NCBI GenBank assembly: GCA_021904315.1
Contig: CM038923.1
Span: 7,012,038-7,076,037, forward strand
Direction of reading: 5' to 3'
DNA length: 64,000 bases
From: Sphagnum magellanicum
Taxonomy: Eukaryota; Streptophyta; Sphagnopsida; Sphagnales; Sphagnaceae
The position numbers were made by a program, and so were the translations under genes. A model generated the notes under the pieces. It was not told the origin of the DNA, ran no database searches, and saw only the letters and a program-made list of their open reading frames with translations. Of this stretch, positions 1-64,000 are shown piece by piece. The number at the start of each line of letters is the position of its first letter. The first letter of the stretch is position 1.

Positions 1-3000
1 ATTACTTCACTTTACATCATCGCAATGTTTTTGTGCACTCTTAGTTTTTCAAGTGGTAACAAAGGTAAAAAACTTATTAATTTTTGTGTTTTGAAGTAGA
101 ATGCAAACCTAGCTACACTTTTTAACTCCCAAGAAAAATGGAAGGGGGCTAATTGAAGCTTTGAAATGGGATTAAATCAAACTCACAAATGTGCATTCAA
201 GGTGAGGTCAACTTGCACAATTCAAAAACAATGACAATTAATGCAAATTGAAACCAAAATGTTACATGGATTAAATCATAAAAGAAATACATTCACATGC
301 TCACCATGGCCCAAACTTGGGAGGAAATCATCACTCTTCTCCTTACATTATAATCCAAAAATAATGGTGGGGACTACATTGAAATTGAAAATAATTCTAT
401 TAGTTATGAGTCTTGTTATTTTGTGAGTTCATGTTTTTTTCATATGGACTCCTATTTGAGAAGTTTGAATAGAGACATTATAGCCCTTGAAAAGACCTTT
501 TCAATGTCACATCATGCACTACATTTGAAAGTCATTTGATCTTTTGTTGTATGTTTTAATGGTTATGAATGGAATTGCAAATTTGATTCCAAATTTGATT
601 TGTGAACATTCTTTTGGCCATAACTTGTGCTTTAGATCTTTAAACAAAGAATTCAACCCACTTTGAATATTTAATTTTCAAAACCTTTTTAATGGTTTAA
701 AATAACCTAGTTTGAACAAGGTTTGATCCTTCAAACCTTATTTCAAATATTTGAAACACTATGGAACTTCAAGTCTCAAAGTGAAAATCTACTAGGGAAT
801 GTTAGAATCACAAATGCATTTGAATCCCAAGACACTCTTTTGACTGACTCCCCTTATCAAACTTTAACTTTGATAACAAGCCCAAAACTAAGGTCATGAC
901 ATTTTTTTCATCAATGAATTTTTATTCCATTTTAAAAGATGTAAACATCTTCCATGTTAAATCAAATGAATAATAATGGGTTTATACACCTGCCATTGTT
1001 ACAATCAACTTGTTACCAAAAAAATTAGTTGAATTCAAATTTTGGTATTAGTCCTTAATCTTCAACATGCTTAGACCTTTAGATTGTTGAATTTGGTTAT
1101 TTTGGAAAGAATTCATATGTTTACAAAGATCAAAGATTCATAATTTGGCCCCAAAAAAAAAACTACCACATTTTTGTCATTTCAATATAATCCTTGCAAG
1201 GAGTTATAAAAATATAATATATGGAGGAAGGTAGTGCTTCCTCACAAGTTGTTTAAGCCATGATGAATCTTGTGAATTTGTGTGAACATATTCTTAATAT
1301 GTGCACCATTTTGGGTTCAAATGCATTAATTGTGTTCATTCTTTGGTTTGTGAAATTGATAGGACTAATAATTTTAGTTTAAAAATTCATCCTAATCCCA
1401 TCTCAAAACTTTTACACCTTTTAATTTCTTACTGAAAGCTAAGGAACACACATTAGTTTGCATTTTGTTACAAAATTGGGAATCATGGAAATTCTTTACC
1501 AAGGTGAAAACACATTAAAAAGGGTTGTTTTAGGCAAGGAAATGTTTTTTTAAAAAGTATATTTTGGTATATCGTAGCCTAGGGTCAATTTCCACATTGA
1601 CAAAACGAATTCATTTTTTATTTTTTTTATTATATTTTTTCCCATCATCTACTATGATATTGTGATATGAATAGTGAAATTATTCAAAATGTAACCCATG
1701 ATAATTATGATGATTTTCAACATGTCAACTTCATATTTTCACAAATTTTCATTTCACTATTTTAAGTATTATTTAATGTTGAAACTAATTTTAAGGTAAG
1801 GTATTTTGGGGGTAGTTTCATTTTAATTTCATCTAGCATTTTGATAAACATATAAAATGGATTTTGATACAAGACCTCCAACATAATTCTTGTCATCATT
1901 CAAACGAAAGTAATTTTTCAACAAAATATTTTTTTTAACACATTTATGCTCATTTGAATGAAAAACTTGTCCAAATGTTTTTTGTGAAATCACATGAGTC
2001 AAATTTCTCAATTGTAATTGAAATGATATAATCAATTCATATTCAATATATGATTAAGTATTTCATTAAGTTTTACAATTATTTGAATCATTTTTAGAAT
2101 ATATTTTCATTTTGCAATCTATCATGACAACATATAAATTTTCACAAATAAACTCTTTAATCACTTAATATTAAATTTTAAAATGTAGTTTATTTTAACA
2201 ATTACTTTACTTGGCTATTGAACTACCTTATTTTGAGTACAATTTATAAAAACTTCTTTTAATATTGGCTTGGTGGAAGTTGAAAATTACATAATTTCAA
2301 AAAACAATATTTGTGACTATAATTTTTGGCCACTGTAGTGTCCTTTCACCCACCACCAATACCATTTGATAAATCTTGGGGTTCACTAATAATGATTCAA
2401 CTTGAACTTAAATCCTCTCCTTCAATACTTTCAATTCCTATCCAATTTATTTTCTTTTATTAATAAGTTTGACAAGATTACATCATTGATGTGTTGTTGG
2501 AGAATGCTTATAATTCTATTTGTAAACTTCCTACATTTGAAGGTAAAAAACATGCACAAGTACTTTACAAATTTACAACAATTAGTACCAAGATCCAATT
2601 GAACCAATATAGGCATCAACATATCGTTGTTGATATTTGGTTTCAAAATTCACATATGCTCTTATTGATATTAGATTGCTAAAAAAAACAAAAAATTATG
2701 AGTTTCAACATTCAAAAGCCTTTCTTAATATCAAAATAAGCTTTAAACTACCAAGAACCTAGTGATGTTTAGATAGCAACATACCAAACCAACAATAATT
2801 GCAACCCCATTCAAAGAAAAAGCTTTGAACAAAGTTACAACCCAAAACATATCCATCTATAATCAGAACAACCAAAGTTAGTGTATCAATGGATTTTATT
2901 TGAACCCAATTGGTCAATTGTGGCTAAAGACAAGTAATATATTTTTAAAGAATGTCTTGCTTGATCATTTAACCAACACCTACACCAATACCTTCGCCTT

Positions 3001-3620
3001 TTTGAGTGAGGTGGCTACATTTGACCCAAGAAATCTTAATGTAGGACTTAGAGACCCTAATTTAGTCTTAGCCATAAGATGTAAATCACCAATAGAAAAT
3101 TTCTAGTGCACCTTGAGGGTGCGTTATTTGATGGAAAATTACTTCCATAAAAGGGACATGCAAAAAATCCTGTACCTTTTCTCTTTTTTTTGCCCCATGG
3201 TATCCATTGTTCGTCACATGAAAAATTGAAAAAAAAAATGTTGATGTTTTATGTTAGGTAACACCCTCAAAGCAAGGCCCTCTCAAAATATGTCTCCCCT
3301 TGGCTCCACCTTGGGCTGTTGCTTGCGTGAGGGAGGGCATGCTCCTCAAGTGTTATCCTCCACAAAATATTTATAATGTTTACAAGCACCCGAAGAAAAG
3401 TTGGGGTTTTGATCATGGTACTAGTTATATGTGTTGTTTCACCCAAGGCATCCTTGACTTGCCTTTGGAGATGTCATGGGTTTAGATGAGAAATCCACCT
3501 CTTGATCCCATTACCTTGAGCTATGAGGACTATTGTATCATAGTTTCAAAAATCTGGCTAGTTCTAGAAAAGCATTTCAATTTGTACGTGGGTATACAAA
3601 TACAAGAGGTAAAGTTCAAA
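1..3620. other. AT-rich spacer without recognisable gene
   Basis: No reading frame here has recognisable family motifs; those present are short and of low complexity. A stretch near 610-640 (CTTTTGGCCATAACTTGTG) resembles a short segment shared by the solo LTRs elsewhere in the window, on the opposite strand, but the match is too short to call a copy. Homopolymer runs are common. Nothing else is supported. Confidence 0.6.
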
Positions 3621-3933
3621 GTGTTGGGTGGGTACCAGGCTTGAACCTGGCATATAGGCTGGTAGTGGTCCTTGCATCATCAAAGAACTAACCAGAGTGG
3701 TAGGACCTGAGGGAATACCAGCCTTATATCAGTACCTGCCTGGTAATGACATGAGTAATATCAACCTCGTACCAATAATGTCCTAGTAGCTAAGGACTTG
3801 AGATAATATCAATTTAATATCAAGGCTACATCATCAGTCTCAATACCAAGCAAAGTATATACCTGCCACATACCAGCCAAAAATCAGCCTTGGACCTTAA
3901 TGCTGATACAAAAGTTGATACCCGCCCAACCTT
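3621..3933. mobile_element. MITE-like element with inverted ends
   Basis: The left end GTGTTGGGTGGGTACCA and the reverse complement of the right end, AGGTTGGGCGGGTATCA, match at most positions, giving imperfect terminal inverted repeats around a non-coding interior of about 310 bp. The flanks AGTTCAAA and GATTCAAA match at 6 of 8 positions, which would suit an old hAT-type 8 bp target-site duplication. The interior is rich in short TACCAGCC / GGTACCAGG words. Family assignment is an inference; another class of inverted-repeat element remains possible. Confidence 0.45.
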
Positions 3934-5105
3934 GATTCAAACCAATGTTACATGGTTATTAGAAATGGCAGCAAATATCCAGAGGTTATCAGGGTGATTT
4001 TTAAAAAGCTGCATATAACCATGGTTCTCAAAAGTCAAAGCACTGGTTTCAACCTGTAATTGTGGTTGTGAAGAATGTGAATCGCAATTCTGATGTAACT
4101 GCAATTCTCAAAATCTAAGAACCAAGCAAATAACCTTTATTAAACTGCCGGTTCTGTCGCAGTTGTTTCATGAAAGCTGCTTGTTCTTGGAGGATGTTTG
4201 AAAATATATATTTTCTAAATTTTGAAAACAGAAGAAGATGATATTGGAGAAATGAAATAATCAACCAACCAACATTGCTTAATGCCAATGGTATGCATAT
4301 TTAAGTTTAAGTTTCTTATATACCCTCTTGGATTTGGTTTTTTTATATTCGTCATCTACCAGTTTCAATGTTTTTTTTTCTAGAAAAAACTTATGAATTT
4401 TCCAACAAAAATATTGAGGATTTTTTTCCTAGTGTAAATTTGACTAATTTTGCTAATTTTTAGAGATCAATCAGTGAGTTTTTGTGGTAGGTGAAGCCCT
4501 AGGACAAGGGCGTTATCAGAATACAGGCCCTTGTGAGGTGAAGGCATGTATGGCCTGCATCTCGTAAAGCCCCTTGCCCAAGACCTTTAATGTGCCTAAA
4601 GAGCATGACTTGCGCAAAGAAGAAGAGGAAGCTGGCTTAGGATTTTCATAAAGGCCAGAGAGCATAGGCGGGTTTTAAGAGAATCATAAAGCCTGCACAG
4701 GAATTAGATGAATTTTTGTCGTGCCTTGTAAAGAGGCATCTGAGGACACTACAAGAATCTAGCTAGGTCTTTAGTCTTTACTCATCAGAGATACCCATGA
4801 ACATCAAAGGGGGGAAGGGAGGTCTTCACTGGTATCCAATAACCCAATCACTACAACATCTTAAAGTATCATCACAAACTTGCCTCTTTCATGTATATGT
4901 GCTTTTATAATATTTTAATAATGTGTTCAAAATTAAAAGTTAATGCAGCATTGATCAATCATTGATATGATATTGTAATGACATTGTAATACAATGATCG
5001 ATCATCATCATCCGTCACACCTTGTAAAACCACAAATGATGATAAGTGCTATGAAATGTAAATAAGTGATTACTACCTAAGTAAACCACTTAATGGCTAC
5101 TAGGC
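3934..5105. other. spacer, no gene seen
   Basis: The segment around 4480-4800 is more GC-rich than its surroundings and has AGGTGAAGCCC / AAGCCCCTTGCCC-type words, suggesting an eroded repeat, but I could not find paired ends. No coding evidence. Confidence 0.5.
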
Positions 5106-5205
5106 ACATAGCCTATTGCACAGGAATACAACAAAGAAACATTTTTCATCCACACATCATCCATCCTGCATGCTCAACTGGCGAGTGCTGGTTAACTTTG
5201 GCCTC
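5106..5205 (+). repeat. dispersed module, copy a
   Basis: This is one of three diverged copies of a module of about 110 bp (others near 5501-5615 and 19212-19345). Shared order: an AGCTAACC/TTAGCTA palindromic start (weak here), GGAATACAAC-like words, ATGTTTC or ATTTTTC, a CATCCAYCCATCC-type run, CATG, then GTGCTGGTT and TGGCC. The sequence after copies a and c also aligns (GCACAC followed by AGC-rich text). No coding potential was recognised. Confidence 0.45.
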
Positions 5206-5500
5206 TTATGACTGCACACTTGCAGCTCCTCATATGTCAGGTAGGGAGGGACAGATTGATGGATACTGTGACCCAGCAGCCATCAGTGAGTCATCCATTG
5301 GAATCCCAATATGAGTAACTTGCAGATGGAACCGTGGTAACCTATCCTTTAAACTGTTCTACTTCCACCTCATGCTACCTAGGTAACTCCCTATTTGCAA
5401 ACAGGAAATATAATAGATAAGCAATAGGTAGGTAGTGTAAGTGGTCACTATGTTACTAGGTGAAGCAGTTGGTGGCTTACTTACATGTGGATAGTTGGTA

Positions 5501-5615
5501 CATAGCTAACCATGGTGGTTAGCTATGGGACACGAATACAATTTTAAAACTGTTTCCAGTCCACATACATCCATCCAGCACGGTCAGATTGTGGGTGCTG
5601 GTTCAACCTGCCCAC
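5501..5615 (+). repeat. dispersed module, copy b
   Basis: Second copy of the module, with the clearest palindromic start (AGCTAACC, spacer, GGTTAGCT), then ACACGAATACAAT, CCACATACATCCATCCAGCA and GTGGGTGCTGGTTCAAC. The same order recurs at 19212-19345, with GAGCTAACC, TTAGCTAGGG, CCATCCACCCATCC and GGTGACTGTAGGTTCA. The origin is unknown; it could be part of an old LTR or of a satellite-like sequence. Confidence 0.5.
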
Positions 5616-5793
5616 ATTGATAGGGAAAAGTAGTCAACCCTAATAGTGAGTCAAACCCAATTACAGAACCACATGTAAGGTGGCTCTGGCTGTAAGTTAG
5701 AACTACTAGGGTTTCAGTGCCCTATTGGTTTGAGTAATTAGGGTTTAACCTTAGGCAGAGTATGTATGCATGAGGTTACATAGGGGGAACTGG

Positions 5794-5820
5794 TTTCTTC
5801 TTCTTCTTCTTCTTCTTCTT
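5794..5820 (+). repeat. (CTT)n microsatellite
   Basis: Nine uninterrupted TTC/CTT triplets. No link to a gene is visible. Confidence 0.9.
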
Positions 5821-8329
5821 GGTTTGAAGGCCAAGATTATATAAATCAGATCTTTGTGGGAAGCCCAGCTGCTGCAGCAAAAGACAGCTGGTGGTCTTCT
5901 TTCAACAGGTGAATTGGCCTAGTCCAGAAGGCATGGGCCTGTGTGGCCTCCCCCAATGTCCAGATTCCAATAAAGCCCAATTTGTCCACTGGGGCTCAAT
6001 CAGCCGACCATGAACAAATTTTGGTATCATAGTCCTCTCTATATGGGGTTTTGCAGCAAGTGTGTGCCCACATACAAGAAGAGCACGAAACTCGGTGTCC
6101 TCATCTGAGCAACAACGAAAACACTTGTCATGTGACTTGGGGTCCACCCACAAAAGCCAAATCCCATGTATGTAGTCGGAAGTGGATGACAGATTATTAC
6201 ATTGACTTAAAACTTAAACCACCAGATCATGATCAATTTCTATATTTCCTTTCTTTGGGAAATTTTCTCAAATTATCTGGCAAAGCAAATTCCAAACACT
6301 TTCTAAGATGGTTAACTTCTACTGTTTGTTTCATCTTCAAAGGGAGAGACATAAAATACATGCATTAAGTGGGGTCCAGGGATGTAGCCAATTTAGTTTG
6401 AAAGTGTAGCTATACTACCTAATCAAACTTCAGCATAAACAAACCAAAATGGGTAGTGTAACAAAGGGTTAGCCAAAACCCTAATTGATATCCTCAGTAA
6501 ATAAACTCTTCAATGTCTTGACCCCAAAAGCCAAGAAAGGAAACATTAATTCCACATTATACGAAGTAGCCAAAAACAACAGCACCACAGTCCGCTCATG
6601 TGAAAACCCTAACTCTAACATCAAGGAGGTTTTTGCCACCACCCATATGATGACCAACTAATCCAAAGGGGAAAAACAGCTTCCTCCTCTCTCCGTGTGG
6701 GGTAGAAGACCTTGACCATTCCGAATCCTAAACTACTTGTTGGCCTGGAACTTTTACCTTGTGACCCCTAATCAATATTGGAAGAGGACAATCCGGAGCA
6801 CTTCTTACCATGTACCCTGGAATGGGCTCTGCCCAGCCCATTCTCAAGGGTACAACAAGGGTATCACCCATATTGTACCCTCTCACCTTGTTGTACCTAT
6901 GTGAATAGGCAGTGCTGAGCCCATTCCAGTCCCTAACCCAACTGGCATGGATTTCTTTGGGACATTTCATCTTGATAAATTCTGACATGTAAACCATTGA
7001 TTGACAAAGAATGTCTCTAAGTATCCTTTATGAGATTGTAATCTGCCAACTCAAACTATTATATCATAATATTTTGCCAACACAGAATTCTCATTCACAA
7101 TCTGCCTAGGGAATTGAAAGAATAGTCCTCAACACCTGGTTCCATTTCACTACAGTTCAGGTGTGCGGGATCATATATAGCACAATCTAAATGTTCCTAT
7201 TGAATCCTTGGGAATTTTTTATTAGAAAAACAAATTGAGCCTCACATACGAGCCTGCAACAATTCACACACACACAAGTTCCAGTTTGTCAAATATTTAA
7301 CACAACTACAGAACATGCCTCGTGACATTCCAACCCAGATATATAGCTCGCTTCAATTTGTCCAGCTTTCATGATTGGCAATTATAGCTCATGGGTGTCA
7401 GTGTGCGAGTATGAGGAAGCCTGCCTTTTTCCTCCCTTTATCAGCACCAATTTCCCTGGTTCCCAATCATCAAGTAAGCAACTCTTTCACAAGCGGATTT
7501 ATTCCTTGACATTTTCCTTGTAGTATGTCACAATTTTTTGTTTGTTCTTTGCAACATATATACAATACTAGAAGAACCTTCATCTCAAGTGTTCCTTCCA
7601 TCTTTCACATTTTCATCCAAAGCATATATTGTTGTTGTTCCAACTCTCTTCTTCACTCCAACAATTTTGTCAAACACCCATAAAATGCATGTATATATGA
7701 ACAAAAATTTACCTTGGACAAAGGAAACAACAAAAAAGAAGAGTAGAAGTCATGAAAAGAATCAAGGCAGAAAAGAGGAATTGAGTTAAACCCTTTGAGC
7801 AAGGGCCACCATGAATGAGTCCCACAAGTCCCCAATCCATTGGGAACCCATTATGACAAAGTTATGGATGAACCACAACTGAGTAACTAAATATTGTGGC
7901 ACCTGATAACCAACTCATCTCAGTTTGTTTTGGGAGGTGTCAAATGGTTATGGCATGTTAGATTCTCCCCATCCCAACTGTCTTTAATATCCTATTATAG
8001 GTTAATGTGCAAAAGTTTATTTTACAATATTGGAAATTGTCATGGACATCCATCATAATTCATTCAGAATATCACTAATGATTGATCAATGGGGTCAAAC
8101 AAGTAGACTTACCGATTTGCACCACCATTAGCACACCCCTTTGATTGTTATATATGGTTCTACACTTCAGTACCAACGATCAAATCCAAAATGTTTCACA
8201 TATTGTTCACAAGCTCAACATGAAAATGTGTGAACCAGAATGAGATGAATGAAACATTGGCTAAATATTTTTTTCCTGTCATGCTTATATGCATGGCCTC
8301 ATACATGACAGTTGGTTACGGGCATGCCA
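5821..8329. other. spacer with unassigned short reading frames
   Basis: Minus-strand open frames at 5902-6153 and 6728-6997 have mixed, non-repetitive composition (for example GYMVRSAPDCPLPILIRG near 6740-6840), but I recognise no family. Around 6000-6900 the base composition is richer in GC than in the flanks, so a decayed gene or transposon is possible. The rest shows nothing identifiable. Confidence 0.35.
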
Positions 8330-8757
8330 ATCATGCCTTTAGGGTTAATGTACACTCTTAAGGTTAATGTACGTTCTTAGGTTATTGTACGCTATTAGGT
8401 GTTTTAATGTTATGGCTTGTTTAGGGTTTCAGCTTTGTTGACGGTTGTATAAAAGGTCAAGCTCTTCCCTTCTCTTGTTAGTTTTCTAGAATTCCTTTGT
8501 TAAGAAGAGTTTCCTCCATAGTCAAACTGGATTTTTAGATGCTCACGGTGGTTATTACACAACCATCATTTACATACACTATGTTTTCTTTCCTTCTTTT
8601 CAATTTAATTCTTAAAAAATTGCTCTTTGTTGTTTAATGTTGAAAGCAACAAATTTTTCCTAGCTTTGAATTTCTTGGGTTTTTTTTGCTTGCTTGTTTT
8701 TTGTGTTCTTGAATTGCTGCTACTTCTTCTTTTTCTACTCTAGTACTGCAGCTACAA
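8330..8757 (+). promoter_or_regulatory. promoter-like leader with TATA box
   Basis: Three diverged copies of a roughly 20 bp word (GGTTAATGTACACTCTTA, GGTTAATGTACGTTCTTA, GGTTATTGTACGCTATTA) at about 8343-8398 are followed by a TATA box, TATAAAAG, at 8448-8455. The text downstream is pyrimidine-rich (TTCTTTCCTTCTTTTC) and leaderlike. The solo LTR at 8758 cuts this segment, and the same type of text resumes at 9680. Layout and orientation would fit an LTR or leader of the Ty3/gypsy element that starts near 10.65 kb, but I found no matching second copy, so that is an inference. Confidence 0.35.
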
Positions 8758-9674
8758 TGTCGCAACCTTAGCCTTGGGCTTGCGACCAAAGCAAAAGGCT
8801 TGCAAGGGTGCGGGCCAAGACTAAGCCCGGAAGTCGCATTCTCATGCCCCGAAGTGCAAAAGAATGTGAGAGAAAGAACCCTCACACTCCCAAGTAAACT
8901 CCCATGTTGGGAGTTGGAGTCTCGGTGAACTCCTGAATGTTTAGATAGCGATTGCAAGGGTCAAAACTCAATGGCTTGAGGAGTTTTTTATACCATTGAA
9001 AAGTTGTTGAAATGTAGATGTCTAAAATGGGCTCGCATCACCCATTTGGACATTTGAAACACAAGTTATGGCCAAAAGAAGGGTCGGGAGTCAAATTGAC
9101 AATTTGACTCCCGACCACTAAAAGTCAAGAATCAATTTGATTACCTTACGTGCAGATGATGTGCGACATACTGTTTAAAATATTTCGACGAGGGCTACAA
9201 CTTTATTTTAGATCTCATCTCAATCGAAGGTCCACACACAAAGTTATGGGGGCCCCAAAGTTGTGGGAGTCCCAACTTTGGCAATTTTGGGACTCCCACT
9301 TAAGAGTCCCGGGACAAAATGCCATTTGGATGTGGGCCTCGTGGAGAAGCACATAGTATACTATAAGGGGGAAGGTGGTGAGTTCCCCCAAGTTCGGGCC
9401 GTGGTGAGTCTTGTGAGTCCGAGTTTGCCCATGGCTCGTCCTAGTACCAAAAGTGCTTCAACTATGCACTAACCAACTTGTTGTTTAGTTTGTGCAGATC
9501 CGAGTGAGTGATTAAGTGCTTATCATTCTTCCTAGTCCCATCTTGGAGCTCCAACACGCCCCTCTACCCCTCAAAGTGCTATGAGCCAAAAAACGTGCCC
9601 CGACTCCTTGCTCTTCTGTTATTTTCACTTCAAACTCACATTTGGAATTTATCTAAGAACCAAGGGGTGCATCA
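8758..9674 (+). mobile_element. solo LTR, copy A
   Basis: A 917 bp unit begins TGTCGCAACC and ends GGTGCATCA, the TG...CA pattern of long terminal repeats. It is flanked by an exact 5 bp target-site duplication, TACAA (8753-8757 and 9675-9679). No internal retrotransposon region adjoins it, so it is best read as a solo LTR left by recombination between two LTRs. The same order of segments recurs in four other places in this window. A conserved TTTTTTATACCATTG about a quarter of the way in could be its TATA region. It shows clear point divergence from the other copies, so it is old but still well delimited. Confidence 0.85.
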
Positions 9675-9679
9675 TACAA

Positions 9680-10650
9680 TAGGAACAACAATAACCATAA
9701 CTAGTAGCAGTGTAAGCAAGGGAGAAGGGACACCGGAAACAAGTTACAAATTGTGAAGTTCTGAGTTCCGGAGCTTCAAAGGGAGGAAGGAGCAAACAAC
9801 TCCAAATCTTGGTTTGTTGCCAGCTTTAGGTCTTGGGAGCATGTGTACACACACACACACAAGGTTTGATTGCAGTACAAGACCTGCACCATGTGATGCA
9901 ACCCCACATACATTTCCTTTCCTTATATATGGGTTTTGAGGTTAGCATTTGGGCTATGCACTCCTGTGTGTTTTTTAGCTTGCAATCATGTAGTGAATAG
10001 CGCTTTGTAATAACTCTAGAAGAAAAAAAAGAAGAGAATAATAAATTAAAAAAACACGAAGTAGAAGAAAAAAAATTCTCTCTTTTCTTCTGCACGCCAT
10101 TGCTGCAAAGTTCATAGACGCAGATTGCTCTGAAGTGTCATTGTCAACACAGTCACCATCCATTCCGTTCTATTCCATTCTATCACAGTTCCATTCGACA
10201 TCCGTCAACGTCCATCCATCCAATTCTGTCCATTTGGCCCCTTCCTTTCGTCGCCATTCATCCATGTTGTCGTTCATCCCTATCAACGCGCTGTATTCTT
10301 CAAATCGTATGTATTACATACATACATATTCAATACCATATTCTTCAAACCGTATGTATGTATTCTTCAAGATCATATATAGGTTTTTTTTAATTAATAC
10401 ATACATCTACATATTTTGTATTAATATGTATATTTACCTTTTTGTATTAATACATACATTAACTTAATTTTATTAATACATAAATATACAATTATTTCTT
10501 CCTCTACTTTTTCATTTAACACTGGTGATTACAGAAATTGAAAGCTACTTAGGGTACATTTTTTTAACCACTTCACATTTCAGTTTCCATTATGGTTGCA
10601 TTTAATTGCATAGGTTGTGTTAGAACTTTGTAGTTAGTGCTCTATATTGC
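9680..10650 (+). other. leader/spacer before Ty3/gypsy element
   Basis: The sequence interrupted by solo LTR A continues here. A (CA)n run lies at 9847-9861. The segment 10290-10490 is rich in TACATA and ATTAATACATAC words. The text TTGCTACA followed by AAATTTTGGGGCATGGG near 10648-10670 could be an LTR end followed by a primer-binding site beginning TGG; this boundary is tentative. No gene seen. Confidence 0.35.
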
Positions 10651-10988
10651 TACAAAATTTTGGGGCATGGGACAATTCCATGTCCTCGAATGATGAGAGC
10701 ACTACCGCTCAATTAGAGCCAAGGTATTAACTACGAAGTAACACACAATCATTTGAGCCAATTTCTTTGAGCTCACGATCTTCACGACAATACCATCAAA
10801 CATCTACACCACCACCATCATTTAATACAACTCCTACTAGGGATTCAAGTTCAGGTTACAATACGTCAACAATACATCAGAGTCCATTTTGAAGGGTTAA
10901 TTACTGGGGTACGCCTGCTGCCGCACCAACTTTCACACCATCATCGTATATTCTGCTACAAGTTGTTACCTCTATAACCACATACACC

Positions 10989-11975
10989 ATGGAGGTCAAT
11001 AGTTCCTCTGGGATAATTGAAAAGTTCAACGAAAGGCCAGGTACCATTTCTTTGAAGGAGTTCAAGGCAATTTTTTCAACTATGGTTTGTGAATTGGAGC
11101 TCAAATATGGTGTTAATTACACTGAGGTGTTCGCATTTAAACAACTGGCCCATTATGTGCACTATGAGGCATTGGATGTCTACGAGCAACATTCTCTGAG
11201 GATTTTGGGCTTCACCTAAATCCCCAATCCAACTTATGCCATAGCCATTGCCACTGCCTCTCAAGTTGCATTGCAAACTACCATTACACATCATGGGACA
11301 ATGCCCAATAATCCAGATCCGATACCTACTTCAATAAACCTTTTTCCTCAACAACTCATTATTGTTACCACAAACATTCCTTCCCCCATTGATGCACTAG
11401 CTTTTGTTGATCCAATGGGGGAATTCTTTTAAGTTCTTGAATTGGAATTTTTGGTTAAAAGTTCTGAAAAAATTCTATAGCTTGTCACCTTCTCTTGGTA
11501 GAAGGATGAAGCCCTCAAGATGCTCTACAAAAGGCTTTTCAAGCTTAAAGAAGATACTCAGAGCATCACAGACCTGGAAGCTGCCCATTGGTATCTTCAT
11601 TTGTTGGAAGGTACTCCGACACTCCATGCGCAAGTTTTGCAACGGGTTTTTGCAGAATTTGGAGACTTGTACACTTTGCTGGATGTGTACTAAAAAGTTG
11701 GAATTAGCTCATGCACATTATGAAGCCAGTCTATGAGGCCTCCATCACATTCAAGGCCTCAACCACCACCAGTTGCGCCAACATGTTCATCACATTCTTC
11801 TTTAAGGGCTAAAGCGGTGCACTCGATTACACCCTTTCTACCTTCTTGCAACTACTATGACAATCCTACCCACAAAACTAGTGAGTGCAACATTCCTTCC
11901 AAAGATCTCTTTTGTGATTATTGTGGGAAAAAGGGACATCATGAGGCTATTTGTTTTGCCAAGTTCCTAAAATGA
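10989..11975 (+). pseudogene. gag region with zinc knuckle (fossil)
   Basis: Segments resembling retrotransposon gag (SLKEFKAIFSTMVCELELKY near 11060) are followed by a CCHC zinc knuckle, CDYCGKKGHHEAIC, near 11912-11953. Gag would form the nucleocapsid and bind RNA through the knuckle. Position at the 5' side of the protease and polymerase region is as expected for Ty3/gypsy. The region is a broken fossil. Confidence 0.7.
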
Positions 11976-12002
11976 AAGTAATTCCGATTACCACGGCAAA
12001 AT

Positions 12003-12302
12003 ATGCTAGCATCTTATGTTGCCCTTCAACCAAAAGCTAAAGCATTTCAATCTTCCACTCAGGCTTTCCCCACCAAGGGTAATTCTAGTAAAAATGTTAA
12101 GAAGAAGGAGCACAATGTTGACAAGAGGGAGGTGTTTCAAGCCCATGCCACTCAAATTCAAACTTTGCAAAATGAACTTGAATCATTGAAGGCCCAACTT
12201 ACTAATCTAAAAGGTAAATCTTCCCAACCAACTAATCATGCTCAACCTGTACAGGGTTTAGGATCACGAGAGGGACCTCCTAGGTCGTTCTATGGCCTTT
12301 GA
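12003..12302 (+). pseudogene. coiled-coil segment of the gypsy element (fossil)
   Basis: A reading frame downstream of the zinc knuckle contains a lysine- and serine-rich stretch, then a heptad-like helix (QIQTLQNELESLKAQLTNLK near 12153-12212) predicted by eye to be a coiled coil. Such a segment could mediate self-association of the gag or linker region. It is part of the element, not a host gene. Confidence 0.5.
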
Positions 12303-12995
12303 CATGATGCCATGGTTGGGGAGTATGTTTTTTTTAGTGCACACAATTCTAGTCTCACACCAAAATTTGCCTCTTATTTTTGCCCTTCCTATTTCACAGC
12401 ATAAGAGGCTAGTGTGGCACCCAGAGTTTCTGCCACTAAATAGGTAATTCAAATTAATGGACACGCATCTGGTTCAAATCCTATTACCAAGGCTAGAGGG
12501 GCTCGAGCAGTCATGCCATAATCTTTTCGTCCTCTTAACACGGAAGAAGAATGCACATTGTTGGCGAGGGGGGAGGAAACTATTACACCACAAGCTATTA
12601 GGGCATCAAATTCTCGTGTCCCAAGAATACATGTACATCAGGAAAACACACAATTTTCCATTAATCAGCTTATGGAGTGCCAACTTTAAATGCGTGAAGT
12701 GGCGCAAAAGTTTGTGAATACATCATTGTTTAGTTTTCGAAATTTGAAGCTAAGCACCAAGGACATAATTGTAGTACTAAAAGATACCCTAAACACTACA
12801 TCAGGTCCTCTACCAATCCCTGATCCACATGTTACAAGGGTCCCATCTAACACCTTGGAGAGACATTCGATTGGTTCACGTGTTGTAGATGGCGTTCGTA
12901 ATTTGGTCATTAGTTTTAGCATGGTTAAACTAGTGGACTCTCCTACTTCTGATTTCACATTCACATATTAGAACGGAGCTAAAAACACCTCACTT

Positions 12996-13465
12996 ATGGA
13001 TTTGTTACTCAACAAAGGCGTTGTGGATAGCCATTTTCTACACAAAGTCCTTCACTCATTTCCAAAGGTGGTGCCTAGTGAGAAAACTTCCACCGCCACC
13101 AAAGTTGCCAGTGTCCACAATACTGAATCAACAATCCAACTGGGAGGACATACACCCAAAGTGGTATTTCATGATATAAGTGCCCAACCAGTGTTTATTG
13201 GAGTTCAATTTGCCAAAAAGATGGGCATGCTTGACTCCAAACTACGAAAATCAATGTGGCAAATTCACACCGCTAGTGGGAGCGTAGGAGAGGTACTTGG
13301 GGAAAACTCGGATTTGATTGCACTTACCTTCAATGAAGGTATAGATTAGGAGCTTTGCCTACAGGCCAAATGTTTAGTCACCAATGCCATTAGTTACGAT
13401 GTGCTCATTGGGCAAGAGGCCCTATTTCCACTAGGTTTCACAATTAACAACTAGTTCTAGCATGC
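12996..13465 (+). pseudogene. aspartic protease region (fossil)
   Basis: The frame contains AQPVFIGVQFAKKMGM and a later stretch TNAISYDVLIGQEALFPLGF (about 13380-13440), which together resemble the retropepsin-like protease of plant Ty3/gypsy elements: a beta-hairpin around the active site followed by the ILVG-type strand. In intact relatives it cleaves the polyprotein. It lies between gag and the methyltransferase. Broken fossil. Confidence 0.6.
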
Positions 13466-13636
13466 GTACTACCAAGTGAAATTGACAACTAGTTCCAGCA
13501 TGTGTACTACCAAGTGGAATTGACAACTAGTTCCAGCATGCGTACTACTAAGTGAATTTGACAACTAATTCCAGCATGCGTACTACCAAGTGGATTTGAC
13601 AACTAGTTCTAGCATGCGTATTACCAAATGGATTGG
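13447..13636 (+). repeat. 38 bp minisatellite, five units
   Basis: Five consecutive units start at 13447, 13485, 13523, 13561 and 13599, each opening ACAACTARTTCYAGCATG and continuing YGTACTACYAAGTGRA. The period is exactly 38 bp and units differ by only a few bases, so the array expanded after the host element inserted, or late in its life. A period of 38 is not a multiple of three. Confidence 0.93.
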
Positions 13637-13949
13637 GAGATTAATGGCCACCACCTGGGATACATATAACCCTTGATTTACATGGGAACCATAGTCCTAT
13701 GGCTCACCATTATATACTCAAGGAAGCATACATTATTTCCTACATCTAACAAGCTAACCACAAGTGGATAAAGGGAGATGAAGAAGAGACAACTTACGCC
13801 CAAGCTACTAAAAGCTTGAAGGTGGTTCCTACTAACATTCAACATAGACCAAAGGTTCAAAGCAGCCCACAAGCCCTTGGAAAACATTGTTTAATTTTGA
13901 GAACATGGAGAGCCATGGCAAACCGATTAAGCCAATACTTTGTTAGCTA

Positions 13950-15080
13950 ATCACCTAGACATTGCCTAAAGAGGGGATTACATTACTAGAATTCTTTAGT
14001 GATATTAATATAGGTATCAAAGCCCTACTATAGTTAAGGATGGTAGTTCGTAGGTATTTTTACATAAACATTGATCCTATTGTAAGGCAAGTGGCAACAT
14101 CGAGAATGATGGGGCTCATAACCAAATTTCCATGACAGTTTACAACCATCGCATGGAAGGCCAGTTTCACTTTTTTACCTTTTAACATACAACTAATTTA
14201 GAATAAGCATATGGAATTACTTGGTCCCGTGGACTTCATCATTTCAAATTGGGAATGTCAAGGATTTTCAGCGGCTAGATTTGGAGAAAGCTTGACTGAC
14301 ACAAGATCCGGTCTCTTCACGGACATGGTACGATTGATCACCTGGGCTCAATCCATTTCTCCTACAGTTGGTTATGTAATCAAAAACACCCCTTCTCAGT
14401 TTGACCAGAAGGAGAAAGTCCAGGAGCATTACATGTTGGTCAAGCATTACTTTGGAGAGCTGCTCCTATTTGATGCGACACAATGCAATTCCTATGCGCA
14501 CCAGCTGCGCAACTAGTGGACCAACCTTGCACCACTCTCAATTCTGTAGTTGGCTATGAGATACACCATCAGATACCCCAACCTGTAGGTTTCTCACATA
14601 TTGGATGATCAAAGCTCCTACCAACCAATTACAAGGTAAGAAAAACCTCCTTGGTTTCCTACGAACACAATAGGAAAACCAAGAGGTGTTTGGCCCACCT
14701 TTATCTCCTTCCAAGCAGCACACGCCTTTCAAGGAAATGGACCAGGCCTGGTGTATCATCATGCTTCAGCCACTTGGAATGAACCAAACCCAAAAGAAAG
14801 AAAAAGGGTTATGGGGTTCCAAATTGGCACTACCAGTCACACCAAGGTGATTAGATTGGAACGTAATGCTCTACTTGGGAGAGGCATGGACTTGAACTCC
14901 CTTACATGTTTGTTGGTAACTTGTGCATTTTTTCAAATGTACACAACACCAACATTGATTCAATCAGCTTGTAGTTTTTGTGATGCGACTACATGGCACC
15001 CCGACCAAGTACACTCGCTTATCTTCAACGCTTTAAACTTCACTATTAGTGTTGGGGGGAGGAGGTACCATGTAATTTGA
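13950..15080 (+). pseudogene. C5 cytosine methyltransferase-like domain (fossil)
   Basis: Several hallmarks of DNA (cytosine-5) methyltransferases occur in order. A motif-I-like stretch (ITLLEFFSDINIGIKALL) lies near 13978-14031. A motif-IV-like CQGFS follows within ELLGPVDFIISNW (about 14214-14270), then a TDTRSGLFTDMVRLI helix and GYVIKN near 14375. Next are the substrate-side stretch FDATQCNSYAHQLRN (about 14470-14514) and a C-terminal NPKERKRVMGFQIGT with GRGMDLNSL (about 14785-14910), matching motifs VIII-X of the family. In intact relatives the enzyme adds methyl groups to cytosine in DNA. Its place between protease and RT suggests expression as part of the polyprotein. Broken fossil. 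Confidence 0.8.
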
Positions 15081-15386
15081 CTCAAGTTGTTTCTAGAAAT
15101 ACATCAATTTTTGGAGAAACAATTACAACCTTCTATGAATCTGCACAGTTAAATAGTGGAGAACCCAATACACCAAGTTCTTCAAACACACTTTTCAACT
15201 CCATTCCATGTGTTTCCAACTACCCTTTTGTTATGGGGAACTAGCTCATTAAAAAAAAAAAAAAACGAGGTCACAGACTTGATAATTAAGTATGAAAATG
15301 TGTTCATATTCTCAATGAAAGACTTCAGTAGGTGTAAGACCATGCAGTTCTCTATAGACCTTACAGATGAGACACCCATCTATTAG

Positions 15387-16335
15387 ATGAAGCATAGGTT
15401 AAGTAAGCATGAGTGGGAACTAGTAGATGAAAGATGCAAAGAACTCCATGAGGCTGGTTTCATTCAGCCATCAAGTTCTGATTTCGCAGCCGCTACAGTA
15501 ATGCTAGCAAAGAAGGATTCAGCTGGATTATGGATTGAAAAAAGGATGTGCGGGGATTATAAACTTTTGAACCTAGTTACACCTCAAGACAGGTACCCCA
15601 TGCCCATCCCTGAAAAATTGTTTGATAGCATTGGAGACTTAAACATCTTCACAATTGTGGATTTGAAGCAAAGCTTTAACCAAATTGTGTTCGTTACGAA
15701 GGATCACAAAAAAATGACATTCCATGGAAGCAACAAGTTATGGGAATGGCTTGTGATGCCTTTTGGATTAAAGAATGCACCTGTCTTCTTTCAGCGAATC
15801 ATGGACCAAGTTTTCGAAGGGGCATATTTCCTGAAATGCTACATAAATGACGTCCTAGTGCATAGCAAGGGATTCTTGCAGCACTTGGCTCATCTTGAAG
15901 AGTTATTCAAGAAGCTCCATGAAGTTAATATGAAGATCCATCCTAAAAAATTTGTGTTTACTATCACCTCAGTAGTCTATCTTAGATATAAAATTTTGCC
16001 AAATGGTATTATGGTTCATTGGGCCAAAGTAGTAGCCCTTTTGGAGATGCCCAATCTTACTGATGTTCACATTTTGAGGAACTTCATCGGACTATGTAAT
16101 TATTATAAGATTTATGTCCAAGACTTCAGTACTATTGTTCGTCCTCTCTATGCATTGTTAAAGAAGGATGTTGCTTGGACATGGAGTGAAAAGGCTCAAG
16201 AAGCTTTCAACACACTTAAGGAAAAACTTTTAGAGTTCCTCATTCTAAGAAAACCTAATTTCAGCAAGGTCTTCATTCTACACACTGACTGGAGTGCTCT
16301 TGGTATTAGTGTTATTCTTAATGAGGAAGGCAAAT
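15387..16335 (+). pseudogene. reverse transcriptase domain of gypsy element (fossil)
   Basis: This is the longest open stretch in the window, about 316 residues, and reads as a Ty3/gypsy reverse transcriptase: CGDYKLLNLVTPQDRYPMP, LFDSIGDLNIFTIVDLKQSF, WLVMPFGLKNAP and the palm-region stretch following FLKCY, then the thumb/connection stretch LRNFIGLCNYYKIYVQDFS. It continues into RNase H (HTDWSALGI). In intact relatives it copies the RNA genome into DNA. The element as a whole is broken. Confidence 0.9.
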
Positions 16336-16640
16336 AATATGTTATTGTCTATGCATCCCAAAGTAACAACAAGGTTGAGAGCAACTACTTTTCATACGAG
16401 GGGGAATGTCTTGCTATTCTATGGGCCATCATACATTTCAGGCCATATCTTTATAACACCAAATTCACTTTGTATATCGACCATCAACCTATCAAGTGGT
16501 TAATGACCAATAACAAGCTTACTAGTAAATTAGTTTATTGGGCGCTTATACTTCAAGAATATGAATTCAAGGTTATTCACCGACTTGGTTTTACACATCA
16601 GAACATGAATACCATGTCATAAAAACCCTTCACTACCTCT
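16280..16640 (+). pseudogene. RNase H region (fossil)
   Basis: The stretch after RT contains HTDWSALGISVIL, YEGECLAILWAI and YIDHQPIKWLM-like text, the usual order for the Ty3/gypsy RNase H that removes RNA from the RNA-DNA hybrid. Broken fossil. Confidence 0.7.
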
Positions 16641-16794
16641 GAAGATTTCTTAGAAACCAGGTAAGACTTCGACCAGATTCCAACAATGCATGTATCTTAT
16701 GCATCGAGTTATCTTGCACTAGTACAATGTAAGTTGGTTGAGCATCCCATTGTGGATATATGGGAGGACTTGGACACTTTGAGGTTTCTTTAGC

Positions 16795-18000
16795 ATGGGG
16801 AGTACCTTCCCCAAGTTACATCAATTCAACAAGATCGCATACAACATCGGTCCAAATGCTATTCATGGAAAGACAATCACTTTGTCCGATGCTTACCACA
16901 AGGCGACAGAGTGGTTCTTCCACCACATGAATGACCTAGTTTTATTCAAAAGGTACACTCAGAGCTTGGACACTTTGGAGTTAAGCATACTTATAGCCTT
17001 CTCACTCCTCATTACCATTGAAGAAATATGTATGTTCAAGTCTAAGACATCATTGCTAGGTGTGAAAAATGTGATAGAATGAAAACTTCCTTCTCCTTTC
17101 GACAGCTCATTTTTTTTCACTTCCTATTAAGGGCATGTTCTATCGCTGGTCATGTGATTTAGCTGGAGAATTACCACAAACCTCCAAGGGTAATGTTTAC
17201 ATCATGATTATGATTGAACATTTTTTGAAGTGGGTCGAGCTTGCGCTACTGGACAAGTCATCACACAGCACCAACCAAGTTTTCTTACAATAGGTCCTAA
17301 GTAGGTTTGGGGCTTATGCTGAGTGCCTTACTGATCAAGGATCAGAATTCAGAGGAAAATTCCTAGACCTACTCGATCATGTTCTCATTGACCATCGTTG
17401 GACTTCAAGGGATCATCCCCAAGCTGATGGCCTTATAAAAAGGATGGTTCAGACATGCAAAAAGGGACTTCGGAAAATTTGCCTCACTGGGAACAAAGAG
17501 GATTGAAACCTCGCCCTACCTTACATCGCCATGGGTTATAGGATGTCCAAACACACCTCTTTGTCTCATTTCGTTCTTTACTTTCTACTTTTTGGGAGAC
17601 ATCCCATTCCACCCTCTTCCATTGTTGCTCAAATGGACTAGGTTGTGGATTTGGACACCCTAACCACTTGGGTTAGGGTCATCGCAGAGAGGGTGTTCTA
17701 TTCTAGAGGGTTATGCCCATGGCCATGAAGAACTTGTCCATTGCATAGCATCGAGACACCTTACGGTATGCACACACACGACGTGATAGTTATAAACCTA
17801 AGGTGAGACAATTTGATGTTGGTGACTTTGTGTATCTCCAACAACAACTTAATGATACTCTAGACACTTTTTCCAATCGCACTATCTTGAGGATTAAGGT
17901 GATCAGGCCTTCAAGTGTGTTGGAATTGCAAGGAATTGACAGACACACAATTTGGGATCACTTCAAAAATTGTGCACCCTGTCACTTGCCGAACTTGGAT
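16795..18000 (+). pseudogene. integrase region (fossil)
   Basis: A zinc-binding-like N-terminal part (near 17020-17100), then core-domain stretches (EHFLKWVEL near 17220, LTDQGSEFRGKF near 17330, SRDHPQADGL near 17410), and a C-terminal part (FDVGDFVYLQQQ near 17812; DHFKNCAPCHLPNLDP near 17957) are readable. Intact relatives use it to insert the DNA copy into the genome. Broken fossil. Confidence 0.8.
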
Positions 18001-18019
18001 CCTCCTATCATCACGTCAA

Positions 18020-18200
18020 CTTGGATTCCTCCCCTTGATTATCCATGTCAGGTATGTCAAAGGACAGACGATGCTAATCAAATGCTACTTTGCAATTATT
18101 ATTATGGTGGATACCATCTATTCTACCTCAAACCAGAGCTCATTCAAATTCCTGCTAACATTTGATATTGTTCATCATGTTCTCCTGTAGTACCTTGATT
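18020..18200 (+). pseudogene. C-terminal PHD-like finger (fossil)
   Basis: Directly after the integrase C-terminal part comes YPCQVCQRTDDANQMLLC and then GGYHLFYLKPEL, which follow the zinc-finger layout of PHD domains (Cys-x2-Cys, a small hydrophobic LLC knuckle, His before a hydrophobic residue, then KP). PHD fingers read histone H3 tails. In chromoviruses a chromodomain occupies this position, so an analogous role in target choice is a reasonable inference. Broken fossil; the rest of the finger runs to about 18195. Confidence 0.7.
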
Positions 18201-18233
18201 TCTACTCGAACCATGCCACGCTTTTCCCGGCTC

Positions 18234-18249
18234 AGGTCTGGGGGGGATA
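18234..18249 (+). other. polypurine tract candidate of gypsy element
   Basis: AGGTCTGGGGGGGATA lies about 40-70 bp after the PHD-like finger, where the plus-strand primer tract of an LTR element is expected. No LTR start could be confirmed after it. Confidence 0.45.
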
Positions 18250-19211
18250 CACGAGAATTTCCTCTTAGCCTCCTCTTGTGCATTGTATATATATGTGCGT
18301 GCATCTCTTTTTGGTTGATTAGTTTCTACCTTTGACCGGTTTTTATCATTTTATTACTGGGCACTCTGGCAAATGAAAAAAGAGGTGGTCAAATATTCCT
18401 TACATTGGCCTTCAAATGGAAATAAAATAATTGATTTGCCATTAAAGTGTAGGCGCTCCATAGAAGCCAGAATCCCAGGGCTTTACCCAGTGGAAAGACC
18501 GTCTCCATTTTTTAATATTTTCCTCCTTTGAAATGCTCACTGGAGTGGGGCATTTGGTTTTGAAATGCAATGCAAATAGTGGAGGAAAAATACACTGGCT
18601 AACATGCCTGCCAGTTACTACAAAAATCGGAGGAGGTCTTTGTATAGTGGGACACTGCTGTCACTACCTCCCACCCCCATGAACCATGGGCAGAGACCAT
18701 GAGGTCCCAGGTGGGTTGCAGTGCCTTCCCCTTTATGACAACCAAGGAGATGAATGGATGTTCTTTGCCTTAGATAGGGTTCAGAGGTTCCAAAAACAAA
18801 ATACTCATGGGGATGCTTTCCCCCAAAAGTTTGTTTTTTTTAATGTGTAGTTAATTCAGTTTGAATGGATCAAGATGAATCAATGGATAGAACATACATA
18901 GATGGATGGATGAAACACCTAGATAAACGGATGGATGGAGTAATTGGAAATTGTGACCCATGGGACATCACATTAGAGGAGGTTGAAACTTGGAACCATG
19001 GATGCTAAGGGACAGATAATGGCCAGAGTAAACCATGACCCAGTTGTGGAGGAACCCAGACTGAGTTGACATGAGGTTCGTTACCCTATCTCTTAACAAA
19101 ATTGGTCATGTAGGTCGGAAAATAGGTGGCTACTCAGTAATAGATGCATGTAGATGGTTAGTAAGTAGATAAGTGCTGGTGGGCTGTCAATAGGCAGGTA
19201 GTAAACACTGC

Positions 19212-19345
19212 AACATAGATGAGCTAACCACTGTTGTTAGCTAGGGAATTGAAATCCAAAGGAAAAATGTTTCTTGTCTGCTCACCATCCACCCATCCCT
19301 CATGCTGCATGGGTGACTGTAGGTTCACTCCGGCCATACCTAAGT
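19212..19345 (+). repeat. dispersed module, copy c
   Basis: Third copy of the module described at 5106 and 5501: GAGCTAACC, TTAGCTAGGG, ATGTTTCTTG, CCATCCACCCATCC, CATGCTGCATGGGTGACTG, GGTTCACTCCGGCC. The text before it (ATGACCCAG...GAGTTGACATGAGG, then TTACCCTATCTCTTAAC, near 19035-19100) aligns with 5268-5355 between copies a and b, so copies a-b-c belong to a longer repeat. Confidence 0.45.
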
Positions 19346-19606
19346 GCCTCTAAGGATGCACACAAGTTATAGCCAGGGCCAGCCACAAAGCTCTCAGGCC
19401 AGTGACTTATGTGGAGGCTGTGTGACAGGGTTTACGTGCAAGGTTGCCATTGTGCCTTCACCTCTGAGCCGACTATTTTTGTCCTCCAACGACTTGTATA
19501 GTGCCCCTCTTACCAATATATTATTTTGTTCTTCACGGAGGGGACTTGGTGAGCAGAGTGGATATGCAAGTCGGCCTACACTTCAGCCCAAGTGACGCCC
19601 ATCTGT

Positions 19607-19664
19607 CAGAGGGCCTTTTCGCCGCCGGGTGGATGCTTTCCTGTGGATGTGTGCAGGCCCTCTG
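19607..19664. other. inverted repeat (10 bp stem)
   Basis: CAGAGGGCCT at 19607-19616 and AGGCCCTCTG at 19655-19664 are exact reverse complements separated by 38 bases. No gene context explains it; it may be coincidental in this GC-richer patch. Confidence 0.6.
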
Positions 19665-20867
19665 TGCAACTAGAGAATGGGCAGAATTGACCTTCTATGG
19701 CCTGTTCACTGCCGTTAAAAGGAGCAAGGTCCCCAAGACAAAATTGGTGGCCTTAATAGAAAGAAGGTAGGTTTTTTAAGAAGAAAGAAAAGTAAGTGAC
19801 AAAAGCAAGGGGGAGGGGCTGATTCTGGCTCCCATTGAGGCCATAGAGGGCTGAATCACCCCCCGGCCCCCTTCCCCCATGTATTTTATGTATACCCATC
19901 AGGTGCCCCACATGGATCCCCACATTTATGAAATCCAAGAGAGTCTGGCATGGACTATGGTGCAACAGGTATTGTGACAACCCCTTTGAAAGACCTTGGG
20001 ATGATAATAATGACTTAGGTGCATGAGCATTGTTCTCTTTTACCCACCCCCAGCACATGCCTAGGATCAATGTATGTTAGAGGTGCCTTCTTTGCCCACA
20101 AATGAAGTGAACCTAGTCTGAACAAAGGATTTCAAAATAGTCTCAAAATTGTGTATACCTAATTGATCCCTTGCATCATGCATGCATCAATGCAATTTGT
20201 TAAACATGTTCTTGTTTGGAAACATTGAAGCTTCAAGAAGCTTTAATTTTTCATTTTTTGTAACCAAATTGGTTTTGAGAGGTTCCGTACTTGGTACCAT
20301 CTTAGTATGGGTCCTCGAATCACAAACTTGATTCTATATTTTCGACGTGTCGAAACATCGAATGCTTGTATTTGGAAGCTTACGCTGAAAGCAGCTCTTC
20401 ACATACGAAGTGATCGTTTCTAGTCCTCGCGTCCCAATCCCTTTGCAAATCCAAAAGATCACTATCGATTTGAATTGTCCCTGACAATCTTTGGCATTGG
20501 GGTACTTGGTAGGACAAATACACCTCACGCACCCATTCCCCCATCCTTGTTGCATTTGATGCTCAACATCTCGGAAACTCTCTCTCTTTATTGATTGCTA
20601 CAGCAAACGGCACAGCTGTTACACAATGCAACTGTTACAAAGTCCCATGAACATGACATGAAGAAGCTTGGGTTTGTTGAAGGCTAAGCTAGCTAGCTCC
20701 AAGACCTTGGAGACAAAAGGCAAAAAAATTGTAGTGCAAGAAAAAACTTGGACCTGCAACCTGGTGCAATAGGGTGGGGTCCTAAAATTGGTGAGGAACC
20801 TGGACCCCTTTGCAGCTGAGAAGTCTTTGTCTTTCTCTATCCTTTCTCTTGATATGGCAGTGAGCTT

Positions 20868-21058
20868 AGTGTACAATGTGTACCTACTACGTACACCCTC
20901 TTGGTCTCATTTGCAAGCCTCCTTGGGTTGAGTTGCCCTAGGTCAGTCCAATGCGTGTTCATAGTGTGCAATGTGTACCTACTAGGTACTCGCCCTTTGT
21001 CTCATTGTTAAGCCTCCTTGGGTTAAGTCACCCTAGGACGTTCCAATGCTGTGTCCAT
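20868..21058 (+). repeat. tandem duplication, 95 bp unit
   Basis: AGTGTACAATGTGTACCTAC at 20868 recurs as AGTGTGCAATGTGTACCTAC at 20963, and the similarity runs through CTCATTTGCAAGCCTCCTTG / CTCATTGTTAAGCCTCCTTG and CCCTAGG...CCAATGC to the end of each unit. The period is 95 bp with about two units. The copies differ by scattered substitutions. No gene seen. Confidence 0.85.
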
Positions 21059-21323
21059 TGGTTTGTTTGTTTGAATGCATTTTGGCCGGCTCCGGCTTCT
21101 TCATTCTATGTTTGTTCATTTGCACATATGCACAAATGGCATGTAGTATCCTGGTCAAATGTAAGTAATCATATAACTATCTGTTTTTTAACTTTTTCAT
21201 CAGAAATTCAAACCTCAAATGTGAGTGGTTTACCCTGGTTATGCCCCTTTATGGCAAAAGTTCAAACAGCAATTGTTTAAATGAGAAAAAGTTCCATAAA
21301 GCTCCCAAAGAAATGAACTCACA

Positions 21324-21346
21324 GTTCACAAGTACACCTTGTGAAC
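21324..21346. other. short perfect hairpin
   Basis: GTTCACAAG (21324-21332) and CTTGTGAAC (21338-21346) are perfect inverted repeats around TACAC. No thymine tract or gene end adjoins it, so a terminator role is not supported. Confidence 0.7.
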
Positions 21347-21714
21347 ATTCCTCAAAATGTGGGACCAAATGAAACTCTGCATCCTTCCGTAGTCTCTCCC
21401 CCCTTACTGGCAGAGCCAATAAGAGGTTAGTATCAGTACCTAGCTCACAACTACTCCAAAAATGAAGTCAACTTCCCTGTTTAGTTTTGGCCAGTTAGGG
21501 TACAAGTTCAGTGTTTAGAACCACTGGAATATGTACTAACCCTCGATTGTCACAACAAGGTAAATCAGTACATAGGATCAACTGAACAAATTGCACAAGT
21601 CTCGTGCCACAACCCTGTCTGTCACTATGAGGAAGTGGTCAGTTTGGAAGGTATCTCAAACTAGGATGACTGGAGTTTCCACCTATATCTCTTGTATTTT
21701 GCATGTGTCTACTA

Positions 21715-22090
21715 CTACCTAAATGCCGACCTAGGTTATGGGATACCAAAGAGCTACTTAGATGATTAACCTTTCTAAAAGGTTAGTAGGAATTTTCTAA
21801 GTTAAAAGATACTTAAGGATTACCTAAAGCTTATTCAGTATGCAAGAGGGGACTACGCAGATCTAACTAAGGGACTACTTGAGGTAGGGGTTATCAAAAC
21901 GATTACCTAGAGGACTAGGTAGGGAGACACTTAATGACCTACTTAAGTTATTGGATACCTAAGAACTATTTAAGGGGCCAAATAAGACCTATCAAGTGCT
22001 ACTGAAAGACTACCTAAAGAGACACCTAAAGACCTACTTAGGTTATGGGGTATTTAAAGACTATTCAAAATGCTAAATATAACTTACCGA
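21715..22090 (+). repeat. degenerate array of ACCTACTTAGGTTATGG units
   Basis: Words of the type GACCTACTTAGGTTATGGGG, GATACCTAAGAACTATTTAA and CTACCTAAAGAGACACC recur in loose order. The array is imperfect and has no fixed period. It runs into a related GTAGGTAGGTT array at 22300. Confidence 0.6.
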
Positions 22091-22299
22091 TGGGGTTAGG
22101 TAAGGACCTACCAAGGGCTAAGATTCAAAGAGGGTCTTTGAGAATAATGGGCCTTGGTCTAATGGTCTCTTGGAGACCTTATTGGAATTTCTTTCATTGG
22201 ATGCCCATTGGGCTCATTTTTCAAAACTTTCCAACAAAATGCCCTTGGTCCCATGGGATACCCAAATGGGCTCACATGATAACTAGGTCACCTCTCTAG

Positions 22300-22625
22300 T
22301 TTATGTAAGTAACTAGGTATAGCCTATTTAACCTATGTAAGTAGGTTGGTGACCTAAGAAAGTAGCTAGCCTAAGTAGGTGGGTAAGTAAGTAGGTAGGT
22401 TGGGAGCCTAAGTAGAAAGGTTAAAAACCTAGGTGGGCAAGTTAATCGATAGGTGAGTTGGCACAACCTAGGTAGGAAGGTAGGTTGATACAACCTAGGT
22501 AGGAGGGTATGTTGGATAGTAGGTTAACAATCTAGGTAGGAAGGTGGATAACTTAGGTAGGCAAGTAGGTAGGTGGGCACATTAAGTAGGTCCCTAACCT
22601 AAGGTAGGTATAACCCCCTAGGTAA
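22300..22625 (+). repeat. degenerate GTAGGTAGGTT array
   Basis: AACCTAGGTAGGAAGGTAGG, AACCTAGGTAGGAGGGTATG, AATCTAGGTAGGAAGGTGG and related words repeat at about 35-45 bp spacing. The same AGGTTA/TAACCTA vocabulary returns near 33.5, 36.0, 47.3 and 48.3-49.0 kb. It gives no open coding frame of interest. Confidence 0.8.
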
Positions 22626-23820
22626 ACAAGATGTTTACTATATCTAGTTGCAATTCAACTTTTGAGCTATTACATGAAAAAAAAAATAGACATTACAATT
22701 CCACAATTTAATCAATAATTATATATCATTACTTGATATGTCATAAACTAAATTTGGTCTACATAAAAATAAAATATTACATGTATGAACATATACAAGA
22801 TTAAGTTATTGATTTATATTTTAAAAATTTATTCAAATTTTATATACATTACAAAAATTACATCACACATAACTATTCATTTATACACATAAATTTTACA
22901 TGTAATTTAATGTTATCGTAATTTAACATAAATATTAATATATATCATATGTATAAAAACAAAGTCACCTATTAGTTGTTTAGTTAAGTTGAAAGATAAT
23001 TGCAACAAAGTTGCAAATGAAATTGCATTTCATCCATCCATTAATATATTTTATCATCCATACATGTGAATAGATGGTGTCACCAAAATAATTGAACGTT
23101 AGTTAATGTATTGACTATGTGCCAATTAGAGATTCTTTAGTCAAAACATGTTTTTCACTATTTACTAACATAATAAACATTTCAACTTGGAGACATTGTT
23201 AATGCCAAGAATATTCAATGAAATATTCAACAAAATACCACCTAGTTGAAAACTACTTTCAATTACATACCAATTTAGTTGATGAGTCAACTTAATTGGT
23301 AATTTCCATTATTATATCTAGAAATTAAAAATTCCAATTGCAACATAGTTGCAATTCATGTTTAGTTGAAAAGTTCTTGGTTAAAAAAGGGGAGTTTTTT
23401 ACTAGAGCTTGCTCATGTAGCCTAGAAAAATTCTAGGTGTATAAACTTGAATACCTTGATGTATCTCCAATATATATTTTTAAAATATAGTTTATGTAGC
23501 AGGGAATCCAATTTAAAGTTTACAAATTCACACTTTATACGTGGATAGTAAATTGATAATATTTTATTAATGGCCAAATAGTGGCACTATAATGGCCATC
23601 CAGTTGAAAAACAATGCCAATATCGTGGCCCTATAATGGCACATATATATGTAACAACTAGAGGCATGATATGGGCAATGCTGCTACGAAGTGAACACGT
23701 AAGCCTATGAGCATGAACTTATGAGCAGGAACCAACATATTTGGAATATTTTAATGATGGGGATAAAAGATTTTTAATATCTCCCTATGCCATGTAGGAA
23801 TGACATGAAAAATATTTTTC
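22626..23820. other. AT-rich spacer with GTTGCAA clusters
   Basis: Clusters of GTTGCAA/TTGCAAC at 22650, 22995-23020 and 23338-23360 resemble the subterminal motifs of the CACTA-type elements at 39509 and 45865, so this may be the eroded interior of a relative. I could not find paired ends. No gene. Confidence 0.4.
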
Positions 23821-23825
23821 CACGT

Positions 23826-24136
23826 GTACATGGATGAAACTCACAAAATGGATGAAAATTGAACATCAATGAATTTTTTGGATGATAATTACAAGTAAAT
23901 GAATTACTTGGATGAAAGATTTGACATGTTGAAATGTATGAATGAAACTAATTCCAAAACAGTTATGTTGGATGAAAACCACATGTACATGGATGAAAGT
24001 TACAAAATGGATGAAATATTTTGATGAATGTGGAACATGAATGAACTTTTGGATGATAATTGGAAGTAAAAGAATTTTTTGGATGATAATTCTAACTGGT
24101 TGAATGTATGGATGAAAGTAATTCCAAATAATTATG
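23826..24136 (+). repeat. tandem duplication, about 159 bp unit
   Basis: GTACATGGATGAAAC at 23826 recurs as GTACATGGATGAAAG at 23985. Both units then carry ACAAAATGGATGAAA, a GAACATSAATGAA word, TTGGATGATAATT, GAATGTATGGATGAAA-like text and end near AATTCCAAA...GTTATG / AATTATG. The unit is itself built from GGATGAAA words. Confidence 0.8.
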
Positions 24137-24700
24137 ACACATGCAAATTACTAAACTTACTTAATTTTCATGTCAAACTTCATATGTGAAAAAAGGTGTC
24201 AAAGGTGAAACTCAAAAGAACTACATTACAATGTAATAAGGTGAAACAATAACTTGTGTAAATTAAGTTAAATCACACAATAAATCAAGGATAGGGAATC
24301 CACATAATGATAGAATGGGAAAATGCTTAAAAAATTAGTGAATATTGCACTACACACATCATGTTGAAAAATATTTTTATTTCTACAACAAAATGCATTC
24401 CAAAACAATAAAACCCATAATAGTCCTATTTAACAATTATCTAATGACATTGCAACTTAATTTGCCTCCATGACTTTAACATGAGCTAATAATTTATGAA
24501 CTTCATTCCAACTCTAGGATGGATAATGGATGAATGGTTATCTAATCCCATAATACATGGCACATTGTAAAATGTAATACAAGTGTTTACATTGCACCCA
24601 CGGCCCTCACTTGTTGAGGGATGCAAACATCATGGAAGAAAAATCCATGCAACTGCAAGCCGCGTAATCACTAATGGTTATCTCATATTGCTTATGGTTT
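24137..24700. other. AT-rich spacer, nothing identified
   Basis: No coding frame with family motifs, paired ends or tandem structure was seen. Confidence 0.5.
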
Positions 24701-27700
24701 TCTAATAGTCCTTAAAGGAGGTGGTAAATCCATCCATATTTCGGAGGAGGAATGTTTGAGGGAGTTAATAGTGTGGCTTCAAGAATTCGTCCCACCTCCC
24801 ACTTGTTTTCTTGCAAAATGGATAGTTTGAATGTGTTGGGATGACAAATCTTCTTCCCATTCCTTGATTTCAGCCTAACATTTAGATCCAATGGCTTATA
24901 GACATGGGCTAAAGTACCATTACCAAAGATATTCTGAAGGGCACATGCAAATGGTTGGTTTATGAGTGCAGATCTATCATCCCTAACATGATTGATGATG
25001 GGACATTTTAACTTTTCCGAGAGCAAGAAAACCAGCCTCTTCCAATGCCACCACCTCAATTTGAATGGGATTTGTCCCTGCTTGTAAAGGTCAAAATGAA
25101 GGCAAGGCTAGCCTATCAAGTGCATATTTCCTGTTCATCCCTCCCACACAACAAATAAGGTCATCATGACAAAATTGAAACTTATGTAGTTCAATTGATA
25201 CACCTTTGGTTGCAAATTAATAACCAACATAACATGGAGTAGGAATACCATGATTTGTTTGTTTTGAAATTATTTTGGCTTTGCAGTAGTGTTTAGTATT
25301 TTTTTGCAACATTGAACAAAAAATGTTCGCCTTTGAAAGGCAATGTTCAATTCACCAAATGACGTCCCCAAAAAAACACTCAAGGACCTGCACACCATTG
25401 TGGGTGATAATAAGAATAGGGCCGCTAGTCTCCCCCACATCCGTAGTTGATGACTAGTTCATTGGAGCCATTGCATTGGCCACTTTCAGACGAGAAAAGT
25501 TCACCCAATCATGCTGGTGTGAATTTTCTTCTGACCTAGGTGGAAGGTTTGCCTTGTATTTGGTTGATCCAAACACTTCCTCACCTTCCAAATAAGGTAT
25601 TTTAACAAAAAGACTATAGCTTGAAGTGTATTTGATAACTACAACAACAATTTGGACTAGGTCCCCGGATTAACTAACCTTATGCAAACATTATTTTCAT
25701 TATTGTTCAAATTGGTCCCAAATGCACCTCCTTGTAAAAAAAATAATACAATGAAAACTGCCTGAATGTTTGCACGTAATCATCAAACATTGCAACAAAG
25801 AGGTAAATACCCCTTTTGTCAAATCGTTGGAGCCAAATGTTATGGACTATCTCAAATAAGTTACAAGTCAACATATTAACTTCCTCCTCCAAAGAGAATT
25901 TCTATAATCACATAAAAGGAATGAAGTTAGAATTTAGGAAAGACATATGGAACATCAAATTTGAATAAAATATTTTTAAAGAACTTACATCCAACATGAA
26001 GCCTCCCCATTGTTGCACACGAAAGTGTTAGAAGCCGAACCAATTGTTGAACTCGTGAATGGTGCCTTTGTTGGCAGCTCCAGATGAATACCACCAAGAT
26101 TGAATGGTAGCATATCAAAGGTTAACTTCTTCCAAGGATGTGGCTTTTTTGTACCCATAACAAAGGGCTTTGTGTTGATCATGGAATTTTGGTGCGATCA
26201 ACTACTTGGTGTGTTTGTCAAAAGCTAAGTTTAATGGAAAAAAACACATTTGCTATTTGTCAACCATCTTGATCGTAGGATCTCCAATCCCATAAATAAT
26301 TTGAACAACATTCCAATTTGCTTACACATTATCTGCCATGAACCTTTTGAAGACGAGCATACTGAACCCTTTCTTCTCAATAACTACGTTCAGTTTCTTC
26401 GATAGAATGCATTGAGCTTATGTGTCCTCAGGGTGCATGTCACAAATCACAATTGTCATGACTTAACAATAGATTGGGTCATAAACATTGCAAACCATGG
26501 TCATCCATCCTTGAACATGTTTTACGTGATCAAACATCATTCACACATTTTGCAAATCATCACTCGAATGCATTTGCTGGACCAAATCAAATTTGAACGC
26601 AACTTTATCAACAGACATCTTGAACAAATAAACCTTCTACCCAACCTATTGACTAGGAAAACAATTGTCTTGAATATAGTCATAACCAGACAATGCCTTC
26701 AATTTTAAGATATAGTCAATGGAGCCCGAATTACCAAAACAATGCTTTACTAAAGCAATTAGGTTGCATATGTTAGGAAAGCACAAAGGAATGAATTTTA
26801 ACAATGTTTGATCTAGTTTTTCACCTTTGAGAAACTCCATAGGACCTTCTCCATCTTCGTTGAACAAGTGATGAAAAAGATATTTCTAATTTGTAAACAA
26901 AGCAATAGCCAAAGTGGTAGTAGTTGGTGTGCAACAAACCTCATCTATAACCATGTTCTTCATCTTTTAGAAGGATTTTTAACACTTGTTATCTACAACT
27001 GGATGGGCATGGGTGCCCAGGTGGATCGCAGCTTTTGAAAGATTTAAAAATTTGTAAACAACATAATACATTTTGCGATTGCAAGTTTGTAAGTGGGTGA
27101 AAAATTGCAAAACTTACAATTGGTGGTACGAATCAGGGATTTCACGAGACATTGTCTAAATATTGGAAGTTACAAATAATCACCATTGCAAATAACTTCA
27201 TTGCGTGTAGAAGAACAAGACAAAAATCATTTTGACAACACAAATGTCCGTGACATTTTGTCATTCAACAAATTCTTGATGTTAGCGGTTTACAACTTGC
27301 ACCAAGCATGACCATTTTGTCCATACCTTGTAATTGTCCGAAATGTCCGGAATGTCCCAATGGATGATGAATAGGAGAAAGTTCAAATAATATCTCACCA
27401 TTAAATTTTGTGGGAAGACAATTCACAAACTCAATTATGATGGCACCATAGTCAAGAGGCTTCAATTCATAACAAACATGTGGGGTCAGGGACATTGCTT
27501 TTAATGATTCAATAATGTTGGAAAAAAAATTGTTTGTGGCACATCTATTCGCAAAAACTACTTTTTGACAACGCACGAATTCATGAAGATAAGGACAACA
27601 ACATCAAGAAAGGAATGTTTGTCTTCATCAAAAAATCACAAAGGTCAATAAATGATGACTCTGCAATCAATACATAGAACTTTGATTCGTGAGGATTTGC

Positions 27701-27850
27701 ATTGGGTTTTTCCTTCATCATGACTCCTTGTGCAACAATGTTAACCAATGATGCAAATCTGCCTGGTGTTAAAACAATATCTTGAGAATTGTTAAGCACA
27801 TTTTTGTCAATGATCTAATACTTGCCCTTGGTGACAATCTAAAACATCCC
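24700..27850 (-). pseudogene. transposase-like gene remnant (DNA transposon)
   Basis: Minus-strand coding segments lie in a consistent order from right to left. PGRFASLVNIVAQGV is near 27750, FVNCLPTKFNGEILFELSPI near 27400, and GPMEFLKGEKLDQTLLKFIP near 26830. Next come GWMTMVCNVYDPIYC (about 26480-26520), ADNVQANWNVVQIIYG (about 26290-26340) and WHFRVQQWGGFMLD (about 25990-26030). NLFEIVHNIWLQRFDKRGIY (about 25800-25860), LEGEEVFGSTKYKANLPP (about 25550) and a 115-residue open stretch at 24712-25059 follow. The middle part resembles the DDE region of a MULE-like or other large streptophyte transposase, which would cut and paste its own DNA; the exact superfamily is uncertain. Several stops and frameshifts separate the segments, so it is a pseudogene. 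A second fragment of the family is at 58.06-58.62 kb. Confidence 0.6.
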
Positions 27851-29925
27851 TCTAACGTTCACATTCGAAACCTAGTAAACATTACTTAAAACATTGTCTT
27901 CCATGTGATAAGCTTCCTTAGAAATATGCATAGATCTTCGCCGAAACACAAACATTGCATAAAAAACGTTCTCAATCATTTGCACAACTCTAAAATCAAC
28001 AACCAAGATGGTAAGATCTAGCTTTGCTACAACATGGAAAGTAACCATTGAGATTAAAAAAGAAGGTAGTCAATAAGATAAATCTAACATCAGTTTCACA
28101 ATTAGATAACAAAAGATGTCGCTACATCAAGAACTTTATTTGAAGGCAAGATGAGGAACTAAAAATAAAAAATTCAACATGAAAGATAGAAATATAGAAA
28201 TATAGAAGCATATTATTATTAAAATGCAAGGACAAGTAACAATAGGGTGAAAAAGGTAATCTCTAATCATAAGGAACAATGTGAAAGGACTAGAAAAAAA
28301 TTAATTGGTGAAATGGATATATTTTTCCTCTTGCATAAAATCTAAAGATACAATTAACAATGCAATAACAAGAATACTATTGGCAACAAAAAAAGAAATT
28401 AAAATTACCATATATAAAACATTAATTTTTTTTTACAACAATCCCAACATTGCACAAAGAATGGCATTGAAAAGGCACATAAATTTGTCCAATTCATCTT
28501 TCGATAATCCTAATGACTAAATCGGAATCCCAGATATGTGGTGGGAAGTATGATTGGAACGATTCGGAGCCAAAGAGATGGTAGTATGCCTCCATTAATA
28601 CAAACCCGAAAATGGCCACTTTAGACCATTGTCCCAAGACCAAGTCCAATGGAATCATGTAATCCTATTCATGAAAGCATTAAAATGGTCCCAAGGCATT
28701 TTGATTTAGTCTCGGAGAAAATTGAATCAAATTGTTAAAAAGCATTAGCCATGACGGTAGCTACTAGCCCAAAAAAAAAAGCATGAAGAAGGCAGCAAAG
28801 TTTGCTAAACTATGTAAATGTATTTCATATCAAAAGCACAAAAAATACACATGTCAAATAATGTTGTAGGAAGTTACACAAAATAAGAAAAAAGAATAAT
28901 GCAAAAAATTAAATATAAAATAAATACTTTATGTGATCAACCTTTGAGAAAACCTTCGATAGACCAACCTTGGAAGAAAAAAAAAAAAACATTTACAAAA
29001 CATTTATTGATGACTGAGGTCATCAACAGCCATGCAACTTTTAAAAGTCAAGGAAAAAAATGGAGAAGGCATGGGTTTCTCCTAAAAATATCCATAAGAA
29101 ATGGACAATATGCATATAACATACTTCCTATAGAACATGGTGGGTGGAATCTACTGGGATTGTTGACATACTTGTTGAGAGGGGAAAGGGGTAAAAAAGA
29201 AGACAAACAACAATAAATAAAAATAGCATATAACAACTAATAAAAAGACATTAGGTGCAATCGTGCGAATTATACACAAATAATCACAAATCTTTTCCTG
29301 AAAATCAACTAAAGATCACAAAATAATAGGATGTGGTAGAATTGAAGAATAATTGTTTATATATATATAATCTATAAAAACAAATATGTTTTAAAGGTAG
29401 TCTCACATATATCCCCCATAGTGAAATAATTATGGATGGTTACAAAAGATAATTGTAAATAGTAGACTTCCTGTTGAAGGGTATTTTATATAAGAGATAA
29501 TACTTTCGTCCTAAATACAATGAACATAAATTAATAATTATTGCAATCAACTAAATCAAAAGATTAAATGGTGTGACTTTAAAAGCATCAAGGGAATCAT
29601 AGTCCAAACAATATGATAGATGTACATGAACACCTAGTTTTGTGCATCTAAATATGAAATATTTTGAATTTGGATGTGGTGTAAATGTACATTTCACATA
29701 TGTGTATATACTAGACATGTGAATGCTCCATACAAAACTACCGTTTGCATGTGCCATAAACATGTACTTAATGTATGTGTGATTAATATTTAAGCACCAA
29801 CAAAATACATCAAGGAAATATGCATTTGAGATGTATGAAGTTGGAACATATTAAGGTGTTTATGATATATGCATATTTGCTAAAACAATTTGTAAATGAA
29901 CCATGTGTGAATATGGAAAATGTTT
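27851..29925. other. spacer, no clear gene
   Basis: A minus-strand stretch near 28520-28680 (MIPLDLVLGQWSKVAIFGF) looks weakly coding and could be an upstream remnant of the transposase-like gene at 24.7-27.85 kb. A plus-strand frame at 28899-29216 is lysine-rich over an A-run and is probably chance. The rest is AT-rich and unremarkable. Confidence 0.4.
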
Positions 29926-30347
29926 CATTACAACAAAATGTGTCCCTATACATTAAATGATTTCATTAGATTTTGAGTGAATTCACCAATCATAGTAAAT
30001 GGGGATTAGTTGGAAAGTAGTGAATTCACTTGTCTATTAAACAAGGACTAATGAACTGCACCCATAGGTCCAAACTTTTTAAGGTGTATCACTATGGACA
30101 AAAATGACCTAGTCCTTAATAGAATCCTTTTTTGTCCTATATTTTGATCCCCGTCAACATTAATTAGTCAAAATGTGTCAAATATTTTATAAGTACCATA
30201 TTTTAGACCATTACAATTTAAAATTCCATTAATCTCAGCCATTTTGTGTCTTTACATGGTCAAATAGGACTATGTACTAGAATATAAAACCATGACAATA
30301 TTTTGGTACTCCTTAAAGAATTTGGACCCCCACAATTTGTAGTAATG
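29926..30347. mobile_element. CACTA-type non-autonomous element, 422 bp
   Basis: The left end CATTACAACAAAATGTG and the reverse complement of the right end, CATTACTACAAATTGTG, form terminal inverted repeats flanked by a 3 bp duplication TTT (29923-29925 and 30348-30350). CAYTAC ends with 3 bp target duplication fit the CACTA superfamily. The left 145 bp (GATTTCATTAGATTTTGAGT ... GAACTGCACCCA) align with the shorter element at 36491-36644, so this copy has extra internal sequence. No transposase is encoded. Confidence 0.72.
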
Positions 30348-30350
30348 TTT

Positions 30351-31139
30351 CAAGACTTGAAAATAGTACATATGGCACTCACTAGATGTCTAAAGTTCAC
30401 ATTCTGATTTTTCATGTAATTATACAAGAATTGGCAATTTGGAGATGACACACATGACAAACATAAATTATCATGTCCCAACATATTTGGGTGAACATGG
30501 AACTAATAAATAATAATAATAATATATTTTACAAAAATTATTCATTTCCCCTCGAGCTTTTATGAAAACAAGTGGGGATTATCATGACCTATTCCAATCA
30601 AATGAGCACACATCCATAGTGATGTGGGCTATATATACAAAATGCAACTAATCTCCAATGTAGACATTTCCAAACTTTTTCGTTGAACTTTATTTTGTCA
30701 ACTCCAAAGGTGTGATGACAATGGGTTATAATGTACATGATGTATGAAGAAAATTTTTAGCTTACAATAAAATAAAACTAAAGAATGTGAAAATTTAATT
30801 TTTAGTGATGATTTCAAATTTTTATCATTTTTCAAGATGAAACATTGAATCTATAAGGAATTTGCACATTTTCAAAATTCATATTTATTCAATAATGAAT
30901 AACAAAAAAAATTGTGATGCATTGGGGAACATTTAAATATGTTTTAGAACAAGTTACAAAAAACTTATTCAAAAATTCATTTGCATATAAAAAAAATTTT
31001 AGGAAAAAAGATGTGCAGTCCTTTTCCAACGTAATTCATCTGGCTCCTAGTTATAAGTTTTGACTCGGATGTCATTAATTATGATGTATACAAGAAATGC
31101 AAGAACAAGTCTTAGAAGACTTGGTATTCTCTGATTCAC
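30351..31139. other. AT-rich spacer, nothing identified
   Basis: No coding frame with motifs, tandem repeats or paired ends were recognised. Confidence 0.5.
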
Positions 31140-32110
31140 TAAAATTTGTTTGATTACATGTATACGATTAGAAACTTTCATAATCCTTTTCTTTCAATCT
31201 TCCATTATGTGAGTTTGAATCATTTGAATGACAAGAAGTTGTTTTTCTTTGTGCAACATGAGCTTTTGACAACCGTGGACATTGTTGTAAAGCTCTATTA
31301 TGAAGAAGTGTTAGATGAAAATTTGAGATCATCATCTAGAACCAAAGCATTGATGGATAAGGTGATGGAATAGGTGTGAAAAGATCATACCTCTACCTTC
31401 ATGAAACATTTTCCATTGTGAAACCTTATGTTTGGTCTAGAATTCTTAAAACAAATTCAACTCCATTATGATATGAAATATGACCTGAAAATGCTAACCA
31501 AGAAGCTACAAATGATAAATTTTGCACACAAGTGACAAATGAGTAGAAGGTTTTCTGGTTGAAGCTCTGGAACCGATCCGAGGTTTTGAAGGAGGATGTG
31601 AAGTTGCCAAAGCATGGGTTTTTGGATGGCACATTCAATAAATGGCTACACAAAGCTACTTTTTGGTCCCAAGTACAAAACTATCCAATTCCAGTCTTTG
31701 AATTTAACTGTGCTTACAACTAATCCAAATTAACATCAAGATTGTTGAAGTTGGATGTTGAGGCGTAAAAATGATTTTCTACGATTGTCACAAATCTCAA
31801 CCTTCAATTCATGGAGTGTGAAAATGTCCCTTCCTTGTCACAATATATTCATGAATGGAGATTGTCCCTTTGGGGGACATTTTTCTTTCATGAATTCAAG
31901 TCAAAGGACACCATTCGAAAAAGTAAATTGTGGGAATGGTAGATTGGTGGGATCAAAACTTTCAAACATGTTTTTTATAGGTAATCCCGAATCAAACTTT
32001 CTTTGATTTATTGCAATTTCTATAGTATTTTCATTTGAAAGACTTTGAATAGTTCCCCTTATAATAGTTTTGGTTTTATTTTGGATGTAGGTATTTCCAT
32101 TTTGTGCTTT
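31140..32110 (+). pseudogene. transposon-associated gene remnant (FGKW family)
   Basis: A plus-strand open stretch at 31146-31373 is followed by KVFWLKLWNRSEVLKEDVKL and PKHGFLDGTFNKWLHKATFW (about 31545-31665). The second part aligns with KKVLWLKQWNQCLRKAHKFP / KVDLLDIIFGKWHDF at 55325-55435, next to a kinase pseudogene. Shared residues are K-V-x-W-L-K-x-W-N, then K-x-P-K-x-x-x-L-D, then F-x-K-W. Function unknown; recurrence near kinase-like sequences suggests a protein encoded by the same transposon family. Stops and frame changes make it a pseudogene. Confidence 0.5.
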
Positions 32111-33651
32111 TGCAAGGGGGGCCATCTTTGAAATATTAAGACTTGCAACAACACATCTTAGGTTTTACAACTGGTTAATAAAATGACTATTGTCTTTTTT
32201 TACTACAATTGTAACTACAAGTTCATGTTTATGATTGTGTAGTTGTAAAGGACATTGTGGTGCCATATGGCATTATGGTTTTATGATTATATTTGATATC
32301 ACAACTTAATGGTTTTTACACAAATATCAAACTTTCAAAAATGTATTTTAAATTTATTTTAATCATAAAAAATTAGGTAATAACAAGATTCCATTGATTC
32401 TTGCAACTTTTGGTGAATAATAACAATTTATGGTTGTGTGATGTTGATGTGGCATGTCACATGGCAATGAGGTTGACTAGTAGTCGCAACACCTCATGAC
32501 TTGTGACACTAATTTCACATCATGATTCATGTCATTGATTTGATGAATTAATCTCATTTATTAACTAGTTGAAAATATTATTGTCCTTTGGGTGAAAGCA
32601 TGGTAAAGTATGCCAATGAGGGTATTTTTTTTTTTGGTGGAAAGTATCCATAAACTAAGACTTAATACATTGAACTCATGAATTGTTTTAGTTTAATGAT
32701 CAATAAGAGGAAGATTTTTTACTTCATTGCATAGTATTGAATAACTACATGTTTTAATATGCATTTAAGTACATTTTTACAAATACAAGTACAAGAAAGT
32801 AGGTGTGACACTCCTATTTCAAGTATATGAAAGTATGATGAAAGTACAATTATAATTGAATTTTTTGTACTTTCAAATGGATAGAGCACTAATATGTATC
32901 AATATGTTTTAAAAAGTTTCATATCATAGTCATAATTTATCAAAGTTCTCATATAAAAGTATGTTGGAAATTTTGAAAACCCAACTAGTTTAAAACATAT
33001 TTTTCACTCATTTTTCTTCCATGAAAATTCCTCACATTTTATGTGTAGCTTACTTTAAACTCAATGGAGTGCACCATTGTTTCATAATGAAAGTTAAAGA
33101 AGTTTTCAATAAGTTTTTTCATGATTACGCCATAAATGTGACTGTGATTTCATGTGTGATTATATTTTTGGCATATTTTACCATGTTTTCACCCCTTTGC
33201 GATTAATAACGATTTGATTTTCCATGTGACAATGACATGGCATGCCATTTGGCAACAAGGTGTCACAAATTTTCATGGCAATCCATGATTTTTTGTGACA
33301 CCATAAGTTTTTGTGTGTTTTGAATTTATAGCACCAATATTTGTCATGGCATGCCATAATTTTTTGTGTGCCATGAGGTTTTTGAAGTTATGAATCCACA
33401 TGCATGTGTATGTGTATTAAACAATCTATTGTTAACTTGTAATTATAACGACAATATTAATAGTCATTTTGAAAAAGGTGACACATAATTCCATAACTTT
33501 TTAACTATTTAACATAGTAGCTTAGGTTAACATACCTATTAAATTAACCTATGTATGTAGGCTATTTAGTAAAAACCTACTTTGTAATATAGATTACCTT
33601 GTAAGTTATTGATTAGACATAAAAAATTTACTACATCTAGTATGTTTAAAT
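32111..33651. other. spacer with two short related repeats
   Basis: Near 33225-33300 and 33335-33400 the text GACATGGCATGCCAT / TCATGGCATGCCATAA and TTTTTTGTGACACCAT / TTTTTTGTGTGCCAT repeats with a spacing of about 70-90 bp, partly as inverted words. A TAACTACAAG...TAGTTGTA inverted pair lies near 32213-32250. No gene. Confidence 0.45.
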
Positions 33652-33839
33652 CATTAGTACAAAAGTGGGGTGTAATTCATTAGCCTCAATCACTGTGGGA
33701 CCTTTAAAGTGAAATAAGTTCATTACATTTTAATGATTTCACCTTGGTTAAAGTTATTTCACTATAATATCATTATGTAAACATCGTGTTTCACTATTAA
33801 TTGACATAATTCACTATTATAATTTACTGTGGTAAATAG

Positions 33840-34950
33840 GTTTATTTTTATGTTGTTGTTTTCAATACCCCATGTTACTTTATGATATACCTTATACTAT
33901 TTTTTATTACCTTAACTATTTTACGTTATTCTACATTAAAGTATCATAATTAGGTTATTATATGCTTTTTATTTTAAGTTATTTTAAATTAAATTATTCA
34001 ACTAACCTTAGGCTATACCTTAGGTTATTTTATTTTAAGTTAATATATGTTATTTCAAGTTATACTTTAGGTTATTCAAGGTCATTTTACTTTCTATTAT
34101 TATAAATTATTTTATCTTAAATATATATAATAATCTAAAATAATCTAAAATAAAATATAATGATTTGAAGTAAAATAACTTAGAATAGCCGATAATAGCA
34201 TATGACAAATAATTTAGAATAACTTACAATAAAATAACTACTAATAGCCTATGATAATATAACCTAAAATATCCAATAATAGTTTATAATAAAATAACCA
34301 CCAATATTCACTAATATAATATCCACTATCAATCACCAATAGCTTATGATATTTTAACCTAAAATAATCACCAATATCCACCATTAAAATATTCACCAAT
34401 AGCCATTAATAGCCTATGATAATTTAGCCCAAAATAATTACCAATAACCACTAATAAAATATTTAATAACATCCATTAATAGAATAGCCACTAATGGCCA
34501 TTAATAAAATAGGCACTAATAGCCACTAATAAAATAGCCATTAATAAAATATTCATTAATAACCACCAATAAAATAACAACCAATAGCCACAAATAAAAT
34601 AACCAACAATAGTCACCAATAGAATAGCCACAAATAATTTATGATAATATAACCTATACTAATTAATAATAACATAAAGTGAAATAACCAAAAATAACCT
34701 CACATAGTCAAAAATAGCCTAAGATGAAATAATTTAGAATAGCAAAAAAAACTTATAATAGTTATAAATAATCTAAAGTGAAATAACCTACAATAACCAA
34801 AAATAATTTAGAATGATCGAATGTAACCTAGGGTGAAATAACTAAAAATAGCCATAAATAATCGTAAATAATGTAGGGTGAAATAACTTAGAACAATGAA
34901 ATATAACCTTAGAATAGTTAAAAGTAGCTTAACATAGGTAGTATTATTAT
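33840..34950. repeat. degenerate inverted array of TTATTTTAAGTTA / TAACCTAAAATAA
   Basis: To about 34105 the text is built from plus-sense words such as TTAGGTTATTTTATTTTAAG and TTATTTCAAGTTATAC. From about 34130 it switches to the complementary sense (AATAATCTAAAATAATCTAA, AATAGCCACTAATAAAATA, AAATAACCTAAAATAACC). The array as a whole is therefore an imperfect giant inverted repeat, with a shorter left arm (about 260 bp) and a longer right arm (about 800 bp). The period is irregular (about 10-25 bp). Confidence 0.75.
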
Positions 34951-35229
34951 ATTAACAAAAGAACTATCCATTTATTAAACCTTTTTTTTTTCAAAAGAAT
35001 GGTCAATAAAATCTTATTGAATAGTGATATTCAAAAAAAAATTGTTCAAATGATTTTACACTTTAAAAAATAAATAAATGTAATTGTGTACATTATTGAA
35101 AAAAAATTTAATTAAACTTTAATCATTTCATTTGGACAAAATCTCAATAAGATATGAATTTTCAAATTTTATGTTTTTGTAATGTTTAAAATGAAGCATT
35201 TGATAAATAGAATATAATGTAACACATTA

Positions 35230-35335
35230 TCACAAGAAGTGTGGTGGTTTGATGGTAGGGGTGTTTGCCTCCATCCTAAAGGTCAAGGGATCAAACCTCA
35301 CAAATGGGATGTTTGTGGTCAACAGTGATAAGTTG
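35230..35335 (+). repeat. tRNA-derived SINE-like fragment
   Basis: TGGTTTGATGGTAGGGGTG fits an RNA polymerase III A box, and GGGATCAAACCTC about 45 bases further fits the B-box pattern GWTCRANNC. Spacing suits a tRNA-derived promoter. No poly-A tail or duplication was confirmed, so it may be an eroded fragment. Confidence 0.4.
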
Positions 35336-35734
35336 ACCGAATATTCTTCTATGTAATTCCTTAGAGTAGATGTTTACTTTGGTTGATTATATGACCTATG
35401 TACTTAGGCTAGGTAGGTAATGACACATGTTAATAATTCATAGGCTAAAAATCATGAAATTATCAATAATATTAAATAATTTAAATTTAATTGATTTCCA
35501 TGCTACCTAATTAATTAATTAGCAAGTGAAATGGTTTGATAAATTTATATTTCACTTGAAAGTGACCTTGTTTCATTAAGGACTAATGGATCAATTCACT
35601 ATTTGTAATAACTAGTCCCTGTTCGCTAGGGGTTGACTAGTTTCACCATGGTAAAAATGTCCAAATTCACTCAAAATTTAGTGAAACCCATAATGAATTA
35701 AGACGCATTTTGGTGTAGTGAATATACCTAGAAT

Positions 35735-36430
35735 TTGTTACCTTATTAATAGGTTAACCTAGATTTTTAGTTTTAGTTTTTTTGCCAAGTCAACTTAAGT
35801 AACTTCATTACAATATATTTTATCAAGTTTGTAAGCACCTCAAGTTTGTGCAACTAGATACAATTATGATGCAACTATGATGCGATTAATTATATGCAAT
35901 TAGATGCGACATAATTATCTTAAGTTTTTTTTTAAAACCTAAGAATGCTTAGGTTAACCTAGGTTAGGTTTATAAATAGATTTACAAATTAGTTCATCTT
36001 AAATCAACTTGGGAGGTCTAGGTTTAAACTAGGTTGGTAGGTAGTAGTTAGGTTGACCTAAGTCAACCTAGGATGGCCATGGTTAATTCAAGGCAAATTT
36101 TTTTGAACTTTATAACTTTGTGTTAAATATAATTAGTATAAAAAAATATGGTAATGCAATGGATGACGACTTGAATCCCAAAATGAGGGTGAGGGGTTCA
36201 AGTCCTCACTTTTGCAACCTATGATATTTAGGCCACTTGGCTTAGGTTAGGTAGCTTAGTCTAAGCTTCTTGGGCTAGGAATCCAACGTTTGTTTTTAAT
36301 CTAGGCCACCTAGCTTAAACCTTAAGTAAACTAGGTTGCTTAACATAGGCAGTTGACCAAACTAAGTTAAGCTAGGTTGATTATTGGTTAATTTAGGTTG
36401 ACTTTTGGTCATGTGCAATGATTCATAAAT
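35735..36430. repeat. TAACCTAGGTTA-rich degenerate array
   Basis: Repeated words TTAGGTTAACCTAGGTTAGG, CTAGGTTGGTAGG, AGGTTGACCTAAGTCAACC and CTAAGTTAAGCTAGGTTG form a loose, often palindromic array similar in vocabulary to 22.3 kb. Between them, 35850-35915 has four GATGCAACT / GATGCGA words like the subterminal motifs of the CACTA-type element at 45865. Confidence 0.55.
36150..36235 (+). repeat. tRNA-derived SINE-like fragment with B box
   Basis: GGTTCAAGTCC (36196-36206 region) is a textbook polymerase III B box with a T-arm-like stem around it (GAGGGG...CCTCAC), preceded about 45 bases upstream by TGGTAATGCAATGG, which fits an A box loosely. It does not fold into a full tRNA by eye. It is probably a SINE fragment. 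Confidence 0.4.
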
Positions 36431-36490
36431 TTTTGTTTATAAATTTTTGACACATGTCATCCATTAAGGTGTCTTTTGTAACATTTAATC

Positions 36491-36644
36491 CATTGCAAAA
36501 AAAGGTGTCCCTATATGTTAGGTGATTTCACTAGATTTTGAGTGAATTCACTAGTCTTAGTAATCGGGGACTACTTGGAAAGTAGTGAATTCACTAGTCT
36601 AGCAAAGGGGAACTAATGAACTGCACCCACATTTTGTAGTAATG
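36491..36644. mobile_element. CACTA-type MITE, 154 bp
   Basis: Starts CATTGCAAAAAAAGGTGTCCC-like and ends with the reverse complement of CATTACTACAAAATGTGGG; the interior aligns closely with the left part of the element at 29926 (GATTTTGAGTGAATTCAC, GAAAGTAGTGAATTCACT, AACTAATGAACTGCACCCA). The interior also contains inverted GTGAATTCACTA words. Flanking 3 bp do not match, so the target duplication has eroded or the left end is off by a few bases. Confidence 0.65.
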
Positions 36645-36899
36645 GTTGAATAAAACAACTAAGTTGAGATGAATGAATTTTACACATAATACCAAGGTTA
36701 ATGATGACATGAAATTTCATTATTATAAAAAAAAATTAAAATCTTAGTCATTAAAACAACTGGGCTTTGTAACTAAACGTCCCTTGTAACTAAATGGGTG
36801 AAACAACATGGGTTTAACAACTCACTAGTCTTTAATTAACTAAGTCCTTTCTAACCAGTATGTAGTTGTAAAGGTTAGTCAAAAAACCCAAAATGTGTT

Positions 36900-37496
36900 G
36901 TTGTGATTCTTGGAAATATGGAAGGATCCTAAGACTGGCAACACGATGTACATGAAAGACTTGTTAAAATATTAGACATCTTCACATCTCTTGGAGTGTC
37001 CTTGATATCTCGATTGTCTGAAGGACAACACTCTCCAATATGAAATGGGATCTAGGAGAAGTATGAACCAAGATTTGTTGAGCGCCTTGGAGTTTCAAAG
37101 AAGGAGACCCCAAACAAAAATAGATTGGAAAGGAGCAAGAGGAGGGGAAAAAGTAAGCTTCTTGAGTCTGGAGTTAAGTTTCAAAAAAAGGAAGATCTTA
37201 CCACATAATCCTAAAAGGATGTAGAACTTGAGTTGGCATTAGCATATGTTGTGGAAGTTCCGATGACTTCCATTCATAAAATCCTAAACTAGGTGGACAA
37301 TGCCACTAAAGATTTCGAAGACTTTTGGTCTCCATGACAAGAGTGTCGATAAACCATGTGTTAGCATGAAAATACCCTTAACGTGAAAGCTTCAAGAGTA
37401 TGGAAGATGATTCCATCGTTCATTCATGTTTAAATTTCGAGTTGTGTGGATAACTCATCCATTATGAAATTATTAAATTTTTCTTAGGCTTCCATT
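36900..37496 (+). pseudogene. coding remnant of unknown function, split by solo LTR D
   Basis: Plus-strand text reads as protein with few interruptions: YEPRFVERLGVSKKETPNKN, RLERSKRRGKSKLLESGVKF and DVELELALAYVVEVPMTSIH (about 37060-37290), then KILN and NATKDFEDFW. The basic KRRGKSK patch could bind nucleic acid. Coding-like text resumes after the solo LTR (ALQIETQMWLMEYSVISNFM near 38380-38440), implying the LTR inserted into this sequence. No family was recognised; a transposon-encoded protein is the likeliest source. Confidence 0.4.
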
Positions 37497-37501
37497 CTGG
37501 C

Positions 37502-38377
37502 TCTCACAACCCTAGCCTTAGGCTCACAACGAAAGTAAAGACTTACAAAGGTGTAAACCAAGAGTGAAGCCCGGGAGTCACATTTCATGCTCCCAAGAGT
37601 GTAGGAAAGTGTGAGGGAATGAACCCCACATTCCCAAGTGGGCTTCCACTTTAGGAGTTGGAATTTTCATGGACTCCTGAATCTTCATAAGGTGATTGCA
37701 GGGGTCAAAACTCATTGGATTGAAGAGTTCCTTATACCATTGTAAAACTCTTGAAACTTAGATGTCTAAAATGGGTTCGCACGACCCATTTGGATACTTT
37801 AAACACAAGTTATGGCCAAAAGAAGGGCTGAGAATTGCCCTAATTTACTTGCGTGCAGGTGGCATGTCACATATCGTTAGAAAGCTCTTGACGAGGTCTA
37901 CAACCTTGCTTTAAACCTCACATCAATCAGAGGTATGCCAAAAAAATTATGGGCTTCCAAAGTCGCGAGAGTCCTAATTTCAAGAATTTCAGGACTCTCA
38001 ACTTGGGAGTCCTAGGACAAAATGATATTTGGGTGTTAACCTCGTGTCCAAGCACAAAGAATATTATACGGGGGAAGGTGGTGGCTTCCCCCAAGTTCGA
38101 GCTCTGATGAGTCTTGTGAGTCCATGTTTGCCCGTGGCTTATCCGTGCACCAAAGGTGCTCCAACTGTGCACTAACCAACTTGTCGTTTGGTTTTTGCAG
38201 ATCCATGTGAATAATTAACCCGCTTGTCACTTGTCCTAATCCTCATTACAGAGTTCTAACACGCCCCTCTACCTCTGAAGTGCTACGAGCCAAGGATCAT
38301 ACCTTAATTCCTTGTCCTTTCATTATTTTCACCTTAAATTCGAAGTTGAGTCTATTGAGGAGCTTGAAGGTGCGTCA
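37502..38377 (+). mobile_element. solo LTR, copy D
   Basis: An 876 bp copy of the solo-LTR family of 8758-9674, with the same order of segments (start like TCGCAACCCTAGCCTTAGGCT, a TTATACCATTG word, ACACAAGTTATGGCCAAAAG, the GGGGGAAGGTGGTG stretch and an end GGTGCGTCA). Flanks CTGGC and GTGGC match at 4 of 5 positions, an aged 5 bp target duplication. It lies within a coding-like remnant. Confidence 0.75.
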
Positions 38378-38382
38378 GTGGC

Positions 38383-38570
38383 ATTGCAGATCGAAACTCA
38401 AATGTGGCTAATGGAGTACTCTGTGATATCAAACTTCATGAAGGAAGTATTTCTTAACCCACAGAGTAGCTTGGATTTCTAGACAACAATTGAATTCAAA
38501 TTGAATGCACTACTCCATCTTCGATTGAGAAACTATAAGCCCAAAAATTCTCACATTTCAACCTTCGGCA
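38383..38570 (+). pseudogene. coding remnant downstream of solo LTR D
   Basis: ALQIETQMWLMEYSVISNFM and KEVFLNPQSSLDF read openly, followed by IEFKLNALLHLRLRNYKPKN. This is probably the continuation of the remnant at 36900-37496, separated by the LTR. It leads directly into the 51 bp tandem repeat. Function unknown. Confidence 0.35.
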
Positions 38571-38582
38571 TTGAATGATGAA

Positions 38583-38786
38583 GGCCGAGTCCATATTACT
38601 TTCGATATTCAACTTTCAATGCTAAAAGTTGAAGGTCGATGGAATATAGATCTCGGTTTTCAGCTTTTGGCACAAAAAGTTCAAGGTCGGGGGCATTTTT
38701 GTCTTGGCCTTCAACTTTTGATGTCAAAAGTTGAAGGCCTCTTGCATTGTGCTCTACCTCTTCAACTATCAACACTAACTATTGAG
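38583..38786 (+). repeat. 51 bp x 4 tandem repeat encoding 17-residue repeats
   Basis: In one open frame (38571-38822) four consecutive 17-residue units are readable: GRVHITFDIQLSMLKVE, GRWNIDLGFQLLAQKVQ, GRGHFCLGLQLLMSKVE and GLLHCALPLQLSTLTIE. Each begins with Gly and keeps the pattern hydrophobic-QLL/QLS-x-x-x-K/T-V/I-E/Q. At DNA level the period is exactly 51 bp, and each unit contains an inverted repeat of the type TTCAACTTT...AAAAGTTGAA. There is no ATG at the left end of the frame, so translation is unproven; a hairpin-forming DNA or RNA repeat is an equal possibility. Confidence 0.7.
38706..38739. other. near-perfect 34 bp palindrome
   Basis: Sixteen bases starting GGCCTTCAACTTTTGA are followed by TG and then by their exact reverse complement ending AAGTTGAAGGCC. 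It is the third and best-preserved of the hairpins in the 51 bp repeat. Perfect pairing despite heavy divergence between units suggests recent creation or selection, or conversion between arms. Confidence 0.9.
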
Positions 38787-40460
38787 ACCAAAATTGTTTG
38801 CCACTATGTTACATTGGTTTGAATTTTTGTTTTTTGTTTCATCAACATGTACTTTTCTATCATTTGGTTTAATCCATCTTGCTTTTATTTTCATTTTGTA
38901 TGCATCTCTTCTAAACAAAGTTAACCTTGTTTTGGCAAATGTGCTAACCAATCTTCTTGTTCCACATGTCCTGGAGTTACCATTTGGATTTCCTAACGAT
39001 GCACATGGATAATATGATCAAATACATTGTTGTTTTTGCTAACAAATTTTTATATGATAGAAAGGTAGTTCTTATCATGCATATCAATGACATGTAGCTT
39101 TCGAAGGAGATTCAATCTTTCCTTGACAACTACCATCTAAAGGTTTGGATGAAGTGGATTATCATCAATTATATTTTTCAATATAGTACCAAGGATCTGT
39201 CTTCTCAGGTACGAGTTGAAGACATTTATTTCAATCTCTTACAAACATAATCTTCTTTGAAATCTTTCATGTCTTGACTTAATTTTATTTTATTGTAGAC
39301 TCTTATCAATTGAATCACCTTTTTTGTGAAGGAAGTAGCACCTAGTGCCATGTTCTCATTGAAGTTTTAATTATTTGCCCCTTCTGCTAAGCTCATCAAT
39401 AAAGGAATTCATCCTAAGGCTAAGGACGTTCTATACAACTACATTGATGCAACCTTTATGGCATGATTCGAAACTAGAAAGGCCTTTCATGTGACAAAGG
39501 AGTTCCATCACTACTAGAAATTTTGTCTTTTGCAACTTGTCTTATGCAACTAAAACATCTCACATGCAACTATTTTGGAGTTGCATGCGACATTTTTTAG
39601 TTGGATGAGACAAGTTGCAAAAGAAAAAATTTCTAGTAGTGCATCTAATCACATTGTAAGCCCTTATTGATGTTTGTTTGACACTAAATTCTACAATAGT
39701 TAACTTTAATTATGGGATTGGTTAGTGTAATCCTCTCTCAAATTCTACTTTATTTTTCTATTTCACATTGTTTTAAGCTCTAATTTTTTTATTGATGTAG
39801 GGAATAACATTCATGCTTGTTATAGTCTTGGGAGGTCTATCCTAGGATTTGAGGGTGATTTAAAGATCTTTGAATAATTCCTTTGGCCACTATTGCCCTT
39901 ATTTGTAGTCTTAATGTAGACTCATTGATCAAGAAAAGACCCTAGATCAACCTCAATTAAAAGTAAGTTGTGACACATTTTGTGACTTTTACACCTAAAT
40001 GATTTTTCCAATTTTTCATGTTTCTAACATTTAGATTTCAGTCTGCAAAAATGTAAGTGGAACAAAGATTTGAAGCATCCCCTTCTTTGCCCATCATGAT
40101 TTCCTATTGAGTGCTTTTTGTAGCTTTGTTTTGCCATCATATGTTATGTCCCTTGCACTTGCATTAACACACCTAGGCTTTCAACGTCCATCTCCAAAAC
40201 CTAGGACTTGTTGCCATGTAGATGTGCAAAGATATATAGGCAATGAAGTTAGGGAAACACCTAGCCCTTAGGATGTTTTCAAGACTTTGTCTTTTTGACA
40301 CTATGGATTTTGGGTTTGATTTTTGTTTATGCTTTTACACTTACTTTGATATTTGTTTCAATTTGGCTTCCATTTTTCTAATTTTCATTCAAGTAAACAA
40401 TGCCCTAGGAAAAATACAATTCAATGGATCCTACAAGTTCAACTTTAATTAGTCTCAAGG
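38787..40460 (+). pseudogene. weak coding remnants around a CACTA MITE
   Basis: Plus-strand text such as FFVKEVAPSAMFSLKF (near 39325-39370) and KLINKGIHPKAKDVLYNYID (near 39390-39450), then YSLGRSILGFEGDLKIFE (near 39818-39870), looks protein-like, with intron-like boundaries (TTGTAG near 39295; GATGTAG near 39795). No family was recognised. The 133 bp MITE at 39509 interrupts it. Low confidence. Confidence 0.3.
39509..39641. mobile_element. CACTA MITE, 133 bp, intact ends
   Basis: The left end CACTACTAGAAATTTTGTCT and the reverse complement of the right end, CACTACTAGAAATTTTTTCT, pair over more than 30 bases including TTTTGCAACTTGTC. An exact 3 bp duplication CAT flanks it (39506-39508 and 39642-39644). 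CACTA ends and a 3 bp duplication define the CACTA superfamily. The interior has repeated ATGCAACT / AGTTGCAT words, like transposase-binding subterminal repeats. It encodes nothing and depends on another element's transposase. Confidence 0.93.
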
Positions 40461-43400
40461 TTAACTTGAATCTAAGGTTGAAATCACAATTTTGTCTCAA
40501 AAGTGAAATGAGATTACAATTACATAAAAAAATTCCATTTGTTGAAAGAATATTTTCAATTGCTTGTTGCTTTTCTATTTGAATTCATAAAGGCTTTTCG
40601 TTTTCAGAATTCCAGCTTTCATGTTTGTTCTCAATTAATATGAGTACCAAGCTTCAATACACTTTTAAGCGATCCTTGAATTATGTTATATCAGTATTTA
40701 TAACAATGAGAGCATCCTCCTCATAGGTCTCCATGTAACCTTGTGATTCCTCATCAACTTGAATCATTTGATCAACTATATTCCTTGTCATATTTTTCTT
40801 GACCACTCTTTGATTGGATTAGATACAAGTTTTTTGCAAACTCTTCCTTTAATACCTTTATGATACTTGATTGCTCAAAGCACATAATATTCAATGGTGA
40901 ATTCTCATCCTCCTTATGCATTTCTAGCCCACAAACTTCTTTCCACTACATGCTCTATGGTGGAATGAAATACTTGTCTTTTTCCTCCTTATTTGTTGTT
41001 TGCCCCATCACTATCCTATTAACATGAGGTGATCCACTTTTCTAAAAAAATTCATTTTTAGTTGAACTCTAGTAAATCGTTTTTCAATTATGTGGATATA
41101 ATCACATATGGATGTCAAATGATTGGAAATTTGAAATTAAGAAAAAAATATCAATCCCTTGATTCCAGGATTTCAAATACCTATGGAAGATGATGCAATT
41201 GTTGACTGGATTAGTGTACATATGTTTAGAAAGGTGAAAATATGATCTCCAAATAAATCGATGATTAAACAATGACCTTCCAATTCCTTCCTACTTATTA
41301 CAGTTCCACTCATCACATGTTGTTCTTCCTCTCAATGGAAACCACTATCATCATTACCATCTCCACTACTTCCTAAACATCTTGTGATTGTTCTATGTGT
41401 TTTCATAATTGAGCCCTTTTAGTTGTTTATTTTATTGTTTAGTGTCTTCCATATATACTATTTACAAGCCTATCAATGGTCACATTTATTTATACATTTT
41501 AGAAGATTTAAGTTCCTTATTATTCCACAAGTTACTAACCCTTTTGTTTTGAGTTTCCAACAATTTCATTTATTTCTCAATGCATTCTTAATTTTCTTTG
41601 AATATCAACTATTGTTCAATTGAGTTTTTCTCGACTGCAACAACTATTGCCATTCAATTTTATTATCATTTAATACAATTGATTACATAGCAAAACTTGA
41701 CTTAAACTATTCCACACTCAATATAGGATTTTTTAAAAATATTATCTTCTTTCTTGTTCCAAGGATAACATTGGTGAATATTTTTTATTTCAAGCTTTCA
41801 CAAAGTTCAAGAATTCAAATGAGACATGACTATTCTCTTGAATAAGAGCATGTTTATTATTTCATTGAACATACTTTATACTTCAAAATTTAATAAACTG
41901 CATTTTCAATTCTTGTTATGTACCTGTCTAGCCTTGTAATTTGTTTATTACATTCATTATCATTTTTGTTGTTGGCTCATCATTTTAAGCTCTTTTGTTA
42001 TTTATCATTGATTTATCACTTTTTGTGCCACACATGTAACAAGGCCATTGATTTCAAGTGCATATTCAATAATTAATGATGAAATAGGAAATATTTTGAG
42101 TGTCCCTTATGTCACAATGTGACGCATATTTTCATACCACTATCCTCATACTATAATATTCGATGGATTGTTTGATAATTGTTTTTCTCCCCTTATATTG
42201 TAATGACACAAAATTGGTCTTTCTATGCATCAAAGCTAGGAAACTCTATGTCTTTAAGTAGTTGTCTATTGTTATCCATATTACTATCAACTCTTCTCTT
42301 GACATGTTTTGCAATTAAATCGCAAATAATAATTTCAAAGGCATCACCATATTTGCTTGCAAACATACTAAATTGAATTGGCCGCCATTGGTTGGTCGGT
42401 CACTTTGTTGGAACCCATTTCAGAATGTGGTGTAATTGTCGACGTGGTGTCCTTCGAATTTGTGTTCTATTCATTTGAATTCATTATTACATCTTTTGCA
42501 TATGGTATTGAACTTTCCTCTTCCACCTCGGTTGTGATATTATAATTAGTCGACATTAATTAATCCACATTTATGCTATAAGCAAGTGTTGGTGTTTCAT
42601 ATACATTGTCTTCAGCGTCAGAAGCATTCCTTGGTTACTTTTTTACTAGGAGTGATTTGCTGATTCTAGAATTAGCTTGAAACCCAACCAGGTAATCACA
42701 TTGTCGTTGAAATCACGTTCTATAAGTTTGATTCGTCGAATTTGTTAGCCATGGGTTGTTTCTTGGAAGTTGTCACAAGTTGTTTATAAAAACTCTAGGT
42801 TAAACATTTTTATCATTGTCCTGTATATATTGTAATGCTGCAAGTGGTTAGAAGAAGCCTAATACCCAACCCTTGCCTGGAACTTTACATCTATATTCTT
42901 GAGCTATCTACTATCTATTAACAAGTACAAGTCCAAGTCTTTGGGCATTCATCAAAAGTATTTTGGATATGGATATCAAAACATCATCTAAAGTGATCAC
43001 TAAAAGAATCTAAATTCCAATCGTTCAATGAGATAAAATGCTAAAATCATTTCCCATAGGATAAAGTTTTATATTGTTATTATTCAATTTTTGCATTTAA
43101 TGGCCTCTTTAAAGTTGTTTCATTTCTATTGGATTATTTTCATGGGATTGGCAATCTTATAACATTTGCAAATGGCAGAATAACTAGAAATTTTTCAGAG
43201 CTAAGAAATATGTTTCCAAATCTTGTCATGCATTATATGGCTGATGCAATATTTATCAATGTTTGGCCACCCTTTAAGTCCAATGTTGGTGATTGCCATT
43301 TTGTGTTAGGTTTCTTGTTAACATGCCATTTTGGGTTAGGTTTCTTATTTACATGCCATCCATGGCTGGTCCATTTCCCTACTGTTAATAAGGACTAGTG

Positions 43401-44589
43401 TTTCATATGAATAATCCCCTACACACAAATTATTCTTTGGGCATTTCTTTTCTAAAATTGATTTTTTTTTTGGGGCAATATGTTGGCCTTTTCACAATGG
43501 ATTTTCTACAATTGGTTATGGTAATCTTCCTTGAAACTCTTGGATAAACACTTTGGTCATTGTCCCACATTACTAGATTAAAAGACCCTCAATATCCAAT
43601 CTCTAGCTAGATTTCTCTAGTCAAATTCTTCATCATTTTTTTTCAACAAATGATTACATATCCAAATCTAATGTTCATTGTTATTGTTTTCATTGACTAT
43701 TTGTCATATTTTTAGTGATTTTTTTTTTCAATATTCACAATAGATTTTTCAAGGAGCAACTTCTATGTTCAACTTCAACCTTAATTCATTAAAACGTCCT
43801 TTGAACCACAAATTATTACAAAGAATGGTGTTTTGTTTTCTCCTTCATTGGTTGGGACGTCTTTTTTCTTACTATCATAAACATTTGGTGGTTTTAAGGT
43901 TGGGCCTATGATTCAACGATTCACAAGTTGTTTTAACACTTGGTTTCTTAAATCTTATGGCACCTAGGCTCACCTACCTAGAGTTGCATAAAGTCATCTA
44001 TTAGTTACAATCACAATCCAACGAAACAAAAAGGGTGTCAAACCATAAAGAAAAATAGTCAAAATTAGATAAATATGTATCTTTTGCCATTTAAAGCCAT
44101 GGTAATCATGGCAAGTTATTGTTTTTTCATTCATATGAATGTTAAGGAATTCAAACCAAAAATCCATTTGATGAAATTTTAAGTTTAAGTTTCAATTTAG
44201 TGCTTTAAAAGTGAACAACAATGCTTTAGATAGGAGTCAATTTTGCAAAGGACTAATATAATAAAAACACATTTAATGGAAAAAAATTAAGAAGATAAAG
44301 ACCTATTAATTACATTATAAAAAATCATACCTTAAAATATGTGGAATTCTAAAATTTTAAAAATTCAAAATTGATTCCAAAATTGATGCAAAATTTTAAA
44401 ACTTTAAAAGTCCTTTGCCACACATAATTTTCTCTTTTCCATTTTGTTCCCAATGTTCTAATTTCTAACAAATGCTTGAAGGGGTTTAGCAGGGTGGGAT
44501 CTTTTGGATATTCCAAAGGTGTTTTTATCATTTTGCATATTTTATCTAATATGTTTGCTATTAAGGTGTATTCAATCATAGTTTCCAAG
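40461..44589. other. AT-rich spacer with weak minus-strand coding traces
   Basis: Minus-strand text near 40640-40980 (YHKGIKGRVCKKLVSNPIKE; NHKVTWRPMRRMLSLL) looks weakly coding, but no family was recognised. Elsewhere only short, low-complexity frames and T-rich tracts are present. No paired ends were found. Confidence 0.35.
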
Positions 44590-45170
44590 GTGTTTGGTGT
44601 GGTTGCCCTTATTGACATCCTCATTCGAACATTGGGTCACTTCATTGCTCTATCAATGAATGTTTCCCAAGGTTCCATAATTGTTGTAGATGGTGTTTTG
44701 TACCTTACAAGTCACTCCTCTATCCTAGGTATTCTTGTCATGGTATATTGTACTATTTATGGAATATGAAACTACACTATATCACTTACAAATTGCAATT
44801 ATTCTTCTACTACATTATCTTCTTCATTATGCTACATGGCTACCTAGTCTAATTATCTATGCAAATTTTAGGTTACTACTTGATTTATGTTTGTCGCCAT
44901 TCTACTATTTTTCCTTGGATTTTTTTTTTTTGCCATAGATTCAAATCCTTACAATAGTTGTTTGTTCATATTTAATTCCTTGCAAACTTTCTTCGCCAAT
45001 TCTGAATATGTAGTTTAGACAATGAACAAAATCATTTGCAATAATCTTTTTGTACCTATTGCCACATAATAAAACAAAAACAATTCATACAACGCTAAAT
45101 TCTAACCCTAAATTCATCTCGAGATGGTTATCAATTGGTAAATCCTAATATTCTAACACTAGTTCAATTG
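44590..45170 (+). repeat. dispersed repeat, copy 1 of 2
   Basis: This stretch aligns with 58660-59250 in the same orientation: GGTCACTTCATTGCTCTATC / GGTTGCCTCATTGCCCTATT, TTCCATAATTGTTGTAGATG / TTCCATAATTACTATTGACA, ACTCCTCTATCCTAGGTATT / ACTCTTCTATCTTAGGTATT, and GGAATATGAAACTACACTA / TGAGTATGAAACTATGTTG. The similarity extends to AGATGGTTATCAATTGGTAA / GGATGGTTGCCAAATGGTAA. The copies are old. The sequence is probably a transposon segment; coding sense unknown. Confidence 0.8.
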
Positions 45171-45864
45171 TAGTTTTTGTTTTTGTGCATGTTCAATTTC
45201 AATTATGAAAAATTTGTAGTAGAAATCCATATATAATTTAAAATGTTTCAACAACCACATTTCCCACAACCCAAGTATTTGCACATTTATGAGTCTGTCA
45301 TAATCTTGCCATCAATTTTGTTTTTCATACTAATATATTGGAAAGAAACAATAGATCTTGGAAAAAATACAAAAAAACATTTAAAATAAAAGTTCATGGT
45401 TCAACCACTTTGTGTACATCTTCAAAATTATTCTATCTTCATAACTACTATTATATTCTCCCTTTTCTCTATACTCCCACATTGGTATTAACTACTGAAA
45501 AAAAAATTCCCCCAAAAATCTCTAGAACCTTTTTAATGCTACCTTAAACAAATTTGAATTCCACCTTAACAATCCTAATCTCACCTACCTTGTAACTATT
45601 GAACTTGCTTTGTCCAACCTGTCTCAAAATAGACATTATAATACCTACTCCCTATGCTTATTTGGTCTAATTATTACATTATAGTTGCCTTGCCTTTAAC
45701 AAGGGGTGTTCTAAGAGGTTCAACCTTAAAGTCTAACACACAAAAAATTTCAAAATTGGTGTTGTGAACTTTAAAGCCTTCCAAAGGATTCCCATTTTCT
45801 TCCAAGTGTATGGCATTGATTGCTCAAAGCAAGTAGAGCCCTCACACATCATGGAAGAAAGTAC
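45171..45864. other. spacer, nothing identified
   Basis: AT-rich text between the dispersed repeat and the CACTA-type element; no motif-bearing frames. Confidence 0.5.
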
Positions 45865-46325
45865 CACTACTAGAAATTTTGGGTTTTGCAATTGCCGTTT
45901 GCAACTAAAATTCAGTTGCATGCGACACATGCAACTACAAAATTGTGTAGTTGCCTAAGACAAGTTGCATATGACATGCAGTTGCATGCAACACTATGTA
46001 TGCAACATGTGGTGTTAGTATACATGTTCATACATACATACCAATCCAATGTGGTTGCACCTTGTGTTCAACTTTCCTTGTAACTACATGTGACTAATCA
46101 AAATATGACACATGTTTAAAAATTAGACAACTAGCTTGTGGACACATGTCATTATTTTATTTTTTTGTGTTTTCAAAATTAAAAATTCATTGGATTAATT
46201 TCAATCATTAAAGTTTTTGCCACTAGGATGATGACACGTGGCACACCATGGAACGTTCATTAACCATTTGACACGTGTTCAATATTTTAACACCAATTAT
46301 ATGGTGACACCTGGCAATCAAAGCC

Positions 46326-47128
46326 TGTCGCAACCCCATTTTGAAGGAAGTGTGAGGTCGCCACTCACACTCCCGAAAATGGGACTCCCAAAAACTCAGA
46401 GTGCGATTGCAGGGGTCAAAACACCTCATGTTGAAGCGTTCTTTATACTATTCGAAAGGTCTTAAAGTGTAGATGCCCAAAATGGCCTCACATGAGCCAT
46501 TTGGACATTTGTAGCAGAAGTTATGGTCGAAAGAAAGGTCGGGAATCAAATTGGCAGTTTAACTCCCGACCACTAAAAGTCGAGAATCGACCCGATTCTG
46601 GTGTGTGCAAGTGAAGTGCGACTCATCGTTGAAAGATCTCGAGGAGAGCTACAACTTTGGTTTAGACCTTGTCACGATCCGAGTTTGGGGCAAGAAGTTA
46701 TGCGCGTCCAAAGTCCCGGGAGTCCAAACCGGGACAATTTCGGGACTCCACTTTGGGAGTCCCGGGAAAAAGAGCCATTTGGATGCAAGTGTGGCGGAGA
46801 GCTATAGAGAATACTATATGGGGGAAGGTGATGGCTTCCCTCGAGTCCAAGCCGTGGTGAGTCAAGTGAGTCCAAAATAGCCCGTGGCTTGTCCCAACAC
46901 CAAAAAGGTGCAGAATGAATTCTAACCAACTTGTGGTTGGATTTGGATGCAGGACCGTATAATTGAGTAAGTTTGTCCCTCATCCTAGTCTATCCTAGAG
47001 CTTTCAGCACGCCTCTTTCACCCCCTTTTAGTGCTGGAAACTGGGAGCGTGCCCCGAGTCCTAGAAATTCCGCAATTTGAGTAACCTAGCCCCGACTTGG
47101 GGCTAATTTGGGACTTGGGAGCGTGTCA
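46326..47128 (+). mobile_element. solo LTR, copy B (nested)
   Basis: An 803 bp, shorter and more diverged copy of the solo-LTR family: it starts TGTCGCAACCCC, contains TTCTTTATACTATTCG, GCAGAAGTTATGGTCGAAAG and a GGGGGAAGGTGATGGC stretch, and ends GAGCGTGTCA. Flanks AAGCC and AAGAC match at 4 of 5 positions. Because it lies within the CACTA-type element and has its own target duplication, it inserted after that element. Confidence 0.75.
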
Positions 47129-48329
47129 AAGACCACCTATTTTTAATTTTAAAATATTAATTAATGAAATATAATTCATCCAATTTATGGCTAATAAAAT
47201 GTTGACACGTGGTGCCTAGGTAAGAAAATAATAATTAAACCCTATTAAGTAAGTAGGTTTATTTATGTATGTAAATAGGTTGAAAAATAGCTAGGCTTAG
47301 GTTATATAAGTAGGTTTAGAGTAATCCGATTTAATTTTTAGGTTTGACCTTTTCATAAAGGTCAAACTTTTTTCATTCATTCATCCCCAATGGCACTTGG
47401 CATTTGGTTTCAACATAACTACTTATATACTGAGCCAAATAGAATTGGAAGCCAAAGGATATGGGTTAAAACATTCCATTGCATACCTCATGAACCAACC
47501 TAGTTGCACATTAGATGCAACTACTATATTAAAGTATAATAGCTAGGGGAGGGTTCTATTGTTTTTGGTGTCTAAACAAAACTTGAAGCCCTCGTTTTGG
47601 CGCATCTAACACACTAAGAGTTGTTGAAAACAAATTAAAAATGAAAAGTTATGGCCCCCCAAAGTAAAGGGGGTCAAAAAACTCAAAAAAGAAACTATTG
47701 AGACCGGTTCTTAAACACCCAAAAAGTTCATTTTGTGTTTTTTTTTTTGCTATTAGAGTTCCAATGTGATTTGTAGGACTTCAAATGGCGCTCCTACAAC
47801 ATTTTAAATCGTTTAAAATGAATAAGAAATAAGAAAGTTATGAGCTTTGAAAGTAGGAGGGGTCCTAAGAAAAAAATAAAAAACAAAACGTTTTATAACT
47901 TGGAAAGCTTATTTTCCTTCTTATTAGTTTTTCATTACTCCTTTTCTTTTGCACTTCAAAGGTGATTATAAGATATTTAGTAATTATGATTACTTAATGA
48001 AAGTATGATTTTAATATTATTATATAGTTTAAATTAATAATTATTTAGGACATTTGTATACTTGTAGGTTAATTAGTGTAGCCTATTTACATTCATATTT
48101 TAACATAAATTATAAAATTTAAATATATAATACCTATTATTATAATATATATAATTGATTATCACTATAATTATAAGAAAAATTTAATTAATAATTATGA
48201 TTATTTATAATAAATTTATAATATTATCATATTAATTAATTTTGAATAATTTTTTGTTTGATCAAATGTACATTTTCTGAAAAAATATTCTGAAATAAAA
48301 TAAAGTTAAACACATTTAAACCATGGTTT

Positions 48330-49010
48330 TGTTTAACTTAATTTAACATAATTTAGTTTAGCAATAATTAATTTAACCTAATTTAAATTAACCATTGTCA
48401 ATTTTAACCTAATTTAGTTTAACCATAAATATTTTTGCATAATTTATTTTATCCTATTTTATTTTATTTTATTTTATTTTATGCACAATAAATATAGTCT
48501 AATTTAGTTTCACCATAAATATTATAGCCTAACTTAATTTAACCATAATTAGTTTGGCCTAATTTAATTTAACCATATTTATTTTAACCTAGTTTAATTT
48601 AGCTTAATTAAGTTTAGCCATAATTAATATAATATAATTTAATTTAGCCTAACTTGATTTAGCCATAATTAGTTTAGCCTAACTTAATTTAGCCATAGTT
48701 AATTTTTAAAAATTTAGTTTAGCCATAATCGGTTTAATCTAATAAATTTAGCCATGGTTAATTTTAACCTAATTGAATTTAGGCATAATTATTTTAGCCT
48801 AACTTAATTTAACTATTGTTAGTTTAGTTTATTTTATTTTATTTTAACCATAATGAGTTTAATTTAGCTTAATTTAACTTGATTTAATATAGTTTAATTT
48901 AAGTTAACCATAATTAATTTATCCTAACTTAATTTAGCCATGGTTAGTTTAACTTTTTAATTTATTTAACCTAGGTTAGTTTAGGCTAGCCTAAGTTAGC
49001 ATGGGGTTAA
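48330..49010 (+). repeat. degenerate TTTAGTTTAGCCATAATTAG array
   Basis: TTTAGTTTAACCATAAATA, TAGTTTGGCCTAATTTAATT, ACTTGATTTAGCCATAATTA, AGTTTAGCCTAACTTAATTT and many variants repeat every 25-35 bp. A pure (TTTTA)n run sits at 48455-48482. The array is inside the CACTA-type element, paralleling the array inside the element at 33652. Confidence 0.85.
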
Positions 49011-49291
49011 CCTTAGTACTAAAGATACATAATACTATTATATATAGCCTATGTAGATATATTAAATATAGTATTTAAATATGTATAAATTTAGGCCACT
49101 ATTTTTATGACACATGTCCATGTTGTACACATTTAGTTGCATGTTAGTTGCAGACATAACCGCATGGCCCAAAAATTATAGAATACCAAATTTGTAGTTG
49201 CAAACATGACCAAGATAGTTATAAATGATAATCAATTGAATGTCGCTTGCATAGTGACTGGTTGCAAATGACAAGATTTCTAGTAGCGTAC

Positions 49292-49419
49292 ATGGAATGA
49301 TAAAAGTGTGGGTCTTATAATGGACCCACATAAGCCTAAAGGCCCAAGCTCACGCCCAAGCCAAATTCATTCGCTTTCAGTCATAGCCCAAATTTCCTCA
49401 CAACTAAAAATTTGGTCAC
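49292..49419. other. short spacer
   Basis: Single-copy-looking text after the CACTA-type element; nothing assigned. Confidence 0.4.
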
Positions 49420-49800
49420 CATCCGACAACCTACATAAATCATGGACTAGGGTGTCGGATGGTGATCAAAAGTGGTTCGGTTGCCACTAAATGTTTGTCT
49501 TAGATGATGACTAAAGGTGACCAAAACAAGTTTGATCACCATTAGGCACATGGCAACCAAAATTTCAGTTGCCTTTGGCTTTCAACTATATAATTAACTA
49601 GTTAGTAACCAAAAAAATTCAATTGACTTTAGCCTTTAAGATTAGCAACTAAATTTTTTCGATCATTGATTGTTTAAACGGCCGGTTGGCAACCAAAAAA
49701 ACTCAATCACCATCTAACAACATTTGACAACCATGTGCGGTTGTTGCAAGGGAATACCATAAGATGGTGATTGAATTTTTCTCAATTGCCAAATTTTTTG
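49420..49800. repeat. GGTGATCAAAA / TTTTGATCACC motif cluster 1
   Basis: Short inverted words such as GGTGATCAAAAGTGG, AGTTTGATCACCATTAGG, GGCAACCAAAATTTCAGTTGCC and GGTGATTGAATTTTTCTCAATTGCC-like text repeat many times on both strands. The same vocabulary forms clusters at 51930-52350, 54900-55040 and 57470-57650. Confidence 0.7.
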
Positions 49801-49989
49801 GGAGCCATTAGTTTTGGGGGTATCCTTAATTTAACCTATATAAATATCTTTGCATTTTAAATTTCCTCACTTTCTTTTCAATGTGTTGAACTTTAATTGT
49901 TTGGGACAATTGGTGCACAAGTCCATGCATTATTTTTTGTTATTTTTGTGGTTTCAATTTTTTTTGCAAAATGAAATATGTTAAGCATT

Positions 49990-50365
49990 CAAATTAAGGG
50001 AAAAATAATCACATAGGTTTACGAATGGGACGACCACACCATTGTGACTTGGGACTATGAGGGGGCAAATGTCATATATTTCCCAAGCCAAGAAGAAGGC
50101 AAATATGATGTGAATAATTTTCAATTACTTGAAGATTTATTTTACAAGGACATACCATTAACATTATATGTCAGAATTGAGAATGTAATATATATGGAGA
50201 ATGTGTTCATTGCATGGGATCACAATGGCACCAATTTTAAATATCTTCCATGTGCATTCGAAGGGAGTCTGTGTTTTAAATGTTTCAAATTTGCCTAAGG
50301 ATTTATTGTATAAGGACATCTTGACAAAGTTTCATGTTTACGACACACATGACTATTTTAACACA
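49990..50365 (+). pseudogene. unknown transposon gene fragment with two WD-x-GxN repeats
   Basis: An open plus-strand stretch contains two related units: TWDYEGANVIYFPSQEEG then FQLLEDLFYKDIPLTLYVR, and AWDHNGTNFKYLPCAFEG then (after a frame change) DLLYKDILTKFHVYDT. An AG just before GTTTACGAATGGGACGAC could be a splice acceptor. Solo LTR C interrupts it at 50371. No family is recognised. Its position between two motif clusters, like the kinase pseudogenes, suggests it belongs to the same transposon family. Confidence 0.45.
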
Positions 50366-50370
50366 ATATG

Positions 50371-51284
50371 TGATGCACTCCCAACCTCCTTTACAGATTC
50401 AAACGTGCGTTTGAAGTGAAAACATTAGAAGAGTAAGGAGTTAGGGCACGCTCCCTGGTTGACAACATTTTGGGGGTAGAGGGGCGTGCTAGAACTCCAA
50501 AATGGGGACTAGGAAGAGTGACAAACATCAATTATTCACACGAACCTGCACAAACCAAACAACAAGTTAGTTAGTGCATAGTTTGAACATTTTTGGTGTT
50601 AGGACAAATCATGGGCAAATTCGAATTCACAAGACTCACCATAGCCCGAACTTGGGGGAAGCCACCACCTTCCCCCTTATAGTATACTTTGTGCCTCTCC
50701 ACGAGGCCCACATCCAAATGGCATTTTGTCCCGGGAGTCCCAAATGGGAGTTTCGAAATTTTCAAAGTTGGGACTTCTGTGACTTTGGGGCCCCATAACT
50801 TTATGTGCAAACCTCTGATTGAAATGAGGTTTGAAGCAAAGTTGTAGCCTTCATCAAGATCTTTCTAACGGTATGTCACACGCCACCTTCACACAAGAAA
50901 ATTGAGTCGATTCCCAACTTTTAGTGGTCGATAATCAAATTGTCAATTTGACTCCTGGCCTTTCTTTTGGCCATAACTTGTGTTTTAAATGTCGAAATGG
51001 GTCATGCGAGCCCATTTTAAACATCTACGTTTTAATAACTTTTCAATAATATAAAGAACTCCTTAATCCATTGGGTTTTGAACCCTGCAATTGCCCTCTG
51101 AAGATTCAAAAGTTCACTTGGACTCCAACTCTCAACATGGGAGTTCACTTGGGAGTGTGAGGGTTCTTTCCCTCACACTCTTTTGCACTCCTGGGAGCAT
51201 GAAATGCGACTCTCAAGCTTAGTTTTAACCCGCACCCTTGCAAGCCCTTGCCTTAGTCGCGAGCCTAAGGTTAGGGTTGCTACA
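50371..51284 (-). mobile_element. solo LTR, copy C
   Basis: A 914 bp copy of the solo-LTR family in minus orientation: plus-strand text starts TGATGCACTCCC and ends GGTTGCTACA, the complement of the TGTCGCAACC-type start. An exact 5 bp target duplication ATATG flanks it (50366-50370 and 51285-51289). By eye it is the closest relative of copy A (shared GACAAAATGCCATTTGGATG, GGGGGAAGGTGGTG and TTCGGGC stretches). Confidence 0.88.
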
Positions 51285-51289
51285 ATATG

Positions 51290-51929
51290 ACATTTGTTAA
51301 TTTTCAGTTGAATTCATGAAAAAAAAGGAACAAACATCTTTGCCATGTGAAGTTCTTTCTAAAAATTATTGGAAATACCATTTTAATAGTGTATTATCTA
51401 AGTTTCATTTTTTTATAAATATTGCAACCAATTCAATTTGAATAAATTTTTTTAAAATTCTTTTTGTAATTTCTCATTCTTTTTTTACTACAATAATTAT
51501 AGCTAAGCGCTCCTTTTTTTTAGCCCCCACTAAAAAGATATGTTACAAAATTGTGTCAAATTTTGTTCCCAATAAGGAAAGATTATTTTCCATTTTTCCA
51601 TTTGTTCGCAACATGTTTCCTTCAAATTCCCAATACGTTCCTTAAGTTCCCAATGTGTTCCCCAAGGGTGTTCCCAAATAATACCTTGCTTTAATCCCAT
51701 ATGTTTTGCCCAAAGTCCTTCCCTTCTCGCCTATATAGGTGGGCCAAATGGGGAGGCACTCCATTTTTTGATATAATCTTCTATTTTGGGGAGTTTCCAT
51801 AGTTTCACCTTTTTTTTGTAATGGGCCAATCAAATTGGCTCATTGCAAAAAAACAAAAGTTGGACATATAAAATACCCCCAACTAATTAATATGAAATAG
51901 AATAAGCACCCCTTGTTTTATAAAAGGGG
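51290..51929. other. AT-rich spacer, nothing identified
   Basis: Contains a GTTCCCAATRYGTTCC doublet near 51632-51672 but no gene or paired ends. Confidence 0.45.
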
Positions 51930-52350
51930 ATCACACAACATGGCGATCGAAAAGGTTTTAATCACCATTAGGGGGGGAAGTGAAGAAAAAAAATTGGGGG
52001 GTGGGGGGGAAGGGAAAGAAATTATGGCAATTAAAAGGTTTTTAGTTACCATAGGGGCATGGTGATTGAAAGTTTTTTTATTACCACATGTGGCAATTGA
52101 AAACCTTTCAATCGCCATAAGGTTTTTGATTACCATAGGGGCGTGGTGACCGAAAGTTTTTTGGTCACCATATATAAGGGCTTTGAGATTGAAAGGTTTT
52201 TCAATTGCCACATGGGCCTAATAATCGAAAGGTTTTCAATCGCCACAATTTGATGGAAATTGGATTCAGTTGCCATCCAACGACAATGATTACATTTAGT
52301 TGCCATTGAATGATGGTTATGATTTTCAATTGCCCAAGATGGATCAAGTT
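51930..52350. repeat. GGCGATTGAAA / TTTCAATCGCC motif cluster 2
   Basis: The densest cluster: ATGGCGATCGAAAAGG, ATGGTGATTGAAAG, TGGCAATTGAAAACC then TTTCAATCGCCATAAGG, GTGGTGACCGAAAG then TTTTGGTCACCAT, GAAAGGTTTTCAATCGCCAC. Many neighbouring words are mutual reverse complements, so the DNA could form a series of short hairpins. Minus-strand frames here are translations of the repeat. Confidence 0.8.
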
Positions 52351-52559
52351 TATTTTCAATCACCATCTAAGAACTATTAGATGGAAATTGAATTTTTTTG
52401 CGCCGTCTAATGGAAACCAATTTTCGAAGAGGTCTTTGAGGGTATATAAGTTTTCAAATGCAACTCTTATTTCATTTTTGAACACCTTTATTTTTATTTT
52501 GGTTTTGTGTCTTTGGTTGCCCACTTACAACCATTGCATGGAACCCTAGGTGAGTTGAA

Positions 52560-53343
52560 GTGATCAAATCCTTATCAAAGGCCAATTTTTTTTGCATTTT
52601 GTGAAAATTCTGGAACACATTAACCCTTGACTTTTTGAGACTCTAATGTATTGACAATTAATGCATGGAAAGTTTTGGGTCTTTTGTCATCCAAGATTTC
52701 AATGATGTCATCAAATAGACAACTAAACATACAACCATTGGGTAGACAATTTGACCAAAACCTTTTAAACAAGTTATCCCACACATCATCTAATATTTAT
52801 CCCCTTATACCTTTGAGCAACCCACCTTCAACCATGCATAAGTGAGGGGCTATAGAAATTTCAACCAGGGAAAACATTTCATCGACACAATCCTAAAAAC
52901 ATCAAAGGCTTGAAGATAATGACCTTAAACAAATTGACACACGATGATACCAAGAAATTGTCATGACATTTTTCATGGAACACACAATGGCATACTTTGA
53001 TAGTGCTTTTGTGAGCAAGCAAAGAATTGGCCCGAAGAAGTATAAGTAAATCATGGAGTATAAGTTTTTAACAAAATTAGATGGTACCCTAGAATACATC
53101 GGGCTTTGAAATTTTGAGGGGTTTCTGGAATGGTTTGAATGTAAAATTTCAGATGTAGCCACAAATTTATTACAATGGTTGATGTTTTTTATCCATAAAA
53201 GGATAAGGTACATTAGACCATGGAGGTGGCGAACTTATGGGAGAAAATTTCATGGTGGGCCAAAATTTCGAAGAATTGGTTGAAGAAAAAGGTGAGACTT
53301 GCACCATGGATGGAAGAAGGCAATCAAAACCTTCTAGCCCAAA
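52560..53343 (+). pseudogene. decayed coding region upstream of kinase 1
   Basis: Low-confidence plus-strand coding traces (GSFVIQDFNDVI near 52685; VANLWEKISWWAKISKNWLK near 53227-53285) lead into the kinase-like pseudogene. They may be the N-terminal part of the same gene. Stops are frequent. Confidence 0.3.
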
Positions 53344-54330
53344 TTGGAAGTTGTGGTGTGTTATCAATTCCAAACACAACAATGTGATCCATTGTCAGGT
53401 GGAGACAATCAAGGTGGTTATGGTATCGTGCACATGGTGCAAATTGATCACATCCCAAACACAATTAAATTAACCAAAAAAACACCCAAGATGGATGATA
53501 AGCGGGAAGCACATAAAACAATGATTAGTGAAAGCTTTGGCATGCCTTTGAAAACATCCAGGTGTCATCAAATTCCTTGCCATCCACACAAAGACCATGG
53601 AGGCATACACATTATGGTGGAATGGGGAACTATTCAAGAAATGTTGAATTACAACATGAAGTACTCCCCCGCTATGGATAATCATGCCTTATTGTGACAA
53701 GGGGGGCCAAATATGGAAAGGCGAACACGACTTATTGCCTTTAGGCAAAATCGTGTGAAGTTGGCATGGGCATTCATAAACATTATGAATGCAATACATC
53801 ATTGTGGAATTTTGCACAACTTGACCAAGGACAACATTATGTTACATTTTTCACAAGATAAATTAGATGTTGTGTACATAGGTGTGTGCGATTAAAGTGA
53901 AATCAAGAGTTTACAAAAGGTGATACCATCATTGTATGGGTTTGCAAAGGAGCAAGATGCCACCAACACAAAGAAAATACGTTGGTGGGTTACCCTATAA
54001 TTGTTTTTTGTTTACAATGAGTTGGGAACTACAAATTGCCTTCGATGAGTGGCCGAACAACACACCACAACTTTGAAGTATGAAGCATATTCAATGGGAA
54101 GGTTACCAAATGTCATATGGGGTGAAAATTGGGATGCAAAATATTTTGTGGACAATTCAACCAAGATTTCATTTGAGAAATTGATCCATGACATGTATGA
54201 CACAGATCCAAAGGCACAAAGAATTGTTCAAGACATCATGCACACATTGATGGGGCCTCGATACAATTGGACTGCATTTGATGAATGTTATCAAAGGCAA
54301 CCAAAGATAATTTGTAGTTGCTACATATAG
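53344..54330 (+). pseudogene. protein-kinase-like pseudogene, copy 1
   Basis: A glycine-rich loop-like GGDNQGGYGIVHMVQ (residues about 19-33 of the frame at 53344) is followed by a hinge-like GGIHIMVEWGTIQEML. In the frame at 53713, KLAWAFINIMNAIHHCGILH runs into a catalytic-loop-like HNLTKDNIMLHF. Next come VVYIGVCD (the position of the DFG/DWG aspartate) and, in the frame at 54049, a C-lobe part ending LIHDMYDTDPKAQR. Compared with copy 2 (HNDLLKDN), the catalytic-loop aspartate is lost here by an in-frame deletion, and stops split the C-lobe. Kinases phosphorylate proteins; no target can be inferred. It sits between motif clusters 2 and 3. Confidence 0.65.
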
Positions 54331-54899
54331 AATATGGTGCAATTTGCATGATCTTTCAAAAATGACATGTTTTGGACTTATGGATTTTATAAAACCCAAT
54401 TTTGTAAGTGAATCATGTTTTCATGTGTAATCAAATTTGAAATTTGTGAATCCATCCTCTTTACATTTGAAATTTTTGTTTGGATCCATGTTTTATAGTG
54501 ATGATGGGTTTTTTGTAAACATAAAATACAATGATCATCTATAGTTTTACACAAATACTGCCCACCTATTTATTATATATTTGAATTATGGATGATTGGA
54601 CTTACTATTGATAATTTGTTCCGATGAATGTTCTCATATAATTGATAGACATCAAGTAATGAAAAAGAATCAATAAAAATTCATTTGAAGCAACATTTCT
54701 TAATGCAAATACAAGGATGATATTTTGGCTTGTGTTGAAACTTGGGATTAATGATAGAGTTGTGATATTTTGAAGGAATTTGGTTTCTTTTAAAGGATTT
54801 TTTTAAAGATTATAGTTTTGCATGGTGAAATATTGGAATTTGCATAATTCTTATTTTGCCTTAAAATAATCTTTAATGTAAATGGCAAGGCCACAATGT
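54331..54899. other. AT-rich 3' flank of kinase pseudogene 1
   Basis: No coding traces; text near 54360-54440 (GTTTTGGACTTATGGATTTT) is repeated after kinase copy 2 near 56008-56060 (GTTTTGGACTTTTGATTTAA), so the 3' flank was duplicated with the gene. Confidence 0.5.
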
Positions 54900-55045
54900 G
54901 ACATTGAAAAGAGGGCGATCAAAAGTTTTTGGTCATCACAGGCTTGGCAACCAAAATGTTTCAATCACCAAAGCTTAGTGACCAAAAAATTTTGATCGTT
55001 GTAGAATTGGTGATCAAAATCCGTTTTCGGTCACTAATTGTAACG
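54900..55045. repeat. GGTCACC / GATCAAAA motif cluster 3
   Basis: GGCGATCAAAAGTTTTTGGTC, GGCAACCAAAATGTTTC, TTAGTGACCAAAAAATTTTG and TTGGTGATCAAAATCCG are the same inverted vocabulary as clusters 1, 2 and 4. It separates kinase copies 1 and 2. Confidence 0.7.
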
Positions 55046-55199
55046 GGGGCAATCCAAATGTTAACAATTTTTTTCTTATGTCCATATTGATGGGTGTCGA
55101 TGTGACGCCTAATGCAAAATGGTTGCATCACATCGATTTTAACAACCTTGGAGAATGTCTGAAAGGAGCACATGACAACATTCCATAAAAGACTTTTTA

Positions 55200-55435
55200 T
55201 CTATGACCCATCACTTGGTCCAAAGTTTTTTCAACAAGTACATGTTCATAATAATATGAATCCCGATCTTGAAATAATGATGGAGAAGTTGCAAGTTCTT
55301 GTGTCCTTTTAAGTGAGTAATGAGAAGAAGGTTTTGTGGCTCAAACAGTGGAATCAATGCTTGAGGAAGGCTCATAAGTTCCCAAAAGTTGATTTATTGG
55401 ATATTATTTTTGGAAAATGGCATGATTTCTCATAA
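55200..55435 (+). pseudogene. FGKW-family segment joined to kinase copy 2
   Basis: YDPSLGPKFFQQVHVHNNMN and PDLEIMMEKLQVLVSF are followed after a stop by KKVLWLKQWNQCLRKAHKFP and KVDLLDIIFGKWHDF. Related text occurs at 31545-31665 and 63720-63880. In copy 2 this segment adjoins the kinase catalytic loop directly, so the kinase N-lobe appears to have been deleted. Function unknown. Confidence 0.5.
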
Positions 55436-55934
55436 TGACATCATTGTGGGATTTTGCATAATGACTTGTTAAAGGACAACATTATGTCGCATTCTCCACC
55501 TGACAACTTAAATCTTGTGTATGTTGGCGTTTACAATTGGGGTGAAGTTGAATGTTTGCAAAAGGTGACTCCATTTATGTATGGAGTTCTCCAAAAAACA
55601 TGATGGTGGGTGGCCCAAAACTGTTTTTCATTCATAGCAAGTTGGGAATTATGAATTTCCCGGTTTGTGGATGAATGTTATTAAAGTAGTTACTTTAATG
55701 GGCCCTTAACGTATGGCAAATCAACACCAAACAACTCTAAGGTCTAAGGCATATTTGGTGGGCAAGCCATCAAATGTGATGTGGGGCGAATATTGGGATG
55801 CATATTACTTCTTGGACAATTCAACTAAGATGTCATTTATTAAAGTGATTCATGATATGTACAAAGTTAATCCAAAGGCTCAAAAAAATGTCCAACATGC
55901 CATGCGCATGCTGTTGGGGTCTCCATGTAACTAA
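55436..55934 (+). pseudogene. protein-kinase-like pseudogene, copy 2 (C-terminal part)
   Basis: ILHNDLLKDNIMSHSPPDN starts at 55451 and keeps the catalytic-loop pattern H-x-D-L-x-x-x-N. VYVGVYNWGE follows at the position of the metal-binding aspartate, where Asp is replaced by Asn. The frame at 55713-55934 (MANQHQTTLRSKAYLVGKPS ... LIHDMY-like VIHDMYKVNPKAQ) aligns with the C-lobe of copy 1 (MAEQHTTTLKYEAYSMGRLP ... LIHDMYDTDPKAQ). The N-lobe is missing. Different inactivating changes from copy 1 indicate independent decay. Confidence 0.65.
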
Positions 55935-56192
55935 ACTCCACCTAAGGAATGTTACTAGATGCAACCATAAGTTGTTTGTAATTGTTGCATATATGAATTA
56001 TCAAAAGTGATGTGTTTTGGACTTTTGATTTAATAAAATGAAGTTTTGTCAAAGGGTCATGATGTCAAGTGTGATTATTTTTGAAATTTGAGTAATAGTA
56101 GGCTTTTCATTCAACATGATTAGAATTTCACGAGTTTTGGTTCACTTTCATTAGTATTACACAATTCTCCTTGTGCACATGTTAAAGTTATA

Positions 56193-57091
56193 CGTCGCAA
56201 CCTTAACATTAGGTTCGCGATAAAATGTAGAGTGTAAGGGCCCATGGATCAAAATAGTGTGTTCAGGCATGAAACACACTCTCACAAATGGGGAGAGTGC
56301 AAAAAATGGAATCTAATGACTCTTAAATGCACTCCCACTTTGGGAATTACACTTGTGTAATAGTCTCAAATGTTCAAAGCTTGGTTGAAAAGGCAACCAA
56401 GCACTCAATTGGGCCCTCAAAATACAATTCAAAAGGTCTTGAAGTTTAAAAGCCTAAAGTGCCCTTGCATTATTCATTTAGACCTAAAATGCATGAGTTA
56501 TGACCAAGAAAAAGGTTGGGAATCAAATTAAGAATTTTACTCCCAACCACAAATCCCCTTAGAATAGGGGTTAAATAATCTTTGATTGGAGTTTAAGATA
56601 CACCATTGGAAATATTTGTATAAGGGCTATAAGATATTGCCCTCATATGTTCAAAACATAGTTGATTTGAGAAAGATACGAACATTCAATGTTTCATGAC
56701 AACAAGGGTCCCAATTTTGGGACTCTCAGGAAATATGCCATTTGGATGTAGTCCTTGTGGAGAAGCATAGAATGTACTATAGGGAGGGGAGTGGTGCTTC
56801 CTCCCAAAGGTTATGGGCCATGTAAAGCTTGTGTTTGAAGTTGTCCTTACTGAGTTCGTCGCACCACTTACATTCAACTTGCACTAACCGTCCTTTTTTT
56901 TTGGTTGTGCAAGTTGATTTCATCTTGAACTCTTTTTTATGAGTTCATCCTAGTCCCATCTTAGAGCTCTAACACGCCCTCATGCCCCCAAAGTGTTGCA
57001 AGCTAAGGAGCGTGCCCCTGCTTTTTTCTTTTTTTGTTGTTTCACTTTGTGACCTACATTTGGGTCCCTTAAGGAGTTTAGGGGTGCATCA
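56193..57091 (+). mobile_element. solo LTR, copy E
   Basis: An 899 bp, more diverged copy of the solo-LTR family: start CGTCGCAACCTTAACATTAGG, a GGTCTTGAAGTTTAAAAG word, GCATGAGTTATGACCAAG, GGAAATATGCCATTTGGATG and end GGGGTGCATCA. Flanks TTATA and CTATA match at 4 of 5 positions. It lies downstream of kinase copy 2 and upstream of motif cluster 4, hence inside that block. Confidence 0.78.
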
Positions 57092-57469
57092 CTATAAATA
57101 ATAGCATACATCCCATCATTTCATGTCCCCAAACTATTTCCTTGCTAATATGTTGACATGCTAGAAAATCCATGTGTCCATGTTTAAATATAAAATGTTC
57201 CAATAAAAGGTCATACACATCAAATAATGGAATATAATTAATAAATATTAATTTCAAACAACATTGTTTATGCAAATGAAAACCTTCCATAGTCTTTTTT
57301 TTAAAAATTGGTGTCAAATTTTTTGTGAAATTTAACCAAAATATAAGAAATGTGGTTGAATTTACACTCAAAACCTAAAGTTTTCCTTGATTTCCCCAAC
57401 TTTTCTATCTAAAAAAAAAGAAATTCGCCCATAAAACATTGAAAATTTGCATTTTCAATTGTCATAGTT

Positions 57470-57655
57470 TGGTTGTTAGTTCTTATGTGGTGACCAAATT
57501 TTTTTGTGATCAAAATAGGTTTGGTTGTCGTCTACCTATGGTGATCGAAATGATTTCAATCATCAACTATTTGTGGCAACTAAAACTATTTCAATCATTA
57601 GGTGCTTATGGCAATCAAACGCCATTTTGATTGCCATAGTCTTTAGTGCAACAAA
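57470..57655. repeat. motif cluster 4 (GTGATCGAAA type)
   Basis: ATGTGGTGACCAAATTTTTT, TATGGTGATCGAAATGATTT, GTGGCAACTAAAACTATTT and ATGGCAATCAAACGCCATTT repeat at about 35-40 bp spacing. It marks the right limit of the block that began with cluster 3. Confidence 0.65.
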
Positions 57656-58059
57656 ACAACGCAAATTATGGTCACATTAAACCTTACCCCAAGCAACCCA
57701 ATTTGGGCATTGACCTATGTTGACATTATTCTAATGTGATGTTTGGAAGCATCAACATCCACATCCAAATGGACATGTCACATCCTAATAAACATTAGGA
57801 GGCTATGACAACCCTATTTTGAACCCCCCTAATTTACATGTCATCTACATATAATTAAATTTTGTGAATTTTGAGAGGTGCATTTGGGAATTGAGACCAT
57901 AAACCAAAACAAATGAAGGTGGGAACACCAATGGCAATCAACTTGGTAATTATCCTTGCAACACAAAAATGGTTGGTGGTTTTTTGCAATGATGAACATT
58001 AAATGTGCAATGTAAGGGGATGTCATTTTCTATGCCATACTTCATCTCCACATGGAGCT

Positions 58060-58620
58060 TCCAAAACCTCAAAAGCTCCATATTTTATAAGGATTAGCAT
58101 TATCAAAAATCCATTTAATTTGCACATGTGATTTGCCAATTTGGATGTTGACATGCACTTGAAATAATTGACATAATCATGTTTATGTGAATCTTGTTTT
58201 GATTAAAAGGCAAGTTTACCTTTCGTTTGTAGGAGTGAAAGATCTCTTCACCTTCCATGTGTGCAATTCTGACTTTGAAGGATGAGCCTAAGGCATATTT
58301 TAGATATGTGTTTTCAAGTTGTTTTAAGTCACCAAATTGTGTTGTTTTATGCAAGAGAAGTTCATCCCTATGAGGCCTTTTTCTAGATTGGCCATAATTC
58401 TTCAAATGATAATATAATGTCATTTGCTTAAAAGTTCCAACATAATCATAAAATGTTGTAGCATATAAGCAAGTTTCCTTTTTCCCCAATTCTTGAATCC
58501 ATATGTTGTGCATTGTTTTTGACAAGTTCACATGGGCATATCCCCAAGCTCATCCAAAATGAATTTCTAGAAATCAAAATTTATGTTTGCAAGGGTAACC
58601 TTTAATGCATTATCTCCCCA
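58060..58620 (-). pseudogene. transposase-like C-terminal fragment, second copy
   Basis: The minus-strand frame at 58115-58531 (138 residues) begins NLSKTMHNIWIQELGKKETC and continues TFYDYVGTFKQMTLYY, then MEGEEIFHSYKRKVNLPFNQ. The first two parts align with NLFEIVHNIWLQRFDKRGIY and MFDDYVQTFRQFSLYY in the remnant at 24.7-27.85 kb, and the third with LEGEEVFGSTKYKANLPP there. Only the C-terminal part is present. It is followed on its upstream side by dispersed repeat copy 2. Confidence 0.65.
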
Positions 58621-58659
58621 TCCTTCCAATTCAACTTTTAAAGATATTGCCTTCAATGA

Positions 58660-59250
58660 CAACCTTTGTCAAATATTGGGTTGCCTCATTGCCCTATTAG
58701 TAAATGTTTCATGAAGTTCCATAATTACTATTGACAATGTTTTATACCTTGTAGGTCACTCTTCTATCTTAGGTATTCTTGACACAATGCATTGTATTTT
58801 TTCTTGAGTATGAAACTATGTTGCTTCATTCAACATCTACAATTCCATTTCTTTTACGTTTTTTCTTTCATCCTATCAAATTGCAACTTGATCTAATTGT
58901 ATGTATAAGCTTCAAGTCACCATGTGATTCATGTTCATCCACATTCTATTTTTCTTTTTGGTATTTATTTTTGCTACATATTTAAATCCTTACAACAACC
59001 ATTTTACTCATATTTGAATCCTGACAACTTCTTAACCAATATTGAATTTGTAAAAACAATTAATAATAATAATAATAATAATAATAAATTACATAATAAC
59101 TTTCTATGTTTATAAAGAAAAAAATTCAAAAATAATAATTCATGGAATCTTGAATTCTTTACCCTAGATTCATTATTGGGGATGGTTGCCAAATGGTAAA
59201 TATTAATATTTTTTCATTGGTTTATTCTTTAGTTTTGTGGTTCAACATAT
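58660..59250 (+). repeat. dispersed repeat, copy 2 of 2
   Basis: Counterpart of 44590-45170 (see there for matching words). It includes an (AAT)n tract at about 59058-59088 that copy 1 lacks. It directly adjoins the transposase-like fragment, so the repeat may be part of that transposon family. Confidence 0.8.
59058..59088 (+). repeat. (AAT)n microsatellite
   Basis: About ten AAT triplets within dispersed repeat copy 2. Confidence 0.9.
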
Positions 59251-59790
59251 TATCATGTAGATTTTCAGAATATTTAGTGTTAACCAACTACAAAAAATCA
59301 AAGGATAAGTCCAAACAAAATTCCTTCTCGCATCCATATATACAACAATGCAACATTTATAATAATCTAAAAATAGATTTAGACTATATGGAACTAAAAA
59401 ACCAAAAACAAAAACAAACAAATAAAATTTAGTAAACTAATGTTTTTTTTTATCAAAACTCATCTCTAGCTCCTATCATGAGTTTCTATTCTTCCTAAAA
59501 AACTATTCAAATGTTGTAATGATCACAAACTCATAACTCTTCCCATAAGTCCAGATGATTTCTTGCCATCATGAATTCAAATTATCAACCAATCTTAATC
59601 ACTTAGCCCTATGTTGCCACTCTATCCTATAATGACATTTCCTTATATTGGCTTTGTATAATATTGACAATATAATATGTCCACTATGTGGAATGGTGAT
59701 GGAACATTTTTAGAACAATTTTGGCCTTAACATCCTTCTAAAATGAAACACTAATATAGCATTCATATTTTTAGGCCTCTATGAAACCAT

Positions 59791-59804
59791 GTTCTGATAC
59801 CATA
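59791..59804 (-). other. tRNA-Met primer-binding-site-like word
   Basis: On the minus strand the text reads TATGGTATCAGAAC, close to the TGGTATCAGAGC primer-binding site used by many plant LTR retrotransposons. No LTR or polymerase sequence was recognised beside it, so it may be chance or a small LTR-element relic. Confidence 0.25.
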
Positions 59805-62243
59805 TTAAAGCATGACATATGAAGATATATTTCATGTATAATGAATATTTTTAAAAAAAATTATATCCAAGGAAAAGGCACCATTAAAAACTATGTATGT
59901 GGCTTAAGAGGTATGTCTTTTCGGTAATGGAACAACACACTTCTATAGACCATGTGATGCTAGTTGACATGAATAACTAACTAACTACAATATGTCATTT
60001 AAACCCAAATAACACCAAACATTTCTAATCAAAGTTTTCGGAATAAGATCTATGATATGGTTGTCAAATGTATATTCATGAACTCAATAATCCCCAATCC
60101 ACATTCGGGGAGGGTTTTCAAGTATAATCATTATTTTAGACTTTATTTTAGACTTAAATTGTTCTTCTTTTGCATTCCAATCACCAAAGTACATAATCTC
60201 CTTACCAACTTCACTCCAAGTCCAAGAATTCAACAAGAGATAATGAAGGAATTAAGTTCCTTACCACCCATTAGTTACATGCAAGGGCACTTCATTTTCT
60301 CTTACAAAATAAGGAGCTTGTTCAATTCTCCTTCACAAGTTCTTAGATAATGATTTGCCATTTGTGAATCATCTTATTATCAAGAAATAATTAATCTAGT
60401 AACTTCATCCCTTAGTAACTTGGAGATAATAAGTCTACACATACCATTAGTAACTAGATAAGTCATTAATAGGCCTCCAAGTTAATTACATAGACTAGGA
60501 AACTTACCCATCAATAACCACCAACAATCTAGTGGATTGTTATTAGGAGGTTTTTGGTATTTAATTTGTTGGTTTGAATCCATTCACAAGGACACCAGTG
60601 ATAAGGTTATTTTTCATGTTTTGTGTGGACTTGCTATCTACATTGTCCATAGTGATTTTGCAAATGACAATAGATACAAATGTTATTACAATTATAAAAA
60701 CATTCACCCTTAACATCTGTGTTGACTTTTTTTCATTTTGGACGAGGTAACTAACTTATTCATATTTATCTATTTCCATCCCATTATTTAGTACATCTTA
60801 TGTCATTGTCTTTAAATGACAATATTTTTCTTCTATATCAACATTCACTATTTGATATTAACCTTAATTACCCACTGCATATGCACCATGAATAAAGAAC
60901 ACACAACAACTTTAAAATGCATTGTATTGATACTTTGGCATGCTTTTATTGATATTAAAAAAACATTTGCCATTGATTTCCAAAATGACCTTGGTGTATT
61001 GTTGATTACTATTGCATGCAAGAAGAGCTTCTAACTCAAGATTCTAGTTATGGTATACCTATGTGATATCCTAGGTTAATCTTTCTAAACATTTTGGATT
61101 GAAAAATCATTGGAATGGATGAAAAATTAAGATTTTTGGTGCTCCCAACACATAAGGCCCACATGATATAAGGGACAATAATTGCAATATACTTGTAAGG
61201 AAGATGTTTTTAGTTGCCATAACTATTTGTTTAGTTAGCATCAAAGTCTTAGAGATGGAATATGCATTGGCTTGACAAGTAGATGACTACTAGAAGTTAT
61301 GGAATGTTCCAAGATTTGGGGTGGCATGTTACAAACTCTTCAAGTCTTCCAACTAACTTAAAATTTGGAAGCTTTTGAAATCTAGATAAGTATAGAAGAG
61401 GGTGTGTCTATTACCATCATGAGGAAAATGATGACCATTAAGTATAGTACATGTATAAGTTACAAAGTAATATACATCTATGTTCATAATAGCTATGAAT
61501 GTGCATTTGGGTGAGTGTTAGTTTCCACAAATGTGCAATTAAAAGTTTATCTTTAAAAATGAATTACAATGTGATTGAAGGAAAAATAATTTAAAAGGTG
61601 CAATAAAAAATAAATTGGTGAAAATGAATTAAAAATGTGTAACTGAAAATAAATAAATTAAAAATGGATGAAAAACGTGTAATGTACATGTTTTCAATTT
61701 AGGTTTTCACATTAGGCAACCCAAACAATGGTTAGGACAATGATTTGCATCAAAAGGGAATCAAATATGAAATTACACATAGCTCATGCAAACCAAGGTT
61801 TTATTTCAAGCTTTTGATATAAATTTTTTGGTTAATATTTTTCCAATAAAATTAAAAGAAAAAAAGACAAATTTGTTTTTTAGAAAAAACAAAAGCACTG
61901 ATGCATACTATGAAGAAATGGAAACAAGATGTTTTTTAAATATTATTTTCCTTATAGCAATGCCATTTATGGGACCATCTTGAGTCTTGTGTAGAAAAGA
62001 TCACAGAATTGTGGAGTCCAATTTAAGTATTTGCTTGTAACTACCCACATATATCAAGAATGACCATCTACAACTCATGCAGCTACATCACAGTCACAAC
62101 ATTAAACTTGAAATGCTTCCCATTCCTTCCCGTATAATGCTTATGCAACAAGGATGTTAATGTAATTCTAGTTGTCCATTTTCATTTAATTCAATTGCAC
62201 AACTATAATACCGTGTAGAATTTCACATATGTGACTATGACAA

Positions 62244-62267
62244 CATATATATATATATATATATATA
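62244..62267 (+). repeat. (TA)n microsatellite
   Basis: Twelve AT/TA dinucleotides in AT-rich spacer. Confidence 0.9.
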
Positions 62268-63640
62268 GGCTAAAAAATATAATCCAAGGCTTGCAATTCT
62301 TATTACTAGATGTTAATTTAACTTATTGTTATAAGTGTTGGTGCACAAACTTTCCCTGACAAGAAGACAAGAACTCATGGTTGTTGGATTAATGTGAATA
62401 TAGGTAACATTAGATGTTTAGTGCAAGCACATTTATGAGGAAATTGAAAGAGTCCCTACTAAATTTTTGAGGCAATGTTTTTTTTTTTTCTTGGACGAGG
62501 CAAATCAAAAGAAATTCCTTACCTAGAGCCTTAGATAGAGAGATCCTTGACACTAAAAAGGGAATCCCCACTTAGTGCAAGCTTTTAGTTTGCTCATTAA
62601 GAATATCCCTAGTAGTGTTTTGTATGTATCGATCCCTACCAAAAACATATGTGTGTATGTACTTAAATTAGAACCATCTATTTGATTGTTGTGATGGGTG
62701 TTCTTGAAGGTCAATCACAAAAAACTAAAGTGGAGACATTCCCAAGATTCAAAGAGTAGAACTAAAGCAAATGTATTGTACTTAAGGCCAATTCACACTT
62801 GTTGATATGCTATTAATAACAAGGGAAAATGTTAATTAATTAATAAATTCCAAAATTTACTAACTCCATTAACCTATTATTTATTTGTTTGTTTACTATT
62901 CATGTTCACATAAGGTGCTCCAATTTAGGTAAGTAGCGTTATCACTATGAAAAGTTTTATAGTTGTTCAAGGTGGCATCAAAAAGTTAAGCCTATTATCT
63001 GTCACTATGTATAATGTGTTGCTTTCTAAAATCCAACCAACATTATAGAATTTTTATTTAGGATTTTTTTAATGATGCAAAAGATTTAGTTGAATATGGC
63101 TATTAATTAGATAAGAAGTACACATTGACGATTATCTTTCAATATATTTGGTTACATTTTGAAAACCAATAAAATTTAATCTCACCATTTTTCAAAATTT
63201 TATTTTTTCACTTCTAATGATTGAAAACCTCCAAAATCACAAGTTTATTTAAAAGTTTTGCCAAAAAGAAAATAGTGGCTAATGATGAAATTGCATGCAC
63301 AAAAGCACCAAAGCCCAAATGTTTCATCATCACTATGTATGCACACTCTTGTTCTTGAATTGTATTCACGCAATCATTGTAGAAGGGGGCAAGCTTCACT
63401 TGCATTTCTTGTTTTGACCTTTAAGATTATAGAACTTTACTTTGGTTTTGTTGCAATGCATCATTTGAGGTCATTTATTTTGTTGTTGTTCTTTCAATTG
63501 GTTATGTAGGTGCAAGATTAGATCAAGCATGGCTATGGCACAAAAGTTGAACTTCATGACTCTCTTTTTCTAGATGATAATGTGCATTAAAAAAGAATAA
63601 TGCATAATGATTTGATTCTTCATTTGTTTTAAATGTCATG

Positions 63641-64000
63641 TGTCTATGAATTCTTGGGGAGTTGGGAACTTGGCAACTAGGTTAAGGCCAAAACGACCAC
63701 CTAATATTCCCTTTTTTTTATGATGCAATATGATGATCATCGTTGGATCAAACATTTTCATGTGAATAGAAGGTTGGTACAACATCCAACATTGAAATTA
63801 AAGTTGATGATGGAAAAGTAGAATATGAAGTTTCGATTTTTGGTGCCTATGAATATTCATGTGGCTTGTAGCTCATGCATTTCAATACCTACATTATTCT
63901 GAGCTTTTCGTTATTAAAAAATCTATTATGCATTTGGTGTTGTATGAATTTATTTATATTATGAATGTAGTGTTGAAACTTCAAATCAAATGGCATGAGG
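63641..64000 (+). pseudogene. FGKW-family fragment at window edge
   Basis: DHRWIKHFHVNRRLVQHPTL and KLKLMMEK (about 63735-63820) align with YDPSLGPKFFQQVHVHNNMN and PDLEIMMEK at 55205-55290, the segment upstream of kinase copy 2. The frame changes soon after. The sequence may continue into a further companion or kinase-like part beyond the window. Confidence 0.4.

Follow-up and report, generated by a model that had tools for sequence, protein, structure and literature searches.

A decayed Ty3/gypsy element, probably the remnant of one copy of a large family with a Dnmt3-type methyltransferase between protease and reverse transcriptase

Described elements and the copy in the window

Retrotransposons with a Dnmt3 domain in Pol have been described from Klebsormidium nitens, where KnitGypsy-Dnmt3 is an LTR Gypsy element with terminal repeats in the order A-coding-B-A-B, and from Symbiodinium, where SymbioDIRS-Dnmt3 has the same repeat order, and de novo CG methylation by retrotransposon DNMTs was reported as well (PMC5890265). 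These descriptions bear out the statement of the earlier note that such methyltransferases are known from charophyte algae and dinoflagellates. No report of a methyltransferase-carrying retrotransposon from a land plant was among the matches listed in literature searches and the name KnitGypsy was found in PMC5890265 only, both absences being weakly tested. The elements analyzed here resemble KnitGypsy-Dnmt3 as described in that paper in the Dnmt3 class of a methyltransferase (MTase) in Gypsy Pol, in the apparent purifying selection on this domain and in DIRS-type A-coding-B-A-B repeats despite Gypsy domains; the window copy keeps A1 and part of B1. They differ from its description by their high copy number in a land-plant-like genome, by the presence of at least two old lineages, by 4-bp target duplications, by a UAG of the leaky type (lineage B), and by a putative self-priming signature and an ECQ motif (both lineage A). 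A PHD finger is present here, a word that is absent from the main text of PMC5890265. SymbioDIRS-Dnmt3 is described with a tyrosine recombinase (PMC5890265), in contrast to the rve integrase and the target duplications of our elements, and no tyrosine recombinase, a DIRS trait, was among the Pfam matches of the pieces scanned. The DNMT3 host genes of plants likewise encode an unrearranged Dnmt3-type MTase, but by their description (PMC6453930) they have a C-terminal DUF3444, whereas the MTase is followed by reverse transcriptase (RT) in our elements.

We consider it very probable that the window, i.e. the whole stretch of 64,000 nucleotides analyzed, holds the dead remnant of one copy of a large, recently active Ty3/gypsy family, in which a Dnmt3-type MTase is regularly present between protease and RT and a PHD finger follows the integrase. 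This reading includes modes of expression and priming and a single capture of the MTase, as proposed below; what the sequences themselves show is how the domains are ordered and linked, that the MTase is under selection, that two old lineages have this order in common, and that target duplications and DIRS-like split repeats are present. The window copy defines lineage A, and lineage B comprises the loci L001, L003, L004 and L009. By comparison with other copies, the element in the window extends from about 8277 to 18343 and has the following features:

8277..8611, + strand: 5' terminal repeat A1, starting with TGTC, sharing about 75% identity with repeat A in recent copies
8758..9674, no strand given: 920-bp repeat of another family between A1 and the element body, from repeat comparison
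10893..12302, + strand: gag region with a zinc knuckle (by eye), fragmented in two frames
12972..13346, + strand: protease region, DISA versus DTGA in open copies, from alignment to open copies
13447..13634, + strand: 38-bp tandem repeat, 4.9 copies, between protease and MTase
13950..14942, + strand: Dnmt3-type C5 methyltransferase domain, 331 codons with 8 in-frame stops
13977..14030, + strand: motif I (SAM binding), ITLLEFFSDINIGIKALL, aligned to open copies and DNMT3
14250..14270, + strand: motif IV, WECQGFS, with ECQ as in lineage A (PCQ in other lineages)
14382..14387, + strand: motif VI, KN versus EN in open copies, Lys replacing Glu at 14382-14384
14793..14819, + strand: motif IX/X region, KERKRVMGF
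15387..16334, + strand: reverse transcriptase, open, PF00078 with E 8.5e-20
16338..16619, + strand: RNase H, PF17917 with E 7.8e-23
16783..18045, + strand: integrase region, broken and out of frame, DNA 86% identical to other copies from 17338
18046..18141, + strand: PHD finger, 3' of the integrase, 17.5 bits against a cut-off of 24 (open copy 46.4 bits)
18247..18343, + strand: truncated repeat B1, about 100 of 178 bp
8758-9674, 37504-38377, 46384-47078, 50371-51284 and 56184-57092: copies of the repeat of about 920 bp

Gag, protease and integrase of the window copy were placed by alignment to other copies, to which the gag DNA is 83% identical over approximately 10608-12015. Only RT and RNase H exceed their Pfam cut-offs in the window, the MTase and the PHD finger scoring below, and the window pieces of protease and integrase (16783-17079) gave no Pfam match to a protease or an integrase, respectively. 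Repeat A2 was not found elsewhere in the window and the 3' end of the window copy is lost; an LTR search within the window alone returned nothing, the repeats being detectable only via other copies. Among the other open reading frames of the window, ten were tested and had no Pfam match at E ≤ 0.01, and no tRNA or Rfam match was obtained. The dispersed repeat of about 920 bp has at least five copies in the 64 kb with 59–81% identity, one of them inside the element. The window further contains long AT-rich, minisatellite-like arrays with nested periods (47598-49078 and 33700-34970) and, downstream of the element, two tandem 95-bp units that are 81% identical (20860-21049).

The Pol order PR-RT-RNase H-integrase of Ty3/gypsy elements, of which the window retains RT and RNase H, was found in one open copy with a frame of 2379 aa that spans gag through to a PHD finger located behind the integrase. 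When this frame was scanned as three overlapping pieces, the first 358 aa (gag) had no Pfam match, the middle piece of 1799 aa contained protease (gag-asp_proteas, PF13975, 28.7 bits against a cut-off of 28.2), MTase (35.9 bits), RT (101.9 bits), RNase H (130.8 bits), H2C2 (57.7 bits) and rve (44.4 bits), all above cut-off, and the adjoining piece of 288 aa contained the PHD finger with 46.4 bits. Further copies have long open frames around the MTase, e.g. of 1207-1936 aa. Two metagenome proteins, P0163 and P0243, continue in one frame from the MTase end into the RT, and two others (P0246 and P0248) run from the MTase into the first RT residues. A Dnmt3 domain is fused into Gypsy Pol in our elements.

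Identity, catalytic motif and selection of the methyltransferase

Reading of 13900-15120 in three frames placed motifs I, IV, VI, VIII and IX/X of the MTase in a single frame without frameshifts. The order of the motif text seen in the earlier note holds, but the labels hold only in part: CQGFS, taken for motif I, belongs to motif IV, and the true motif I (ITLLEFFSDINIG, 13977-14030) lies upstream; TDTRSGLF is not motif IV but follows directly after it, whereas SYAHQLRN and KERKRVMGF were rightly assigned to motifs VIII and IX/X, respectively. The motif names follow the common C5 MTase nomenclature, and positions were aligned to DNMT3. The expectation that a Pfam profile would recognize the domain in the translated 13.9-15.1 kb failed for the window copy itself, since its longest open MTase piece (104 aa, N-terminal) matched PF00145 with 19.6 bits and E 6.9e-4, below the cut-off of 22 bits, and the C-terminal piece 14640-15077 had no Pfam match. 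It came true for the relatives, as all seven that were scanned passed the cut-off (26.3-38.4 bits); the open-frame copy of the same genome scored 35.9 bits and lineage B 50.4 bits. Because relatives score above the cut-off, we regard the identity of the window domain as settled. The 104-aa piece had 241 related proteins at E ≤ 1e-3, the best 120 of the 241 with 67-100% identity, and no relative in viral contigs. A peat-moss host, which is probable, would account for the large number of relatives from metagenomes, as these may stem from peat. A chance match of motifs was ruled out by these 241 relatives and the seven of seven above the PF00145 cut-off. Via the relatives, the proposed position of the domain (13950-14942) between protease and RT of a Ty3/gypsy element was confirmed.

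Judged by its sequence, the window copy is dead and its MTase is broken, with eight stops, the exchange of Glu for Lys in motif VI and DISA in the protease, a decay that the earlier note did not mention. The idea of the earlier note that such elements could methylate their own DNA copies and in this way affect host silencing is therefore inapplicable to this copy. Compared to one open copy, C>T or G>A changes in the window copy number 83 and reverse transitions 32 (80/33 and 81/42 for two others), and seven of the eight MTase stops of the window copy are single C>T or G>A changes. CHG sites were struck most (23 of 74), next to 8 of 40 CG and 52 of 360 CHH sites. Since this is the spectrum that plant methylation and deamination would leave, the dead copies look methylated by the host, and the pattern speaks of the host and not of the element's own enzyme.

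The best match among solved structures was a DNMT3 for both lineage A (P0248, 2.3e-4) and lineage B (DNMT3A, 4.9e-11). Lineage B additionally matched 4onj, which we take to be a plant DRM (3.2e-5), HhaI (1e-4) and entries named DRM2 (0.027). Motifs I to X are linear and unrearranged, and this order together with the best match to DNMT3 places the domain in the Dnmt3 class and rules out a rearranged MTase of the DRM type. Fold matches add little because the AlphaFold model of lineage A is poor (pLDDT 50); the 50 Foldseek matches listed were DNMT3 entries with TM 0.21-0.27 (by query length) and were given no weight.

To our knowledge, C5 MTases keep a Pro before the catalytic Cys, and we know of no active C5 MTase with Glu at this position. 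The Pro-Cys of motif IV, a Dnmt3 trait, is missing in lineage A, the window copy included: in 37 of 39 lineage-A copies, Glu precedes the Cys (Lys and Gly in one each), as it does in 16 of the 18 readable copies of a further 20 (Asp and Gln in one each), as opposed to Pro in seven of seven copies of other lineages. PCQ is kept in lineage B and in the loci L017, L020, L057 and L090. By the replacement of Pro with Glu, catalysis may have been changed or lost in lineage A. The coding changes nevertheless show purifying selection on the lineage-A MTase in five of the six pairs with an open MTase, in which pN/pS was 0.10-0.28 compared to neutral medians of 0.51-0.68 and at most 3 of 300 simulations were as low as observed. 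The mutation spectrum of the simulations was taken from these coding differences themselves, and the pairs have a common history and are not independent. The sixth pair (C17-C20, 12 changes) had a pN/pS of 0.61, like the neutral median, and showed no constraint; lineage-B pairs had omega values of 0.27-0.93 on few changes.

The combination of ECQ with continuing constraint implies that either activity survives in an altered form or the domain serves another purpose. It might be retained in the polyprotein to bind DNA or RNA and not to methylate, catalysis in lineage A having ended with ECQ, which would agree with a near-universal Glu before the Cys in a domain that stays constrained. We consider this somewhat unlikely, given that the aligned lineage-A rows preserve the catalytic Cys and Gln, the Glu-Asn pair in motif VI as well as motifs I and VIII-X, and that PCQ is retained in lineage B and the four further loci named above.

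Termini, expression signals and origin of the lineages

Termini were determined in nine copies chosen mainly for long open frames (seven of lineage A, two of lineage B). All nine have the ends TGTC...GACA between 4-bp target duplications; rve integrase (44.4 bits) and a short target duplication together are a Ty3/gypsy trait. The repeat order was A-coding-B-A-B in five of the nine copies and A-coding-B in four, which rules out a simple pair of LTRs. Repeats A and B measure about 311 and 178 bp in lineage A and 287 and 107 bp in lineage B. In the lone lineage-B copy with A2 and B2, these two are separated by about 250 bp, and the repeats of lineage B are thus not an exact copy of those of lineage A. 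Several insertions are recent, as A1 and A2 are 97.8-99.7% identical. Both repeat forms carry target duplications and could arise if two kinds of circle are integrated after being cut at the junction of B and A (GACA-GC-TGTC); the short A-coding-B form could also derive from recombination between B1 and B2 after insertion.

Leaky stops of the Tobamovirus type follow the rule UAG-CAR-YYA. In all four lineage-B copies, the MTase frame ends with UAG followed by CAACUA (three copies) or CAACCA (one copy), and in L090 a UAG followed by CAAUCA is the only stop in 2067 codons. The frequency of the CAR-YYA six-mer is 0.2-0.3% of positions in two of these loci. As the four B copies are close relatives, the leaky stop represents two independent sightings at most. 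UAG and the next six bases fit the Tobamovirus rule in lineage B and L090, but here the putative leaky stop is located between a retrotransposon MTase and RT. Readthrough, if it occurs, would place the MTase in the same product as Gag and protease, with Gag-protease-MTase as the main product, RT-integrase as a rare one and the MTase present in Gag-like amounts. In L003 of lineage B, the frame is open through the MTase and shifts soon after the UAG.

Self-priming of reverse transcription is known from Tf1. In seven of seven lineage-A copies, the 9-12 nt that follow A1 (12 nt in five copies, 9-10 nt in two) match the complement of a site inside A1, and this site lies 33-34 nt downstream of TATATAA in the three copies with that string preserved exactly. 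No control position, out of 300 for each copy, was as good, and the complementarity was absent in both lineage-B copies tested. This signature looks like self-priming, by which the 5' end of the element's own mRNA would prime reverse transcription in lineage A. As in Tf1-type gypsy elements, the primer binding site is complementary to the predicted 5' end of the mRNA; unlike here, Tf1 lacks an MTase, and the RNA start of our elements is deduced only from the TATA-like box. The leaky-type UAG-CAR-YYA (lineage B and L090), the self-priming signature (lineage A) and ECQ in place of PCQ (nearly all lineage-A copies seen) appear to be new. In the life cycle that we propose, the polyprotein would carry the MTase into the particle, where it would methylate freshly synthesized cDNA prior to integration; the PHD finger would guide the integrase to a type of chromatin.

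Between lineages A and B, the MTases are 42% identical over 324 aa and the RTs 48%. Lineage B has rve and a PHD finger at its end, and its protease shows a DSGA motif by eye without a Pfam match. In L004 of lineage B, unrelated AT-rich sequence replaces the protease side within about 20 codons upstream of the MTase, perhaps as a 5' truncation. The MTase pieces of the decayed loci L017 and L020 are 32-47% identical to A or B and may represent a third lineage, and L057 is near B (65%). A scan of prokaryote genomes yielded a single locus, L090 (CADCWO010000201.1, 1-6203), filed under a cyanobacterial (Synechococcales) MAG. Its gypsy element looks intact and has gag-like zinc knuckles (by eye), MTase, RT, RNase H and integrase, two long open frames and a protease match below its cut-off. 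Since these are genes of a eukaryotic retroelement, we read the contig as a contaminant, perhaps derived from an alga similar to Klebsormidium if a GC content of about 55% and the habitat of such algae are a guide; eukaryotic DNA is probably present in the MAG bin. L090 and B are closer to each other (MTase 50%, RT 66% identical) than either is to A (MTase 42-45%, RT 47-48%). P0130, an RT from the leafy liverwort Calypogeia fissa, has 84% identity with lineage A along 265 aa and is sister to the A clade, not nested in it, with a support of 99/96 and the bootstrap not settled.

Lineages A and B have the same order of domains, and both have a PHD finger, DIRS-like repeats and target duplications of 4 bp. 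The capture of the MTase most likely happened once, before they split. Independent captures of Dnmt3 by A and B, or horizontal passage of one lineage between plants and algae, would fit the MTase identity of only 42% and the algal capture being termed an independent event in PMC5890265. Both are unlikely, considering that the insertion point and the PHD finger are common to A and B and the split repeats similar, that RT and MTase identities alike unite B with L090 to the exclusion of A, and that the Calypogeia RT is placed beside and not within the A clade, subject to the unsettled bootstrap. With a single capture, a more detailed scenario can be offered tentatively, with our confidence somewhat short of even: a Ty3/gypsy ancestor would have captured one Dnmt3 before the lineages seen in the moss-like genome and in the contig resembling a crust alga split, and would have kept it as a part of replication. 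Lineage B would make the enzyme with Gag by leakage of the stop, lineage A would have retuned it by the exchange of Pro for Glu beside the catalytic Cys, and integration would possibly proceed via circles cut at the junction of B and A, giving both repeat forms.

Linkage of methyltransferase and reverse transcriptase in the genome

The 439-Mb assembly of 31 contigs was searched from both the RT and the MTase side. With the RT query, 91 of 5287 first-look candidates were scored, which were 83-92% identical. A PF00145 match on the same strand was located 687-1951 bp upstream of the RT in 49 of the 91 copies, and an MTase was also present in all 20 copies sampled from the remaining 42 (every second in list order). 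The MTase was thus found at the same place in 69 of the 69 RT copies examined (out of the 91). The spacing between MTase and RT was 268 bp in 15 of 21 lineage-A pairs measured and 85-310 bp in the rest. The earlier note had named repeated co-occurrence at other loci of the assembly as support, and these 69 copies provide it; its idea of a capture by a Ty3/gypsy element would have fallen if the MTase text occurred only apart from this family, and it prevailed. With the same domain at the same place in many copies, some of them recent and intact, the MTase looks like a regular part of the element family and not like an accident. That a host DNMT gene or pseudogene merely adjoins a single gypsy copy, or was transduced by it on one occasion, would be compatible with the window copy taken alone, but is practically negligible in view of the 69 of 69 RT copies with MTase, the near-fixed spacing, the open fused frames and the resemblance of the host MTases found to DRM, MET1 and CMT.

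In a land-plant-like genome, a recent high-copy family built in the same way suggests an old association between MTase and element, and one that is selected for. Its recent open copies provide a means to ask why an element keeps the silencing enzyme of its host and whether it marks its own cDNA.

From the MTase side, the PF00145 profile gave at least 124 matches in the assembly. Of the first 30 loci, 28 are of the retroelement type, and L002 and L005 look like host DRM genes; L066, L067 and L069 presumably correspond to MET1, DRM and CMT, going by their sequence features. Within a short flanking stretch, the MTase was followed by an RT on the same strand in 24 of the 28 loci and in 12 of 15 sampled from the other 94 (every sixth). 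The seven loci without a same-strand RT in this stretch were L006, L015, L017, L029, L057, L060 and L063; in L015, an RT is located on the opposite strand.
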